Part shown: positions 1-64,000 of the stretch, piece after piece
Layout of the letters: every line of letters begins with the position of its first letter
Numbering within the stretch: position 1 is the first letter of the stretch
DNA from: Bacteroidales bacterium
GTDB taxonomy: Bacteria; Bacteroidota; Bacteroidia; Bacteroidales; Marinilabiliaceae
Direction: 5' to 3'
NCBI GenBank assembly: GCA_024401365.1
Contig: JAKSLE010000006.1
Location: 102,592-166,591, forward strand
Length of the DNA stretch: 64,000 nt
Notes under the pieces: model-generated
The model's input: only the letters and a program-made list of their open reading frames with translations
What the model was told of the DNA's origin: nothing
Databases searched by the model: none
Translations under genes and position numbers: made by a program

Positions 1-3000
1 ATATTCTCCAACAACTGGCAACTCTATAGTTCCATCACCAATATTGAAGGTTATTACCTTATCGTCTGTAGTGCCATCCGACCATACTGTATTCTGCGCA
101 TCCTTCAACGAGATAACTCTGTCATAAGATTTGCTCTCAATACCAGTCGCATTCTTTTCGTCTACAATATATCCCTCTCCTGCAGGTATTTCAAACTTCT
201 TCTCCTTTCCATCATAGATAAATGTTGTCTGAGGTGCTACTGGAATAGCAATAGTTGCCTTGTCTATCACATTTGTAATCTTCAATTCTTCTCTAGAATT
301 GTCCGACCATATATGATTAGCATCAGGAACCAATGTCAAGATGTACTCTCCAGCATCCTTACCCTCTGTATCTCCAGTTATATCGTATGGACCTACAGGG
401 ATATCGAATACCTGAGTCTCACCGTTGTATGTATACTTGCCAGAAACAAGCTCTGGCTTCTCGATCGCCATTGGAACAATCGTTACCTTATACGACTTGG
501 TATCTGCACCTCCACTGCTCCACGAATAACCTGGATTAAGTGTTACATATACAGTGTATTCGCCAACATTTGTCTTTGTACCGTCAACTACACTATACAA
601 ACTGCTCTCTGGTACAAATACTATCGGAGTACCTGTATATGTATATGTATCTTCTACAACTGGCTCATCTACTCTACCATCAGTAATTGTAAATGTATAT
701 GTCAAATCTTCCGATGTTCCTGTTGCCCATACATAATTGTTCTTGTCAACAAGTGCAACTGTACGTGTGTAAACACCTACCTCAGTAGCAGAAGCATTTG
801 TAACATTTACTATGTAACGGCCTTCAGAATCTGCTGGCACAACGAACAATTTTTCTGTGCCATCAAAAGTAAATGCATCATCCGAAACGACTGGTACGTC
901 AACTTTCACCTTCGCAATGTTGAAGTCGTATGTCTTGTCTTCCGACTTGCCGTCTGCCCATACATAGTGTGCAACATCATTCAATGAAACAGTTACCGTA
1001 TGGTTGCCAGCTCCTGTCTGTACATTGCCCGTTACAGTATAAGCACTGTTAGCTGGAATATTGTAAGTCTTCTCATTGCCGTCGTATGTAAATACTGTTT
1101 CGTCTTTTACTGGAACAGCTACCTGAATCTTGTTAATATAGAACTTATATATCTCAGCATCAGCACCACTACCGTCCGACCATACATAATTACTCTTAGG
1201 TGTTACCTTTACTGTATACTCATTTGGCTCAGTACCCTTTGTAAGACCTTCGATAGTATAACCTGAATTCTCAACAATATTGAAATCAAATTCAGTACCA
1301 TCATAAGTAAACTCTGTAACGGTTACTTCTGGCTTCGCAACCTGAGCTGGCTTTATAACTACATGTATCGTCTCTGGAGTAGTTGAACCACCAACCCAAG
1401 TATAACCTTCATTAGGTGTCAACACAACATCATACTCTCCTGCGTCAGTTTGAACACCATCAGTTACTGTATAAGCATCATTTTCAGGAACCAAAGTAAT
1501 TGGCTGACCTGTATATGTATGCTCTGTCTCAACTATTGGCTTTTCTACACTGCCAGTAGTGATTGTAAAGGTTATTGTACGAGCAACATCAGCAACACCA
1601 TCTGCCCATGCATAGTTGATTTCATCACTAAGTGTTACTGTTCTGTCGTATGTACCTACCAATGTGCCAGTAGCATTCTCTTCTCCTATAGTGTACCTTC
1701 CTTGCTCATCTTGTGGAATCGCAAATGTCTTAACACTACCATCAAAGATGAATGATGTATGCTCAGGTTCTGGAACCGTAACCAGAATCTTCGCGATTAT
1801 AAAATCGTACTGCTTGGTTTCGGTCTTATTGTCGTTCCATATGTAGTGGACATCATCCTTGAGAGATACACTTACTATATACTTGCCTGCATATTTCTGA
1901 ACATTGTTAATGACATCATACGCATCATTATCAGGAATATTGTAAGTCTTGTCGCTACCATCGTATGTAAACTCTGTTTCATCTGCTGCTGGAACATTTA
2001 TTACTATGTGCTTAATCTTAAATGTCTCGTTTATCTCTGCCGATGTGTTATCGCTCCATACATAGTTCGACTTAAGTGCTATCGTTACAGGATAGACAGC
2101 TATCTCAATACCCTTTGTCTCTCCTGTTATCGTATAGCCTTCATTCTCCGCAACATTGAAATTATATTCACTGCCATTCCAAATAAACTCTGTCTGAACA
2201 AATGTTGGCTTGTCTACCTTGGCAGGTAAAATTTCTACATCGTATGATTTCTGTGCTACCGAACCACCTGCCCAAGTATAACCGCTCTTAGGTGTAACCT
2301 TTACTGTATACTTACCAGCATCTTTTCCTTCACCATTAATGATATCATACTCACTACCTGTCAAGAATACTATGGTAGAACCTGTATAGGTATACACTGT
2401 TTGTATAGTAGGCTCATCAATAGTTCCCGTACCAATCTTAAATTCTATCGTCTTAGGTGCAGTTGTACCATCAACCCACTCATAATTATCTGTATCATTG
2501 AGTGAAATTGTTCTAGGAAAATTACCTGCAGCTGTAGCCGAAGCATTCTCAGGCGCAACGGTATAGTTACTGTTAGGGGTAACCGTGAATGTCTTCTCCG
2601 AACCATCATATATAAAGTTGGTTGTTGGTGCTGTCGGCAAGTCTACCCTGGCTTTATTGATCGTAAATGTTACCGTCTTCGATGCATCAGTATCATCTGC
2701 CCATACATAATTGGTCTTGTCTTTCAATGTCACTACCCTGTTGTATGTACCAGCATTGGTTGCTGTCGCATTCGCAGAGCCAATAGTGTAATTGTCATTT
2801 GTAGTAACTTCCAACGCCTTGGCTGTACCATCGTATGTATATGTCGCAGTAACCGCACTAGGCAAAGCAACTGTCGCACGAGCTATCGACCAACTCTGAT
2901 TGATATCTGCTCGCGATCCATCACTCCACGAGAAGTTGTCTCCAAGCTTAATTACTGCCGTGTACGATCCTGCATTTGTAGCCTTGTTACCTGTAATAGT

Positions 3001-3110
3001 ATAACCCGATGCATCCGAAGGTCCTGGTACAGAGAATGTCTGCTCTGAACCCGTGTAGGTAAACGACTGCGTGAGATCTATAGTAGGCTTAGCTATCTGC
3101 TTCTTGCCTA
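1..3110 (-). repeat. Tandem WSDG-type protein repeats (about 14 copies)
   Basis: Within the giant gene, a unit of about 68-77 codons recurs every 203-232 bp. Each unit has a YTYDG-like strand, an A(G)xY turn, a TVxLKD segment and a WSDG or WADG motif followed by K-x-x-TFxI. On the plus strand the WSDG motif lies near 77, 303, 520, 725, 955, 1187, 1395, 1603, 1833, 2052, 2272, 2475, 2698 and 2925. Copies are diverged at DNA level, so this is an old protein repeat and not a recent DNA expansion. The array continues past the edge. Confidence 0.85.
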
Positions 3111-6100
3111 TGCTGAATGTAGTCGTAAGGCCTGTCGTAGGCATCTTATAGTTATCTACATCAGCTCCTTCTATAGATACTGCTGTTGCTACGTATCCGC
3201 TACCCGACACCGTCTTCTCTCCGCTTACTACTACCGTCACATTGTCTGTACCTTCCTTACCAGTCGCTGTCGCAGTAGGCTTATGTGGATTGCCATCATA
3301 AACGAATGACGTATTCGACCATTCTATACCTATTGTCTTCTTTGCAATCGAAACTGAAATTGGACCTGTAGCCGCAACTCCTACATAGTTGTCGTCTGTC
3401 GATTCTACCTTGTAGTATACCTTATAGTCTGAACCTGCATCCTTACCTGTTGGTATCTTTACAGTCCAACCGTCAACACCATTTGTGCTGTAGTACACAA
3501 TACCTGTTGCACAGGTTCCTGCTGTTACAAGGTTCTGTGCAGTACCGTTGTATGTCAACGTATTAGCTACCGGAGCCGTTACCGTAGGATTAGCTTCCTT
3601 AATCGTGAATGACAGGTTAATGTTTGCAGGCAACTTATAGTTTGCAGATGCAGTGCCACCAAGTATTGCCTTAGCTGTGTAACTGCCCTTATTTGTCTGC
3701 TCTCCACTTACAGTCACAGTCACATCGTCTGTACCTACCTTGCCAACAAAGTTGAGTGTAGGCTTCTTTGGTGTACCATCGTAAACGAATGTTGTAGTCG
3801 TACCCCATGTCAATGTTAACTCTTTCTGAGCTATGACTGCTGGTACATTTCCACCTGTTACCTCATTGTAGTTGCCGTCGCCTTCTACCTTGTAATATAC
3901 TGTATAGGTACCAGCATCCTTAGCTTGTGGAATAGTCGTCACCCATGTACTGCCATCAAGACTGTACTTCAATGTACCGCCTGTGGTCGTCGCAGCAGTA
4001 GCTACAAGGTTTTGCATAGTACCCTTATAAACCATATTCGATGCTGCAACAGGCGCAGTAACAGCTGGAGTAGCTTTCTTGATTTCAAATTGTACCGTAT
4101 TGGCCGCTGGCAACTGGTAGTTTGATGCAGCCGATCCTGTCAGAGAACTTGCAGTAGCGGTGTACTTGCCTACTACTGTTTTAGCACCTGTGACTGTAAC
4201 TCCTACTTCGTCTGTACCATACTTGCCTGATAGCAGTGCCGTAGGAACTTTCGATGTTCCATCATATACAAATGATGTATTCTCCCAATTTAGTGTAAGT
4301 TCTTTCTTGGCTATCGTTACAGCTATAGGACCACTCTTGGCTATGTCATTGTAATTAGCACCGCCAGTGACCTTATAATATACATTGTACGACCCCGCAT
4401 TTGTAGCTGTAGGTATAGCATCCGACCATGTCGTGCCGTTGTTGATACTGTACTCTATAGTGCCGGCTGAAATCGTTGCTAGTGTAACAAGTGTCTGTGC
4501 TACACCATTATATGTCAAACTCTTGGCTGTTGGAGCCGTAATGGCAATTGTCGCCTTTGTTATCGCAAATGTCGTCTGGTCTGCACCAACTGCAAACTTA
4601 TAGTTCGAAGCGTCTGCACCCGACAACGTCACTTTTGTCGGATACGACGAACCTACATTTATCTGCTCACCGTCTACCGATACCACTACCTTGTCTCCTG
4701 TCTCTATTCCAGTAACTGTAGGTGTTGGCTTGTGCGCAGATCCATCATATACAAATGTCTTTGTACCCCAGTTGATAGTAAGCTGCTTCTGCGCAATGGC
4801 AACATTCAATGTCTTCGCAGCTACATCAGCATAGTTGGTATTACCTTCTACCTTGTAGTATACCGTATAATTCTGTGCTGCCTTCGCTTGTGGTATTGTG
4901 GTAGTCCAACTTTCTCCATCAATACTATACTTCAACGTACCTCCATTGGTTGAACCGGCTGTCGCAAGTAACGACTGATTGGTTCCATTGTATACCAACG
5001 ATGTGGCAACTGTAGGTGCAGTTACTGTAGGTGTAGTCTTTCCTATCGAGAACTGTGTAGTCTTGGTCGCAGTCGACAACTGATAGTTGGCCGACTTTGT
5101 CCCCTGCAGTGTCGCAGTCGCTGTGTATGTATTTGCTGCTGTACCTGAACCTGTAACGGAAACTGATACATAGCTCTTGTCCACTGTCTCTACTCCCGAC
5201 AATGTCGCAGTAGGTGTATGTGCCAGACCATCATACCCGAAGTTTGTCGCTCCCCATACTACATCAATAGTCTTCTGCGCTATAGCCACATTGATAGGAC
5301 CAGCCTTCTCTGTGCTGTTGTGATTAGCGTCTCCTGATATCTTGTAATAAACAGTATAACTGTTCGCAGTAGTACCTTGTGGTATCGATGTACTCCAACT
5401 TGTTCCATTCAAACTGTACATCAACTCGCCTCCGGTTGCACTACCAGCATCAACCAAATTCTGTGCAGTAGCATTGTATGTCAATGTCTTTGCTGTAGGC
5501 GCTTTCGTGAGAACTGGATCTATTGCAGTAATGTTAAACGATTTTGTTACTACCGATGGCAACTTGTAATTTGCAACATCTTCACCAGAGATAGACGCTG
5601 TAGCTGTATAACCTGTGCCAACTTCTGTTTTAGCTGTAGCAGCAGTTACTTTTACATCGTCACTTCCCACTACACCACTTATCGCTACAGATGGTATCTG
5701 AGCCGATCCTGTATATGGCAAAGTTGTCTCTCCCCAAGTGAGAGTAAGTTCCTTTTGCGCAATCGTAACAGACAACGACTTCTTTGCAACATCATTATAG
5801 TTTGCGCCACCTTGTACCATGTAATATACGGTATAAGTCTTAGCATCCTTACCCTTAGGTAGTGTTGTTACCCACGATGTTCCGTCAAGACTGTACACCA
5901 ATACACCACCTGTCGTTGTTCCTGCTTTTATAAGTACCTGATCAACACCATTATATGTAAGCGTCAACGCAGTAGGCGGTGTTACTGTAGCTGTAGCTTT
6001 AGTTATCTTAAATGATGTCGATGCCGAAGCGCCCTTATAATTAGCCGATTCTGCTACACTCCACTTAACATAATAAACTCCAAAATTAGACGGTATTTGA

Positions 6101-9100
6101 CCGCTAGTTAATGCCCCATTAGCTACAGTCGTTTTTTGAGAGCATTCAGCATCAGTAAAATACTCAATAGTTTGCGCACCATTTCCCTTATAACCTGTTA
6201 ATACAGGAGCATTAGCCGCACTGCCATACACCCAATCACTCATTGATACTGAGAGAGTTAGCGGCGCCTTAGCAATAGTAACTATTACTGGTGTTAGCGA
6301 AACAGCAATGTCATTGTAGTTTGCACCACCGTCCAACTTATAGTATACTTTATATGTACCGGCATCTGTTCCCTTTGGAAGTGTAGTACTCCAATCTCCT
6401 GTACCAGTCAAACTGTATTGTATTGTTGTACCAGATGTCGACGTGCCGGCAGTAACAAGTGTCTGTGATAGAGCATTATACACAAGACCCGACACTGCTG
6501 CTGGAGGTGTCATCGTTGCAGTAGCTCTAGTAATACTAAATGTTGTCGTCACATCAGCTGGCAACTTATAGTTCGATGCTTTTGTACCACTGAGTGTTGC
6601 TGTCGCAACATATGCATTACCCACATTTATCTTCGATCCCGATACTATCGCCTTTACATCGTCTGTTCCAATGATACCTGTAAGTTTCGCTACTGGAGCA
6701 TGTGCTTGTGTATCATACGTAAAGGTCAATCCTGTCCATGAAAGCCCAAGCTCTTTTTGCGCTATTGTAACAGTATAATCAACAACACGAACAGTAGTTG
6801 ATCCACTTATTACCTGAAGCTTAATAGCATACTCACCTGCAGCAGTTTCCTTAGGCAGTGTCGTACTATAAGCACCTCCATTAACGCTATACTTGAACGA
6901 TACTCCAGCTTCTGGCTCTATCGTCGTAAGCAGTTCGTGTGCCGTACCATCATACTCTAGACCAGTGACTGCTTGAGGGATCTCTATGTTAAACTTATAG
7001 TATATATTATACTCGTTTGTAGCATTACACTCAAGTGTCAATGGCTCATCTTTCTTTATATACTGGAATCCAGGAATCAGAGCTTGCTCTACTACCACTA
7101 CATCTCCTACACGTTTATCTGTATAGTTATCACTTGCCTTAACTTCTCGCGTAGTCTCTGTTCCATCACTCATTATCTCATAGTGATTAACTGTATATGG
7201 CGCTATATCACCTTCCCAAATAGCATACACAGGAAGCGCAGCTCCTACAAGACTTGCCGAAATATTATCACCTGGCGCATTTGTTACCTTCAAAGGATCA
7301 TTGACACCCCATCCCTTAAAGGTCATACATCCATTTGCTTTAATATTTGTTTCATTCAAAGCCAAAAGTACAGAATTCGCCTCTGGCGACTGTATCGTCG
7401 GAATCTTTACAATATAGTCATCTCCTGTCCCACCATTATTTGCCTTATAAACTATCGAGCCCGCTGTAGACTGAATAACTTTGTATGTAACAGTTGCATT
7501 ATTATTATTTGTCTTTGTCTCAATATTATTATTACTGTTGATATAACCCTTTATTTCATGAGATACAGTATTCGCAGGCTTTATAGGGATAAACTTCAAT
7601 GTAAGCACCCTTGTTTCTTTCTTACCCATAGCCGGTACTGTCCAAACTCCATTCGAGAATGTCTCTCCATCTAGCTCAGCACCTGTAATCGTGTAATTGA
7701 TATTGCCCTCAAGAATAGACTCTGATGTCAAATTCGCCTGATCAACATTGACAACCACATTATTAACAGGATACTCTGCCACATTCGTGAGCGTAATTTT
7801 CACAGTCTGTTCTTGTCCTGTATAGAGTGACGTTTTAGAAACAGCCGCCTCGACTAAAATATCATTACCGCCAGCACCAAAAATATCTACCTTAAAATTG
7901 TCATATTGTTTTATTTCTATCTTCCTATAGTTATTTGCTATCTGTTCGCCCGCTATCGTTAACGAATATGCCTCTCCATTAACCAAAATCTTTTCCGCCT
8001 GTATATAGTATACTGTACCACCAGTTACGTTGCCCCTTTTGTCTGTGGTTGTTGCAAATGGTATATTATCAAACGCATATCTACCTCCGTTATTTGTTAT
8101 AACGGTAATTGGTTTGCCATCCTTCAAAACAGGTGTTTTACCAGCATCGTTATGGCACAACGTAAGTTTTACTCCTTCCACACCTCTCTCTCCTGTATCA
8201 TACACGCCATTACCCTTTTCCTCTGCATTCAGTTTTTCAAAATATGCAGTACCAGTAATAAACGCATATTTCTGCGCCGTAGCTGTTGAAATATCTATTG
8301 ATGACTGCATCACACTCTTACCGTCATTTACTACAAAACTCCATATATCTACAATCTTATCATTGCCATAACTAGATGTAAATTTCATAGTGCCTCCCTT
8401 ACTAATGCCATCATTAGTAGAGTAATCCATATCTACAAATTTTGGATTTGGCACACCTGTAGTTTCCGTAGTAACACTTGTCGTATTATATGTTTTGTAG
8501 TTCCTGGCATCATACCAAACTCTATATTGCTTGTCATCATCTTTACCTGTACTTTGATAAGCAAGAGCATTTAGCAACTTTATCTCTATACCATTGGGAT
8601 TGTTCTCCACATCTTCCATAGGGAAGTGAAAATCACCTGCATGTGTTCTTACCTGAATATTATATTTTCCTTCTGGAAGCGATTTACCATTTCCATCAAG
8701 ACCATTCCACGACAAATAGTTTGTACCAGCACAACCTGCAGCTGTCAAGACTCTATCACTATACCCATTAGTTTTAGTGTTAATGGTATTATTATACTTG
8801 CCGTCTCCGTCACAATCTATAATTATCTCATACGTAGAGCGTTTGTCCAATTCTACCTTGAAAACTCCGCCCATAGAGACATCAGCATTTCCCGCATTAT
8901 TTAAGTTGTGTGTATTACCTAGGAAATCACATTTTATAACAGATGCAATAGGCTTTGGCGAAACAGGGAAGCCACCAAACATAAATTCTATATTTGGGTC
9001 TGGTGTATTAAAGAATAATCTGTGTGTAAGTATATCATCCTTAGCCTCTAAGTCTGGCTTATTAACTACTACTCCGCCTTGGAGTGCACCTGAAGATATT

Positions 9101-9873
9101 TTTGCATTCCTATTAAGTGTCTGCCCATTACCAGAGTCTATGAGACCAACATTATCCGCATACATGGAAAAACTACATGGTTGGAATCCATTTGTATTTA
9201 CTCGATACAAGTATCCATCCTGAGTCAGAACATATAAATTACAATAACTCTTTCCTGAACTAGCTCCCGTATTGCATCGTAACCTTGATGCAAACACACG
9301 TCCATTTACCAATTCATCCTTCTCGTTAAAAACAGAAATATCCCACGCACAGACCATACATTTTTGATCTGAGGGCCATGCATCACCTATTTGTTTTACT
9401 CCCAAAAGTACATATGGTAGACTTCTTACCTCAAACTCAACCGCATAAACTCCATCATAAGGCACATCAAATATAATAGGATTAAACTTATTACCTTTGG
9501 CACTTGACTGAGGATACCAAGGGCCAGCAGCTTCCGATGTAGGACCATTAATATAACCATTTGTACTATTAACATCAAATGCCCAAGAACGATTATCCTG
9601 AACATATGTAACCTTTATCTTCTTACCAGTGACAGAGCTACCTAAGGTTACAGTCTCTCCTCGCTTTGCAATAAAAAATATTTTAGAGGTTCCTTCATCT
9701 CCTCCTAATTTTTCATTAGTATATTCCAATGTCGTTCGGTGACCACCCGAACCTCTGACATTTAACTGCATTGATCCTTCACCCCAAACTAAATTTCCCG
9801 AGGTGGTTATTATCATTAGCAATAATAACAGTATATTTTTACATATTGTTAAGCTGGTAAGTATTCTGTTCAT
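1..9873 (-). CDS. Giant repeat-containing surface protein, C-terminus cut by window edge
   Basis: The frame is open from the ATG at 9873 to base 1: 3,291 codons with no stop at the points I translated. Residues 1-30 form a signal peptide (a run of five Leu, then a small-residue cleavage region near SGNLVWG). Going toward the C-terminus I see a FlgD-like Ig segment (WNGLDGNGK, about residue 385), an SdrD-B/Cna-B-like domain (about 530-640, GVYDTGERGVEGV), a DUF11/CARDB-like domain (about 660-760), an InlB-B-type segment (about 860-900), a MucBP-like segment (about 900-965), eight composite MBG/YDG-type modules (about 965-2255) and at least fourteen WSDG repeats to the edge. The likely role is a very long extracellular adhesin or stalk. 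A T9SS or anchoring domain would be expected beyond the edge, so the export route is inferred. Same-strand neighbour is the sugar operon, separated by a terminator. Confidence 0.9.
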   Translation of the reverse strand, partial: MNRILTSLTICKNILLLLLMIITTSGNLVWGEGSMQLNVRGSGGHRTTLEYTNEKLGGDEGTSKIFFIAKRGETVTLGSSVTGKKIKVTYVQDNRSWAFDVNSTNGYINGPTSEAAGPWYPQSSAKGNKFNPIIFDVPYDGVYAVEFEVRSLPYVLLGVKQIGDAWPSDQKCMVCAWDISVFNEKDELVNGRVFASRLRCNTGASSGKSYCNLYVLTQDGYLYRVNTNGFQPCSFSMYADNVGLIDSGNGQTLNRNAKISSGALQGGVVVNKPDLEAKDDILTHRLFFNTPDPNIEFMFGGFPVSPKPIASVIKCDFLGNTHNLNNAGNADVSMGGVFKVELDKRSTYEIIIDCDGDGKYNNTINTKTNGYSDRVLTAAGCAGTNYLSWNGLDGNGKSLPEGKYNIQVRTHAGDFHFPMEDVENNPNGIEIKLLNALAYQSTGKDDDKQYRVWYDARNYKTYNTTSVTTETTGVPNPKFVDMDYSTNDGISKGGTMKFTSSYGNDKIVDIWSFVVNDGKSVMQSSIDISTATAQKYAFITGTAYFEKLNAEEKGNGVYDTGERGVEGVKLTLCHNDAGKTPVLKDGKPITVITNNGGRYAFDNIPFATTTDKRGNVTGGTVYYIQAEKILVNGEAYSLTIAGEQIANNYRKIEIKQYDNFKVDIFGAGGNDILVEAAVSKTSLYTGQEQTVKITLTNVAEYPVNNVVVNVDQANLTSESILEGNINYTITGAELDGETFSNGVWTVPAMGKKETRVLTLKFIPIKPANTVSHEIKGYINSNNNIETKTNNNNATVTYKVIQSTAGSIVYKANNGGTGDDYIVKIPTIQSPEANSVLLALNETNIKANGCMTFKGWGVNDPLKVTNAPGDNISASLVGAALPVYAIWEGDIAPYTVNHYEIMSDGTETTREVKASDNYTDKRVGDVVVVEQALIPGFQYIKKDEPLTLECNATNEYNIYYKFNIEIPQAVTGLEYDGTAHELLTTIEPEAGVSFKYSVNGGAYSTTLPKETAAGEYAIKLQVISGSTTVRVVDYTVTIAQKELGLSWTGLTFTYDTQAHAPVAKLTGIIGTDDVKAIVSGSKINVGNAYVATATLSGTKASNYKLPADVTTTFSITRATATMTPPAAVSGLVYNALSQTLVTAGTSTSGTTIQYSLTGTGDWSTTLPKGTDAGTYKVYYKLDGGANYNDIAVSLTPVIVTIAKAPLTLSVSMSDWVYGSAANAPVLTGYKGNGAQTIEYFTDAECSQKTTVANGALTSGQIPSNFGVYYVKWSVAESANYKGASASTSFKITKATATVTPPTALTLTYNGVDQVLIKAGTTTGGVLVYSLDGTSWVTTLPKGKDAKTYTVYYMVQGGANYNDVAKKSLSVTIAQKELTLTWGETTLPYTGSAQIPSVAISGVVGSDDVKVTAATAKTEVGTGYTATASISGEDVANYKLPSVVTKSFNITAIDPVLTKAPTAKTLTYNATAQNLVDAGSATGGELMYSLNGTSWSTSIPQGTTANSYTVYYKISGDANHNSTEKAGPINVAIAQKTIDVVWGATNFGYDGLAHTPTATLSGVETVDKSYVSVSVTGSGTAANTYTATATLQGTKSANYQLSTATKTTQFSIGKTTPTVTAPTVATSLVYNGTNQSLLATAGSTNGGTLKYSIDGESWTTTIPQAKAAQNYTVYYKVEGNTNYADVAAKTLNVAIAQKQLTINWGTKTFVYDGSAHKPTPTVTGIETGDKVVVSVDGEQINVGSSYPTKVTLSGADASNYKFAVGADQTTFAITKATIAITAPTAKSLTYNGVAQTLVTLATISAGTIEYSINNGTTWSDAIPTATNAGSYNVYYKVTGGANYNDIAKSGPIAVTIAKKELTLNWENTSFVYDGTSKVPTALLSGKYGTDEVGVTVTGAKTVVGKYTATASSLTGSAASNYQLPAANTVQFEIKKATPAVTAPVAASNMVYKGTMQNLVATAATTTGGTLKYSLDGSTWVTTIPQAKDAGTYTVYYKVEGDGNYNEVTGGNVPAVIAQKELTLTWGTTTTFVYDGTPKKPTLNFVGKVGTDDVTVTVSGEQTNKGSYTAKAILGGTASANYKLPANINLSFTIKEANPTVTAPVANTLTYNGTAQNLVTAGTCATGIVYYSTNGVDGWTVKIPTGKDAGSDYKVYYKVESTDDNYVGVAATGPISVSIAKKTIGIEWSNTSFVYDGNPHKPTATATGKEGTDNVTVVVSGEKTVSGSGYVATAVSIEGADVDNYKMPTTGLTTTFSIGKKQIAKPTIDLTQSFTYTGSEQTFSVPGPSDASGYTITGNKATNAGSYTAVIKLGDNFSWSDGSRADINQSWSIARATVALPSAVTATYTYDGTAKALEVTTNDNYTIGSANATATNAGTYNRVVTLKDKTNYVWADDTDASKTVTFTINKARVDLPTAPTTNFIYDGSEKTFTVTPNSNYTVAPENASATAAGNFPRTISLNDTDNYEWVDGTTAPKTIEFKIGTGTIDEPTIQTVYTYTGSTIVFLTGSEYDIINGEGKDAGKYTVKVTPKSGYTWAGGSVAQKSYDVEILPAKVDKPTFVQTEFIWNGSEYNFNVAENEGYTITGETKGIEIAVYPVTIALKSNYVWSDNTSAEINETFKIKHIVINVPAADETEFTYDGSDKTYNIPDNDAYDVINNVQKYAGKYIVSVSLKDDVHYIWNDNKTETKQYDFIIAKILVTVPEPEHTSFIFDGSVKTFAIPQDEQGRYTIGEENATGTLVGTYDRTVTLSDEINYAWADGVADVARTITFTITTGSVEKPIVETEHTYTGQPITLVPENDAYTVTDGVQTDAGEYDVVLTPNEGYTWVGGSTTPETIHVVIKPAQVAKPEVTVTEFTYDGTEFDFNIVENSGYTIEGLTKGTEPNEYTVKVTPKSNYVWSDGSGADAEIYKFYINKIQVAVPVKDETVFTYDGNEKTYNIPANSAYTVTGNVQTGAGNHTVTVSLNDVAHYVWADGKSEDKTYDFNIAKVKVDVPVVSDDAFTFDGTEKLFVVPADSEGRYIVNVTNASATEVGVYTRTVALVDKNNYVWATGTSEDLTYTFTITDGRVDEPVVEDTYTYTGTPIVFVPESSLYSVVDGTKTNVGEYTVYVTLNPGYSWSSGGADTKSYKVTIVPMAIEKPELVSGKYTYNGETQVFDIPVGPYDITGDTEGKDAGEYILTLVPDANHIWSDNSREELKITNVIDKATIAIPVAPQTTFIYDGKEKKFEIPAGEGYIVDEKNATGIESKSYDRVISLKDAQNTVWSDGTTDDKVITFNIGDGTIELPVVGEY
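3110..6980 (-). repeat. Eight composite MBG/YDG-type modules of about 160 codons
   Basis: Two half-modules alternate with a period of about 480 bp. One half carries LTYNGTAQ-like, YYSTNG-like and GKDAGxYKVYYKV-like segments. The other carries KELTLTWG-like, FVYDGTPKKP-like and GTDDVTVTVSG-like segments ending in NYKLP. The YNGT-type motif maps near 3541, 4020, 4507, 4985, 5467, 5950, 6470 and 6945, and the YDG-type motif near 3290, 3775, 4260, 4740, 5230, 5708, 6200 and 6712. Such beta-sandwich repeats are usual in long bacterial adhesins. Confidence 0.85.
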
Positions 9874-10041
9874 ATATGTACATATAAAATAATTATTAAA
9901 TCAGTGATACGTGTTCCATATCTATTTGTTTCAACAATTAAGTCAAATAGAATGAATTAGTTCATAAACTTATCTACACACATCGTCTCTTTGTAAAGTC
10001 GAGCACATACAAAATGTCGAAAAAAAACGTAGAAAAATAAA

Positions 10042-10074
10042 AAAACAGGAGACTTGTAAATAATCTCCTGTTTT
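10042..10074 (-). terminator. Terminator after the sugar operon
   Basis: A perfect 11-bp inverted repeat (AAAACAGGAGA / TCTCCTGTTTT) with an 11-nt loop ends in T-rich sequence on both strands. It lies 33 bp past the dehydrogenase stop codon and separates that operon from the giant gene. Confidence 0.85.
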
Positions 10075-10106
10075 AATTTCAAACTTCAACGAACTTATCG
10101 CCCCAC

Positions 10107-11126
10107 TTACATCTTCACCAATATCCTAAACACCTTACCCGGGTCATTTACCCACTGCTTCATTGCGTCATGGACCTTCTCCGCAGGTACCTCAGCCGAT
10201 ATTAGTTTGTCAATCGGACATACTCCGGAGTTGAGATAGTTTATTACCGCACGGAAATCCGATGGCATGGCATTTCGCGATCCTCTGATATCTAGCTCTT
10301 TTTGCACAAAGAGCTTCGTCTGGAACGCAATATCTACCTTCGCATAGCCTATGCACACTACCCTACCGGTAAACGCTACCTCATCAACTGCCATCACATA
10401 TGTAGCAGGTGCTCCTACTGCTTCTATCACAACATCTGGCCCATAGCCACTTGTAATCTCTTGCAACTTGGCGTGTACATTTTCCTTGCCTGAATTTATC
10501 GTATATTTCGCTCCCATCTGCTTCGCAAGGGCCAACTTCTCGTCATCCAAATCAACAGCAATGACTGTGGCTCCTCGTAATGACGCTCTTACAATAGCAC
10601 CAACACCTATCATACCACATCCCAAAACCATCACTACATCAATATCTGTCACTTGAGCACGGTTGACTGCATGAAAACCTACACTCATCGGCTCTATCAA
10701 TGCACAGTCCCTAGGTGTCATATTGACTGCTGGAATAACTTTCTCCCATGGAAGTATCATATATTCTTTCATCGCTCCGTTGCGCTGTACCCCAAGCGTC
10801 TCATTGTGCTGACAGGCATTTACTCGTCCATTACGACACGAGGCACAGTGCCCGCAGTTGGTATATGGGTTTACTGTTACTACCATTCCTGCCTTCAACG
10901 TCTCTGGAACATTCTCTCCTACAGCCTCAATCGTTGCACCTATCTCATGCCCTGGAACTACAGGCATCTTTACCATCGGGTTCTTACCAAGGTATGTGGA
11001 TAGGTCACTGCCACAGAAACCTACATAGTTTATCTTCAATAGAACTTCACCAGCCTTTGGTGCGGCAGGCTTCTCAATGTCAACGACTCGCATGTCGCCA
11101 ACTCCTGCTATCTGAATTGCTTTCAT
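10107..11126 (-). CDS. Zn-dependent medium-chain dehydrogenase (sugar-acid 5-dehydrogenase-like)
   Basis: A 339-residue member of the medium-chain alcohol dehydrogenase family. Catalytic zinc ligands are visible in FCGSD and PGHE, and the four-cysteine structural zinc loop in CGHCASCRNGRVNAC. A Rossmann nucleotide fold follows (VLGCGMIGVG). I start at MKAIQIAG (ATG 11126); an upstream ATG at 11162 would overlap the transporter stop and add an Asn-rich stretch unlike the family. Last gene of the four-gene operon. By family and context it may oxidise an aldonate, such as L-galactonate at C5 to tagaturonate, in an oxidative L-sugar route. Threonine or sorbitol dehydrogenase activity cannot be excluded from sequence. 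Confidence 0.85.
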   Translation of the reverse strand: MKAIQIAGVGDMRVVDIEKPAAPKAGEVLLKINYVGFCGSDLSTYLGKNPMVKMPVVPGHEIGATIEAVGENVPETLKAGMVVTVNPYTNCGHCASCRNGRVNACQHNETLGVQRNGAMKEYMILPWEKVIPAVNMTPRDCALIEPMSVGFHAVNRAQVTDIDVVMVLGCGMIGVGAIVRASLRGATVIAVDLDDEKLALAKQMGAKYTINSGKENVHAKLQEITSGYGPDVVIEAVGAPATYVMAVDEVAFTGRVVCIGYAKVDIAFQTKLFVQKELDIRGSRNAMPSDFRAVINYLNSGVCPIDKLISAEVPAEKVHDAMKQWVNDPGKVFRILVKM

Positions 11127-11154
11127 TATGTTGTTATTGTTATACTGTCTTTTA

Positions 11155-12408
11155 TTAATCAACTACTTTATGCCCTTTCCATCCATAGTACGCACATACT
11201 AGGAAACAAATCATAGGAATTATATATGCTATCTGATATATAACCTCATTCTGATGCATGATAAATGCCGTCAACTGTGGCACACAGGCATTTCCTACTA
11301 TGGCCATTACTAGAAACGCCGAACCACTCTTCGTAGCATTGCCTAGCCCATTGAGCGCCAAGGAGAATTGCGTAGGATACATAATCGACATGAAAAACGA
11401 TATGGCCAACATCGACCAGATACCTACCCATCCACCAAAAATCGAGACTACCGCACAGAGTACCACATTGGCCAAAGCATATACCATCAACATGTCTTGT
11501 GGCCTTATCTTGACCATAAGCATAGTTCCTATCCAACGCCCAAGAAGAAACATACCCATATACACACCAAATAGTGTAGTGGCCACGCTCTCAGATATCC
11601 CAGCATACTTTGTACAGTATATGAGGAATAGACTGTTTATAGCTGTCTGTCCTCCATTGTAGAAGAACTGCGCTATCACGCCCCACTTTAGATGATGCCT
11701 CTTAAGTACAGAAAAATCAATTAGTTTGTCGTCTTTCTTGTTCTCTTCTTCCTCTTCTGCAATCTTCGGCAGATTGGTAAAATATACCAAAAGGGCTATG
11801 AGAATAAGCATTCCTGCCAAAATCAGATAGGGTACTCGCATCGAACTTGTCTCATCCGTAATATATCCCATCCACCCTCCTGGATAATCGGCAGGAAGCG
11901 TCTCCCTGGCAAAGTCATTACCACTGAGAACCAACTTGCTGAGAAACATCGCCGCAATAAAAGCACCTAACCCATTGAACGATTGCGCTAAGTTTAACCT
12001 CCTTGGCGCCGTATCCGCATCTCCAAGTACATTTACGTATGGATTGGCCGCCGTCTCTAAAAAACACATACCTACCGCTATAATGAAGAATATCAGCAAG
12101 TATGCCGCATACTCATGCAAATCAGCAACTGGAATAAACAATAGACCTCCCAAAGCAGCAGTAAGTAAACCGAAAATAATGCCTGCTTTATAACTGTTCC
12201 TCTTAAGGTATATCGCTATAGGTATAGGACAGATGAAATAGGCCAACCAATAGGCCGTCTCTGTAAACGAAGCCTCAAACGTATTCAACTCGCATGTCTT
12301 CATCAACTGTCGTATCATAGTAGGCAAAAGATTGCTACTGATAGCCCAAAGGAAAAATAGTGAGAATATCAATCCAAGGGCGAACTTTGGGTTCTTGAAT
12401 ATCTTCAT
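11155..12408 (-). CDS. FucP-type sugar:proton symporter (MFS)
   Basis: A 417-residue polytopic membrane protein of the fucose permease family in the major facilitator superfamily. The signature ETAANPYVNVLG is followed by RRLNLAQSFNGLGA, both typical of FucP-type carriers, and about 12 hydrophobic segments are visible with a charged cytoplasmic loop (EEEEENKKDDK) between the two halves. It probably imports the sugar oxidised by the operon, L-fucose or L-galactose, with protons. It lies 24 bp after the lactonase stop codon. Substrate cannot be set from sequence, because this family also includes carriers for other hexoses. Confidence 0.88.
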   Translation of the reverse strand: MKIFKNPKFALGLIFSLFFLWAISSNLLPTMIRQLMKTCELNTFEASFTETAYWLAYFICPIPIAIYLKRNSYKAGIIFGLLTAALGGLLFIPVADLHEYAAYLLIFFIIAVGMCFLETAANPYVNVLGDADTAPRRLNLAQSFNGLGAFIAAMFLSKLVLSGNDFARETLPADYPGGWMGYITDETSSMRVPYLILAGMLILIALLVYFTNLPKIAEEEEENKKDDKLIDFSVLKRHHLKWGVIAQFFYNGGQTAINSLFLIYCTKYAGISESVATTLFGVYMGMFLLGRWIGTMLMVKIRPQDMLMVYALANVVLCAVVSIFGGWVGIWSMLAISFFMSIMYPTQFSLALNGLGNATKSGSAFLVMAIVGNACVPQLTAFIMHQNEVIYQIAYIIPMICFLVCAYYGWKGHKVVD

Positions 12409-12432
12409 GCTATTTATTTTTGTTGTAAATAT

Positions 12433-13353
12433 TTACTCCGACATGTTCTTAATATAGGGCAACTCTACAAGATTCTTCAATCTGTAGAATCGCGCCGCAT
12501 TGCCTCCAAGAAATGCTTCCTTTTCGTCTTGCGACAACTTATCGCTCTTTATTACAAAGTCATACGACATCTTATAGGTAATAGCAGTAATCGTCCTAGG
12601 GTAATCCGAACCCCACATCAATTTCTCCATACCTACCATGTCTGCCGCTTTCTTTATAGAGTCTACTGCCGATGGGAATGGATAAAACTCCGAATTGTAT
12701 AGCCATGTTATGCCTCCACTCTCTACCATGACGTTCTCGGCTCGGGCCAACTTTATCTGTTCTTCCCAATACGGAGTCGTCGGCATGCCAAAATGACCAA
12801 TGGCTATGCGCAGATTCGGACATTCTTCTATAATGGTCTGCAACTCCCTACATTGTATATCATCGTCCAAACAGATCGATAATACCATATCGTTGTCTTC
12901 CATATACTTCATGGTATTCATCATCTCTGTAGTGGAGAGCTCTGTCCCTCCCTTTTCTCCCTTGGGTAGCCTGTGCCCTGGTATGGCTATCGCATTGAAA
13001 CCCTGCTCGTGAAGTTCCACGACTTGCGCATAATAACCACTGTGCCTAAATTCTGCCATTCCACAAGTAACAAATCGCTTGGGAAAACGACGCTGAACTT
13101 CCATCAAATAGTCATTCTGCAGTCCATCTATGAATTCTTGTACTACTACCGCAGCAGAAACCTGAGCATAGTCCATATTGGACAAGAATACTTCAGCAGA
13201 GTTTCGCCCGTCTATCATGAAGGGGGGCAACATCTGTACCTCCTCGCCAAAAAAGAGCGACCTGCCGTTGGTTGTGGTCTTTATGGGTTGATTGTCAACT
13301 TTAGTGTCTTGCCTCAACCACAAATGAGAATGGGCATCAATTATCTTCATCAT
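12433..13353 (-). CDS. Amidohydrolase-family sugar lactonase
   Basis: A 306-residue amidohydrolase_2 (PF04909) protein. The metal-binding HxH is near the N-terminus (DAHSHLW), with a further His in IGHFGMP and the catalytic Asp in WGSDYPRT. Members of this family hydrolyse L-fucono-, L-rhamnono- or L-galactono-1,4-lactone to the open acid. The start at 13353 gives a 4-bp ATGA overlap with the stop codon of the aldo/keto reductase, a sign of translational coupling; a start at 13365 is possible but less likely. It sits in the operon exactly where the lactone product of the reductase must be opened. Confidence 0.85.
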   Translation of the reverse strand: MMKIIDAHSHLWLRQDTKVDNQPIKTTTNGRSLFFGEEVQMLPPFMIDGRNSAEVFLSNMDYAQVSAAVVVQEFIDGLQNDYLMEVQRRFPKRFVTCGMAEFRHSGYYAQVVELHEQGFNAIAIPGHRLPKGEKGGTELSTTEMMNTMKYMEDNDMVLSICLDDDIQCRELQTIIEECPNLRIAIGHFGMPTTPYWEEQIKLARAENVMVESGGITWLYNSEFYPFPSAVDSIKKAADMVGMEKLMWGSDYPRTITAITYKMSYDFVIKSDKLSQDEKEAFLGGNAARFYRLKNLVELPYIKNMSE

Positions 13354-14282
13354 GAATTCTTCCAAGTTACACGCTTCTGGTCTCCTATAATATCCTGAAC
13401 CTCTTTTACAAGCTGCCAGTCTATCGGCTCTGCTACATAGTCAAGATTCTTCTGAACATTAGCAGGGTTTGCCGACGAGAAGAGCGTGGATGCTATACGG
13501 TTATTGCTTACGGAATACTGAATAGCAAGTTTCTCTATAGGATAATTCTTTGCCTGGCAGTGAGCCACTGCTTTCTTACATGCCTCTACCAAACCTTGTG
13601 GCGCCGGATGCCATGCTGGTACACCTCTCTGCGAGAGCAACCCCATCGAAAGTGGCGAAGCATTGATAACTCCTATGCCTTTCGACTCAAAATAGTCAAG
13701 ATAGTCTACCAAGGCATCATCACACAAACAGTGATGACAGAAATTGAGAACACTCTCTACTGTACCTTCTTTTACATGGTCTACCACCCACTTGAGGTTT
13801 TCCAACTGTAAATCGGTAATGCCTACATGCCCTACTACCCCCTTGTCTCGCAACTCAACTAGCGCAGGAAGTGTCTCATTCACTACTATATTCAGATCGG
13901 AAAACTCTATATCATGTACATTAATAAGGTCTATATAGTCAATGTTCAATCGCTCCATGCTCTCATATACACTCTCCGTAGCTCGCTTGCCTGAATAGTC
14001 CCACGTATTTACACCATCTTTTCCATAACGTCCAACTTTTGTAGATAGGTAATACTTCTCTCGTGGTAGCTCTTTGAGCGCCTTGCCTAGAACGGTCTCT
14101 GCCTTGTAATGACCATAATATGGCGAGACATCAATAAAATTCATGCCCCCATCTAGCGCTACAGAGACTGCCCGTATAGCTTCTTTTTCGTTAATGTCAT
14201 GAAATACAGCGCCAAGAGATGATGCGCCAAAAGACAACTTTGATATTTCAAGGCCAGTACTGCCTAGTTTATTCTTTTGCAT
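13350..14282 (-). CDS. Aldo/keto reductase resembling L-galactose / L-fucose 1-dehydrogenase
   Basis: A 310-residue aldo/keto reductase. The catalytic tetrad is visible: Asp and Tyr in FIDVSPYYG, Lys in STKVG, His in NVHDIEF. Several segments match what I recall of plant L-galactose dehydrogenase (FGASSLGAVF, NVHDIEFSDL, SPLSMGLLSQRGVPAWHPA), as well as bacterial L-fucose/D-threo-aldose 1-dehydrogenases. It should oxidise the sugar C1 with NAD(P) to the 1,4-lactone, the substrate of the next gene. First gene of the operon, with a promoter box 31 bp upstream and a 4-bp overlap with the lactonase start. Confidence 0.87.
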   Translation of the reverse strand: MQKNKLGSTGLEISKLSFGASSLGAVFHDINEKEAIRAVSVALDGGMNFIDVSPYYGHYKAETVLGKALKELPREKYYLSTKVGRYGKDGVNTWDYSGKRATESVYESMERLNIDYIDLINVHDIEFSDLNIVVNETLPALVELRDKGVVGHVGITDLQLENLKWVVDHVKEGTVESVLNFCHHCLCDDALVDYLDYFESKGIGVINASPLSMGLLSQRGVPAWHPAPQGLVEACKKAVAHCQAKNYPIEKLAIQYSVSNNRIASTLFSSANPANVQKNLDYVAEPIDWQLVKEVQDIIGDQKRVTWKNS

Positions 14283-14312
14283 AAAATATCGTTATGTTAA
14301 CGTTCAACAACG

Positions 14313-14320
14313 CAAATGTA
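14313..14320 (-). promoter_or_regulatory. Promoter -7 box of the L-sugar operon
   Basis: On the minus strand TACATTTG fits the Bacteroidota -7 consensus TAnnTTTG and lies 31 bp before the aldo/keto reductase ATG. I do not see a clear TTTG at -33. Confidence 0.5.
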
Positions 14321-14413
14321 ACACTTTTTTAGAATAGGTGTTTTTGTAAATGCTATTTTGTTCTGATTATTTACACTTCTCTATCGTATTCTCTATTTTG
14401 ACCTAAAACAACA

Positions 14414-14445
14414 ATCCCTCACGAACGTCAGATTTCGTGAGGGAT
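14414..14445 (-). terminator. Terminator after the secreted metallopeptidase-like gene
   Basis: A perfect 12-bp inverted repeat (ATCCCTCACGAA / TTCGTGAGGGAT) with an 8-nt loop, 34 bp past the stop codon of the gene at 14479-15795. On the minus strand it is followed by a weakly T-rich run. Confidence 0.75.
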
Positions 14446-14478
14446 ATTGTCTCTATTTCTTATCGGAATTTGCCTGCA

Positions 14479-15795
14479 TTACTTGACAATATGCTTTCGC
14501 CTGATTGTCAAACCATCCGAGAATCGCTTTATTTCAATGGTCACTCCTCTTTGTGGCTCTGCAAGCCGCTCTCCATTTATCGTATAGTACTCGGTACTGA
14601 TAAGTTCTGCCGATATTTCTTCGATCGCCGTAGCATCTCCCTCTGGTTCCTGAGGCGCCACAATAGTATATGTGGAAATAGGCATCTCCCCATCTTGCGT
14701 TTTTGTGCCTCCACTCAAAACTACCACATCAGATGGATAGCGGTTTACAACGCATGGGGTTTGCGTATTCAAATCGAAAAGACTACATGCCTTTTGTTCC
14801 CTAGGTAATAGTTGTGTCAATGTCAAATCTCCGCCTACAATACTGCCACACCCTTCAGTACCTACATTTTTTATAAGATTTGAAATAAATGATACCGAAT
14901 TGCTATCTGCAAACTTTGCTTCAAAGTCAGATGTACTTTCATATTCTCCCCCAGTAACATCGTTTATTACAGCATCCAACGACATTCCATAGATTAGCTT
15001 ATTGAGTACTCTATCTAGACCTAAGGCTATATTTGGCGCAGTAATATTTTCTGCCGACAAACCTTTGCCGCTTGCTATCTGTCCTATGTACATTACTGCC
15101 AGATAACCAGTGGCCTGCCTAGAATTAGGCGTTCCACCTGTTAACTTGTTACCACTTGAAGTAATCTTATTTCTAATATTTTCTTCCGAAGTTGTCTCTG
15201 TTATCCCTAAGCCTTTATTGACAAAATCATTACCATTATAACAACCTCCTGAACATGCTTGTGACATTCCTTCAACAAACCACATTGGAAAGCGCTCAGT
15301 AGAACCACCCAAAATACCAGTAGTTAATGCCTCAGTACAAAAAGCACGCATCATCTCATGAAGTACAAAATGCTCTATTTCTTCACGACAATTATCTGTC
15401 AGATTCCCATCATTGAAATCAAGATATGCAACATTGACCGTCAGGCTATACTTAAGATCATAAGTCACCTTTCCATTCTCATATCTTCCATTTGCGGATC
15501 CAGTAGTAAATGAGGCTAATGATGACGACGAACTATTATTTACTAATTTTAACCCAACACCCGTAGAACACTCCTTAAGATATCCAAATGCATTAGGGAA
15601 TGTGTTGAGAATAGCCTCAACAGCTTGAGGAACAATCTCTTTGTCTAAAACATCTGCCAATTGGGTGTAACTACCTACTGTAGATCCTCCATTAGGAGTC
15701 TGTATCGCATCAAAAGCATTAGCAGTGCGAGTAAGCGATAATAAAAAAGCCATAGAGAGAATCCATTTCGCCCCTCTAGTTAGTAGTCTTTTCAT
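14479..15795 (-). CDS. Secreted flagellinolysin-like metallopeptidase homologue with altered zinc motif
   Basis: 438 residues from the ATG at 15795; the upstream ATG at 15849 would bury the signal peptide. Residues 1-27 form a signal peptide ending TRTANA. Residues 146-150 read HEMMR, and residues 172-179 read WFVEGMSQ. This matches the layout of flagellinolysin-type gluzincins (HExxH, then WFxEG with the Glu ligand), but the second His of HExxH is Arg, so zinc binding may be lost or altered. The last 45 residues (YYTINGERL, then GVTIEIKRFSDG, ending RRKHIVK) resemble a T9SS type A sorting domain, suggesting export to the surface. Eight or so cysteines suit an extracellular protein. Stand-alone gene with its own -7 box and terminator. 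Confidence 0.8.
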   Translation of the reverse strand: MKRLLTRGAKWILSMAFLLSLTRTANAFDAIQTPNGGSTVGSYTQLADVLDKEIVPQAVEAILNTFPNAFGYLKECSTGVGLKLVNNSSSSSLASFTTGSANGRYENGKVTYDLKYSLTVNVAYLDFNDGNLTDNCREEIEHFVLHEMMRAFCTEALTTGILGGSTERFPMWFVEGMSQACSGGCYNGNDFVNKGLGITETTSEENIRNKITSSGNKLTGGTPNSRQATGYLAVMYIGQIASGKGLSAENITAPNIALGLDRVLNKLIYGMSLDAVINDVTGGEYESTSDFEAKFADSNSVSFISNLIKNVGTEGCGSIVGGDLTLTQLLPREQKACSLFDLNTQTPCVVNRYPSDVVVLSGGTKTQDGEMPISTYTIVAPQEPEGDATAIEEISAELISTEYYTINGERLAEPQRGVTIEIKRFSDGLTIRRKHIVK

Positions 15796-15836
15796 TTTTA
15801 ATTGTTTTTTTAGAATCATGGTATCAAATTCACACG

Positions 15837-15844
15837 CAAAATTA
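15837..15844 (-). promoter_or_regulatory. Promoter -7 box of the secreted metallopeptidase-like gene
   Basis: TAATTTTG on the minus strand fits TAnnTTTG and lies 41 bp before the ATG at 15795. Its place just upstream of the inner ATG supports that start over the one at 15849. No clear -33 element. Confidence 0.5.
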
Positions 15845-15982
15845 AGCAATATTACTATATAGTGTGCGACACTTGGAACATTCTAGATTATTTAACATCC
15901 CTACTATACACAACAAAAGCAGTGCACCAATACCCCATCAGCACACTGCCACAACTTATATCCACAAATATACTACCCTACC

Positions 15983-16264
15983 TTATTTATATAGGCATAG
16001 ATAAGGAGTATCCTCTGTACACTTTACCTTATACTTTACATCCTTGGCAACAACGAAAGACTCAAACTTCTTATATGTCTTCCACTCTGTCTCTCCTGGC
16101 TGCTGAATTGTAAGCGCACCAGAGATAACTGTCATAATCTCTACCGTAGATGTGCCGAACTCATACTCACCTGCTGCCATCACACCAACTGTAGCCTTGC
16201 CCTCAGCACTGTTTAGAGCCATTGAAACAACGTCTCCGTTGAAATATTCGTTTGTCTTGAACAT
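15983..16264 (-). CDS. ppnP: Pyrimidine/purine nucleoside phosphorylase PpnP
   Basis: 93 residues, the usual full length of the PpnP (DUF1255, formerly YaiE/UPF0345) cupin family. Family features visible are MFKTNEYF at the N-terminus, then GEYEFGTSTVEIMTVISGAL, and YLCLYK at the C-terminus. The enzyme cleaves nucleosides with phosphate in purine and pyrimidine salvage. It stands alone between two unrelated minus-strand genes, with a perfect TAnnTTTG box 31 bp upstream. Confidence 0.92.
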   Translation of the reverse strand: MFKTNEYFNGDVVSMALNSAEGKATVGVMAAGEYEFGTSTVEIMTVISGALTIQQPGETEWKTYKKFESFVVAKDVKYKVKCTEDTPYLCLYK

Positions 16265-16294
16265 GTTTAATTACAAATTAAAATTATTTTGGTG

Positions 16295-16302
16295 CAAATA
16301 TA
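16295..16302 (-). promoter_or_regulatory. Promoter -7 box of ppnP
   Basis: TATATTTG on the minus strand fits TAnnTTTG, 31 bp before the ppnP ATG. The -33 element is not clear. Confidence 0.5.
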
Positions 16303-16517
16303 CACAATTTATACGATACGTAGCACCAAACAACTACAGATTTTAAACCGACAACTCTTTCCAACGCTAAATTATCAAGATCAACCACCAATCATATTTT
16401 CGTTGTACATTTTCTACCGTTCGTTTAACTCAAATTTTCTAAATTGAGAAACAGCTTTCTAAATATATTACTTTTAATTGAATTATTTAATAACAACGAC
16501 AACAACCACCTGTCCCC

Positions 16518-17321
16518 TTAGAGGCGATTATAATCAAAACTGAAAAATTCAACCAAAGTCTTCGTATATGCTAATGTTCTCTCTACTATACATCCATCTT
16601 TCCACTTCAACTTCCACAATGTATATATCACACCTTCACATATTGTCCACGATGTATATCCTACATAGGCCGACTCTTTATCATCGTCTAAGTACACAAA
16701 GGGAACATAATAATTCATATTGAATGCTTTGTGTTTAAATTCAGCATCAATATTCTTATATATCGATAGTAGATCCGCTTCGCATAGTACAAGAGGACCG
16801 TTTTGCTCGAGATCTTCATTTGTAATATAGCAGCAGAAAACAGAGATAGCTATATATTCCCATATCCCTTGTTTTGTATATGGAACATAAATGTTGTCGT
16901 GAAACTTATGATCCATGGGGCGAAAGTTGAAAGGCTTTGCCCAGTTGTCTTTCGAAAGAAAATCTTCGCCTGTTTCCTTCTTGCCCACAAATGCTATTAT
17001 TGTTCCATGCGAGTCCCTTAGAAGACTATAGGGCGATTTGTACAAAACAAGTTCCTTCTTCTCATCTCTCTTCTTTAAGGAATTGAACGTAGCAAAGAAT
17101 TGCTCATCTATTGAACACTTGCTGACAAATTCTCCCCACGTCTTCCATGTCGCCTTATCTGTAAATCTTGGTGGAAATGGATTACACCAAGATTTAGAGC
17201 GAAATACTTTAACTAACTCTTCTTCCTCCACACGGCTCTCTTCAAATTTTACCATCTCCATCAATTTCTCCATTTCCTGATCAAAGGATGTGAATCTTCT
17301 ACGGATTCTTAATTTTCTCAT
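16518..17321 (-). CDS. Hypothetical protein, 267 aa
   Basis: I do not recognise this family. The protein is soluble in appearance, with a basic N-terminus (MRKLRIRRRF), a charged helical stretch (EKLMEMVKFEESRVEEEE, residues about 17-35) and a mixed aromatic C-terminal half. No signal peptide, membrane segment or cysteine cluster is visible. It has its own upstream -7 box and sits between ppnP and the OmpA-family gene, with no sign of co-transcription. The start is set by the ATG following the promoter box at 17360-17367. Confidence 0.7.
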   Translation of the reverse strand: MRKLRIRRRFTSFDQEMEKLMEMVKFEESRVEEEELVKVFRSKSWCNPFPPRFTDKATWKTWGEFVSKCSIDEQFFATFNSLKKRDEKKELVLYKSPYSLLRDSHGTIIAFVGKKETGEDFLSKDNWAKPFNFRPMDHKFHDNIYVPYTKQGIWEYIAISVFCCYITNEDLEQNGPLVLCEADLLSIYKNIDAEFKHKAFNMNYYVPFVYLDDDKESAYVGYTSWTICEGVIYTLWKLKWKDGCIVERTLAYTKTLVEFFSFDYNRL

Positions 17322-17359
17322 ATTGTTTACTGTATTTATTTATAAATCAACAAAAAACG

Positions 17360-17367
17360 CAAAACTA
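17360..17367 (-). promoter_or_regulatory. Promoter -7 box of the 267-aa hypothetical gene
   Basis: TAGTTTTG on the minus strand fits TAnnTTTG and lies 38 bp before the ATG at 17321. Confidence 0.45.
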
Positions 17368-17405
17368 AACGTATTGTATACACTATTCTACCTCAACATC
17401 TTTCC

Positions 17406-20303
17406 TTACTTAAGCACCTTCATCTCAACTCGCCTGTTTATCGCCCTCCCTTCTTCTGTCTCATTCCCAGCCTTTGGCGTAGTCTTACCATAGCCTACAG
17501 CTTTTATCTTTCCCTCATCATACCCCAAATCCACAAGCCTAGCCTTTACCGCATCAGCTCTCTTCTGCGACATCTTCATATTGGCAGCGTCATCCCCTAA
17601 ATTGTCTGTATGCCCTGATACTTCAATCATAGGTGAGTCGTGTTCTTGAAGGAAAATCACGATTCTCTTCAACTCATAGTCCGACATATTGTCTATTTCT
17701 GCTGAGTTGCTCGCAAAGAATACATTGTTCATCCTCATTTCAACTTCGCCTGTAAGTACCTCTTTCTCCGTAGCTAATGTAACATCTCTTCTTATTCTCC
17801 TCACTTTTTTATCTTTCTTATCCACGAAGATATTGCCACTCTCTGCTACATAATTGTCTTTGTGTATGTAGTAGGCGTAGTGCTTTCCATGTGGTAATGT
17901 CACGAAATACTCTCCCGTTTCCATGTCGGCTTCCATCTCACCAAGTTTCTTGCCTGTCTTAAGATCTTCCCAACGTATATAGCCTATGACTTTTTCTCCT
18001 GCCGTATTTTCTACCTTGCCATATAGAAGCGTGACAGGTTCTGGTCGCATATCCGCAGGAACTTCAGCCATAAATATGTCGTTTTTGCTGGATATGTACA
18101 TTGTACTGCCATCTGCACTTAATTTTAATCCCCATTCCTGATCTGTTGTATTGATATGTGTACCCACATTTACTGGCTCACTCCATTCTGTCCACGATTC
18201 TTCATTTAGTCTCTTGGACATGAAAATATCTGTCCTGTTACTCAACGCTCCATGTCTGTTTGAAGCGAAATATAGTGTCTTCATGTCGGATGCTAAATAT
18301 GGAGATCTATCAATAAATGGTGTATTTATTGTCTTGCCAAGGCTTATCGGCTTCCCCCAGTTGCCTAGTGAATCTTTTAGACAGACAAATATGTCAATAT
18401 TGGCATTCTCTATTCCCATATAATCTTCCCATGGATTATGATGAAGACCAACCATATTCCCACTCGATGTGCAAAATAATGCAGCATTACCATCAAATGT
18501 AAAATGTACGTCTGCATTCCATTGGCCTATGTTGAATGGCAATTTTTCTCCTGTCGCCTCCATAACTCCCTCATCGCTCTTACGTGCTAATTTCAACATG
18601 CCGTTATCGAAATACACCATCTCATTGCCGTTAGGATATAGTGTTTCGGGATCAAAATTTGCTGCTGCATTATTTATAGTCGAACAATATCTTGGTACTC
18701 CCCATTTTCCATTTATATTTGTAGATACCCATATTTGTTCATGTCCTTTTGCCCCTTTAGATTCATTTCTTCGTGTGAAGTATAAGTATCGTCCGTTGGC
18801 CGATAGCGTCGCACTGTATTCACTAAGCGTCGTATTTATACTGTCCCCAATTGCTCTCCACTCTATTTTCTTATTGCTTTTTGTTAATGTCCGCATCATA
18901 TTCTCTATGGCTTTTGTATGATTAGGTAATTTGCTGAGGTACTTTCTGCAAATGCTTAATGCTGATTCTTTCCCTGGACAGTCCATGAGCAACTCTCTGA
19001 ATGCCCAGAATGCAGGCTCGTATGGCGCACAGTATTCAATAGTTGATTTTATATCTCCTTTCTTGCCCCATATATAGTATCTGTCTACATATAATGCCAC
19101 ATCCATGCGTCTCTCCCAGTCTTTTGGACGCTTGGAAAAATTCTTTGGACATATTGCTTCAAATGCTCTTATCTCATTATAGTCACAAAGCTCATAATGA
19201 ATCTTTCCCATCTTTTCTAGATAATCACAAACCTCTTTCGAATGCTCCCCATTAGGGAATAATGCGTAATATGTTCCCCAATCGGCCGACAGTAGTCCTT
19301 TCATAGCATATTGCTTGCCTTTGCTATAGAGGTAGTCTTTTAGCTGTTCTCTTAGTTCTGGAATGTTGGGATGCGAAGCATAGTCGTTCAGAATACTTTC
19401 AATTACTGTATATGTAGCATCTATTCTTCCATCTATTTCAGATACTGTATGTTTTGCAAATGATAGTTCAAACCAAAAATGTGATATTTCTCGGCATCCG
19501 GCAACGTAGAATACGGTGTCTCTGTCTGGAGAATCAGGATATTTTTTCAAGAATTCCTGACATTGTCTTGCTGTACCGTTTTTCAGTATTTCTTTCAGTT
19601 TTATATTATATCTTGCCCGTGCTATTAAGGAATCTTTGTTTGTATTTGGATACAGTTTTTCATATTCATCGTATAGTTTGAGCGACTCGTGCTCTATGGC
19701 GTTCTTCCAGCGTATTGACTCAATGGCTGAATCCGCCATAGCTATATATACCGAATCTATGGGCTTTTTCTTTAGCTCTTCGTATTTTTCTATGGTATTG
19801 CCTTTCGCTGCTTTGTTCCAACGTGCTTTTTCATAAAGTCTCCTGGCTTCTTCAACATAGTTCGACATCGCCTTGAATGTCTTCATATAGTTGCTGAATG
19901 CATTTTCTGAATTTGATTTGTAGATTCTTACTAGCTCTCTCTCTGCCATCTCTACCATCTTCTCTGCTACCTTCTCTGCACCAAAACCGTACTTTTGCCT
20001 GTACATATTTATGGTAGCCTCATCTGCTGCTTTCATAGCCTTTTCTGATTCTGCCAGCGACTTGTAGGCTTCCGCATAGCTAGGCTTGGCTTTGGGGGCT
20101 AGTGTGTCACACTGACAAAGCGCTAACCCATAATACGCCACAGCAATATCTTTCTTCGCTTTTATGGCATCCTTAAACACAACTTTAGCTTTCGCTGTTT
20201 TCCCTTTTTCTAGTTGCGAGAATCCTTTTGCTATGTTCTGTGCTTCTACCACCTGCACCATCAACATAGCTACAGCCATCAATATGTACTTTGTTCTTCT
20301 CAT
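17406..20303 (-). CDS. TPR / PD40 / OmpA-domain cell-envelope protein (PorE-like architecture)
   Basis: 965 residues from the ATG at 20303; the earlier ATG at 20333 would extend in front of a good signal peptide (MRRTKYILMAVAMLM, cleaved near VEAQ). The N-terminal 450 residues are helical with TPR-like pairs. PD40/WD40-like propeller blades follow (LYFTRR, TLYFASNRHG, MYISSKNDIF; about 490-760), then a Cna-B/carboxypeptidase-regulatory-like domain (IGYIRWEDLKTG, GEYFVTLPHGK) and a C-terminal OmpA peptidoglycan-binding domain (VFFASNSAEI, SGHTDNLGDD, RRVEMKV). This order matches PorE, the T9SS periplasmic protein of Porphyromonas gingivalis. PorE is a lipoprotein and no lipobox is seen here, so a paralogue is as likely. 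It probably links peptidoglycan to an outer-membrane complex. Confidence 0.85.
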   Translation of the reverse strand: MRRTKYILMAVAMLMVQVVEAQNIAKGFSQLEKGKTAKAKVVFKDAIKAKKDIAVAYYGLALCQCDTLAPKAKPSYAEAYKSLAESEKAMKAADEATINMYRQKYGFGAEKVAEKMVEMAERELVRIYKSNSENAFSNYMKTFKAMSNYVEEARRLYEKARWNKAAKGNTIEKYEELKKKPIDSVYIAMADSAIESIRWKNAIEHESLKLYDEYEKLYPNTNKDSLIARARYNIKLKEILKNGTARQCQEFLKKYPDSPDRDTVFYVAGCREISHFWFELSFAKHTVSEIDGRIDATYTVIESILNDYASHPNIPELREQLKDYLYSKGKQYAMKGLLSADWGTYYALFPNGEHSKEVCDYLEKMGKIHYELCDYNEIRAFEAICPKNFSKRPKDWERRMDVALYVDRYYIWGKKGDIKSTIEYCAPYEPAFWAFRELLMDCPGKESALSICRKYLSKLPNHTKAIENMMRTLTKSNKKIEWRAIGDSINTTLSEYSATLSANGRYLYFTRRNESKGAKGHEQIWVSTNINGKWGVPRYCSTINNAAANFDPETLYPNGNEMVYFDNGMLKLARKSDEGVMEATGEKLPFNIGQWNADVHFTFDGNAALFCTSSGNMVGLHHNPWEDYMGIENANIDIFVCLKDSLGNWGKPISLGKTINTPFIDRSPYLASDMKTLYFASNRHGALSNRTDIFMSKRLNEESWTEWSEPVNVGTHINTTDQEWGLKLSADGSTMYISSKNDIFMAEVPADMRPEPVTLLYGKVENTAGEKVIGYIRWEDLKTGKKLGEMEADMETGEYFVTLPHGKHYAYYIHKDNYVAESGNIFVDKKDKKVRRIRRDVTLATEKEVLTGEVEMRMNNVFFASNSAEIDNMSDYELKRIVIFLQEHDSPMIEVSGHTDNLGDDAANMKMSQKRADAVKARLVDLGYDEGKIKAVGYGKTTPKAGNETEEGRAINRRVEMKVLK

Positions 20304-20350
20304 ACTTTTTGTTTTTTTCTCTTTATACAACATTCTCTAATAGGTAAACA

Positions 20351-20397
20351 AATAAAAAACTGCGAGCAAACGCTATCTTCCCTATACCTAGAAACTA
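20351..20397 (-). repeat. Copy A of a shared upstream element
   Basis: About 47 bp containing AAACTGCGAGCAAAC and, further on, CTATACCTAGAAACTA (plus-strand reading). It lies 48-94 bp upstream of the OmpA-family ATG. A close copy at 41754-41801 has the same orientation upstream of another minus-strand gene. In the gene direction it contains TAGCGTTTG followed by CTCGCAG and a T-run. Possibly a promoter or leader element, possibly a dispersed repeat. The rest of the gap 20304-20606 holds only this and the LytTR promoter. Confidence 0.6.
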
Positions 20398-20575
20398 TGC
20401 TCTTCGTATCTATTTGCAACCGAAATTTACACATCATTCTGACTCCCATCATAATATTTTGCCGCTCAATGTACGAACCATATGTATTTGTGTATAAACT
20501 TCTTTCGCCGTCTCTATTCCATACACGGAGAGTACCATTTCATACATCCGCCAAATCATATCACATAAAAACCAC

Positions 20576-20583
20576 TACATTTG
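20576..20583 (+). promoter_or_regulatory. Promoter -7 box of the LytTR gene
   Basis: TACATTTG is a perfect TAnnTTTG match, 23 bp before the LytTR ATG at 20607. A -33 element is not obvious. Confidence 0.5.
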
Positions 20584-20606
20584 CATTGTTCAAATTCCAA
20601 TAACGG

Positions 20607-20972
20607 ATGAATAAGTATATCATCATATCAAAAGGTCCCGAATTGTTGCGTGTTCCAACTGACTGCCTTATGTATGTCGAGGCTCAGGGTAACTATTCTA
20701 ATGTAGTTACTCAGGATGGTAAGCAGCATTTGGTGTCGTTTCAACTCGGAGCTATTGAGGATCTTATCGCTGAACAACTTGAAGAGACTCCTCTTGTGCG
20801 CTTGGGTCGTAGCCTTATCATTAATACAGATTTCATCTATTTGATAGATGAAACTCGCCAGCAATTGGTTCTTTCTGATTGTCGCAATAGCTACCACGCC
20901 CTTAAAGCTTCAAAAGAGGTCCTCTCTAAATTCAAGGACTATATGTTATATCAATTAAATCGTAAGTCATGA
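20607..20972 (+). CDS. Stand-alone LytTR DNA-binding regulator
   Basis: 121 residues made up almost wholly of a LytTR DNA-binding domain: YVEAQGNYSNV near residues 23-33 and RLGRSLIINTDFIYLID near 68-84 are hallmark segments. There is no receiver domain and no membrane segment, so the input is not from a fused phosphorylation site. It overlaps the next gene by 4 bp (ATGA), so the two proteins are probably made together and may act on one signal. Targets cannot be read from this window. Confidence 0.88.
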   Translation: MNKYIIISKGPELLRVPTDCLMYVEAQGNYSNVVTQDGKQHLVSFQLGAIEDLIAEQLEETPLVRLGRSLIINTDFIYLIDETRQQLVLSDCRNSYHALKASKEVLSKFKDYMLYQLNRKS

Positions 20973-21847
20973 GTAATGTTAACGAAATACACGACGACGA
21001 ATTCCGCGTCATAGGTACTCACACAGATAGAAAGCCTGAACCTAAATATCATAAGGGCCTTATTGTAAAATGTGCTATCCTGGCGCTTTTTGTCCTCACT
21101 TGTGTGGGGTTAATCCTGTGGCATCAGTCTAATCAGGATGTGGTAGCGGATAATCTTTTTGACCCTGAAATGGATGATACTGTTCAGGATGTCAATCTCA
21201 ATCTTGAACCCGACTCGAAGATTTCTTCTGCCTGCGTCATGCATGATAGTATCATCGTCAATGATATTCAGCTGGATATTTTTGTCCCTGTTAATGCTAA
21301 GCCTTCTTTGGCCGTGGGTAAAATCAATCCTCAGAACGAGAATATCGTTCTTTGTACCCAGGCTACTGATGTCCGTGCTGATAATGGACAGATAACAGGC
21401 TCTTTTATCATAAATGGTGAACTTATTTCTCATGGCTACTCTCACAAATGGGGCTTCTGTTCTATCATCGGTGATCGTCTCAAACTTGGTGCCGCACGGG
21501 AAACGCCTGAATTTGAAGAGTCGCTTAATAATAATGGCTCTTTTTTCAGACAGCACCCGCTGATAGTAAATGGTCATATATATAAAAGTACCATCAAGGG
21601 TAAGGCTGTCCGTAAGGCTCTTTGCGAGATCGATGGTAAGTTTGTGGTCGTCATGACTCGTACTCGTGAGTCTATCCACGATTTTTCTCTGGCTCTTCAC
21701 GATATCAAGTCTGTCAATGCTATCTATCTCGTTGGTGCCGATTCATATACATTCTATCGTGATGAGAATGGAGATCTGATGGAGTTCAATACTCCACTCT
21801 ACGAAAAGAATCATAATGTCAATTACATCTACTGGAGCCGAAAGTAG
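20969..21847 (+). CDS. Membrane-anchored NAGPA-like (phosphodiester glycosidase family) protein
   Basis: 292 residues. A single membrane segment (GLIVKCAILALFVLTCVGLIL, about residues 30-50) follows a hydrophilic N-terminus, so the large domain should face the periplasm. That domain resembles the NAGPA fold (PF09992): SFIINGELISHG, HPLIVNGHIYKS, a central KALCEIDGKFVVVMTR and SVNAIYLVGADSYTF, matching in order the NGGFF, LVxDG, RTAIG and DGG segments of the family. The usual acidic and DGG residues are only partly kept, so activity is uncertain. Coupled to the LytTR gene by an ATGA overlap; it may be a sensor or partner for that regulator. Confidence 0.6.
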   Translation: MSNVNEIHDDEFRVIGTHTDRKPEPKYHKGLIVKCAILALFVLTCVGLILWHQSNQDVVADNLFDPEMDDTVQDVNLNLEPDSKISSACVMHDSIIVNDIQLDIFVPVNAKPSLAVGKINPQNENIVLCTQATDVRADNGQITGSFIINGELISHGYSHKWGFCSIIGDRLKLGAARETPEFEESLNNNGSFFRQHPLIVNGHIYKSTIKGKAVRKALCEIDGKFVVVMTRTRESIHDFSLALHDIKSVNAIYLVGADSYTFYRDENGDLMEFNTPLYEKNHNVNYIYWSRK

Positions 21848-21884
21848 AATAATTACCTAATAGTAAGTATATCAATGTTTTATC

Positions 21885-21904
21885 GCTGAGTGTTCTCACT
21901 CGGC
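21885..21904 (+). terminator. Possible terminator after the LytTR operon
   Basis: An 8-bp stem (GCTGAGTG / CACTCGGC, one U-G pair) with a TTCT loop, followed by TAACCTTTT. It is 38 bp after the stop codon and 30 bp before the next ATG. Confidence 0.4.
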
Positions 21905-21933
21905 TAACCTTTTACGCCCATAATAAATAATCT

Positions 21934-22923
21934 ATGAAAACAGTTCAGGTTGTCATCGTTGCTATTCTCCTCATTGTTGGTTCATGCGTTTTTATGGGTA
22001 ATTCTCACAGTAACTCTGTAGTAGTTTCTTCTCCTACAACTTTCTCATTGTCAGATACTACGTGGATTGCCTCTCTGTCAGAAGAATTGTCCGACCCGTA
22101 TTTTCAGTCAGAATATGGTACGCATCCTTCAGCTTCGTTTTGCCGTCTCTCTGAACCGTTTGAGGGCTACGACATCTCTTTCGTGATTATCAATGACCAC
22201 GAGTCGGACCAGATTGTCATCCCTTTTTATCGCCTGCTAAGGTTGTCTGATAGCAAAGAGTTCTTTATCTGTTGTGTGATGGAAATGAGTTCATACCTAT
22301 ATGCCCAATATGGAGCCGAGGCCGATTCTTTGCGCAAGGTCCTCGAGAATAAGTGTTATGTCGAGGATGGCATTTACTATTTCTGTAATAATCATATTTA
22401 TGACCGAACTAATCCGAGTTCTTCCGATAACTCAGGCTCCCGTATTAATGTGGATGGAGGTGTTATGTTCCAGTTTGTAGATGTAAACCTCGATGGCAAA
22501 AAAGAATTTCTTATCAATGATCATCGTGATGGCTCATCTGGAGGATGCGATTTCTTTGCTTTTAAGCTGGATGATGATGGTGCATCTTATTGTAATGACG
22601 ATATTCCCAATGGATGGATCAACAGCGATACCTCTATAGACACCATCAACAAACGGCTGTATCTCTACGACGGATTCTATACTTTTTCTCAAGGCCTATA
22701 CGTCTATACCCGTGTAGATGAAATGATTCCTCCCGAGGAACTGCCAGATACCAATATGACTATCCATTTCCGAGACCAAGTCGAAACCAATGGTGTATTG
22801 AAAAGATACGTCCAATGGGCCCAAACCGGAACATATTTCCGCCTCGATTCCATCTACCTCAGAATCGACAGCGTCATATCATTCCCAACTGCGCAGGCTA
22901 AGAATAGCTTATGCTCATTATAA
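21934..22923 (+). CDS. Hypothetical lipoprotein, 329 aa
   Basis: Residues 1-18 form a lipoprotein signal ending in LLIVGSC, with Cys18 as the likely lipidation site. I do not recognise the rest. A segment near residues 180-205 (FVDVNLDGKKEFLINDHRDG) resembles FG-GAP/VCBS-type calcium-binding turns seen in secreted proteins. It lies 86 bp after the NAGPA-like gene in the same orientation, beyond a weak terminator, so co-expression is possible. A 233-bp gap with no gene follows, holding only a weak promoter-like TTTG-N17-TATGGTTG at 23072-23100. Confidence 0.7.
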   Translation: MKTVQVVIVAILLIVGSCVFMGNSHSNSVVVSSPTTFSLSDTTWIASLSEELSDPYFQSEYGTHPSASFCRLSEPFEGYDISFVIINDHESDQIVIPFYRLLRLSDSKEFFICCVMEMSSYLYAQYGAEADSLRKVLENKCYVEDGIYYFCNNHIYDRTNPSSSDNSGSRINVDGGVMFQFVDVNLDGKKEFLINDHRDGSSGGCDFFAFKLDDDGASYCNDDIPNGWINSDTSIDTINKRLYLYDGFYTFSQGLYVYTRVDEMIPPEELPDTNMTIHFRDQVETNGVLKRYVQWAQTGTYFRLDSIYLRIDSVISFPTAQAKNSLCSL

Positions 22924-23156
22924 CTTATCTCCATTGGTCCCACCATCGTAAAAAGGTCTATTCATCGCACCTCTAGTCCCTTCACGTCGACACAAATCAA
23001 AATGCCCTTCCACACCCCCACTCCCCAACTTTGGCACAATTATTGGTATCTCCTAAAAAATATCACACTATTTTGAACATTCTATGCAACTTTATGGTTG
23101 CAAGTTCGTAGAATGGATAATTAAATCAGACAACCGTTAACGAATATCAAGTTAAT

Positions 23157-24248
23157 ATGAAGAGTATAATTACTACTTTCACACTGTTGCTTTGCGCAGT
23201 CACTCTGTGGGCGCAAAAGCCTGTTATTGCATTCAACGAAGAGACTTTCGACTTTGGCGAGATACAAGAGAGTGCAGGCCCTGTCACTCACCGTTTCGAG
23301 TTCACTAATAAGGGCAATACCCCTCTGGTATTGCACAATGTACAGTCTTCTTGCGGCTGCACTACCCCATCTTGGCCTCGTACTCCTATACAACCTAACG
23401 GCTCAAGCCAAATCGATGTAACTTTCAATCCTGCCAACAGACCTGGCACTTTCAGCAAGACTATTACAGTCTCTTCTAACGCAGATAGACAGACAGTATC
23501 ATTGAGAATCACAGGTAAGGTTCTGGAGCGCGAAAAGACAATGGAGGATCTCTACCCTACCGTCTTCGGTAAAATGAGATTGGCCGATAGCTATATGCCT
23601 TTCACAAAGATTACTCCTGGCGAGACCAAAACAGCAGAAATAATGGTCATCAACCCTTCAGAAGAAGCCGTTACTCCAGAATTCCTCAATGTGCCTAGCC
23701 ACGTACAGATAGCTTGTATCCCAGCTACATTGGCTCCTGGCCAAAAGGGTATCATACAAGCTGTATACGACGCCGCTAAGAAAAACGACTGGGGCTACGT
23801 GTCCGATCAGGTGTATGTAACATTCGACGGCGTACGATCTTATGCCAACCGTATCACTTTGAGCGCTACTATCCAGGAGGATTTCTCTCGTATGTCCGAA
23901 ACGGCAAAGAAAAACGCTCCTAAGCTGGAATTCGACTCTCAGTCTCACGACTGGGGAGAAATAAGCCCTACAGAAAAACAGTCTCGCGACTTCATCCTTA
24001 AAAACAATGGCGAGGAGAACCTTATCATCCGTAAGGTCAAGGCTTCTTGCGGCTGTACAGCTGTTACTCCAGCTAAAACAGTTTTGGCTAAGGGCGAAGA
24101 GACTACTATCCACGTGGAGTTCAACCCATCAGGCAAGCAGGGTAAGCAGAGCAAGACTATTACTGTAATTACCAACGACCCTGAGAAGTCCAACGTATTG
24201 CTCCGTATCAGCTGCTTGATTTCAACCCCAGGCAAGGAATTGAAATAA
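23157..24248 (+). CDS. Exported protein with two DUF1573 domains
   Basis: 363 residues with a signal peptide (TFTLLLCAVTLWAQ). Two DUF1573 domains, Ig-like and related to ASPM/HYDIN modules, flank a central linker: the first has FDFGEIQESAGPVTHRFEFTN and SSCGCTTP, the second HDWGEISPTEKQSRDFILKN and ASCGCTAVTP. The CGCT cysteine pair is typical. The family is common in Bacteroidota and often found near envelope or redox genes; its function is unknown. It lies 21 bp before the TlpA-like lipoprotein, which suggests one operon continuing into the mutase gene. Confidence 0.88.
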   Translation: MKSIITTFTLLLCAVTLWAQKPVIAFNEETFDFGEIQESAGPVTHRFEFTNKGNTPLVLHNVQSSCGCTTPSWPRTPIQPNGSSQIDVTFNPANRPGTFSKTITVSSNADRQTVSLRITGKVLEREKTMEDLYPTVFGKMRLADSYMPFTKITPGETKTAEIMVINPSEEAVTPEFLNVPSHVQIACIPATLAPGQKGIIQAVYDAAKKNDWGYVSDQVYVTFDGVRSYANRITLSATIQEDFSRMSETAKKNAPKLEFDSQSHDWGEISPTEKQSRDFILKNNGEENLIIRKVKASCGCTAVTPAKTVLAKGEETTIHVEFNPSGKQGKQSKTITVITNDPEKSNVLLRISCLISTPGKELK

Positions 24249-24269
24249 TCAATAATATCACCCACCCAA

Positions 24270-25373
24270 ATGAAACTGCATAAAACGCTATCAATCCTTG
24301 GCGCAGTCTTCGCACTATCATCTTGCGAACAGAGGATTCTAATGGTAGATGCCAATCTGGATAATCTGGAGGATGGCAACGTATACCTTGCCGCCATTGA
24401 TCAGAATATGCAATGGAGCTATATCGATACTACCCGCGCCGAAAGAGGCCATTTCGTATTCGAAACTGAGGCATCTAAGGAGGGGGAGGCCTATCTGGTG
24501 CTTACCCCAGCACAACAGCAGATACTGATGTTCGCAGGGTGTGACGATGTATACATTTCGGGAGATATAGATAAACCTGCCTCCATAGTCATCAGAGGCT
24601 CAGCACTTAACGACAAATACAATAAGTTCGTCAACGGCGTGCCCGAGACCGAGCGCTTGAAGAAACTCGACAGAGAACTGAGAACTGCCAACTACGACGT
24701 AGACCGTACTAATGCCATCAAGGAGGATATCTACAACGCTCAGATGGAACAGTTGGTCTATATCAAGCATTTCATCAACAAGAATGTCGATAACCCCCTG
24801 GGCTCTTTCGTGTTGATAAATTCTATCAACTACTTCACTTTCGAGGAGGCCGATGCTTTGTCAAAGAACATAACAAGCAAACAGCCCAACCATAAGTACA
24901 CCCACATCTTCTCTTCTATCGTGGAAAACCGACGCAGTATCTACGAGGCTATGAGAAAAGTCGATATCGGACAGATAGCCCCAGAGTTCATCCTCGAGGA
25001 TGCTAGCGGTAATCAGCATAAATTGTCCGACTACCGCGGACAGAATGTACTTATCAACTTCTGGGCTAGCAACGATGTCTCTTCTAACATCAACAACGAA
25101 TCGCTCAAGGAGATCGATTACAAGTTCGCTTCCAAAGGCCTCACTATCATCAGTATATCTGTAGATCAGGATAAGGAGAGATGGAGAAATTTCATCAAGG
25201 GCAACAAATTGCCTGGCGTACAGCTGGTTGATACTCTCAACGCCGTAGCAGCTACATATTGCGTCCCTCGTCTGCCTTATTGCTTGTTGCTCGATGGCGA
25301 GGGCCAAATCGTAACTAAAGAACAGGGCATAGAGAGCATCTTTTCCGATGTGGAGTCCTTTCTTTCTAAGTAA
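24270..25373 (+). CDS. TlpA/AhpC-TSA-like lipoprotein lacking the CxxC motif
   Basis: 367 residues. A lipoprotein signal ends at ALSSC (Cys19 or so). Residues 25-130 resemble the DUF4369 domain often joined to thioredoxin-like proteins in this phylum. The C-terminal domain (about 235-367) is a TlpA-type thioredoxin fold: IAPEFILEDASGNQHKLSDYRGQNVLINFWAS. Where active relatives have WCxxC, this protein has NDVSSN, so no redox dithiol is present. The cis-proline region is kept (VPRLPYCLLLD). It is probably a binding or chaperone-like envelope protein and not an oxidoreductase. Tight spacing with the DUF1573 gene before it and the mutase after it. Confidence 0.85.
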   Translation: MKLHKTLSILGAVFALSSCEQRILMVDANLDNLEDGNVYLAAIDQNMQWSYIDTTRAERGHFVFETEASKEGEAYLVLTPAQQQILMFAGCDDVYISGDIDKPASIVIRGSALNDKYNKFVNGVPETERLKKLDRELRTANYDVDRTNAIKEDIYNAQMEQLVYIKHFINKNVDNPLGSFVLINSINYFTFEEADALSKNITSKQPNHKYTHIFSSIVENRRSIYEAMRKVDIGQIAPEFILEDASGNQHKLSDYRGQNVLINFWASNDVSSNINNESLKEIDYKFASKGLTIISISVDQDKERWRNFIKGNKLPGVQLVDTLNAVAATYCVPRLPYCLLLDGEGQIVTKEQGIESIFSDVESFLSK

Positions 25374-25406
25374 AATGACAGAAACAATAGCACAATAACA
25401 GATTAT

Positions 25407-26789
25407 ATGTCACTTATTAAGTCAATTTCGGGCATCAGAGGTACTATCGGTGGCCGCCCAGGTGATGGTCTCTCTCCTCTGGATGTAGTAAAGTTCACAT
25501 CTGCATACTCAGCATGGGTTCTTTCTAAGGTTAATGGTAGAAAAGCTAAAGTAGTAGTCGGTCGCGACGCCCGTATGTCGGGCCCTATAGTCGAGCAACT
25601 GGTAGTCTCTACTTTGAGAGGCATGGGTATCGACGTAGTGAACATCGGCCTAGCCACTACTCCTACCACCGAATTGGCTGTAACTGGCGAAAAAGCCGAT
25701 GGCGGTATCATCATTACCGCTAGCCACAACCCTAAGCAGTGGAATGCTCTCAAACTTTTGAACAATGAGGGCGAATTCCTCAACGCAGCCGAGGGCCAGC
25801 AGATCCTTGCTACCGCAGCCGCAGATGATTATACATACGCCGAGGTGGACCAACTTGGTTCTCTCACCGAGAAAGATTACACTGAATACCATATACAGAA
25901 GGTGCTCGACCTCAAGTTGGTCGATGTCGAGGCTATCAAGAAGGCCAACTTTACCGTAATTCTTGATACTATCAACTCTGTAGGTGGTATCGTCCTCCCT
26001 AAACTTCTCGAAAAACTGGGAGTTAAAAACTACAAGGTGCTCAACCAGGAGCCTACAGGCAATTTCTTCCATACCCCAGAGCCTATCCCTGAAAATCTTA
26101 CTCAGATAGCTGGCGAGATCAAGAATGGTAAGTACGACGTAGGTTTCGTAGTAGACCCCGACGTAGACCGACTCGCTATGTTCTGCGAGAATGGCGAAAT
26201 GTTCGGAGAGGAGTACACTATCGTATCCTGCGCCGATTACGTCCTCAGCCATACTCCTGGCAACACAGTTAGCAACCTTTCGTCGTCAAGAGCCTTGGCC
26301 GATGTCACCAAAATGAGAGGTGGCTCATACAAGGCCGCAGCCGTAGGCGAGGTAAATGTCGTAACTCAGATGAAGGCTACCAACGCTGTTATCGGCGGCG
26401 AGGGTAATGGTGGCGTAATCTACCCAGAGAGCCACTACGGTCGCGACGCCCTCGTAGGTATCGCACTCTTCCTTTCTCACTTGGCTCACAAGGGTTGCAA
26501 GACGTCTGAGCTGCGTAAGACTTACCCCGATTACTATATTTCAAAGAACAAGGTCGAACTTTCTGCCGACGTAAATGTAGATGCTATCCTTGAGTCAATG
26601 AAGGAAAAGTACAAGCAGGAGAGAATCACAGATATCGATGGCGTGAAAATCGACTTCGCCGAGAGCTGGGTACACTTGAGAAAGTCTAATACCGAACCTA
26701 TCATCCGTATCTATGCCGAGGCTCATAGCGAGGCCGAAGCTACAGCCTTGGCGGCTCAGATTAAGGAAGTCATCGCATCTTGCAAGTAA
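25407..26789 (+). CDS. glmM: Phosphoglucosamine mutase / phosphohexomutase
   Basis: 460 residues of the alpha-D-phosphohexomutase superfamily. The phosphorylatable Ser106 is in TASHNP, the metal-binding loop is DPDVDRLA, the sugar-specificity loop GEGNGGVIYPE, and the phosphate-binding loop RKSNTEPIIRIYAE near the C-terminus. The length and opening MSLIKSISGIRGTIGG fit Bacteroidota GlmM, which turns glucosamine-6-phosphate into glucosamine-1-phosphate for UDP-GlcNAc and cell-wall synthesis. A related phosphomannomutase role is possible. It lies 33 bp after the TlpA-like gene. Confidence 0.87.
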   Translation: MSLIKSISGIRGTIGGRPGDGLSPLDVVKFTSAYSAWVLSKVNGRKAKVVVGRDARMSGPIVEQLVVSTLRGMGIDVVNIGLATTPTTELAVTGEKADGGIIITASHNPKQWNALKLLNNEGEFLNAAEGQQILATAAADDYTYAEVDQLGSLTEKDYTEYHIQKVLDLKLVDVEAIKKANFTVILDTINSVGGIVLPKLLEKLGVKNYKVLNQEPTGNFFHTPEPIPENLTQIAGEIKNGKYDVGFVVDPDVDRLAMFCENGEMFGEEYTIVSCADYVLSHTPGNTVSNLSSSRALADVTKMRGGSYKAAAVGEVNVVTQMKATNAVIGGEGNGGVIYPESHYGRDALVGIALFLSHLAHKGCKTSELRKTYPDYYISKNKVELSADVNVDAILESMKEKYKQERITDIDGVKIDFAESWVHLRKSNTEPIIRIYAEAHSEAEATALAAQIKEVIASCK

Positions 26790-26823
26790 TGCAGAATTGA
26801 TAAAGTATTTACATAGACTGATA

Positions 26824-27501
26824 ATGACGATTGCCATCTTACTTGAGGTGGCAATCGTTGATATTTTTGCTCAGGATGTAGTCGACATCGGAAGTAGCTT
26901 CTCTTACGAAAACGAGGTCTCCCCTAGATGGACCATAGGGGGCAACTTGTCCTACTTTCAGCAGTTCAAACGTGGCGAGGGTTTCGCTATCCAGGCTAAA
27001 GCTAAATGCCAATTCAAATTTATGGAGCGCCGATTCTTGTTTATGGTCGCCTCCATATCTAACGAGGAATATAATAATTCCCGCAACTCGGATATCGAAT
27101 TGCGCCTCATCGAGGGTATTCACATGGGAACAACAGGCATTTTTTCTCATGGCGTATACTTGTCTCAAAGAAGATTGGTATACTACTCCCCTTCTAGCGA
27201 TATAGCTTTCTGCTCCGATGCAACGTACTACCAAAAGCTTACCTTCCCTTGGATAAAGGAGCGTTTTAGACTCCTCGCCTCTATGAGCGAGTCCATAAAT
27301 ATTACTCCCGACAACTCTAAAGCTAAGGTCTTCCAACGTTTCAGACTGGGCCCAGGTATCGACTTCAAAGTCAACAATAAGCTCACCCTTCAGTTCAGCC
27401 ACCACTACGCCGTCGGAGGCAAAAATCAGATTTTCATCGGCGACAGACATAAGCTCCATTACTTTTCTTTGTCATTGAGCATTAAGAGGTTGAAAGGTTA
27501 A
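26824..27501 (+). CDS. Small putative outer-membrane beta-barrel protein (DUF2490-like)
   Basis: 225 residues from the ATG at 26824. A TTG at 26797 would give a more usual signal peptide with basic residues (IKYLHRLIMTIAILL) and is a serious alternative; both give cleavage near DIFAQ. The body is a run of alternating amphipathic strands with many aromatics (WTIGGNLSYFQQF, YLSQRRLVYY, HYFSLSLSIKR at the C-terminus), as in small outer-membrane barrels such as DUF2490. It follows glmM by 34 bp, perhaps in the same transcript. The ffh promoter overlaps its last codons. Confidence 0.65.
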   Translation: MTIAILLEVAIVDIFAQDVVDIGSSFSYENEVSPRWTIGGNLSYFQQFKRGEGFAIQAKAKCQFKFMERRFLFMVASISNEEYNNSRNSDIELRLIEGIHMGTTGIFSHGVYLSQRRLVYYSPSSDIAFCSDATYYQKLTFPWIKERFRLLASMSESINITPDNSKAKVFQRFRLGPGIDFKVNNKLTLQFSHHYAVGGKNQIFIGDRHKLHYFSLSLSIKRLKG

Positions 27502-27519
27502 GGATTTTTACTACCTTTG
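27490..27519 (+). promoter_or_regulatory. ffh promoter
   Basis: TTG at 27490-27492, a 19-bp spacer, then TACCTTTG at 27512-27519, a perfect -7 box. It begins inside the last codons of the preceding gene and places transcription start about 40 bp before the ffh ATG. Confidence 0.7.
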
Positions 27520-27566
27520 CGCGCGATAATGCATTAATCAGAATATACTAATATAGCGAACATAAA

Positions 27567-28901
27567 ATGTTTGAGAACCTATCCGATAAAATTGAACAGG
27601 CGTTCAAGTCGCTTCGTGGCGAGTCAACCATTACCGAACTTAACGTCGCTGAGACACTCAAAGACGTACGCAAGGCTCTTCTCGACGCCGACGTCAACTA
27701 TAAAGTAGCAAAACAATTCGTAGACACTGTTAAGGACAAAGCGCTTGGTCAAGAGGTTTTGAAAAGCGTAAAGCCTGGTCAGCAGATCGTCAAAATAGTA
27801 TATGACGAACTCACCAACCTCATGGGTGGCGAGGCCGTAGACGTAAACCTCAAGGGTAACCCCGCTGTCATCTTGATGTCGGGTCTACAGGGTTCAGGTA
27901 AGACAACTTTTACTGGCAAACTAGCCAATATGCTCAAAACCAAGAGAGGCAAGAGCCCTATGGTCGTGGCTTGCGACGTATACCGCCCTGCCGCTATCGA
28001 CCAGTTGAGAGTCGTAGCTAGCCAGGTCAACGTACCAGTATATGCCGAGGATGGCAACAAGAACCCTATCGAAATCGCCGAAAAGGCTATCGCACAGGCT
28101 AAGTCCTTGGGTTGCGACGTGGTAATCGTCGATACCGCCGGCCGTCTCGCCGTTGATGAGGAGATGATGAACGAAATCGAGGCTCTCAAAAAGGCTCTCA
28201 ACCCTTCAGAAACTCTCTTCGTTGTCGACTCCATGACTGGTCAGGATGCCGTAAATACTGCTTTCGAGTTCAACTCTCGCCTCGATTTCGACGGCGTAGT
28301 ATTGACAAAACTCGATGGCGATACCCGTGGCGGTGCCGCTTTGTCTATCCGAAACGTCGTCAATAAGCCTATCAAGTTCATAGGTACAGGCGAAAAGATG
28401 GATGCCATCGACGTATTCCACCCTTCGCGTATGGCCGACCGTATCCTCGGTATGGGCGATATCCGTACCCTCGTACAGCGCGCTCAGGAGCAAATCGATG
28501 AGGAGGAGGCTAGAAAACTCCAGAAGAAGATAGCTAATAATAAACTCGACTTCGACGACTTCCTCGCTCAGATCCAGCAGGTTAAGAAAATGGGTAACCT
28601 CAAGGACCTCGCTTCTATGATCCCTGGCGTAGGTAAAATGCTGAAGAACGTGGATATCGATGATAACGCTTTCAAAAGCATCGAGGCTATCATCGGCTCC
28701 ATGACCCCTCACGAGAGAAAGAACCCTCAGGTCATAGACGGCTCTAGAAAAAAACGTATCGCCGCCGGTTCTGGTACTTCTCTCCAGGATGTCAACCGCC
28801 TGCTCAAACAGTTCGAGGAGACTCGCAAAATCATGAAGCTTATGTCTGGTAAGACCGGCGCTAACATGCGCCGCATGATGGGCGGCCTTATGAGACATTA
28901 A
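27567..28901 (+). CDS. ffh: Signal recognition particle GTPase Ffh
   Basis: 444 residues, a normal Ffh length. The N domain opens with MFENLSDKIEQAFKSLRG, the G domain has the P-loop GLQGSGKTT and DTAGRL with TKLDGD, and the C-terminal M domain is methionine-rich (MMGGLMRH end, with MKLMSG before it). Ffh binds 4.5S RNA and signal sequences and delivers ribosomes to FtsY at the membrane. It has its own promoter and lies 34 bp before folD. No 4.5S RNA gene was seen in the window. Confidence 0.97.
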   Translation: MFENLSDKIEQAFKSLRGESTITELNVAETLKDVRKALLDADVNYKVAKQFVDTVKDKALGQEVLKSVKPGQQIVKIVYDELTNLMGGEAVDVNLKGNPAVILMSGLQGSGKTTFTGKLANMLKTKRGKSPMVVACDVYRPAAIDQLRVVASQVNVPVYAEDGNKNPIEIAEKAIAQAKSLGCDVVIVDTAGRLAVDEEMMNEIEALKKALNPSETLFVVDSMTGQDAVNTAFEFNSRLDFDGVVLTKLDGDTRGGAALSIRNVVNKPIKFIGTGEKMDAIDVFHPSRMADRILGMGDIRTLVQRAQEQIDEEEARKLQKKIANNKLDFDDFLAQIQQVKKMGNLKDLASMIPGVGKMLKNVDIDDNAFKSIEAIIGSMTPHERKNPQVIDGSRKKRIAAGSGTSLQDVNRLLKQFEETRKIMKLMSGKTGANMRRMMGGLMRH

Positions 28902-28934
28902 TAATAAACTGATTACTCACCTACATTACAAGAT

Positions 28935-29810
28935 ATGCAATTAATAGATGGTAAGCAGACTGCTGCCGCAATACGCAAGGAGATTGCAGAGCAGGTCGAC
29001 CAGATGGTAGCACGCGGAGAGCGTCGCCCTCATTTGGTAGCAATACTTGTGGGTCATGACGGTGGCTCGGAAACTTACGTAGCTAACAAGGTTAAGGCTT
29101 GTGAGGAGTGCGGTTTTAAGTCTACCCTACTCCGCCACGAGGACAATATTACCGAGGCTGAATTGCTGGCCGAGGTCGACCGCCTCAACAAAGACCCCGA
29201 GGTCGATGGCTTCATCGTGCAATTACCTCTCCCTAAGCACATCGACGAGGAGAAGGTTACTCACGCTATCGACCCTACAAAGGATGTCGACGGCTTCCAC
29301 CCAGTAAATGTAGGTCGTATGACTATCGGCGCTCCAGCATTTATTTCGGCTACCCCTCAAGGTATCGTAGACCTTATCAAGAGATACAATATCCAGACAG
29401 CAGGCAAACACGCAGTTGTCATCGGTCGAAGCAATATCGTAGGCCGACCTATGAGCGTATTGCTCTCTCAAAAGGGTATCGACTGTACCGTGACTCTCGT
29501 TCATAGCCGCACACAGAATATCAAGGAAATATGCGCTCAGGCTGATATCATCATTGCCGCTATCGGTAAACCTGGTTTCGTTACCGCCGATATGGTAAAG
29601 GAGGGCGCTACTGTCATCGACGTAGGTACTACTCGCGTAAAGGACGAGACTAGCCCTCGCGGATGGAGACTCAAGGGCGATGTCGATTTCGCTAACGTAT
29701 CCCCTAAGTGCGCTTTCATAACCCCAGTCCCTGGCGGTGTAGGCCCTATGACTATCGTCTCCTTGATGAAAAACACCCTCTTGGCTGGCCAGAAGGCTAT
29801 ATATAAGTAA
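28935..29810 (+). CDS. folD: Methylenetetrahydrofolate dehydrogenase / methenyltetrahydrofolate cyclohydrolase FolD
   Basis: 291 residues, usual length. Visible family motifs are the catalytic-Lys region ([15 protein letters not shown]), [30 protein letters not shown] for NADP binding, and [16 protein letters not shown] near the C-terminus. The enzyme interconverts methylene-, methenyl- and formyl-tetrahydrofolate in one-carbon metabolism. Likely co-transcribed with ffh and followed by a strong terminator. Confidence 0.97.
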
Positions 29811-29835
29811 ATAATACTTATCCCACCATACACCC

Positions 29836-29868
29836 CCGCTAATGTCAAAGCACATTGGCGGTTTTTTT
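29836..29868 (+). terminator. Terminator after folD
   Basis: A 10-bp stem (CCGCTAATGT / ACATTGGCGG) with one U-G pair that forms only in the plus-strand RNA, a 6-nt loop and seven T residues. Confidence 0.9.
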
Positions 29869-29900
29869 GTTTATATACCTCTAATATTTAACATTAATTT

Positions 29901-29952
29901 GCAATAACACTATTGCTATTATTGATATAGTGTACTACCTTTGCAGTACACT
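29901..29952 (+). promoter_or_regulatory. Promoter with operator-like dyads
   Basis: TTG at 29913-29915, a 20-bp spacer and TACCTTTG at 29936-29943. The -7 box is bracketed by a perfect 8-bp inverted repeat (AGTGTACT at 29929-29936, AGTACACT at 29945-29952). A second dyad, GCAATA/TATTGC, lies at 29901-29916 over the -33 region. This looks like a regulated promoter reading to the right. The only candidate product is the short frame at 29988, or a small RNA. Nothing else is seen between folD and the MFS gene. Confidence 0.5.
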
Positions 29953-29987
29953 CATAAAGAGATAATACATATTACTTAGCTCATATC

Positions 29988-30164
29988 ATGCACCCCTCAA
30001 ATAATATTCAGTTTACGACTCATATACACGGCCAGCTCTACTCATACCACTTACTAAATATTACACGTTATATACAAAAAACACACACGCGAAAAAGTAA
30101 ATGGTCTAGATATATGACCTTTCAATTAATATCATACTTACGTAAAAAGGGCTACAACTCGTGA
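29988..30164 (+). CDS. Possible small protein, 58 aa
   Basis: An ATG frame of 58 codons starts 45 bp after a perfect -7 box. The peptide is basic and rich in His, Tyr and Lys, with no membrane segment and no family I recognise. Its last codons run into the terminator hairpin of the convergent MFS gene, which weakens the case. The transcript could equally be noncoding. Confidence 0.25.
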   Translation: MHPSNNIQFTTHIHGQLYSYHLLNITRYIQKTHTRKSKWSRYMTFQLISYLRKKGYNS

Positions 30165-30177
30165 AGAGAAGTAGCCC
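30144..30177 (-). terminator. Terminator of the Fsr-type MFS gene
   Basis: A 7-bp perfect stem (GGGCTAC / GTAGCCC) with a 15-nt loop; on the minus strand it is followed by TTTTT. It is 26 bp past the MFS stop codon. Confidence 0.7.
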
Positions 30178-30202
30178 ATTACCATTTTTATATGATATAA
30201 TG

Positions 30203-31393
30203 TCAACGTCTCTTATTCAGCGATGGTAAAAATGCTGCCACTAAACCCAACAATGGCATATACGCACAGAAATCATATATCGCCTTTATGCCATAAATAT
30301 CAATGAACTTGCCCAAAACCGCACTGGCTATACCGGCAACACCAAACGCAAAACCGTAGAATAACCCCGATATCAAACCTAAACGATATGGCAAAAGCTC
30401 TTGCGCATATAGCAATATCGCTGGAAATGCCGAAGAAAGCACAAATCCTGCTCCGAAACTTAATACTACCGTCCATACAAATCCTACATGTGGCATCAAT
30501 AGCGAGAACGGCGCAGTGCCAAGTATCGAAATCCATATCACATACTTGCGCCCTATCTTATCCCCCACCGGTCCACCTACAAACGTGCCTATAGCAGTGG
30601 CAGCCAAAAAGGTAAATAGACAAACCTGCGACATCTGTACCGAAACGCCAAATTCTTCTATAAGATAAAAGGTATAATAGCTTGTAAGACTGGCCATGTA
30701 TATGTACTTGGAGAATATCAATATCGTCAGTACAACCAGCGCCCATATAGTCTTCCCTCCCGAGAGTGGTCGCTGATTGGATACTGCCATACGTATATTC
30801 TGCTGCTTGGCCTTGGCCAGATACCCAGCAAACCACTCGCTTATCGGCTTGGCTACCATATATGCCATAGCAGCAAATAGTAAAAACCAGAGTATGCTGG
30901 TACGACCGTTAGGAGCAACTATAATGGCTACCAAAAGCGGACCTAACGAGGAGCCTATATTGCCGCCTACCTGAAATATCGATTGCGCTAGCCCTCGCTT
31001 GCCTCCCGACGCCAACGACGCTATCCTCGATGCCTCAGGGTGCAACGTCGATGAACCTACTCCTATTATAAAGACACAGGGCAACATGGTATATAGGTTA
31101 GGCGCTAAGGCTAACCCCATTATACCTAACGTAGTAAAGGTAGTAGCTACCCATAGACTGTGCGACATGGGATGACGGTCAAAAAACAATCCTACTACAG
31201 GTTGAAAAACCGATGCCGCTATCTGATACACAAGGGTCACTATGCCTATCTGCGCAAACGAAAGAGAAAGTTCTTCCTTCAAAATAGGATAACTGGCCGT
31301 CAGCACAGCCTGCAAAAGGTCATTTAGAAGATGCGATGCCCCCAGACATATCAATATCTTGAGCACAGCACTGGATTGTTTTTCGGATGTCAT
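30203..31393 (-). CDS. MFS efflux transporter of the fosmidomycin-resistance (Fsr) family
   Basis: 396 residues with about 12 membrane segments. The N-terminal LICLGASHLLNDLLQAVLTASYP and the segment GVGSSTLHPEASRIASLASGGKRGLAQSIFQVGGNIGSS-like region match the Fsr subgroup. The family exports fosmidomycin and other compounds in E. coli; the natural substrate here is unknown. It has its own promoter, inside the 3' end of the upstream gene, and a terminator, so it is expressed as one gene. Confidence 0.87.
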   Translation of the reverse strand: MTSEKQSSAVLKILICLGASHLLNDLLQAVLTASYPILKEELSLSFAQIGIVTLVYQIAASVFQPVVGLFFDRHPMSHSLWVATTFTTLGIMGLALAPNLYTMLPCVFIIGVGSSTLHPEASRIASLASGGKRGLAQSIFQVGGNIGSSLGPLLVAIIVAPNGRTSILWFLLFAAMAYMVAKPISEWFAGYLAKAKQQNIRMAVSNQRPLSGGKTIWALVVLTILIFSKYIYMASLTSYYTFYLIEEFGVSVQMSQVCLFTFLAATAIGTFVGGPVGDKIGRKYVIWISILGTAPFSLLMPHVGFVWTVVLSFGAGFVLSSAFPAILLYAQELLPYRLGLISGLFYGFAFGVAGIASAVLGKFIDIYGIKAIYDFCAYMPLLGLVAAFLPSLNKRR

Positions 31394-31417
31394 TTATCTG
31401 TTGTCGTTTTTCTTCTG

Positions 31418-31445
31418 CAAAGATACACAACTAATCCCACATCAA
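31418..31445 (-). promoter_or_regulatory. Promoter of the Fsr-type MFS gene
   Basis: On the minus strand TTG at 31445-31443, a 17-bp spacer and TATCTTTG at 31425-31418, a perfect -7 box, 24 bp before the ATG. It starts within the last codons of the gene at 31431-32138. Confidence 0.6.
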
Positions 31446-32138
31446 TTTCAATACACCATTCTTTTTACCACCTTCTTTCAGACAGTGATAGTTGCTTCGC
31501 GTGTCAGATAAGAACAATGTATCATCTTCAAATTTTGCCTCCATCTTTATCTCTCCGAAATAGACATCTATTATATCGTCAAATATGTCCGACTGCTTCC
31601 AGTATCCTTCGCCTAAATCGGCAATGTTCGTCACTATAAGGTGCTTGCCTTCGCCCTTACCATATATCTCTATCGTCGCAGGTGCTGTCGCTCTCTCTGT
31701 AGTCTGCTCTCCGTCTTCTGTCCAGGCTACAGTGCCTAAGTGATTGTATCTCAGTGGTGTCGTCTTTCGCTCTACTTCAAAGTCTTTCTTCATCTGCGCC
31801 ATCTCTGCCTCATTGCGCGCCTCTTCTTCTGCCTTGGCACTGGCTAGACTTTCTGCTAGATAACTCTCTAATAGATCTTCCCTGATAAAGGTCATCTCTT
31901 CTCGCCTCATCTTCACAAATATTACTTTATCGTCCCCTTCATACACTAGCTTGTCTCCCCCTACTATAAACGCACCATCCTTTATCTCTGCTTTTATAAG
32001 ATGCCCAGCCTCAAACTCAATGTCTGCCGTATTGTCCCCATTCATTATAATGTACGACGACATACCTAATCTCTGCATCAATTCGTAGTCTATGACCTCC
32101 TTGCCACTAACCACCTTAGCCAAAATATATTTTGCCAT
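31431..32138 (-). CDS. Hypothetical protein, 235 aa
   Basis: I do not recognise this family. The protein looks cytosolic, with no signal or membrane segment. The first half is beta-rich (YIIMNGDNTADIEFEAGHLIKAEI), followed by an acidic charged helix with Ala and Glu (ESLASAKAEEEARNEAEMAQMKKDFEVE, about 93-125) and a second beta-rich half ending GVLKLMWD. A TAATTTTG promoter box lies 32 bp upstream. It follows the flotillin gene on the same strand but beyond that gene's terminator. Confidence 0.7.
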   Translation of the reverse strand: MAKYILAKVVSGKEVIDYELMQRLGMSSYIIMNGDNTADIEFEAGHLIKAEIKDGAFIVGGDKLVYEGDDKVIFVKMRREEMTFIREDLLESYLAESLASAKAEEEARNEAEMAQMKKDFEVERKTTPLRYNHLGTVAWTEDGEQTTERATAPATIEIYGKGEGKHLIVTNIADLGEGYWKQSDIFDDIIDVYFGEIKMEAKFEDDTLFLSDTRSNYHCLKEGGKKNGVLKLMWD

Positions 32139-32170
32139 AACTGTTAATTTGAAAAATATTTAATCTACTG

Positions 32171-32178
32171 CAAAATTA
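32171..32178 (-). promoter_or_regulatory. Promoter -7 box of the 235-aa hypothetical gene
   Basis: TAATTTTG on the minus strand fits TAnnTTTG, 32 bp before the ATG at 32138. A TTTG lies 23 bp further upstream, longer than the usual spacing. Confidence 0.45.
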
Positions 32179-32205
32179 CAATATTTAACGATAAAATAAA
32201 ACAAA

Positions 32206-32232
32206 AGGCCCAGATATCAAATACCTGGACCT
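32206..32232 (-). terminator. Terminator of the NfeD-flotillin operon
   Basis: An 11-bp stem whose two imperfect positions are G-U pairs only in the minus-strand RNA (AGGTCCAGGTA with TATCTGGGCCT), followed by TTTGTTTTATTTT. The pairing asymmetry supports the minus strand. Confidence 0.8.
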
Positions 32233-32254
32233 CAATATAATTCTATGCCAACAT

Positions 32255-33625
32255 TTATTCTTGTGGCTCTGCTGGCTTCTGCTCTTCTTCTTTCTTCTTT
32301 GCAAGATATTCTGGAAGTGATAGTCCAGCCTGATCAAACAACTCTCCGAGTGGAGGTACACTCTTCATGAGCCCCGAAAGAAAATTGGCCGTAGAGGTCT
32401 GTCCATTGCCATTGCCACCATTATCCCAAACGGTAACCTTGTCAATCTGAATACCCTTGATAGCATCAACTTGCGTCTTAACAAGTTCTGGCAACTTCTC
32501 CAAAAGCAACAGCGTGTAGGCCTTCGTAGCATCTCCACCAGCAGCTTGTATCATCTTATCATAACCTTGTGCTTGCTTGGTCAATATCTCATAGAGACCC
32601 TTGGCTTCTGCTTCCATCTTGGCAAAAATAGCATCTGCCTCACCTTTCGCATTTACTCGCTTGCGCTCTGCTTCTGCTTCTGCTTGTATCACAAGTCGCT
32701 TCTTCTCTATCTCTTGCGCAACAATGACGTTGGCTACCTGTGTACTGCGCTCCCTGTCTGCACGGGCTTCCTCTGCCCTCTGCTCTGCTGCATACGCCTC
32801 CTCAAGTGCCTTGGCTTGCGCAACTTTCTCTGCTGCAGTGGCCTTACGCTGCGCCTCTGCTTCTGCCTCTCTACGACTGGCATCAGATTGCGCAATGTTA
32901 ACCTTCGACTCGTTCTCGCCCTTCACAGCTTGAGCATTGGCATCTGCCGTACGGATACGTGTCTCTCTGTCCGCCTCTGCTTTACCAATCTCACCAAACT
33001 TCTCTTGCTCGGCTACTCTAACCTTCGCTTCGTTGATGGCCTTTGCAGCTGCTTCTTGTCCAAGTGCCTCAATATATCCACTCTCGTCTTTAATATCGGT
33101 TACGTTAACGTTGATAAGCTTCAGACCTATCTTCTTCAACTCTACCTCTACATTGGCTGTAATGGCCTCAAGGAACTTGTCTCGGTCTGAGTTCAACTCC
33201 TCAATCGACATCGTTGCTATTACTAGACGAAGCTGTCCAAAGAGAATATCTCTAGCCAACTCTTGTATCTGCTGCGCACTCTGTCCAAGCAAACGCTCTG
33301 CTGCAGCTACCATCGTCTCTTCTTCTGTACTGATACCTACCGTAAAACGACATGGTACGTCTACTCGAATGTTCTGACGGCTCAAAGCATTGGTAAGATT
33401 GGCATCAATACCTATAGGTGTCAACGACAAATATGCATAGTCTTGAATAATAGGCCACACAAATGCACCACCACCATGTATACACTTGGCACTCTTCTTC
33501 GATCCGCTGGTACCATATATTACAAGTACCTTGTCCGATGGACAACGACGGTAACGGTTGATAAGCGCAACTAAAAGTAAAATACCTACGCCTATCAGAA
33601 TAATTATCAGATTTGAAACATCCAT
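32255..33625 (-). CDS. Flotillin-family (SPFH) membrane protein
   Basis: 456 residues. A single N-terminal membrane anchor (LIIILIGVGILLLVALIN) is followed by an SPFH/PHB domain (about 50-220) and a long Ala/Glu coiled coil (EAEAQRKATAAEKVAQAKAL, AEAERKRVNAKGEADAIF; about 225-370), the standard flotillin layout. Flotillins form large oligomers in membrane microdomains and scaffold other membrane proteins. It follows the NfeD-like gene by 29 bp, the usual pairing seen in bacteria (as with yuaF-floT). Confidence 0.93.
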   Translation of the reverse strand: MDVSNLIIILIGVGILLLVALINRYRRCPSDKVLVIYGTSGSKKSAKCIHGGGAFVWPIIQDYAYLSLTPIGIDANLTNALSRQNIRVDVPCRFTVGISTEEETMVAAAERLLGQSAQQIQELARDILFGQLRLVIATMSIEELNSDRDKFLEAITANVEVELKKIGLKLINVNVTDIKDESGYIEALGQEAAAKAINEAKVRVAEQEKFGEIGKAEADRETRIRTADANAQAVKGENESKVNIAQSDASRREAEAEAQRKATAAEKVAQAKALEEAYAAEQRAEEARADRERSTQVANVIVAQEIEKKRLVIQAEAEAERKRVNAKGEADAIFAKMEAEAKGLYEILTKQAQGYDKMIQAAGGDATKAYTLLLLEKLPELVKTQVDAIKGIQIDKVTVWDNGGNGNGQTSTANFLSGLMKSVPPLGELFDQAGLSLPEYLAKKKEEEQKPAEPQE

Positions 33626-33654
33626 TAGTTGTGATTTATTTTAATTATTACTTT

Positions 33655-34251
33655 TTATGCTTTCTCTACCAATAGCGTATGCTTGTCTACCAAACTGAGT
33701 ACCTTTACTTTCGTACCGCTAGGCAAAAGCTCACCATCAGTCACTGCTGCCAACTCTTGTATCGACCCGCCAAAACTGACTTGCACCTTGCCTTGCCCCG
33801 TCCTGGCTGCAGGTATACGTAAATACACATCACATACCGTGCCTACACACTCCTCTACCCTGTACGCTCCATTGGTCTCCAACTTCATTACTTGCTTTAG
33901 TAATAGAACGAAAAGCCCCACAAATACCACACCAGTGAGCAGTGCTAATACTAATAGTACCACAGGATTGTCAACTACCGACGACCAGCAGACTCCTCCC
34001 CAGCCAAAGCCTAGAAGAAAATTCACCACATTCCTTATACTGAAAAGCTGCATCACACCCCCAGTACCTAATGTGTCTCCGTCTACATCGGCCGAAATGT
34101 CCGCTCCCGCATCAGCATCTCCTATACCTACAAAGGTAAGTATCATCTGAACTATAAAGACTAATGACGCAACGCCGGCTATAGTCCAGTATATCCTGAC
34201 TCCTGGTTCTATGGCTTCGTACCACGCTAAAAAAATATTCTCCATATGCAC
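33655..34251 (-). CDS. NfeD-like membrane protein with OB-fold
   Basis: 198 residues with about three membrane segments (IYWTIAGVASLVFIVQMIL; FLLGFGWGGVCW; PVVLLVLALLTGVVFVGLFVLLL) separated by an acidic loop rich in Asp and Gly (GIGDADAGADISADVDGD). The C-terminal 65 residues form the soluble OB-like domain (CVGTVCDVYLRI, GKVQVSFGG, GTKVKVLSL). NfeD proteins partner flotillins encoded beside them, as here. A start two codons in (MENIF) is possible. A strong promoter sits 22 bp upstream. Confidence 0.88.
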   Translation of the reverse strand: MHMENIFLAWYEAIEPGVRIYWTIAGVASLVFIVQMILTFVGIGDADAGADISADVDGDTLGTGGVMQLFSIRNVVNFLLGFGWGGVCWSSVVDNPVVLLVLALLTGVVFVGLFVLLLKQVMKLETNGAYRVEECVGTVCDVYLRIPAARTGQGKVQVSFGGSIQELAAVTDGELLPSGTKVKVLSLVDKHTLLVEKA

Positions 34252-34272
34252 GTTCGTATTAATGAGTATCTA

Positions 34273-34303
34273 CAAAGATATAACTTCATCTTTAATAATC
34301 AAA
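34273..34303 (-). promoter_or_regulatory. Promoter of the NfeD-flotillin operon
   Basis: On the minus strand TTTG (34303-34300), exactly 19 bp, then TATCTTTG (34280-34273): the best full consensus match in the window. It begins inside the stop region of the preceding reductase gene. Confidence 0.8.
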
Positions 34304-36245
34304 TATCAAGCGCCGCATGATAGCCTTCATATACAGCCTTCGTGATATTCGCCGGACGTAAACAGTCGCCTATCTCGCGTACAAACGGCGCCGCAGTGTG
34401 CAGTGCATCTGCATCGGCCCTGTTCGACCTCTGCCCCACCGCACAGATAATCGTATCTGCCTTTATGAGCTCTTCCTCGCCTGCCGCATTCTTGCATACC
34501 AAACCTTCTTCCGTTACTCTGAGCCCTGCACACTGCATATGCTTCTCCGCATACTTGTCCACATTCCTCATCAATATCGGACGGTTCCTTATATTGCAGT
34601 CTGGCGCCAACGTGTCTCTCATTTCTACTAAGTGTACCTTCTTCCCTTCTTGTCCAAGATGTACCGCACACTCACAACCGGCTAAGCCTCCGCCTAGGAC
34701 AACCACCGTGTCGCCAACCTTCTCTTTTTCAAGATAATAGTTGTTTACTACCACTACATTCTTGCCGTCTATGCCTGGAAGCGGTGGTACAATAGGCGTA
34801 GAACCTACAGCCACTATTAACGCATCTGGCTTCACCGTCTCTACATACTCTGGCGTTACCATAGTGTTCAATCTTATCTTGACGCCTTCTGCTATAGCTT
34901 GCTTCTCTAACGAAAGACCCAACTCATACATCTCATGCTTGAATGGGATGGCTTGCTCCGATTTCAATATGCCGCCTACCTTGTCACTCTTTTCACAGAG
35001 TATCACTTCGTGACCTCTCTGCGCAGCCGTTACTGCCGCCTTGAGCCCAGCTACTCCTGCCCCTACCACAAGTACCTTCTTCTTATGGTACGCTGGCACT
35101 ACCTCCATGCCTTCTATCTCTCTGCCTACCATAGGATTTACCGCACAACGACGGGTAAACGTAGTAGGCCTCTCCGCCATACAGGTGTAACAACGCAGAC
35201 ACTTCACTACCATATCTTCTTCTCCCGCCGCTATCTTGTTCGGCAAAAATGGATCTGCCAATAGCTGTCGGCCCATATATATCACGTCTGCCTTGCCTTC
35301 TCGCAATATCTGCTCCATCTGCTCAGGATCCGATAGACCGCCTATACAGGCTACTGGCTTCTTTACATGCTTCTTTATCTCAGCAGCATACTGCACATTC
35401 CTGCCGTGAGGCTCAAACATAGGTAGCGTAGTGTCAAAGAATCCATACTGGTACGATCCTACCGATACATGTATCAAGTCTACCAAATCTTCTACCATCT
35501 GCGCTATCTTGCACCCGTCTTCTATGGTATACCCTCCCTCAAATAGCTCACTGCCACTGATACGTATCTCTATAGGAAAATTCGCACCTACCGCAGCTCG
35601 TATCGATTGCAAAACTTCTCGCACAATGCGTACTCGGTTCTCTAGCGTACCTCCATACTCATCTGTTCTGAAATTCTGAGCAGGCGAGAGAAATTGATTC
35701 AAAAGCCAACCATGTCCAGCATGAAGCATTATCATCTCATAGCCTGCTCGCTTGCATAGAGCAGCACTCTCACCATAACTTTTTACTATATCCGCTATCT
35801 GCTCTTTCGAAAGGCCCTTCACCGGACGCCCGTCTGGACGAACCGTATCACTCGGACCCCACTGGTTGAGAGATTGCTTCTTGTCCTTGTCCGACATATA
35901 GGTGCCGGCATACTGCCCAGAATGCGAAAGTTCTATACTTGGCACCGAACCATGACGCTTGAGCGAATCGGCTACAAATGTATGCGCAGCCAAACAGCCT
36001 ACAGTCTGCAAATTAATATGCAACATATGACTGCCATCTGTCTCGGGATGCACCACAAGCTCACTCACCGTCACACTGGCAGCACCACCCTTGGCTCTTA
36101 ATTCATAAAAACCTTGCGTACGAGGACCTGGTACACAGTCTGGTGTAATATCTGTAGCTCCCATCGGAGCCGAAAACATACGATTTCGAAAAATAACATT
36201 ACCTATCTTAATAGGGCTGGTCAATAGCGGATACTTATTACTCAT
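34299..36245 (-). CDS. NADH:flavin oxidoreductase with Fe-S cluster (2,4-dienoyl-CoA reductase / BaiCD-like)
   Basis: 648 residues from the ATG at 36245 (an earlier ATG at 36275 adds ten unlike residues). The N-terminal 370 residues form an old-yellow-enzyme TIM barrel with HAGHGWLLNQFLSP and DEYGGTLENR. A cysteine motif CLRCYTC, then RRC, binds a 4Fe-4S cluster. The C-terminal half has two dinucleotide folds (VLVVGAGVAGLKAAV for FAD, VVVLGGGLAGCECAV for NADH). This is the layout of FadH, trimethylamine dehydrogenase and the bile-acid enzymes BaiCD/BaiH. It likely reduces an enoate double bond; substrate unknown. The MaoC-family hydratase 430 bp upstream may be related in lipid chemistry. Confidence 0.9.
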   Translation of the reverse strand: MSNKYPLLTSPIKIGNVIFRNRMFSAPMGATDITPDCVPGPRTQGFYELRAKGGAASVTVSELVVHPETDGSHMLHINLQTVGCLAAHTFVADSLKRHGSVPSIELSHSGQYAGTYMSDKDKKQSLNQWGPSDTVRPDGRPVKGLSKEQIADIVKSYGESAALCKRAGYEMIMLHAGHGWLLNQFLSPAQNFRTDEYGGTLENRVRIVREVLQSIRAAVGANFPIEIRISGSELFEGGYTIEDGCKIAQMVEDLVDLIHVSVGSYQYGFFDTTLPMFEPHGRNVQYAAEIKKHVKKPVACIGGLSDPEQMEQILREGKADVIYMGRQLLADPFLPNKIAAGEEDMVVKCLRCYTCMAERPTTFTRRCAVNPMVGREIEGMEVVPAYHKKKVLVVGAGVAGLKAAVTAAQRGHEVILCEKSDKVGGILKSEQAIPFKHEMYELGLSLEKQAIAEGVKIRLNTMVTPEYVETVKPDALIVAVGSTPIVPPLPGIDGKNVVVVNNYYLEKEKVGDTVVVLGGGLAGCECAVHLGQEGKKVHLVEMRDTLAPDCNIRNRPILMRNVDKYAEKHMQCAGLRVTEEGLVCKNAAGEEELIKADTIICAVGQRSNRADADALHTAAPFVREIGDCLRPANITKAVYEGYHAALDI

Positions 36246-36475
36246 TATCTTAATATCATGATATTCTGTTAACATATTTTACGAATCATCCATACACGAT
36301 GTTTCAAAATCCAATCTAAATATCCCCCAAAATCCCACTGACGTATTCTGACGCATTAAGACGTGTTAACCTAATATATTTACATGTATAAAACATTCCA
36401 CCACCAACACCTAGCCCATCTCCCAAAATCTACCCCATCAAAAAAACAACCTCAAGCCAACCCCACCGCAATGTA

Positions 36476-36497
36476 GAGACGTAGCGCGCTACGTCTC
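36476..36497. repeat. REP-like perfect palindrome
   Basis: A perfect 22-bp palindrome with half-site GAGACGTAGCG, preceded by TGTA and followed by CACCCCTACA. It resembles the TGTAGAGACG-type dispersed intergenic repeats seen in several phyla. A related but different hairpin starting TGTAGAG lies at 49804-49830. No RAYT transposase is present in the window. Confidence 0.6.
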
Positions 36498-36629
36498 CAC
36501 CCCTACAAGCTCTTTTCTTGCTTCGTTTCCTTCTGACGGCCAGAATTGAAAATCGACGCAGTCAAGAAAATGAACCGAAGGTGCATCTATATTCTGACGT
36601 CTTGTTTGCCCGGCAAAAGCAAACAAAAA

Positions 36630-36649
36630 GAGCGTGACAAAGCACGCTC
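36630..36649 (-). terminator. Terminator of the MaoC-type gene
   Basis: A 7-bp perfect stem (GAGCGTG / CACGCTC) with a 6-nt loop; on the minus strand it is followed by TTTTTGTTT, 25 bp past the stop codon. Confidence 0.8.
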
Positions 36650-36673
36650 CAAATATCAAAAAAATAAACTACT

Positions 36674-37141
36674 CTACGAGTTAAAATGATAAAGAAAAAC
36701 TATCTCTCCCTCATACGCAGGCTTGCGATTACCTTCTATCTCAAGCTTTACAGTCATGTTAGCCTTTGTTGTACCACGAAGATCAACTACCGAACCAACC
36801 TTAACATGAAGTCTTACTCGCGAACCAACAATTACAGGCTGATTGAACTTGAAGTGCTCAATACCATAGTTAATCTGATCTTTTACATTGCGAACATCTA
36901 CTATCTGCTCCCAAAGATGTGGAAGAATCGATAAAGTCAAATATCCATGTGCAATAGTGTTGCCAAATGTCGACTCCCTCTTCGCCTTCTCTACGTCAAC
37001 ATGTATCCACTGGTGATCAAGTGTCGCATCCGCAAAAAGGTTAATCTGATCTTGGTCAAATGTATGCCAATCCGACACACCCAACTCTTGACCTACCAAT
37101 GCCTCAAGCTCAGCAAAACTACTGATAATCTTCTTTTCCAT
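36674..37141 (-). CDS. MaoC-family (R)-specific enoyl-CoA hydratase-like protein
   Basis: 155 residues of the hot-dog fold MaoC family. The hydratase motif is clear: FADATLDHQWIHVD (catalytic Asp and His), then FGNTIAHGYLTLSILP. Members hydrate 2-enoyl-CoA to (R)-3-hydroxyacyl-CoA. This short single-domain type is close to the NodN-like and PhaJ-like proteins. Single-gene unit with its own terminator. The nearby Fe-S reductase could act on related acyl substrates, but this is only inference from proximity. Confidence 0.88.
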   Translation of the reverse strand: MEKKIISSFAELEALVGQELGVSDWHTFDQDQINLFADATLDHQWIHVDVEKAKRESTFGNTIAHGYLTLSILPHLWEQIVDVRNVKDQINYGIEHFKFNQPVIVGSRVRLHVKVGSVVDLRGTTKANMTVKLEIEGNRKPAYEGEIVFLYHFNS

Positions 37142-37209
37142 ATATCTTGCTATTAGTGATTTGTTCTTATTAAAACTCTAAAATTCAGCCAAATTGTTCG
37201 CGAAGTTAA

Positions 37210-39135
37210 TCACTTTTCGCGATATGCAAGCATTTGTGCCGCAAAATCACTCTCCTCTACTAACTCCACATCCTTAGGCTCCCCACCTCCTCCAAGTACC
37301 AACTTGTACCTCGGATTAACAAAGCACGAGAACGGCGCAACTCCAAGCGCATCATACCTCATCTTTATCTCTTTGTGTAATTCTAGGTCAACTTTCACAC
37401 CATACGTCTCTACTATGTCGCGCGCAGCCTCAAAGTCTCCTTCACTCTTTATGCGCTGTATCTCTCTTAATAACTGACCAAAGACTTCTCGCATCTTCTC
37501 ATAGTCTTTTATCGTCACATAGTGCTTGCCTTCCCTAACTACCATCTCTGCCGCACCCCCACAGTGCTCCAACGCCCAGGCTGCTATAAGATGCCTGTTG
37601 CGCATATGGGATTCTTCTATATTGGTCCCAAGCTCTAGTCGAGATAGCTGAACCAATAACCCACTGCGCATATATGAGTCGTAATGCGACCACGCAGCTT
37701 CTTTATTTGGCAACAAACCCAACTCTACTATCTTGTCGTCTGCCATAAAATAAAGGGCATAAAGGTCGGCTCGCGTCTCTTCTATTGTGCTGCCATAGGC
37801 CTTGAGCGCATCTAGCGTTACCCCCTCTTTCATCTGCCCGGAACCGTGCCCTAGACATTCGTGCAACTGCGTATGAAGGTCGTCTGCTTCCGAACCATAT
37901 TTGCGCGCATTCTCACTCTCTTCTAAGGAATAGGCAAACTCATCTAATACACCTGACGATTGCGACGCCTCATGGTACGCCCCCTCTATATTGGCAAGGG
38001 CTACCGACTTCGAGCCGTATTGCTCTCTTATCCAGTCGGCATTCGGTAGATTGATGCCTATAGGCGTGGTAGGATAACAGTCTCCACCTAACATGGCTAC
38101 GTTGACTATATTCATACTTACTCCCTTCACATCTCGCTTCTTATATTCAGAGGCTACCGGCGACCGGTCTTCAAACCATTGGGCATTCTCTGCTATAGTG
38201 GCTACATGCTTGGTCTTCTCTTCGTCTCGTATCTCTACTACCGATTCCCATGTGGCTTTCAACCCTAATGGATCTGAATATACTTCTATAAAGCCGTTTA
38301 TAAAGTCTATCTTTAGGTCTTTGTCCGATACCCATACTTTATTCATCTCGTCAAAGGTGTCTGGATTACCATCCCTATAATAGGATATCAACAACTCTAT
38401 AGTCTTCTTCTGCTTGTCCGTAAGTGCATACGCCATAGCCTTCTCAAGATTCTTGATAATGGCCCTTATCTGCATGCCATACATGCCGTTCTGGTCCCAG
38501 ACCTCTTCTACCAACTCCGTGCCGTTCTTGATCAACTTGCTGTTCAGGGGATGCTTGCCCTTAACGTCGGAGTAATATCGCTCTACTTCTTGCTGCGATA
38601 CTCTGTCTCCATAGAAATTGACCGACGAGGCATATACCAAATCTACACCGTCCGCAAGGGATACTTTCTTGGCATCAAAATTTGGATCAAAGAAAATATC
38701 ACAGTATAGAGCGCGCATCGACTCTTGCGATTCCTCAAATATCTTGCCCATCTCTTCGTCCATAGTCTTCGTCACAGGCAAGATAATATATTTGTCATAC
38801 CACCCCAAAAATTGCTCCTTCGTGAAATCGGCTTTGAACTTGTCATTGCTGTAATGGTGATGTATACCATTGGCTACCCAAATGCGCTTGGCATACGTCA
38901 TTAGACCTTCGTCTACTTCCCCATCGGCTTTCATGCCTATTATTATCTTCTCTACAACGTCCCTGACCATAAGGTTGAACTTGTAGTTCTGATCCCATAT
39001 AATATCTCGTCCAGCTTCTGCTGCTTGCGCTAAATAGTATACAAGCATCTTCTCGTTGAGCGATAACTTATCAAAACCGGGAACGTCATATCGTAATACC
39101 CGTATATCGGCAAATTGTTCTAGTATCGGATTCAT
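37210..39135 (-). CDS. Dipeptidyl peptidase III (M49 family)
   Basis: 641 residues. The M49 zinc motif HECLGH is at residues 425-430 and the third-ligand motif EETRADLYALYF follows about 30 residues later; both are intact. There is no signal peptide, so it should act in the cytosol, unlike some Bacteroidota DPP III forms. It removes dipeptides from the N-terminus of short peptides. It ends the operon begun by the phosphatase-fold gene and thiD, lying 18 bp after thiD. Confidence 0.92.
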   Translation of the reverse strand: MNPILEQFADIRVLRYDVPGFDKLSLNEKMLVYYLAQAAEAGRDIIWDQNYKFNLMVRDVVEKIIIGMKADGEVDEGLMTYAKRIWVANGIHHHYSNDKFKADFTKEQFLGWYDKYIILPVTKTMDEEMGKIFEESQESMRALYCDIFFDPNFDAKKVSLADGVDLVYASSVNFYGDRVSQQEVERYYSDVKGKHPLNSKLIKNGTELVEEVWDQNGMYGMQIRAIIKNLEKAMAYALTDKQKKTIELLISYYRDGNPDTFDEMNKVWVSDKDLKIDFINGFIEVYSDPLGLKATWESVVEIRDEEKTKHVATIAENAQWFEDRSPVASEYKKRDVKGVSMNIVNVAMLGGDCYPTTPIGINLPNADWIREQYGSKSVALANIEGAYHEASQSSGVLDEFAYSLEESENARKYGSEADDLHTQLHECLGHGSGQMKEGVTLDALKAYGSTIEETRADLYALYFMADDKIVELGLLPNKEAAWSHYDSYMRSGLLVQLSRLELGTNIEESHMRNRHLIAAWALEHCGGAAEMVVREGKHYVTIKDYEKMREVFGQLLREIQRIKSEGDFEAARDIVETYGVKVDLELHKEIKMRYDALGVAPFSCFVNPRYKLVLGGGGEPKDVELVEESDFAAQMLAYREK

Positions 39136-39153
39136 TTTATTGTCGTCTGTTTT

Positions 39154-39996
39154 TTATTTCCATAATTCCCAAAAATGATGCAACGGCCCATGCCCCTCGC
39201 CTATCTCATACCTCGCCGCACCTTTTATGGCACTGGCTACATAGTCATGTGCCTTCCCAACTATCTCGCTAAGTTGTCTTCCTTTCTCTATGGCCATGTA
39301 CGAGGCTATGGCTGTCGATAACGTACAGCCCGTACCATGCGTGTTGGGGGTATCTATATATTCATGAGTGTATGCATATATCTCCCCTCTTCTCTCTGCA
39401 TCACATAGCATGTCACTGGTCTGCCCTCTCTCCATAGCCCCTTTCTTGTGCCCCCCTTTGAGCAGAATGGATGTCTTGCATCGCTCTACTAACACCTTGG
39501 CTACTTCTTCCATCTCTATATCTTCTCCTTCTATACCTAATATCTGCATCGCTTCTGGTATATTGGGGGTTACCAGCCTTACGTAGGGCATCAACTCGTC
39601 ACAGAGCATCTTCAACCCGTCTCTCTTGAGAAACGTAGCGCCTGATGTACTGGCTAATACAGGGTCTAATACTACATTGGCCAACTTATATTCTTTCAAT
39701 AGCTTGGCAACGGTCATTATCTGTTCCTTGCCACAGAGCATGCCTATCTTCACCGTGTCCGTCCCCGTGTCGTCTAATATGGCCCTTACTTGTGCCTCTA
39801 TCATCGACGCCGACATCGGCATTACTTCTCTTACGCCTTGCGTATTCTGTACTACCACAGCTGTTATCACATTGGTAGCGTAACAACCTAAAGCAGCAGC
39901 TGTCTTTAGGTCTGCTTGTATGCCAGCACCCGACGTGGGGTCTGTTCCAGCTATGGACATCACTAGCTTGTAGCGCATCTTGTTCAGAGTGTCCAT
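39154..39996 (-). CDS. thiD: Hydroxymethylpyrimidine / phosphomethylpyrimidine kinase ThiD
   Basis: 280 residues of the ribokinase fold. MSIAGTDPTSGAGIQADLKT, VLDPVLASTSG, and the anion-hole motif TPNTHGTGCTLSTAIASY are all hallmarks of ThiD. It phosphorylates HMP and HMP-P for thiamine synthesis. I keep the ATG at 39996, which is preceded by AAGAGAA; the inner ATG at 39978 (MRYKLVM) matches the family start equally well. No other thiamine gene is nearby, and the neighbours are a phosphatase-fold protein and a peptidase. Confidence 0.93.
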   Translation of the reverse strand: MDTLNKMRYKLVMSIAGTDPTSGAGIQADLKTAAALGCYATNVITAVVVQNTQGVREVMPMSASMIEAQVRAILDDTGTDTVKIGMLCGKEQIMTVAKLLKEYKLANVVLDPVLASTSGATFLKRDGLKMLCDELMPYVRLVTPNIPEAMQILGIEGEDIEMEEVAKVLVERCKTSILLKGGHKKGAMERGQTSDMLCDAERRGEIYAYTHEYIDTPNTHGTGCTLSTAIASYMAIEKGRQLSEIVGKAHDYVASAIKGAARYEIGEGHGPLHHFWELWK

Positions 39997-40006
39997 ATTT
40001 CTCTTG

Positions 40007-41647
40007 TTATTTTATAAGGTGTATGGCACTCCCACTGCAGCCGTCTGGATTGGCTACCCCTATAAGCCGGGTAACAGTGGGCGCTACATCTATCATATTG
40101 TGCTCTTCATATTCTAATGCATGCGGTACACGCCAACCATAAAATACCAATGGCACCGGCTCTACTACCCATAATTGCTGTATCTGCCTACCATCATCCA
40201 TCTCGTCTGCCCACCCTGGCTGAAGATATAGCACAATGTCTCCCGAACGCCGCGGATGATAGTTGCGCCGCAACATCTGTACTATGGGCATATCACTGTC
40301 CATCAGGTCAAGGTCTCGAGCTACTATGGCCCTCTCTATACCTTTTATCTGCGCCAGAAAGTCCGCACTCTCTACCAATAGACTGTCCCATTGTACCTTG
40401 CGCTCGTTGGCCAACTCCCTGTCAAGGTATATCGCACCGGGCGCATAGTTCTTTACCCACTGCGCTTGTCCATGCTTGGCCATCAGATATAGGTTGAGTA
40501 TCGCCGTGGCTCGCTTCATCGAAACTACTCCCTTCGGCTCCCAGTGTTGCGAGGTGGTCGACTGTAAATCATGTACACTCTGCGCCGCCGTAAATACTAC
40601 TAGGGTGTTCTGCATCCCTATATGCTGGTCTATCGCTTTGAGTAGCGACGCTATACTGCCGTCAAGATGCAACAGCAAGTCCTCACTCTCTGCATCTAAG
40701 GGCTGCTTCTTGGCACATACCGATGGCGTAAGCGAAAACTCTATGGTCAACATGTCTGGTATGTCGTCTTTGCCCATGTCTTCCATCAATAGTAGCGCTG
40801 TCGCAAAGTCTCTTATAAGCGAATTGCCATACGGCGAACCTACCAACCGCTGATATTTGTACCCTTTGCCGCCTGCAGGTTGCTTCATGGGATAATAAAA
40901 CGAACTCTGCTTCTCCCCTGGGAAAAACTTGGATATGTGATAGGTACTTATATCTTGCGATGGCGCCCATATCTTGTCTAAGTATAAATCTGGCAACTTC
41001 TTGTCGTTGAACTCGGCTATCCAACCGTGATTCACACTGTCTACTTGCAGATTCTCAGTCCTGAGCCTGCCCTTCGACGCATCAAACCATATCACTGGTT
41101 CGGGTACCTGCGTGCCACTGCTCCATAGTAGATTCTCTGGATGAAAGCCTATAGCATACATCTTGGCCTTGTCATTGTATATCCTGCGTATCTGATTGCC
41201 TATCGTGGAACAGAACAACTGCCCGTTGCATACACTGGCAGCCGAATCCAAACTCCCCGAATTCTTGTCAAACGCATCCCCAAATATAGCGTGTATTCTG
41301 TGATTGCTGTAATGGTCTATCCACTGCTCTCCTACTATACCATGAGTAGCAGCTGGCGCCCCAGTAAATAGAGTAGCCATATTCTTCCCCGCATAGTTGC
41401 CTCCAGCATCATAATAGGCATACGACATCTGGGTGCCTCCATTGAGTAAACGCTTGAATCCGTCATTGCCTAACCTAGGTAATACTATGCGCAATTGCTC
41501 ATTTGATAGATTGTCTACCACAAGCCACAACACAAGCCTCGGCTTCTCCGATGTAATGTCCCCAGTCTGAACCGTACGCTGCGCAATCAGCCCTACCACC
41601 GATACCAATAGCATCAGCAACATCATATAAATTCGTCGTCTCATCAA
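40007..41647 (-). CDS. Alkaline-phosphatase-fold protein with lost catalytic residues (PafA-like pseudoenzyme)
   Basis: 546 residues with a signal peptide (MMLLMLLVSVVGLIAQ). The fold follows PafA-type phosphatases: VVDNLSNEQL (Asp45 kept), GFKRLLNGG, ATLFTGAPAATHGI, then GSPYGNSLIRDFA and a C-terminal WMPVVFYG-like region. The catalytic Thr expected before ATLFTG is Ala86 (YAGKNM in place of YTAPGH). The STDYVGH metal motif reads SLTPSVCAK, and the ADHG motif reads AAQS. With nucleophile and metal ligands lost, it is probably not a phosphatase; it may be structural or regulatory in the envelope. First gene of an operon with thiD and DPP III. Confidence 0.8.
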   Translation of the reverse strand: MMRRRIYMMLLMLLVSVVGLIAQRTVQTGDITSEKPRLVLWLVVDNLSNEQLRIVLPRLGNDGFKRLLNGGTQMSYAYYDAGGNYAGKNMATLFTGAPAATHGIVGEQWIDHYSNHRIHAIFGDAFDKNSGSLDSAASVCNGQLFCSTIGNQIRRIYNDKAKMYAIGFHPENLLWSSGTQVPEPVIWFDASKGRLRTENLQVDSVNHGWIAEFNDKKLPDLYLDKIWAPSQDISTYHISKFFPGEKQSSFYYPMKQPAGGKGYKYQRLVGSPYGNSLIRDFATALLLMEDMGKDDIPDMLTIEFSLTPSVCAKKQPLDAESEDLLLHLDGSIASLLKAIDQHIGMQNTLVVFTAAQSVHDLQSTTSQHWEPKGVVSMKRATAILNLYLMAKHGQAQWVKNYAPGAIYLDRELANERKVQWDSLLVESADFLAQIKGIERAIVARDLDLMDSDMPIVQMLRRNYHPRRSGDIVLYLQPGWADEMDDGRQIQQLWVVEPVPLVFYGWRVPHALEYEEHNMIDVAPTVTRLIGVANPDGCSGSAIHLIK

Positions 41648-41753
41648 CTTCTGTTCTTTAAACGCCTACAAAGATAATGCATTGGACCAAATTCCACGGC
41701 TATTTCTATATTTATTTCAACCAACGGTTTTTAGCTCTTGCTTATCTCCCTTA

Positions 41754-41801
41754 AATAAAAAAACTGCGAGCAAACAATACCTTCTATATACCTAGAGACT
41801 A
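41754..41801 (-). repeat. Copy B of a shared upstream element
   Basis: About 48 bp sharing AAACTGCGAGCAAAC and TATACCTAGAGACTA with copy A at 20351-20397. It lies 107-154 bp upstream of the phosphatase-fold gene in the same relative orientation as copy A to its gene. In the gene direction it reads TATTGTTTG, CTCGCAG and a T-run. The rest of the gap 41648-41928 between the divergent genes shows nothing else I can call. Confidence 0.6.
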
Positions 41802-41928
41802 CTTACCAACTACCTTTACCTTAACTAAAATCATACTTGATAAGTGAACATAAAACTTTACAAATTGTAACAATATGAAACTCCACAACGTAACAAAGCA
41901 CCAAATATTAGCGCACTAATAGGTAATT

Positions 41929-44900
41929 ATGAGCGAAAAGATTCTAGAAGCATTGATGCAGTTGTTCGCTATCGTAGCATCCGTCCGCGGAAGCAGCGAC
42001 ATGAGCGAACGTCGCAAAGTAGTCTACACTTTTCTCTCAGAACAGCTCAATAAGGAACTGGCCAACAAATACATTTCTCGATTCGACGAGTATTATAGAA
42101 ATAATATCCAACAGGCCCAACGCTCCGAAAACCACTACAAGGTAATCTCTCGTATCTCGTCTAAGGCTACCCGTATAGCTATCGAAATAAATCGCGAACT
42201 TTCTCTCTACCAAAAGTATATCGTCCTCGTAGAGTTGTACGAATACCTCAATACCGGTCAGGTGTCCTACACCGAACGGGGTTTGGTGTCCGACGTTGTG
42301 GCTGATAAATTCAATATCTCTCAGGCCGACTTCGAGCATATTCGCGACTTCATCCTCGATACCGATACGGTGCCCGATAGAGTGATCTTCTCTAGCAACG
42401 AAAACTGCGAGTCTTTCGTCGAACCTAAATATGTATTTTGGGAGGACTTGGGCGGCGACCTGCCTTTCATATACCTCCCTACCGTTAATATATTCCTCTT
42501 TAAGTACTTCGGAACTCAGAAGATGGAGATGAACGGCGTGCCCGTAGAACCGGGTCGCACCCATATCCTCCGATCAGGTAACAGCATTCGTAATAATACA
42601 GCTGCACCTATCTTCTACAACGACATGACTAAGCAGACAACCGCTCTTAATAATGCTACTCCTGTCACTTTCGAAGCCCGAAACGTCGTATACCATTTCA
42701 ACCCCACTACCGTCGGCCTCCATAAATTCTCTTTCGAGTCCGAAAGCGGTCGCCTCGTGGGTATCATGGGTATCTCTGGTTCGGGTAAGTCTACTTTGCT
42801 CAACGTCATCTCTGGTATAGGTAAGCCTACTAACGGTAACGTATACATAAATAATATAGATATCTACGAGAACCCCGAGGCTATCCAGGGCCTCATAGGC
42901 TACGTGGCTCAGGATGATATCTTATACGAGGATCTTACCGTATACGAAAACTTGTACTATAGCGCTAAGTTGTCTTTCGGCAACTTGCCTATCCAGTTCA
43001 TAGAGGAACGCGTAAGTAATATCCTACACCAACTTGGTCTCTGGGATATACGCAATATCAAGGTGGGTTCCCCTCTCAATAAAAAAATTTCCGGCGGTCA
43101 GCGCAAACGCCTCAATATAGCTCTCGAACTGATTCGCGAACCGCCAATCCTTATACTCGACGAGCCTACTTCGGGCTTGTCTTCCCAGGATTCTCAGAAT
43201 ATCATCGAACTCCTGAAGGACCTTACCATCAGAGGTAAACTGATATTTGTCGTTATCCACCAACCTTCTTCGGATATCTTTAAGATGTTCGACCAGCTGC
43301 TGGTTATCGATACCGGCGGCTACCTTATATACGACGGTAACCCTATCGAGAGCTTGAAGTATTTCCGCTATAGCCTCCACATGATCGACTCCGAGGATGT
43401 CGAATGTAAACATTGCGGTAATATAAATGTCGAACAGGTCCTATCCCTCATCTCTACCCCTATCGTGGATGAGTACGGTAACGCTACTGATAACCGTAAG
43501 ATAACCCCCGAGGAGTGGTACGAGAAATTCAATTGGGGCGACCTGGATATATCTTATATCGGCGACCCCGAACCTCTGCCTACTACAAAGTTCAAGGTGC
43601 CTAACAGAATCCGCCAGGCTGTCCTATATCTGCAACGCGACCTCAAGGCTAAGTTCGCTAATATGCAGTATATCCTCATCAACTTGCTGGAAACTCCTGT
43701 ACTGGCCCTGATATTGTCCTTGCTTATCAAGTACTACAACGTCGACGAGGGCGCTACATATTCTTTCGGTAACAACGTCAATATACCCGTATTCTTTATC
43801 ATGGGTATCATCATAGCCTACTTCGTGGGTCTTACCGTCGCAGCGGAGGAAATCATTCAAGACCGCCCTATCCAGCGCCGAGAACGATTCATGAACCTAA
43901 GCCGCCAGAGCTATATCGTCTCTAAGGTTATCCAGACTAGCATATTGTCTGTAATCCAGATGATTATGTTCGTCTTCATAAGCTCCCTCATCTTGGAGTT
44001 CAAGGAGATGCACCTCCACATGTGGCTCATCCTCGTCGCTACGGCTATCAACGCCAACTTGCTGGGACTGATTCTCTCCGATACTATGCGAAAGAGTATC
44101 AATATCTATATCATCATACCTTTCATGGTCATACCGCAACTTATCTTGTCGGGCGTCTTCGTAAAGTATGATAAGATGAACCCTAATCTCTCCAACCCTA
44201 TCTATGTCCCTGCTTACGGTAACGTTATAACTGCTCGATGGGCTTTCGAGGCTTTGGCGGTCAACCAGTTCGTATACAATGAGTACGAAAACGAGTTCTA
44301 TATCTTCCATAAACAGAAGTCTCAGTCGTCTTACTATAAGGATTACTGGGAACCTCAATTGCGTTCCGAACTTAATAAGGCACTGAAATATTCCAACGAC
44401 CCAGCCGAACGCGAAAAATTGGTGAGCATCCTCACTATGGTCAAAAACGAAATATACGACCCTTCTCACCAGTTCAAACAGTTGACTTTGCCTCGAGAGG
44501 AGCTCTTCGAACCTTCGTTCTTCAACTCCGCCGCACACGAGGCTATCCGCGAATACCTGGGCGCCGTACGCAAATACAACGTCCAGCTCTATAATAAGGC
44601 CGATAAGGACGAGGATAAACATCGTAAGGATTTTACATCGGAACAACTGCAGGAAATGCACGATAATTACGCCAACGACGCTATCGCCGAGTTCGTAACA
44701 AATAAGGCTTCTATCGCTAGCGATGTAATAGTGGAACTTAATGGTCACTTGTACCAAAAGACCGACCAGGTCTTCCACGATACAACCGATTCTCTCAACG
44801 CACCTCTATTCTCCCCCTATAAGTATGTCTTCGGAACTAAGGTGGATACCTTCTCCTTTGGTTTACTGGTCATCTGGATATTCAATATCTTGATGTACAT

Positions 44901-45006
44901 CTGCCTTTCAATGCGATTGGTACCGATTTTATTGGATAAATTAACCCTCATCGGACCCGCAATTCGTAAATTAGTCTCAAAAAGTATAACTAAAATAGAA
45001 AACTGA
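41929..45006 (+). CDS. ABCG-like half transporter with N-terminal helical and FHA-like regions
   Basis: 1,025 residues. The first 140 are helical and resemble a TerB-like domain (LMQLFAIVASVRG at the start). Residues 190-235 are beta-rich, FHA-like (MEMNGVPVEPGRTHILRSG). The ATPase has Walker A GISGSGKST near 281-289, signature ISGGQRKRLNIALEL and Walker B LILDEPTSGL. The ABC-2 permease follows with about six membrane segments (IPVFFIMGIIIAYFVGLTVA and others) and a long periplasmic loop (about 800-970). An ATPase-permease order in one chain is the ABCG arrangement. Its export cargo is unknown. Single gene with a terminator after it. Confidence 0.88.
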   Translation: MSEKILEALMQLFAIVASVRGSSDMSERRKVVYTFLSEQLNKELANKYISRFDEYYRNNIQQAQRSENHYKVISRISSKATRIAIEINRELSLYQKYIVLVELYEYLNTGQVSYTERGLVSDVVADKFNISQADFEHIRDFILDTDTVPDRVIFSSNENCESFVEPKYVFWEDLGGDLPFIYLPTVNIFLFKYFGTQKMEMNGVPVEPGRTHILRSGNSIRNNTAAPIFYNDMTKQTTALNNATPVTFEARNVVYHFNPTTVGLHKFSFESESGRLVGIMGISGSGKSTLLNVISGIGKPTNGNVYINNIDIYENPEAIQGLIGYVAQDDILYEDLTVYENLYYSAKLSFGNLPIQFIEERVSNILHQLGLWDIRNIKVGSPLNKKISGGQRKRLNIALELIREPPILILDEPTSGLSSQDSQNIIELLKDLTIRGKLIFVVIHQPSSDIFKMFDQLLVIDTGGYLIYDGNPIESLKYFRYSLHMIDSEDVECKHCGNINVEQVLSLISTPIVDEYGNATDNRKITPEEWYEKFNWGDLDISYIGDPEPLPTTKFKVPNRIRQAVLYLQRDLKAKFANMQYILINLLETPVLALILSLLIKYYNVDEGATYSFGNNVNIPVFFIMGIIIAYFVGLTVAAEEIIQDRPIQRRERFMNLSRQSYIVSKVIQTSILSVIQMIMFVFISSLILEFKEMHLHMWLILVATAINANLLGLILSDTMRKSINIYIIIPFMVIPQLILSGVFVKYDKMNPNLSNPIYVPAYGNVITARWAFEALAVNQFVYNEYENEFYIFHKQKSQSSYYKDYWEPQLRSELNKALKYSNDPAEREKLVSILTMVKNEIYDPSHQFKQLTLPREELFEPSFFNSAAHEAIREYLGAVRKYNVQLYNKADKDEDKHRKDFTSEQLQEMHDNYANDAIAEFVTNKASIASDVIVELNGHLYQKTDQVFHDTTDSLNAPLFSPYKYVFGTKVDTFSFGLLVIWIFNILMYICLSMRLVPILLDKLTLIGPAIRKLVSKSITKIEN

Positions 45007-45031
45007 AATGACTGCACGTTGTTTCAGTTTT
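44999..45031 (+). terminator. Terminator after the ABC transporter
   Basis: A 10-bp perfect stem (AAAACTGAAA / TTTCAGTTTT) with a 13-nt loop and a following T-rich run. The stem includes the stop codon of the gene. Confidence 0.75.
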
Positions 45032-45037
45032 ATTTTT

Positions 45038-45045
45038 TACTTTTG
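45038..45045 (+). promoter_or_regulatory. Promoter -7 box of the ACT-PFL operon
   Basis: TACTTTTG fits TAnnTTTG and lies directly after the terminator, 52 bp before the ACT gene ATG. A TTG lies 16 bp upstream, shorter spacing than usual. Confidence 0.55.
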
Positions 45046-45097
45046 CACTCGTATCTTTATTAGTAATACAATAGACTAGAATATAATACTTGATTTG

Positions 45098-45370
45098 ATG
45101 AATAGAACTATCATTACCGTAGTGGGTCGCGATACTGTAGGTATCATCGCGCGCGTTTGTACTTATCTAGCCGAGAGCAATATCAATATCCTCGACATCT
45201 CTCAGACTATCGTACAAGGTTATTTCAATATGATGATGATCGTCGATACCGCTAATTCTTCTAAATCTTTCGATTCTGTTCAAGATCAGATGTCTAAAAT
45301 CGGTGAGGAGATGGGCGTTCAGGTTAAGTGCCAACGCGAGGAGATCTTCGATATGATGCACCGTATCTAA
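45098..45370 (+). CDS. ACT-domain protein (UPF0237 family)
   Basis: 90 residues from the ATG at 45098. It is a single ACT domain: [32 protein letters not shown] is the start of the ACT fold, and MMMIVDT a central strand. The UPF0237 family usually sits beside PFL/UPF0210 genes, as here (39 bp gap), so it probably senses a small metabolite for the partner protein. Substrate and ligand unknown. Confidence 0.9.
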
Positions 45371-45408
45371 TCAGCATAATTTGTAACGCTTTAATCCTAC
45401 AACAGATT

Positions 45409-46773
45409 ATGATTAGCATTTCAGAAGTTATCGAAACCAATAAAATGGTCGAGCAGGAGAACCTCGACGTGCGTACCATCACTATGGGTATCTCTCTCCT
45501 CGATTGTGCTGATTCCAACCTCGACACCCTTTGCAATAATATACGTAACAAAATAATCCGCCTCGCTAAAAACCTCGTCCCTGTGGGCGAAGAGATTAGC
45601 CGCGAACTTGGTGTGCCTATCGTAAATAAGCGTATCTCTATTACCCCTATCTCTATGGTAACCGGTAACGCTTGTAAGTCTACTGAGGATTATATCAAGG
45701 TGGCTAAAACTCTCGACGAGACTATCACTGAATTGGGCGTAGATATCCTTGGCGGCTTCTCTGCCGTAGTTTCTAAGGGCGCTACCGCTGCCGACATCGC
45801 ACTTATCAAGGCTTTACCAGATGTGCTGGCTCAGACCAACCGTATTTGCGCTTCAGTAAATGTCGGCTCTACTAAGACGGGTATCAATATGGACGTAGTC
45901 CGCCTTATGGGCGATATCATAAAGGAGACAGCTAAAAAAACTGCCGATCGCGACTCTATCGGTTGTACCAAACTCGTTGTCCTTTGCAACGCCCCAGATG
46001 ATAACCCTTTCATGGCTGGCGCATTCCACGGCGTTTCCGAGGCAGATGCTATCATAAACGTAGGCGTATCTGGCCCTGGCGTAGTTAAGCATGTCCTTAG
46101 CAATGTCCGTGGCGAAAGCTTCGAGGTCCTTTGCGAAACTATTAAGCGTACTGCTTTCAAAATTACTCGCGTAGGCCAACTCGTAGCTCAGGAGGCAGCT
46201 AAGCGTCTTAATGTGCCTTTCGGTATCATCGACCTCTCCTTGGCTCCTACTCCTGCTATCGGCGACTCAGTGGCTGATATCCTTTGCGAGATAGGCCTCG
46301 AACACCCAGGTGCCCCTGGTACAACAGCCGCATTGGCTCTGCTTAACGACCAGGTTAAAAAGGGCGGCGTGATGGCTTCGTCCTACGTGGGCGGTCTCTC
46401 TGGCGCATTTATCCCAGTATCCGAGGACCAGGGCATGATTGATGCCGTCCTCGCTGGCGCATTGACATTGGAAAAACTCGAGGCTATGACTTGCGTATGC
46501 TCCGTAGGTCTCGATATGATCGCTATCCCAGGTAATACTCCTGCTACTACAATAGCTGGTATCATCGCCGATGAGTCTGCTATAGGTATGATCAACCAAA
46601 AGACTACCGCCGTACGTATCATCCCTGTCGAGGGTAAGGATGTCGGCGAGGAGGCTCAGTATGGCGGCTTGTTCGGCTACGCCCCTATAATGCCAGTCAA
46701 TAGATTTGATTGCTCGGCTTTCGTCAACCGTAAGGGCCGTATCCCAGCTCCTATCCATAGCTTCAAGAATTAA
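45409..46773 (+). CDS. PFL/UPF0210-family protein
   Basis: 454 residues from the ATG at 45409, the family's normal length; an in-frame upstream start would overlap the ACT gene. Family features include [28 protein letters not shown], and [14 protein letters not shown]-like and [18 protein letters not shown] segments. The UPF0210 (DUF711) family is related to glycyl-radical-like barrels by fold, but no function has been established that I know of. Forms a conserved pair with the ACT gene. Confidence 0.9.
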
Positions 46774-46812
46774 GCACCTATTCATAACAACATTATATCT
46801 GAAACCTTTATT

Positions 46813-48018
46813 ATGCTACACAAATTCCGCCACTTAGCAGCTTGCTTGGCAATCGCATCTACTACCATGGGTGCGATTGCTCAGGAGAATGCTGCCGAGG
46901 ATGATGGATATAAGTTCACTCATACCATCGACCTCAAAACAACGTCTGTCAAGGACCAGTCTCGCTCAGGTACGTGCTGGAGCTTCTCTACCGTATCATT
47001 CCTCGAAAGCGAAATGCTCCGCATGGGTAAAAAGGAGGTCGACCTCTCCGATATGTACGCCGTGTCTGTCTGCTATACCGCTAAGGGCGAAAAGGCTGTA
47101 CGTATGCATACTTCATGCGAATTCGCTGGCGGTGGCGCTTCTCACGACCTCTTGTGGATCCTCCGTAACTATGGCATGGTCCCAGAGGAGGCTTACAAGG
47201 GTCTTAACTATGGCCTCGATAAGCATAATCACAATGAGTTCGACCGCGTCCTTAAGGGCTTCATCAACGCTTTGGCTGGCGACCCTAAGACCAAAAGCCT
47301 TACAACGGCTTGGAAAAAGGCTTACCAGGGTATCATCAATGCTTACCTTGGCGAAGTGCCTACCGAGTTTACTTACGAGGGCAAAAAATATACCCCTCGC
47401 ACTTTCGCCGATCAGGTGGTGGGTCTTAACCCCGATGACTATGTCTGCTTGACTTCTTTTACTCACCATCCTTTCTATGAGGAGTTCATCCTCGAAGTGC
47501 CAGATAACTGGCTCAACGAGAAAATGCACAACGTCCCTCTCGAGGATCTCATGAGAATTACCGACAACGCTCTCAAAAATGGCTATACCATTGCTTGGGG
47601 CTCAGATGTGTCCGAAGATGGCTTCTCTTACTACGATGGCGTAGCTGTCGTACCTGAGACTAACGAGGATAACCTCGAGGGTACTGAGTTGTCTAAATGG
47701 CAAAAACTCTCAGATAGAGCCAAGAGAAACTACGGCTTGAAATCTCCCGTAAAGGAGAGAACTATTACTCAGGAAATCCGCCAACAGGCTTTCGATAACT
47801 ACGAGACAACCGATGACCATGGTATGCATATCGTAGGTATGGCCAAGGATCAGAACGGTAGCGAGTACTATATCGTAAAGAATTCTTGGGATACCAACAA
47901 CATTTACAAGGGCTATCTCTACGTATCTAAGGCTTTCTACGCTTACAAGACCCTGGATATCATGGTCCACAAAAACGCTATCCCTTCCGACATCAAGAAG
48001 AAACTTAACATCAAATAA
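46813..48018 (+). CDS. pepC: Aminopeptidase C (bleomycin hydrolase, C1B)
   Basis: 401 residues. A papain-like catalytic triad is visible: Cys55 in GTCWSF, His339 in GMHIVG and Asn357 in KNSWD. A signal peptide is present (LAACLAIASTTMGAIAQ), so this form acts in the periplasm or outside, unlike cytosolic PepC. The C-terminal KKKLNIK does not look like the usual self-blocking tail, so cleavage preference is open. It begins 39 bp after the PFL gene and lies 9 bp before the next gene. Confidence 0.9.
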   Translation: MLHKFRHLAACLAIASTTMGAIAQENAAEDDGYKFTHTIDLKTTSVKDQSRSGTCWSFSTVSFLESEMLRMGKKEVDLSDMYAVSVCYTAKGEKAVRMHTSCEFAGGGASHDLLWILRNYGMVPEEAYKGLNYGLDKHNHNEFDRVLKGFINALAGDPKTKSLTTAWKKAYQGIINAYLGEVPTEFTYEGKKYTPRTFADQVVGLNPDDYVCLTSFTHHPFYEEFILEVPDNWLNEKMHNVPLEDLMRITDNALKNGYTIAWGSDVSEDGFSYYDGVAVVPETNEDNLEGTELSKWQKLSDRAKRNYGLKSPVKERTITQEIRQQAFDNYETTDDHGMHIVGMAKDQNGSEYYIVKNSWDTNNIYKGYLYVSKAFYAYKTLDIMVHKNAIPSDIKKKLNIK

Positions 48019-48027
48019 TTTTCAAGC

Positions 48028-48504
48028 ATGGAAATTAAACCTCGATACGGATTCGATAAAATCCATTTCGGTCTCACTATAGCTCAGGCTAAATCTATCC
48101 TCGGCGAACCTGAGGATATCGATGCCGACCAGAACCTCTCAGAGGTGCCAGACGACCTCTCTACAGTGTTGTACTACGACGGCTTCTCTCTCTCTTTCGA
48201 TAAAAATGTCGATTACCGCCTCACTGAAATGCTCTTCGAGGGCGAACAGTGTAAACTCGGTAAAATAAAAATCGGTATGGACGAGGAGAAAATGATAGGC
48301 CTCGCCGAGGAAATGAATATGGGCGACTGGGAGGATCCTTTCGCTGACGACGATGAGTCAGACCCTGATTTCGCCGACACAACGGGATACTCTTTCGATG
48401 AGGCAGGTCTTACCCTCTTATGTACAGCTGGCAAACTTACCGAAATCGAAATCTATGTTCCTCTCGATGAGAACGAAAAGCCTCAATGGCCAGTGGTCAA
48501 GTAA
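48028..48504 (+). CDS. Hypothetical protein, 158 aa
   Basis: I do not recognise a family with confidence. The N-terminus (MEIKPRYGFDKIHFGLTIAQAKSILGEP) has the helix-turn style of SmpA/BamE-like or DUF-type small cytosolic proteins, with an acidic loop (DPFADDDESDPDFAD) and a beta-rich end. No signal or membrane segment is seen. It sits 9 bp after pepC and 25 bp before the porin, so it is probably in one transcript with both. Confidence 0.72.
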   Translation: MEIKPRYGFDKIHFGLTIAQAKSILGEPEDIDADQNLSEVPDDLSTVLYYDGFSLSFDKNVDYRLTEMLFEGEQCKLGKIKIGMDEEKMIGLAEEMNMGDWEDPFADDDESDPDFADTTGYSFDEAGLTLLCTAGKLTEIEIYVPLDENEKPQWPVVK

Positions 48505-48529
48505 TTTATAGTACAACAACAATATTAAG

Positions 48530-49639
48530 ATGAGAAAAATCTTTAAGTCGTTGCTCGCATGCAGCTTGATGGCATTCGCAGCTAACGCATCTTTCGCACA
48601 AATCAACTTGGCTTCGGCTAGTGGCGATTTGAAACTCCGTATTATGGGCCGTACTAACCTCGATGCAGGTATATTCCTCGGCGAGGATGGCGACGATACT
48701 GATGGTGTCGTAATGAACGATACTCGTCTCGGCGTTCAGGCTTCTTTCGATGAGAAGTATTCTGCTAAAATCGAAGTTTGCTTCGCTCAAAAGGCAATAT
48801 CTTTCCGCGACCTCTGGATTGGTTACAAAATCGACGACGCAAAGAGCCTTAAGTTCGGCCACTTCTTTATGCCTTATGGCTCTAAAATCCTCGGCCTCGC
48901 ATATAAGTTCGTTGAGGATTCTCCAGTCGACTACACTTTCTGCCCTTCACGTAAAATCGGTGCCGCTTATGACTACACAACCGATTTCATGAAGTTCACA
49001 GCAGGTATCTTCTCTGATGGTAGCGTAGACGCTAAGGGTACTAACCAGGGTTACAACCTCTCGGCTAAGATGATCCTCCGCCCTACCCTCACAGACGAAA
49101 AGGTATTCCACGTTGGCTTCGCTCCAATGTTCACAAAGTCTCACAATGCCGTAACTGTTAAGGGTATCGTTCCTGTAACTTTCGCAAGCGCTAACCTCGT
49201 CGCTTCTAAGGCTCTCGACGCTAAAAACCAGTTCCGCTACGAGGGTGAGGTTATCTACATCAACAAGCGTTTCTTGTGGGAGACTCATATCCTCGGTACT
49301 TCAATCAATGTTCGCGGCGTCGACGATAACTATACTTCTTGGGGTGGCTTCACTCAGTTCTCTTGGCACCTTATCGGTACCCAGCAGAAGTACAACAAGG
49401 CTGGCGGTATCGTAGCTAACGCTCCTGCTAAGACTCTCGAACTCCTCCTCCGCGCCGATTACCTCAACCTCGAGAACGATCTCGCTGAGTTCGACAACGG
49501 CAACCAGTTCGATATTACTTTGGGCCTCAACTACTTCTTCAGCAAGTACTTGAACCTCAAGTTCAACTACGTATACGCAAAGAACAACGACGACAAGCAC
49601 TACAACGGCGTGCAGGGCCGCCTCCAGTTCTCTTTCTAA
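48530..49639 (+). CDS. O/P-type outer-membrane porin
   Basis: 369 residues with a signal peptide (LLACSLMAFAANASFAQ). The strand pattern and the segments DLKLRIMGRTNLDAGIF, DTRLGVQASFDEKYSAKIEV and SLKFGHFFMPYG match the O/P-type porin family, and the chain ends in a Phe (QGRLQFSF) as outer-membrane barrels do. It should form a diffusion pore for small solutes or phosphate-type anions in the outer membrane. Highly C-ending codon use suggests strong expression. A strong terminator follows. Confidence 0.9.
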   Translation: MRKIFKSLLACSLMAFAANASFAQINLASASGDLKLRIMGRTNLDAGIFLGEDGDDTDGVVMNDTRLGVQASFDEKYSAKIEVCFAQKAISFRDLWIGYKIDDAKSLKFGHFFMPYGSKILGLAYKFVEDSPVDYTFCPSRKIGAAYDYTTDFMKFTAGIFSDGSVDAKGTNQGYNLSAKMILRPTLTDEKVFHVGFAPMFTKSHNAVTVKGIVPVTFASANLVASKALDAKNQFRYEGEVIYINKRFLWETHILGTSINVRGVDDNYTSWGGFTQFSWHLIGTQQKYNKAGGIVANAPAKTLELLLRADYLNLENDLAEFDNGNQFDITLGLNYFFSKYLNLKFNYVYAKNNDDKHYNGVQGRLQFSF

Positions 49640-49670
49640 GCATATACAAAATTATTTATTCTAATACACC

Positions 49671-49701
49671 AAAGCATCACGAGCTCATCTCGTGATGCTT
49701 T
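49671..49701 (+). terminator. Terminator after the porin
   Basis: A 13-bp perfect stem (AAAGCATCACGAG / CTCGTGATGCTTT) with a 5-nt loop and a run of T residues. Confidence 0.93.
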
Positions 49702-49760
49702 TTTGCTTTAAGCCAAGCAAACTCCAAAACACATTCACCCAAAACCAACTCCCCTGATTA

Positions 49761-49830
49761 ACAAAAAACTGCAAGCAACAACAGAACTCCATATCCCCAC
49801 CGCTGTAGAGCCACCACGCTGGTGGCTACA
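49761..49830. repeat. Partial shared element and REP-like hairpin
   Basis: AAAAAACTGCAAGCAAC at about 49762-49779 resembles the core of copies A and B (AAACTGCGAGCAAAC). Next to it, at 49804-49830, is a hairpin TGTAG(AG)CCACCA / TGGTGGCTACA with an 11-bp stem and a 2-nt bulge, similar in form to the palindrome at 36476. Confidence 0.45.
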
Positions 49831-49859
49831 AAACGCCCCTATCATATACACACAAAAAA

Positions 49860-50589
49860 TCTCCTTCGTCAAGAGGAAGATAAATCCTAGTTTAATTTGC
49901 AATATTACTAATTATTTTCCAAACACGCTCGAATCACAACGTTAAATCATCGCAAGTGTGGTAACAGCACAATCTAGTATACAATCGTGCATGACTTGAA
50001 AACACAACCGTTCTGACATCCCCATGCACTTAACTCAACTATTCCATAAGCACGTTGAAACCATGTCTCAACCATGTAACGATTGAGGTTTTATTGAGTC
50101 TTTACTGCGCAACGATTGTGTATCGATTGCGCATCAATTGAACATTATTGAGTGTGGATTGAATCATGACTGGAGTTTAACCCGTATATAATGGGAGACA
50201 ATGGAGTATATTGTGATATTGACCTTGTTTGGCAGTTAAATATCACAAACAAGCGAGGTGAAACTCCAGTATATACAGGGTTGCACGCATTTGTTTTTCC
50301 ATCATTTTAATCAGCATTTCAAACTACACCTTTCACGATACGATCATTCTGCCGTCTTTTACAAGAGACTATTATGAGGCGGCATATATTAGGAGATGAG
50401 TGTACGGCAAGAATAGCAATCCTAACCCTTTCTATACGGCAACACAAAACGGTTTGTTGACAGTTCGAAATATTCCGTAATCAGTGAGACCCCTTGCGAC
50501 TATTTAACATAAAACACAAAACCAAATGAATATCAAATGGTTACACCGATTTTAATTCTAAAAAGTTATTAACTTTCAAGTTTTAATTA
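49860..50589. other. AT-rich intergenic stretch with nested dyads, no gene seen
   Basis: No frame longer than about 30 codons is seen. It holds a short hairpin at 50107-50132 (GCGCAACGAT / ATCGATTGCGC) and a larger nested dyad at 50170-50269: CTGGAGTTT pairs with AAACTCCAG at the ends, with TGTGATATT / AATATCACA inside. AACGATTG occurs twice. It may hold a structured RNA, an operator array or a decayed mobile element. Confidence 0.4.
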
Positions 50590-50597
50590 TAACTTTG
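50590..50597 (+). promoter_or_regulatory. Promoter -7 box of the SprB-like operon
   Basis: TAACTTTG is a perfect TAnnTTTG match, giving a leader of about 77 nt before the ATG at 50681. No clear -33 element. The leader holds GAGCCTGTCCAAAAACTC. Confidence 0.6.
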
Positions 50598-50680
50598 CAT
50601 CTAGAGCCTGTCCAAAAACTCAACCAACAGGTGTTTAATGTTGTTGAATATTTGAATATGCCGAAATTATTGTCCATAGC

Positions 50681-53600
50681 ATGTGTAGTATCAGAGTAGC
50701 TATCATATTGATTGTCTTGATGTGCGTGAATCTCAGCACTTCTGTCGCGTCAAATATGCCTGACGGGAAGAATATTGATTCCCCATCATTGACCACTATT
50801 AAAGATAAGATCGATGAGATAGAGGACTACATCAATTCGAAGCCTGAGCTAGAAAAAAGAGCTCAGGCTTGTATTGCTACATATGAAAAGATTGCTCAAG
50901 CCAAGAACTATATATCATCCATTGCGGAACTCTTTAAAAACAATGAGTTAACGTTGCCGATTGGCATAAAGTCAGACAAGAAGAAATACACAATATGTAT
51001 TGAAGAAATATATCGCGATGTAGACAAAAGTGGCACAGTTCAGTACGTGAAAGCCATATGCGTCATTCCTCTTCAGGGTGGCAAGAATTTACTTGCTTTT
51101 GAAGGTATAGTGCAGATTGAAGGTGAGAATGGCATTGGCACTCATGGAAAACTTTCGCTGGTCTCCACAAACAAAATGTCATTGGGTAGTCAGAGCTCGT
51201 TGTATTTTTGTGAAGGTTCCAGTATTTCATTCTCGTGCGGTGGGTTTGACAGGGCTCATGCAAATCTGATGTTCGGCATCAACGACAGAGACGTATATAG
51301 GATTGACGATGGAGGGAATCCCAAGGGGCGACTGACGTTTGAGACTGAGGCTGATTTTAGCGATTTTGATGATTTTACCGTCACTCTTAATTTCAAGGAC
51401 AACATTCGCATAAAGGGTTTGGATGGCTTTACTATTCAGCTCGAGAATGCCGTTCTTGACCAGAGTTGCGTAAGCACCCCTGCCATTGTAGATTTCCCAA
51501 GCGGGTATTTCGGAGGTGAAAATGCCGATGCTGATCGCAAGACATGGCGTGGTATTGCTATTGGACAGGCAAAACTTGTCTTGCCTAAGTTTTCTAGCCA
51601 GCAGACCGAAGCGGCGTCAGTTGTTGGCATGGAGCATGTCATTATTGATGGCTTCGGATTTACGGGCAAAGCCGTGGCCCAGGATATTGTAAAGGATGGA
51701 CAGCTGAAAAACGGCGAATGGAGCATGAGTGTAACAGGGTTCTCTCTGTCACTTTTGAAGGGCAAGATAGACGGTGCCGGGTTCAGTGGAAAGATCAATG
51801 TGCCTCCTTTCGGAGCAAATTCTCTGCTCAATTACGAGGCTACATATATACAGTCTGAAAAAGCGTTCAAGATAAAGGCCGATCTTGGCGGCAATCGCGA
51901 CTTCCCGTTATTCTGTGGCAATCTGTCATTTGACAAAACAAGTAGTATCGAAGTAGAACTTCGTGACGGTAGTGTTTATCCCACAATCTTGGCAAACGGA
52001 ACACTTTCTGTTGTCGCGCCAATTGGTAAGGATACCGCAAATACAAAGTTGGTTCTGCCTGACTTGCGGTTTGAAAACCTGAGGATTAGCCGTGACGCTC
52101 CAGTCTTTGATATTGGAAGGATAGCCTTGAGCAACAACAAGGAGACGTCAGAAATGACAGGATTCAAACTTGTTCTTAACGATATCAACACCGTTCATGA
52201 CTCGGATGGCTCTGGTGTATATGTTAATGCTTCCGTATGTCTTACAGACCAGTTTACAGGAACAGCAGGATTGAATCTTTACGGAGACGCCGACAGGTGG
52301 AAATTCCGCAAGGTAAAGGTTGGCAGCATTAATGTTGCATATAATACCCCAGCTTATAGCATAAATGGTGGCGTCGAGTTCAAGGATGGCGACGAAATAT
52401 ATGGCAAGGGCTTTAGAGGAGATCTGGAGTTTAAGCTCATTGATAAGTTCACCCTAAACGCGGTGGGCGTCTTTGGCAAGAAAGATGGTTTCAAGTATTT
52501 CCTTACAGATGTTTTCTACGAAACAAATCCTACAGGAGGCTTGACGATTCCTCCTGCTCTCAATTTCTACGGCGTTGGCGGTGGACTCTACAATCACATG
52601 AAGCAGACGTTTGGAGGTCAGACGACAGACTTTGGCAAGTCGCTAACAGGCATCAATTATGTTCCAAATCAAGATGCCGGCATGGGCTTTATGGCTAGAA
52701 CTAAGTTCAATCTGTTTAAGAACTCTGCTCTGCTTGATGCCGATGTGACTTTTGAAATGCAATTTACTAAGGACTGGGGACTAGAGTTCATTCAACTTCG
52801 TGGTGAGGCAACCATGATTAGCGCCGAAGCTCAACAGGAACTGCTCAACGGGATAAAGCAAAAAATTGACAAGGTAAAGTCGGCAACTGGAGGAATTGTC
52901 CAGTTTGATGATTCTGAGCTTGCCCGAAAACCTGAGAAAGATGGCGCTCTTACTTCAACGATAGGCATCAAATACGATATAGATAACGATGTTTTTACTG
53001 CCAAGATGAATTCTTTTCTTGATGTGGCTGGAGTTGTCACTGGCAGGAATGCAAACAATCAGATGGGAATGGCTGATGCCTATTTTTCAAAAGACAAATG
53101 GTACACATATATCGGCACTTCAAAAGAGCGGTTAGGAATCTCTTTGCTTGGTATAGCAGATGCGGGTGGCTACTTTATGATAGGATCGGACGTCCCTGAA
53201 TTAACTCTTCCAGAAAAAATGGTGGGAAAGATTCCTTCCAACATGTTCGGTGATGCCAAGTCTCGTAAAGAAGGTAGTCGCCTAACTAGTGGATCTGGTA
53301 TGGCATTTGGTGCAGATCTCTCTGTTAATTTTGATGCTACACTTCCTCCTTTCTATGCAAGTCTTGGTGTCGGCATGGGTACTGAGATGTTGCTAAAGAA
53401 ATACTCTACCATGGCTCATTGCAGTGGCATGCAAGGACCGATTGGTATTAATGGTTGGTATGCACAAGCACAGGCTTGGGCTTGGGTAGATGCTGCTATT
53501 GGCATGAGATTAAATCTGTTCCATAAAGAAAGAAAGTTTGAGATTATAAAGGCTGCTATGGCAGCATATCTGGCAGGAGCAGGCCCGAATCCGTTCTATT

Positions 53601-55210
53601 TTGCAGGTGCTGTTGGTGGTGAGTTCCGTCTGTTAGGTGGTCTTGTCAAAGGCAAGTGTAACTTCGATTTCACGGTGGGCGAGAAATGTGATATTGAAGG
53701 TGGTTCTCCATTTGGCGAAGATGTTATTGCCCAGCTGACACCTATGGACAAATCGGAAGGAGTGAACGTATTCCTAGCTCCGCAGCTTATTCTGAACGTG
53801 CCAGCAGATGACGAGATGACCATAGAGGATGAGCAGGGACGGAAAGATATATATAGGGTGACTGTTGCGGAATTCTGGATAAAGAACATGCACACTGGCA
53901 AAAATGTCTCTTTCAAGAAGTCTGTTGAGAAGGAGAGGCGTGTTTTGACATACGATCCAGAGGAACCATTTGAGAGTCAGCAGAACTATAATATTTACGC
54001 CAAGGTGGCATTTGAACGTAAAGATGGCAACAAGTGGGTTCCCGTCTATGGCGATGATGCCAAGCCTTATTATGAAGACAAGCTCGTAGAGTTCAAGTCG
54101 GGAGATCGCCCTAACTACATAATGCAGGAGCATGTGAAATATGCATATCCAGCCGACAGGCAATACAATTTCCTGTCGAAGGAGTATAATCAAGCATACG
54201 TAATGGTGAGCGAGAACTATTCATACCTGTTTGCGGCAGACAGGACAAAGGATTACGATCAGAAAGTTCAGTTCACGCCATTTGAGGGTGCTACCCAGAC
54301 CAGTTCGTTCAGTTATAAGAGTGTGTCTGGAGTTGATGGAGTCGTATTTGAAATAGACATCCCAACAGACAAAATAAACCTGTCGCAGAACACCATCTAT
54401 AACATGGCCATTATCAACGTGCCGAAAAGGAAGATGGCGGCTGATGCCAATATCATAACGAAAGACAAGGACATGGCCCAAAGCAAACCGAACAAAGACA
54501 CAGAAGTTACAGAGTCGAAGCATGAAGCCGAAGGCAACCTCGAATTGCTTGAGCAATCCGAGATATATGCTGTTGACTTTAGGACTAGTTCATATAGGAC
54601 GTTTGTGGAGAAGATGGGGAAGATGGAAGTTGATGAGATAATACCATGGCAGGAACGAGTCCCTGTGTTTAATTTGATATCAAACATAAAAGACAAAGTC
54701 ACCCCAAGCGAAATGTTTGATATGTGTGAATATGATAATTTGAAAAGCGGGAAAGGATTAATTAAGTTAATGCCATATTATGATGGCACGCCATATTATA
54801 CTCAGCGAGTAAAACCACTCATGTATGGGAATAGTGATGTATTGAGTATAGTTGGCAGTTATGATGTTCCAACGAATGATGGCGTTGTAGCCTTGGGCCT
54901 TGATCAATACGATGTTGTTTTAAACGAATCGGATATAAAGACTGGTTCCCATGATGTCTATATTTCACCGTACGGAGCAATAAACAATCACATGCAGAAA
55001 TATATGCAACAAGACTACTCAGATATATCCATTAAGTTGGCAAATATACTGACCTCAACAACTCCACGAAAGCAAGGAGTGGTTGACTTTATGAAGACAG
55101 AGGCAATACCAGGCATCCAGAGAGGTAAATATCCTGTTAAGGCCCTATATGTATTGCCTGGCAAGAACAAATTAACAAGTGAGACAATAATAAACATAGA
55201 ATACAAATAA
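50681..55210 (+). CDS. Large exported protein, 1,509 aa, upstream of the SprB-like gene
   Basis: I do not recognise this family. Residues 1-24 form a signal peptide (VAIILIVLMCVNLSTSVAS). A short helical stretch follows (IDEIEDYINSKPELEKRAQ), then a long beta-rich body with repeated Gly/Asn turns up to about residue 1020, a glycine-rich piece (YLAGAGPNPFYFAGAVGG, near 965-982) and Ig-like segments toward the C-terminus (ILNVPADDEMTIEDEQGRKDIYRV). The tail ends KLTSETIINIEYK and has no clear T9SS sorting domain. In Flavobacterium, SprC and SprD precede SprB; this gene is in a similar place, but homology is not shown. Probably part of the surface assembly of the giant protein. Base use is more AT-rich than the housekeeping genes. 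Confidence 0.75.
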   Translation: MCSIRVAIILIVLMCVNLSTSVASNMPDGKNIDSPSLTTIKDKIDEIEDYINSKPELEKRAQACIATYEKIAQAKNYISSIAELFKNNELTLPIGIKSDKKKYTICIEEIYRDVDKSGTVQYVKAICVIPLQGGKNLLAFEGIVQIEGENGIGTHGKLSLVSTNKMSLGSQSSLYFCEGSSISFSCGGFDRAHANLMFGINDRDVYRIDDGGNPKGRLTFETEADFSDFDDFTVTLNFKDNIRIKGLDGFTIQLENAVLDQSCVSTPAIVDFPSGYFGGENADADRKTWRGIAIGQAKLVLPKFSSQQTEAASVVGMEHVIIDGFGFTGKAVAQDIVKDGQLKNGEWSMSVTGFSLSLLKGKIDGAGFSGKINVPPFGANSLLNYEATYIQSEKAFKIKADLGGNRDFPLFCGNLSFDKTSSIEVELRDGSVYPTILANGTLSVVAPIGKDTANTKLVLPDLRFENLRISRDAPVFDIGRIALSNNKETSEMTGFKLVLNDINTVHDSDGSGVYVNASVCLTDQFTGTAGLNLYGDADRWKFRKVKVGSINVAYNTPAYSINGGVEFKDGDEIYGKGFRGDLEFKLIDKFTLNAVGVFGKKDGFKYFLTDVFYETNPTGGLTIPPALNFYGVGGGLYNHMKQTFGGQTTDFGKSLTGINYVPNQDAGMGFMARTKFNLFKNSALLDADVTFEMQFTKDWGLEFIQLRGEATMISAEAQQELLNGIKQKIDKVKSATGGIVQFDDSELARKPEKDGALTSTIGIKYDIDNDVFTAKMNSFLDVAGVVTGRNANNQMGMADAYFSKDKWYTYIGTSKERLGISLLGIADAGGYFMIGSDVPELTLPEKMVGKIPSNMFGDAKSRKEGSRLTSGSGMAFGADLSVNFDATLPPFYASLGVGMGTEMLLKKYSTMAHCSGMQGPIGINGWYAQAQAWAWVDAAIGMRLNLFHKERKFEIIKAAMAAYLAGAGPNPFYFAGAVGGEFRLLGGLVKGKCNFDFTVGEKCDIEGGSPFGEDVIAQLTPMDKSEGVNVFLAPQLILNVPADDEMTIEDEQGRKDIYRVTVAEFWIKNMHTGKNVSFKKSVEKERRVLTYDPEEPFESQQNYNIYAKVAFERKDGNKWVPVYGDDAKPYYEDKLVEFKSGDRPNYIMQEHVKYAYPADRQYNFLSKEYNQAYVMVSENYSYLFAADRTKDYDQKVQFTPFEGATQTSSFSYKSVSGVDGVVFEIDIPTDKINLSQNTIYNMAIINVPKRKMAADANIITKDKDMAQSKPNKDTEVTESKHEAEGNLELLEQSEIYAVDFRTSSYRTFVEKMGKMEVDEIIPWQERVPVFNLISNIKDKVTPSEMFDMCEYDNLKSGKGLIKLMPYYDGTPYYTQRVKPLMYGNSDVLSIVGSYDVPTNDGVVALGLDQYDVVLNESDIKTGSHDVYISPYGAINNHMQKYMQQDYSDISIKLANILTSTTPRKQGVVDFMKTEAIPGIQRGKYPVKALYVLPGKNKLTSETIINIEYK

Positions 55211-55224
55211 AAAAACTATTGAAA

Positions 55225-56577
55225 ATGAAAAGATTACTTTGCTGTATATCGCTTGCGGCACTCATGTTGAACTTTGCAGGATGCAAAGAAGATGAACCGA
55301 GCAGAATTCCGACAGCGCCTACTTCATTTGGCATAGAAGATGGTGCTGTGGTAGAAAAGACGGATGTTAAGCTTTCTGCTTCTGGAAGCACAACGGAAAT
55401 GGACGACGTTTCTATTTCTTATGAATATTACATTGGCACTTCATCAGAGGACTTGAGTGCAACAGATGTCAATGTGGTTCTGATGCCATATACGCAGTAC
55501 TTCTGGAAAGCAATGGCAGTAAACGAGTATGGTGAATCGTCTGAATCTGATGTAAGAACCTTCTACTGTGTGCCTCCTTTGGATATTGAAACGGACAATG
55601 GCGATGGCGAAATGGCAGCTGTGCTACGTTTCAAAGGATTGAAAAACATCAAAAGTGGCGTAGTGACCGCTACTCCAAATCATGAAGGATACGAAATGGA
55701 TCCGATAAGCATACCTGAAGGTCAAGATTCGTGTTATGTTAAATTGAAGTATTATACGGCAGAAACAAGTAATGCATGGGTACAGAATTTCGATGATGAA
55801 CATGGAGTGTTGTATGAACCGGTCATTTACGATTTTGATGTAAAGTTGGACGTGACAGTCGGAGACAAGACTTTTTCATTAAACAACAGTTCAAAGGAAA
55901 TAATCCTCGACAAGCAGTCATGTGTTCGTGACCATGAATTCAATGTGTATCGATTGGTGAAGATTGGTAGTCAAACGTGGCTTGCAGATGATTATAGGGC
56001 ATTGTCATATTATAAGAATGGGAAATGGGTTAGTCTGAAGGAAGATAAGGATTATAAAATTGTTTCAATGGAATCTGGTGCCTCGTCAGTACTGTATTGC
56101 GATTTAATTGAAGAAGAATCTTTTGTTCCTAAAGGATTTCATATATCCACAGATGAAGATTGGATAGTTTTAGAAGAGTATTTAAGTGCAAAAGAAGCAA
56201 AATTATCTGATACAGGATGGGGATTGTTTTACTATCTGAGACCAGATTTAGATATACCTAATAATCCTGAACGTACTGAATATGTAATCAACTGCTTTAT
56301 GAAAGATGTATATGGAGTTGAGGTTGGTTTAAAACGCATGTTATGTTCGAAATATGACTGGATTGATGGAAACCACGATGGATATTCTTCAATGTTGAAT
56401 ATTAGACCTTGGGGGATGCCTGCTCTTACAACCCGAGGTTATGGCGCAAGTATTTGGTCTGGAAAGGGGAATAAGTTTATGTATAGAGTTTTTACAACAT
56501 ATACAGATGGAATGTTTAGGGTTGCGGACTATAATTGTCTCGAATCTGTTATACGTTTGGTAAAAGACAAAGAGTAA
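55225..56577 (+). CDS. FISUMP-domain lipoprotein with FN3-like region
   Basis: 450 residues from the ATG at 55225. A lipoprotein signal ends LMLNFAGC. Residues about 30-115 resemble a fibronectin-III-type domain (FWKAMAVNEYGESSESDVRTFY). Residues about 240-450 match the Fibrobacter succinogenes major paralogous (FISUMP) domain: YRLVKIGSQTWLADDY and PKGFHISTDEDWIVLEEYL are the hallmark segments. Such proteins are surface lipoproteins of unknown binding role. It lies 14 bp after the 1,509-aa gene and 6 bp before the giant gene, so all three are co-transcribed. Confidence 0.85.
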   Translation: MKRLLCCISLAALMLNFAGCKEDEPSRIPTAPTSFGIEDGAVVEKTDVKLSASGSTTEMDDVSISYEYYIGTSSEDLSATDVNVVLMPYTQYFWKAMAVNEYGESSESDVRTFYCVPPLDIETDNGDGEMAAVLRFKGLKNIKSGVVTATPNHEGYEMDPISIPEGQDSCYVKLKYYTAETSNAWVQNFDDEHGVLYEPVIYDFDVKLDVTVGDKTFSLNNSSKEIILDKQSCVRDHEFNVYRLVKIGSQTWLADDYRALSYYKNGKWVSLKEDKDYKIVSMESGASSVLYCDLIEEESFVPKGFHISTDEDWIVLEEYLSAKEAKLSDTGWGLFYYLRPDLDIPNNPERTEYVINCFMKDVYGVEVGLKRMLCSKYDWIDGNHDGYSSMLNIRPWGMPALTTRGYGASIWSGKGNKFMYRVFTTYTDGMFRVADYNCLESVIRLVKDKE

Positions 56578-56583
56578 ATACTT

Positions 56584-59500
56584 ATGAATCCATTTATGAA
56601 GGTATATATATTAATAATTTGTTTTCTTCTCCAGTCAATGACGATATGGGGACAAGACAATTCTTTTGTTACAGAAGGGCAAAAGAATACTGCCGTTGTA
56701 CAAATAACAAAACACTTTCATGGATGGACTCATTGCAACACAAGTGATGAACCTAGTTTGAAATCAATTAAAGTTGATGGAAGCGAATTAGGGTTTGGTT
56801 CGAAAGAATCTTGTTTTTATAATATTCCTATAACCATTTCTTTAGATGAAGTCAAAGCAAAAACAATAAAACTTGATTTAGAAGTTAATCATATAGATGA
56901 CAACAAAAATGCGTCGTTGTCTCATGAGTTGGGTATTGGCAAGCAATCGACCAAAACAATAAATAAAACATCGAAATGTTTATGGAAGCATGAAGGTTAT
57001 TCTTTTTATGCTGACCTTGTTGTCGATTATCCGATACATATTCGAGCGGAAAATAGTAATCCATTGTCGCTATTAATAGATCAAGATGAAAGATTACATA
57101 TCAGATTAAGCGATTATTATGAAGGCATTGCCAACACTTATGTATTAGTAAAGTTGTCAAACTCAGATGAAGGTTGGCGAGAGTTGAAAACTGCAAAATC
57201 AGTCAGTCCTAAATCTACAATAGATATATCTTATGAAGATATAGTAGGAGCTCCGTCAGCTTCAAATGCTGACTACATTAATTGGAGTGGCAAAAAGATT
57301 GACGTGAAGATAGTGAAGCAGATGATAGACTCTACATGGTCGGAAAGCAACATTTTACAATGTGTATTCTATCATAATGGGCCTGATTTTGAGCTATGTG
57401 CAATCAAAAGAACTGCTTGTGATGAATCTTCTGTTACCTTTACTGCAAAAATCAAAAACAATCCTAATATATACACTAATGATGTATTTGAATGGGTAAT
57501 AGCAGGATGTGTTGAAAATAAAGGGGACATAGTTGATTCACAAGGGAATCTTCCTCACTGTGCAAATGTGTGTTTTAAAGACAACAAGGAGAAACATGGA
57601 GAGTATGATCTACAGTTATCAGACATCACATGGCTGACCGATGATTTCTTGCAAAATAATGAGAACAAGTGGTGGATAATGCAACTTCAAACAAATGACG
57701 GAATAGATTATTCTAAACTATCTTTTGCAAAACAATGGTTCCAGATACCGCCAAAATTGTTGTCAGTTGAGGTGAGCCAAGATACTACTCGCACTATATG
57801 GAGAGGTAAAAAAGGATATAATTCAACAAGTACCTCTAATGCTTATGCAGTACTTAAAATTAACGATCCAAATAAGAATTATGAAGAACGGTTGCCCTAT
57901 ATCATTAAAAACGAAAAAGATGAGTCAATAGACACCATTTATAATCTACCTCTATCGTTTGGAGATTTGTCTGTTGATGAGCAAAATAACGAGAAATCAG
58001 ATTTTTTGAAAGAAATAGAAGGTCAGAAGGAGTCTTTTATTAAAAGCAAGCTAAGAATATGGTATAATGAGAAGGTTGTACAACAGTCAGATTCTGTGAG
58101 GATTGTAAAGACAACAGGAACTGACAAAACAATACAATATTCAAAGAATCCCCCTTGTTTTTTGGTTTTCAACAACTACTTATTTTGTTTAAATTCAGGA
58201 AATTGGACATCTAGTGATGCAAAAATTTCAAGATATACGTTTTCAGCAACACTATCTGATAGATCATTCCCACGCAGTTTTAGTTTGGGTACCGACATGA
58301 TGATTTATGCTGATCAAGATGGTTTATATTATGTAAACAATCAAAAACGTAACCCGATTAATACTGATAATAAAAAAACCGTTTTGTCGTTAATCTCTCA
58401 TACTCAGGATAATATACTTGCTAGAGATGGAGATAAATTGTATACTTTTACGGTCGGAACTACTTATACTACGTGTTCTATTTTCTCCGAACATCCATTT
58501 ACTTCTTTTGAAAATTTATATAAACAATCTGGTGGCGTAATTTACCAAATAAATGAAGACATAATTGAAAAATATGAGTCGAAAAATAATAATTGGGAAA
58601 AAACAGGAACATATAATGCTGTATCAAAACCATCATATAAGAATGTAACATTTACCTATGATAGGGTTACATATAAAAGCAACGACGGGAATTGGTATTG
58701 TCACTATAATGTACCTATAGATTTTAAGGATTTGTATAATTATTTCCTCTCAGACAAAACTCTGCTTGAATCAAATAGGTGGGAGAAGGCTTGGAATAAT
58801 TACAAGGAGTATCTGTGGAGAATGCACGTCTTGGAAAAATATGGCTACCATTTTAAGAAGCTTAACGCTTTTGTTAGAGAAACAGATGGCGATATGGTTA
58901 GTAATGGAAAGTTGGCTTTGTATGATATAGATGGGTGTCCTACTTATTTTGAATATGAGGTTAGAGTTCCTGAAGAACCAAGATTTGAAAAAAGTAATGA
59001 GGTTAAGCCTACTAGCCATTGTTCAAATGATGGTAGAATAACGATAAAGTATTTAGGTGGAGGTGATTCACCTTATATTTATGGAGATTATTATTTGTCA
59101 AATATTGGTGATGAATTAACTGTTACAGATTTAAAATACGGTCTCAATAAGATTGAGTTAATTTCAGCTTCTGGATCATTCCCTCTGGAGCATGATATAA
59201 AATCTGATGCAACAATAACGGTTGAAGAAACGAAGAATTACGTATCATGTGAAGATGATAAAGGCGGAATTGCTATTAAAGTTTCTCCAGATATAAGTGA
59301 TTATTGGTTGTTGAATTATAAAGGAGACATAATAAATAAAGATAAATTCCAATCTCTAAATAGTGGAGTTTATACATTGATCTACAAATTTAATGGATGT
59401 TCGGAAGAATTTGATTACGATAAGGAAATTAAAATACAAACTCTCCCATTTAAAATAACTAAGACCGTAACTAATGGTGATAGGTTAAATGCTGATGGGG

Positions 59501-62500
59501 CGGTAGTGGTTAATGTAACAAATCAAAAGGACATTATTACATGGACAGATGCCTCCAATAATACATTAAATGAAAATATAGTCCCCCAAGATGGTGTAAT
59601 TAAATATCTTCCTGCTGGTGAATATAATTGGAAAGCGAAACAAGGCGGATGCTCCGTTCCTGTTGATTTTACAGTAAAGACCCCTACAATTGAGCTGGAC
59701 GAATCCTCATGTGTGATTCAAGAAGGGGAAAGAACAAAAATAAAACTAAGTGCAGAATGTAATCTGATAAAGGATTATTACTTTAAAATAGGTGACAAAA
59801 ATTATGGAAAAACAGTTGATGTAGAGTTATATAATCTTGATAATATCGCATTAAACCTGTGTTACATGACGAACGCTGGTTCCTCATATAAGACAATAAA
59901 TTTGATGTCTGTCAATGATATGTCTTTCAATATTGACGCTAAGGCTGATGAGTCAAACAAAGAAAGATGCTTTGGAACAAATGGCAAAATACATATACTA
60001 AATAATAGCGGAGTTTATGATTATTGTTTTGGACAAAATATAGAAGATGTAACAAATGACGAAACCTTTGAATCACTAGGTAATAAAAGTGTATTAGAGG
60101 TAAAAGGTGAAGTGTGTAGCATTACTTTCAGAAAGAAAGAAGAAATAGGATTGCCTAACCATGTTAATGGCGCATTATTTCTGTACAGAGTAAAAACAAT
60201 AAAAGATATTAAGATAGACAATCCATCCAAGATCTCATTTGACGAAGTGGGGAGATCTGATGTGACATGCTATGGTGCTAATGATGGTAAAGCCTGGCCG
60301 ATAAACGTGTCGGGAAATAAGGGTGATTATACATGCCTACTTTATACGGACGATAATGTGTTTTGTACAAATGGGCAGCTAGCTCCAGGAAGTTATATGA
60401 TTAGAGTATCAGATAATGACTGTCCTTTGAATTATGCAGAAAAACCATTGTACATTGAGGCGCCAGAAAAGCCTTTGACATATAATGTCGAGACTATTGA
60501 TCCAACATGTCTTGATAACGATGGAACTATTACAGTCACGGCTTCGGGCGGGTGGGGAGAGTATGAACCGTATGAGTATTCAGCACAATTGGATGGTGAT
60601 ATCCGTAATGGGGATGGCAGAGTTTTTGTGTTTAATAATAAAAGGGCAGGCAAGTATAATCTCTCGATTTGTGATGGATTTTGTTCTATGAAAATCCAGT
60701 CAACATTAAATAAATACACCAATCCCTCTGTAAAAGATGCACTAACAGACCAGACGTCTTGTTATGGATATAGTGATGGTAGGATAAAAGAGATAATGGT
60801 AGAGACCAATGGGAAACTTAATGGGAAAGATGTGACTCCATCAAAATTGTTCTACAGCTTTACGCCTAAGAACAATAAGCTTTATGAGATAATAAAAGAG
60901 AAGGAACTTCCGTGGACTGACGGCATAGATAATCTTGCTGCAGGAACATATAACCTATGGGTTGAGGATAATAACGGATGCATGACTGATAATAATAAAG
61001 ATGGCTCAATTGGCATGTCTTTTACGGTCGGTCAGCCTGAGCATGTACAATTGGAGGTTAAAAAAATTGCAGACGTTTCAGGATATGGTGCCAGCGATGC
61101 TGTAATAAAGGTAAGGGCTGATGGCGGCAACAACTGTGACAAGAAGATATATGTGAAGAAAGAAGAGGCGGAGGATGAGAGTGCGGCAACGGAGGTGAGG
61201 GAAGATGCGCAAAGTGAAGACGAATACTTCATCGGTGAAGCTGCGACAAGAGGAGTTGAATATCAGATTGCCAAATATCCATTTGCCGAAGGCACATACT
61301 CCTTCTATGTGCGAGACAAAGAGAAGGATTGTCCAAGTAATGTGGTTAATGATATTGTCGTAGAATCACCCGATGAGCCGTTGTCAGCCGATATCGTTGT
61401 CCGCAAGGCGTTGTGCCACAACCAGACTGGATCTATAGATATAACACCCCAAGGTGGATGGGGTCCGCCATACGAAGTGATAGTCGACGGAGTGAGGTAT
61501 AGTGCAACCCCAAGTAACCCCAAGATAACGGTTGGCAAACTTATTTCGGGTGAATACACCGTGACAGTAAAAGATGCCAGAAAAAGGGTGGTCTATACGA
61601 CTACTGCCGATGTGCCAATGCCAAATGACGATATGTCGTTTGGTGAAGGAACCATGTTTGTTGCAGACAGGTGTAGTGGCAACGGCGGAGCACATATTGA
61701 GATTGTTGGCGGCAGTGGTGAGTACAATATTATGATGGATGGAGAAAACTACACCACAGACAAGTTTGACATCGATGGGCTACGTGCTGGACACTACAAG
61801 ATAGATGTTGTGGACGGCAATAAGTGTGAGGCTGTGCTTGAGTTTGAGATAGCAGATGAGCGCCTGTCGGCCGATATCCTTTCGTATAATAAAGCAGATG
61901 ATGGGGCAACGCTCGAAGCCGTTGTTGCAGGTGGTGTCGAGCCATATAGTTACGAGTGGAGACATGTTGATGGCCTGTTGAATCAGAGAGCTAATGTAAG
62001 TGTCATTGATAATCTCGAGCATGGAATATACACCTTGCTGGTAACAGATGCGGGTGAGTGTCATGCAGGTCCGATAGCAAAGGAAGTTGTCACGGACGGC
62101 GACCAACGTCTGGAGGTTGTCCAGCTGCAGAGAGAGACAGGTGTGGGCAGTGCTGACGGATATGTTGTTCTGAAGAGTGGTGTAACAGATTTCGTGTCAC
62201 AAAAAATATATCACATAGAATCAGATGGCAGTTCGACAGTGAGTGATATTAAAGTAGAATGGGTGGATGGATTGTTGAAGGTCGACAATCTGTCTAGTGG
62301 TGATTATGTTGTGAAATGCCAGCATAGTGACAACATGCACTTCAGCATGGCGAGGTTCAGGATCGAACCATACGAAAAACTGGATATTGAAGGAGTGAAG
62401 GTGCGTCATGTGACCATGCCACGAAATAGAGACGGACGTATCCGTATATCACTTAAAGGCGGCATAGCCCCATTTGCAGCCACTGTTGCGCATAACACTA

Positions 62501-64000
62501 ATGCAGCATTTGAACCGTTGACGATTGAGTCGGGCGACAGGTGTTTCGATATGGAGAGACTTATGGCAGGTGAGTATACATTGACTGTGACGGACAGCAC
62601 ACGTAGAGAGGCCAACATGGCGGTGCAGACCTTTGTAGTTGAGGAGCCAGAGTATTTGTCGCTATCGGCCGATATGACTCCAGCCATGTGCTATGGTGAA
62701 CCTTCGGGCAAAGTGAAGCTGACCGCTACAGGCGGTTGGGGAAAGTATATGTATGAGTATGCATCAAATGGATATGAGAAAACGACAGAATATAGGCGAC
62801 TATTCCCTGGCATGCAGATGTTCAGTGTGATAGACGAATATGGAACACGGAAGACGATAGAAGTGATGGTCGAGCAACCAGATGAGGTGCGGACCCAGAT
62901 AGCACAGATAGACAGTGTCGACTGTTATGGCAGCAATACGGGAAGTGTTACATTCCAAGTGAAAGGGGGCGATTCGAACTACACGATGTGGTATAGCGAC
63001 AAGAACCAAGACGAGTTGCTGTATTCCAAGGCAGAGGTGACACATTCTGGTCTGTCGATGGGAAATTATCGAGTCACCTTCAGAGATGGTAATGACTGTA
63101 TGTCTGTTGATACGATAACGGTGTTCATTCCAGAGCCTGACCTGCTTGAGTTGGCGAATGACGATGTTGTGAACACCACCTGTGAACTTGACAATGGCAT
63201 GATTGGCATCGAGATGAAAGGCGGCTCATTGCCATACACATATTCATGGAGAGAGAATGGAGAAGAATATGGCGGAGCAAAGACCTTAGCGATGACGAGG
63301 AGTGAGGCGTCTGGCTTGAAGCAGAACGGCCTATACAGCATAGAGATTGTCGACAAAAATGGGTGCAAGGCATCATACGAGAAGCGTATTGAGCCATCGG
63401 AGAATCCAAGGGTTTTGGGCGTGTCGACAACAGATGTTCTCTGCTATGGTTCTTCGGATGGTGTCGCTGCAGTAGATTCCGCTCAGGTCAAGTGGGCTTA
63501 TCCTAAGGCAGACTACCATCTGACATGGCCTCAGGGGCAGGATGGAGTGATGAGTGTCAATACACTGCCGACCGGAACATACATTGTTAAAATTACAGAT
63601 GACAACAACTGCTCGTCAACAACAGAATTCACTGTTGGCACTCCTCAGCCAGTGAAGAACCATCTTGTGGGCTTGCGCAATGCGATGTGCTATGGATATA
63701 GTGATGGCCGCATAGAGACCCGAACAATCGGAGGCGTAGGTGACTATAGATATATATGGAGTACAGGAGAAGAAACGTCTTATGCCAGCAACCTGAGAGC
63801 AGGAACATACAAGGTAATAGTGGCCGACAGTCACGAATGTGTCGATTCGGCAACATTTGAGGTAACAGAACCTGAGGAGCTGAAAGTAAATCTTGGTGAA
63901 GATGTCATTGTTTGTCCAGGCAGTTCATATACTTTTGATGCAGGTGAGTTTGCTTCTTACCAATGGTATAGAGAAGACGCAGACGAGGTGATAGAGACAG
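56584..64000 (+). CDS. Giant SprB-like adhesin, C-terminus cut by window edge
   Basis: An open frame from the ATG at 56584 to the end: 2,472 codons visible. A signal peptide is present (ILIICFLLQSMTIWGQ). The first 1,220 residues are beta-rich and I do not recognise them. From about residue 1226 to 2430 there are around 14 SprB-type repeats (CYGxxDGK, TxxGGxGxYxYxW, LxAGTYxVxVxDxxxC), and the last visible residues (LGEDVIVCPGSSYTFDAG, YQWYRE) open an Ig-like module typical of the region before a T9SS C-terminal domain. SprB is the gliding adhesin of Flavobacterium moved by the T9SS motor. Whether this protein supports motility is unknown; adhesion or surface coating is likely. Confidence 0.9.
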   Translation, partial: MNPFMKVYILIICFLLQSMTIWGQDNSFVTEGQKNTAVVQITKHFHGWTHCNTSDEPSLKSIKVDGSELGFGSKESCFYNIPITISLDEVKAKTIKLDLEVNHIDDNKNASLSHELGIGKQSTKTINKTSKCLWKHEGYSFYADLVVDYPIHIRAENSNPLSLLIDQDERLHIRLSDYYEGIANTYVLVKLSNSDEGWRELKTAKSVSPKSTIDISYEDIVGAPSASNADYINWSGKKIDVKIVKQMIDSTWSESNILQCVFYHNGPDFELCAIKRTACDESSVTFTAKIKNNPNIYTNDVFEWVIAGCVENKGDIVDSQGNLPHCANVCFKDNKEKHGEYDLQLSDITWLTDDFLQNNENKWWIMQLQTNDGIDYSKLSFAKQWFQIPPKLLSVEVSQDTTRTIWRGKKGYNSTSTSNAYAVLKINDPNKNYEERLPYIIKNEKDESIDTIYNLPLSFGDLSVDEQNNEKSDFLKEIEGQKESFIKSKLRIWYNEKVVQQSDSVRIVKTTGTDKTIQYSKNPPCFLVFNNYLFCLNSGNWTSSDAKISRYTFSATLSDRSFPRSFSLGTDMMIYADQDGLYYVNNQKRNPINTDNKKTVLSLISHTQDNILARDGDKLYTFTVGTTYTTCSIFSEHPFTSFENLYKQSGGVIYQINEDIIEKYESKNNNWEKTGTYNAVSKPSYKNVTFTYDRVTYKSNDGNWYCHYNVPIDFKDLYNYFLSDKTLLESNRWEKAWNNYKEYLWRMHVLEKYGYHFKKLNAFVRETDGDMVSNGKLALYDIDGCPTYFEYEVRVPEEPRFEKSNEVKPTSHCSNDGRITIKYLGGGDSPYIYGDYYLSNIGDELTVTDLKYGLNKIELISASGSFPLEHDIKSDATITVEETKNYVSCEDDKGGIAIKVSPDISDYWLLNYKGDIINKDKFQSLNSGVYTLIYKFNGCSEEFDYDKEIKIQTLPFKITKTVTNGDRLNADGAVVVNVTNQKDIITWTDASNNTLNENIVPQDGVIKYLPAGEYNWKAKQGGCSVPVDFTVKTPTIELDESSCVIQEGERTKIKLSAECNLIKDYYFKIGDKNYGKTVDVELYNLDNIALNLCYMTNAGSSYKTINLMSVNDMSFNIDAKADESNKERCFGTNGKIHILNNSGVYDYCFGQNIEDVTNDETFESLGNKSVLEVKGEVCSITFRKKEEIGLPNHVNGALFLYRVKTIKDIKIDNPSKISFDEVGRSDVTCYGANDGKAWPINVSGNKGDYTCLLYTDDNVFCTNGQLAPGSYMIRVSDNDCPLNYAEKPLYIEAPEKPLTYNVETIDPTCLDNDGTITVTASGGWGEYEPYEYSAQLDGDIRNGDGRVFVFNNKRAGKYNLSICDGFCSMKIQSTLNKYTNPSVKDALTDQTSCYGYSDGRIKEIMVETNGKLNGKDVTPSKLFYSFTPKNNKLYEIIKEKELPWTDGIDNLAAGTYNLWVEDNNGCMTDNNKDGSIGMSFTVGQPEHVQLEVKKIADVSGYGASDAVIKVRADGGNNCDKKIYVKKEEAEDESAATEVREDAQSEDEYFIGEAATRGVEYQIAKYPFAEGTYSFYVRDKEKDCPSNVVNDIVVESPDEPLSADIVVRKALCHNQTGSIDITPQGGWGPPYEVIVDGVRYSATPSNPKITVGKLISGEYTVTVKDARKRVVYTTTADVPMPNDDMSFGEGTMFVADRCSGNGGAHIEIVGGSGEYNIMMDGENYTTDKFDIDGLRAGHYKIDVVDGNKCEAVLEFEIADERLSADILSYNKADDGATLEAVVAGGVEPYSYEWRHVDGLLNQRANVSVIDNLEHGIYTLLVTDAGECHAGPIAKEVVTDGDQRLEVVQLQRETGVGSADGYVVLKSGVTDFVSQKIYHIESDGSSTVSDIKVEWVDGLLKVDNLSSGDYVVKCQHSDNMHFSMARFRIEPYEKLDIEGVKVRHVTMPRNRDGRIRISLKGGIAPFAATVAHNTNAAFEPLTIESGDRCFDMERLMAGEYTLTVTDSTRREANMAVQTFVVEEPEYLSLSADMTPAMCYGEPSGKVKLTATGGWGKYMYEYASNGYEKTTEYRRLFPGMQMFSVIDEYGTRKTIEVMVEQPDEVRTQIAQIDSVDCYGSNTGSVTFQVKGGDSNYTMWYSDKNQDELLYSKAEVTHSGLSMGNYRVTFRDGNDCMSVDTITVFIPEPDLLELANDDVVNTTCELDNGMIGIEMKGGSLPYTYSWRENGEEYGGAKTLAMTRSEASGLKQNGLYSIEIVDKNGCKASYEKRIEPSENPRVLGVSTTDVLCYGSSDGVAAVDSAQVKWAYPKADYHLTWPQGQDGVMSVNTLPTGTYIVKITDDNNCSSTTEFTVGTPQPVKNHLVGLRNAMCYGYSDGRIETRTIGGVGDYRYIWSTGEETSYASNLRAGTYKVIVADSHECVDSATFEVTEPEELKVNLGEDVIVCPGSSYTFDAGEFASYQWYREDADEVIET
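60259..63880 (+). repeat. About 14 SprB-type repeats within the giant protein
   Basis: Units of about 70-100 codons, each with a Cys-Tyr-Gly-type opening and a Gly-Gly turn. Visible openings include CYGANDGK, CLDNDGT, CYGYSDGR (twice), CHNQTGS, CYGEPSGK, CYGSNTGS and CYGSSDGV. Middle units are degenerate, with the Cys replaced (VSGYGASDA, YNKADDGA, VGSADGY). Confidence 0.8.

What the first reader, a model, noticed from the sequence alone, without database searches (positions are those of the whole stretch)
50681..64000. Three-gene surface operon ending in an SprB-like giant
A 1,509-aa unknown exported protein, a FISUMP lipoprotein and a giant with SprB repeats are spaced 14 and 6 bp apart. 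The order is like sprC-sprD-sprB of gliding flavobacteria, but the middle gene family differs. It could be a distinct adhesin or motility-related system, or a surface coat, in Bacteroidales.
Basis: partly seen in the sequence, partly recalled or inferred. Interest (0 to 1): 0.7.

Follow-up and report, generated by a model that had tools for sequence, protein, structure and literature searches.

The report
Surface operon from bacterial toxin loci
Three neighbouring genes that looked like a gliding-adhesin operon belong instead to a recurring surface-gene set found beside interchangeable bacterial toxins, and one of them has a swappable tip that we did not find described.

Summary
P1 (50681-55210, 1,509 aa, no Pfam match), FISUMP lipoprotein P2 (ATG 55225-56577) and giant P3 with six SprB stretches (56584 to the contig end) lie 14 and 6 bp apart. 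The order is conserved: of 48 P1 loci with at least 6 kb downstream, 43 have an SprB-repeat gene within the next three same-strand genes. Gliding is not supported: 37 of 37 complete relatives of P3 that I scanned end in a type A T9SS signal, and no PorP/SprF lies on either contig with the trio. A sprB-sprF-like pair is elsewhere: an 11,430-aa giant with type B signal and PorP/SprF 11 bp behind. The trio fits TANFOR-class polymorphic-toxin loci: the second copy in this genome is flanked by two toxin-type proteins, 95% identical over 909 residues with divergent ends, and P1 and such proteins co-occur (22 of 33 against 7 of 262 genomes). New here: the last ~200 residues of P1 can change abruptly between near-identical genes (core 99%, end 36%), and orphan cassettes carry that end plus a divergent P2. 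The mechanism is inferred.

The parts
49671..49701 (+). terminator-like hairpin (13 pairs) behind the upstream porin gene; possible left border of the transcription unit
   Evidence: consensus scan; 6 found against 5.2 expected, so weak; longest stem of the six
50681..55210 (+). P1, 1,509-aa exported protein of an unnamed Bacteroidota family; conserved core to about residue 1307
   Evidence: hydrophobic N-terminus in 67 of 70 relatives with a start in view
54602..55207 (+). P1 C-terminal exchangeable domain (about residues 1308-1509)
   Evidence: abrupt identity drop between near-identical P1s and the same border in the G054 cassettes; border placed in the window by alignment, not observed here
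55225..56577 (+). P2, lipoprotein with a C-terminal FISUMP domain; alternative TTG start at 55219
   Evidence: lipobox Cys (22 from the TTG) invariant in 9 of 9 aligned sequences
55957..56223 (+). FISUMP (PF09603) match within P2
   Evidence: 7.2e-12, residues 247-335 from the TTG
56584..64000 (+). P3, giant with SprB repeats, cut by the contig end; 31% identical to the complete 2,716-aa C34 copy, which has a type A T9SS signal
60493..63252 (+). span of the five SprB matches with E <= 0.001 in P3 (60493-60579, 61414-61473, 62668-62754, 62905-62985, 63160-63252)
   Evidence: converted to window coordinates; one search counts six stretches

Best explanation
The trio is the surface-exposed carrier part of a T9SS-linked polymorphic-toxin locus of the TANFOR class, not a gliding operon. 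The three proteins are exported by Sec. P3 crosses the outer membrane by the T9SS with a type A signal and forms a long SprB-repeat stalk. P2 is an outer-surface lipoprotein whose FISUMP domain makes the ligand-binding tip. P1 is a large scaffold that works with them; its last ~200 residues are an exchangeable adapter matched to whatever stands in the next gene. The complex presents, or positions for delivery, TANFOR-type effectors (common ~900-aa front part with an HExxH metalloprotease-like motif, then a variable end such as a nuclease or ADP-ribosyltransferase) encoded beside it or elsewhere in the genome. Exchange of the P1 end plus P2 by recombination changes target recognition. Shown by computation: gene order, signal type in relatives, linkage and co-occurrence with effectors, variable ends, cassettes. 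Inferred: complex formation, roles in binding and delivery, and that an effector stood right of the contig end here.
For: Order: SprB gene within the next three same-strand genes in 43 of 48 P1 loci with room; SprB or an effector somewhere in 48 of 48. Effectors: EFF profile in 27 of those 48 loci, although many 10-kb flanks end in or soon after the giant; the own C34 copy has one 68 bp behind the giant and one on the other side. In 295 Bacteroidales genomes 22 of 33 with a strong P1 have an effector match reaching the second half of the profile, against 7 of 262 without (Fisher p 2.6e-19). Polymorphic: twin effectors 95% identical over 909 residues then divergent; of 10 effector ends scanned 5 gave ART, PT-HINT (two), AHH nuclease or C39 peptidase, 5 gave nothing. 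TANFOR model hit in 2 of 7 effectors scanned, 7.5e-6 and 2e-5. PMC7073777 (main text parts 1-3 of 6 read) reports SprB, Fn3 and CTD domains enriched beside TANFOR toxins. Type A signal 37 of 37. Exchangeable end and cassettes.
Against: No effector is visible in the window: the contig ends first. 11 of 33 P1-strong genomes lack such an effector match in the listing, and 7 genomes have one without a strong P1. The TANFOR hits (25.9 and 24.5 bits) are far below the curated cut-off (67), and the own-genome effectors do not hit that model. P1 and the effector profile share no domain. Co-occurrence is not corrected for kinship, was sorted by hand from the listings, and the tool scored at most 2 (P1) or 3 (effector) candidates per genome. 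The 77 loci are the best of at least 444 and several share a genome. No structure could be predicted. Toxin export by the T9SS is itself a hypothesis in PMC7073777.
Confidence: 0.55

Rival explanations
1. Motility or adhesin operon of the sprC-sprD-sprB kind: P3 is a moving gliding adhesin and P1 and P2 are accessory proteins on the gliding track.
For: SprB repeats and tight gene spacing; T9SS present.
Against: Type A rather than type B signal in 37 of 37 relatives scanned; no PorP/SprF on C56 or C34; a separate 11,430-aa giant with type B signal and PorP/SprF in the same genome; toxin-type neighbours in 27 of 48 loci.
Confidence: 0.1
2. P1-CT and P2 form a new toxin-immunity pair: the variable end of P1 is the toxin and the lipoprotein behind it protects the producer at the surface.
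For: Conserved front, abrupt variable end, variable gene directly behind, orphan [P1 end + P2] cassettes: the layout of known polymorphic toxins (comparison recalled).
Against: In G054 the P1 ends of the two cassettes match the main copy at 97% and 93% in DNA while the lipoproteins are only distantly alike; P1 ends remain alignable with each other and match no toxin domain (Pfam scans of the window and C34 P1); in 16 of 43 loci nothing stands between P1 and the giant.
Confidence: 0.12
3. General adhesin or surface coat that merely shares genomic islands with toxin genes.
For: FISUMP and BACON domains suggest surface binding; the window copy has no visible toxin; 11 of 33 P1 genomes show no such effector.
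Against: Co-occurrence with effectors across the order and repeated close adjacency in distant Bacteroidota.
Confidence: 0.2

Closest known systems
TANFOR-class polymorphic-toxin neighbourhoods (Jana, Salomon and Bosis 2020, PMC7073777)
   Same: SprB-repeat protein with T9SS signal, Fn3 protein and a toxin with conserved front and variable end in one neighbourhood; T9SS-bearing Bacteroidota
   Different: The parts of the paper I read (1-3 of 6) do not name P1, the FISUMP lipoprotein slot, the 570-aa family or the exchangeable P1 end; the window copy shows no toxin because the contig ends; own effectors do not hit the TANFOR model
F. johnsoniae sprC-sprD-sprB-sprF gliding operon
   Same: SprB repeats, exported proteins encoded upstream, T9SS
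   Different: Type A instead of type B signal in the relatives scanned, no PorP/SprF on the two contigs, middle gene is a FISUMP or Fn3 protein, toxin-type neighbours
FISUMP/DUF1566 variable lipoproteins diversified by retroelements (PMC4159848, passages seen)
   Same: Lipoprotein with a C-terminal domain of that superfamily
   Different: Variation here goes with whole-cassette exchange; no retroelement was looked for

Membership tests
SprB-type gliding operon | SprB repeats in the giant | tested here: met
   six stretches, 7.9e-34
SprB-type gliding operon | type B (CHU_C) T9SS signal | tested here: not met
   tested on relatives only, the window giant being cut before its end: C34 copy and 36 others hit type A Por_Secre_tail (37 of 37 scanned; 5 of the 41 complete giants left out)
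SprB-type gliding operon | PorP/SprF gene next to the giant | tested here: not met
   4 in the genome, none on C56 or C34; the window's own right flank is missing; other genomes' loci were not scanned for it
SprB-type gliding operon | homologues of SprC and SprD | not tested
   sequences not at hand; the PMC9870892 passage only bears on the length of sprC
TANFOR polymorphic-toxin locus | toxin with TANFOR front part beside the SprB gene | tested here: inconclusive
   not visible in the window; the C34 copy has two effectors homologous (33-34% over about 910 aa) to proteins that hit TIGR02542 at 7.5e-6 and 2e-5, below the curated cut-off
TANFOR polymorphic-toxin locus | variable toxin ends with common front | tested here: met
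   in the C34 copy and in relatives; not in the window itself
TANFOR polymorphic-toxin locus | T9SS in the genome and T9SS signal on the SprB gene | tested here: met
   signal on the C34 copy and relatives
T9SS substrate (P3) | C-terminal sorting domain on this very protein | not testable with these tools
   contig ends inside the gene
FISUMP lipoprotein (P2) | PF09603 over cut-off and lipobox Cys | tested here: met
   (46.4 bits, cut-off 33.9); Cys invariant
polymorphic toxin (P1 itself) | recognisable toxin domain in the variable end | tested here: not met
   no Pfam match in the window and C34 P1, none at cut-off in L049 and L052; other P1s not scanned
polymorphic toxin (P1 itself) | conserved front, abruptly variable end | tested here: met
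   in part of the pairs compared

The most novel reading that the evidence does not exclude
P1 founds a phylum-wide family of scaffold proteins with a swappable ~200-residue tip: recombination cassettes made of the P1 end plus a lectin-like lipoprotein re-target a T9SS-exported toxin-bearing surface organelle, a specificity-switching counterpart of tail-fibre exchange for a secretion system for which I found no report of killing neighbours.
Probability: 0.3. Interest if true: 0.82.

Novelty: new variant of a known kind. Interest (0 to 1): 0.6.

Why it matters
How TANFOR toxins leave the cell and reach a target is open; PMC7073777 only proposes the T9SS. A conserved set of surface partners gives concrete genes to delete. 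A recombining P1 end plus lectin-like lipoprotein would also be a way for Bacteroidales, many of these from rumen or gut samples by their record titles, to change what they bind.

Tried and rejected
Gliding operon: rejected on signal type, lack of PorP/SprF and a separate pair. Right flank of the window: contig ends; no contig found that continues the giant; the last 21-127 bases of the window are not repeated in the C34 or C1 stretches. P1 against the PDB: three antibody chains at E 0.75-0.87, chance. P1 against the effector profile: no shared domain. 570-aa family (called BARREL in scripts): 0 of 24 members with a Pfam match at 0.01, no PDB match below E 0.059, so an early thought that it resembles SprA was dropped. 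T9SS as predictor of P1: 33 of 33 P1-strong genomes have SprA, but so do 278 of 295, p 0.125. P2 in the PDB: none at E 1. Promoter scan: 17 found, 18.7 expected.

Full report
What is there. The window is G000:C56:102592-166591 and its right edge is the contig end. Three genes run in one direction: P1 50681-55210 (1,509 aa), P2 (ATG 55225 or TTG 55219 to 56577) and P3 56584 to the end (2,472 aa visible), 14 and 6 bp apart. P2 hits FISUMP (PF09603, 7.2e-12), P3 hits SprB with six stretches (7.9e-34), P1 hits nothing in Pfam, nothing at cut-off in NCBIfam and nothing in the PDB beyond chance. A 13-pair terminator-like hairpin lies between the upstream porin gene and P1, though that scan as a whole is at chance level.

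The same genome has a second copy. On contig C34 (minus strand) P1 (1,496 aa, 49% identity), FISUMP lipoprotein (475 aa, 34%) and giant (2,716 aa, 31%) follow each other with gaps of 6 and 1 bp. The C34 giant is complete and ends in a type A T9SS signal. On the P1 tree (66 rows, quick method) the two copies are not sisters: the C34 copy groups with P1s of other genomes.

Conservation of the order. P1 relatives were found in 20 of 61 close genomes, the own one included, and, with a profile, in 36 of 295 Bacteroidales. Their titles name Bacteroidales, Cyclobacteriaceae, Fulvivirgaceae, Chitinophaga and others, with single records titled Chlorobiota and Planctomycetaceae that may be binning errors. 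The loci were chosen by P1 alone, but they are the best-scoring part of the set and several come from one genome, so they are not independent. Of the 77, 48 have at least 6 kb downstream of P1. An SprB-repeat gene is within the next three same-strand genes in 43 of 48: directly in 16, after an Fn3 protein of about 700 aa in 17, after a FISUMP lipoprotein in 4, after another gene in 5, after two genes in 1; the five misses are L096, L100, L107, L112 and L144. Anywhere in the locus, 46 of 48 have an SprB gene, 27 an effector, 28 the Fn3 protein, 23 a 570-aa family without known relatives, 22 a 300-aa family, 5 a close P2 relative. As a control the same profiles over 50 open reading frames from window 1-48000, the C1 stretch and the right end of contig C56 gave only the two known SprB proteins, one of them P3 itself.

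Not the gliding pair. In F. johnsoniae SprB carries a type B signal and needs SprF (PMC10202324, passages). From 41 complete SprB-repeat genes in the loci I scanned the ends of 36 plus the C34 copy (left out: L122 as a near copy of L130, and L073, L097, L107, L112, which are split or lie outside the P1-giant order): 37 of 37 hit Por_Secre_tail, type A, at E 0.01 or better. The genome has four PorP/SprF genes, none on C56 or C34. One of them lies 11 bp behind an 11,430-aa SprB-repeat giant on C1 that ends in CHU_C, the type B signal. So this genome has a separate pair of the sprB-sprF kind. The T9SS is present as judged by SprA, 2,518 bits; other components were not searched.

Toxin loci. The C34 copy is flanked by two proteins of 1,217 and 1,373 aa, 94.9% identical over the first 909 residues and divergent after that. 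The common part has an HExxH metalloprotease-like motif (read from the sequence). One of the two ends in DUF5675, the other matches nothing at its end. Homologues next to P1 in other genomes share this front (69% in L035, 24-36% in the more distant ones) and mostly differ at the end (among 19 ends compared, 8 pairs had a BLAST match, one of them near-identical). Of 10 ends scanned, 5 have domains typical of polymorphic toxins: ADP-ribosyltransferase (L082), PT-HINT (L125, L146), AHH nuclease (L123), C39 peptidase (L139, just below cut-off); 5 have none. Two of seven effectors given to NCBIfam hit the TANFOR model, at 7.5e-6 and 2e-5, well under its cut-off; the two own-genome ones do not, nor do three fused or partial relatives. 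Jana, Salomon and Bosis (PMC7073777; main text parts 1-3 of 6 read) defined TANFOR toxins, found SprB, Fn3 and T9SS-signal domains enriched around them, and proposed, without showing it, export by the T9SS. Their method counts known domains; P1, without one, would not be counted (my inference).

Co-occurrence. In 295 Bacteroidales genomes I sorted the listings by hand: 33 genomes with a P1 match at E 1e-40 or better (three with 6e-6, 1.2e-5 and 7.7e-28 set aside), 29 with an effector match at E 1e-30 or better that reaches beyond profile position 590, both in 22; Fisher odds ratio 73, p 2.6e-19. This is not corrected for kinship; the tool scored at most 2 or 3 candidates per genome, weak matches beyond the listing were not seen, and genomes with matches to the Fn3 or TANFOR-like front part alone were not counted (one search lists 109 genomes with any match). 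In the window's own genome the only effector matches are the two on C34; nothing of this kind is visible in the window. SprA is in all 33 P1-strong genomes, but also in 278 of 295, so that says little (p 0.125).

The exchangeable end. Of 26 P1 pairs with at least 70% identity over residues 100-1270, some lose identity sharply near residue 1307. Geofilum rhodophaeum (L079) and a MAG (L078) are 98.9% identical in DNA over 5,661 bases up to that point, 99% in the core and 36% over residues 1320-1505. L071 and L081: 92% and 44%, with middle genes that BLASTP does not match. Nine pairs in which both middle genes are the Fn3 protein keep the end (ratio end/core 0.81-1.07); nine others do not (0.36-0.77; Mann-Whitney p 4e-4, pairs not independent). 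I left out eight pairs before that test: seven in which an effector or no known gene follows P1 (ratios about 0.70-1.01) and L121/L117 (0.98); so the end is not always more variable than the core. In some of the nine the middle gene of one partner is out of view (L078, L072), and in others (L098/L108, L116/L128) the giant follows P1 directly. The first ~90 residues also diverge in some pairs (L071/L081 49%).

Cassettes. Each has a stretch of 616 or 708 bp, 97% and 93% identical in DNA to the main copy, that covers the P1 3' end and the start of the lipoprotein gene, and then the rest of a whole P2-family lipoprotein gene (462 and 471 aa) that is only distantly like the main one; behind the second, about 330 bp over the lipoprotein's end and the start of the giant are 85% identical. 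The match begins at P1 residues 1309 and 1326, the same border as above. The second lipoprotein scores PF09603 only at 0.005. In the window's genus, G001 (74% complete, no other P1 match) has a 52-residue P1 tail followed by a whole FISUMP lipoprotein and no giant, and G006 (84% complete) has a decayed junction of the same two genes. No such orphan was found in the window's own genome: one search gave only the two full P1s. On the P1 tree the kind of gene behind P1 changes 25 times where 38.5 is the shuffled mean: clustered, yet often exchanged. In L080, L094, L104 and L120 the slot holds BACON lipoproteins whose ends hit FISUMP, over cut-off in L080, at 2e-5 in L120 and marginally in the other two; in L071 a lipoprotein with a weak Lcl_C match (on the same gene in L035). 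FISUMP and DUF1566 domains are reported targets of diversity-generating retroelements, with a likely C-type lectin fold (PMC4159848, passages; that Lcl_C is the former DUF1566 is recalled), so the slot plausibly holds a recognition protein.

Mechanism. Shown by computation: order, T9SS signal type in relatives, linkage with effectors, variable effector ends, variable P1 end, cassettes. Inferred: Sec export and surface location, that P1, P2 and P3 form one complex, that P2 binds targets, that the P1 end adapts to P2, and that the complex serves toxin presentation.

Print. In the listings of searches of the held open-access library (several cut at 15-20 rows) I saw one paper on this kind of locus, PMC7073777. 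I did not find P1, its exchangeable end or the cassettes in what I read; preprints and most subscription papers are not held, the 2011 sprB operon paper is not held, and parts 4-6 and the supplements of PMC7073777 were not read.

Noticed in passing
G000:C1:123177-157469 (-), L030-L031: 11,430-aa SprB-repeat giant with type B T9SS signal and a PorP/SprF gene 11 bp behind it: the genome's sprB-sprF-like pair.
   Followed up: partly
L054:8819-13338 (G054:C17): Two orphan cassettes of P1 3' end plus divergent P2-family lipoprotein, away from the main locus.
   Followed up: yes
L160:4909-6547 and L159:4700-4890: P1 tail plus FISUMP gene in one incomplete congener genome without other P1 match, and a decayed junction of the two genes in another.
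   Followed up: partly
L158:705-2183: A 492-aa protein with a lipoprotein-like start that matches only the C-terminal third of P1, behind another P1 tail.
   Followed up: no
L051:482-7417, L052:13990-18759, also G154, G193, G254: P1-like part behind a TANFOR-like N-terminal part in one long protein or frame (1,589-2,427 aa).
   Followed up: partly
L049:11891-16499: 783-aa protein that repeats part of the effector front, followed by four related ORFs (one double) that look like immunity genes.
   Followed up: no
window 1-9873 (-): Open frame of at least 3,290 aa running off the left edge, only weak below-cut-off matches such as YDG repeats.
   Followed up: no
L093, L124: P1 loci in records titled Planctomycetaceae and Chlorobiota; may be mis-binned Bacteroidota contigs.
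   Followed up: no
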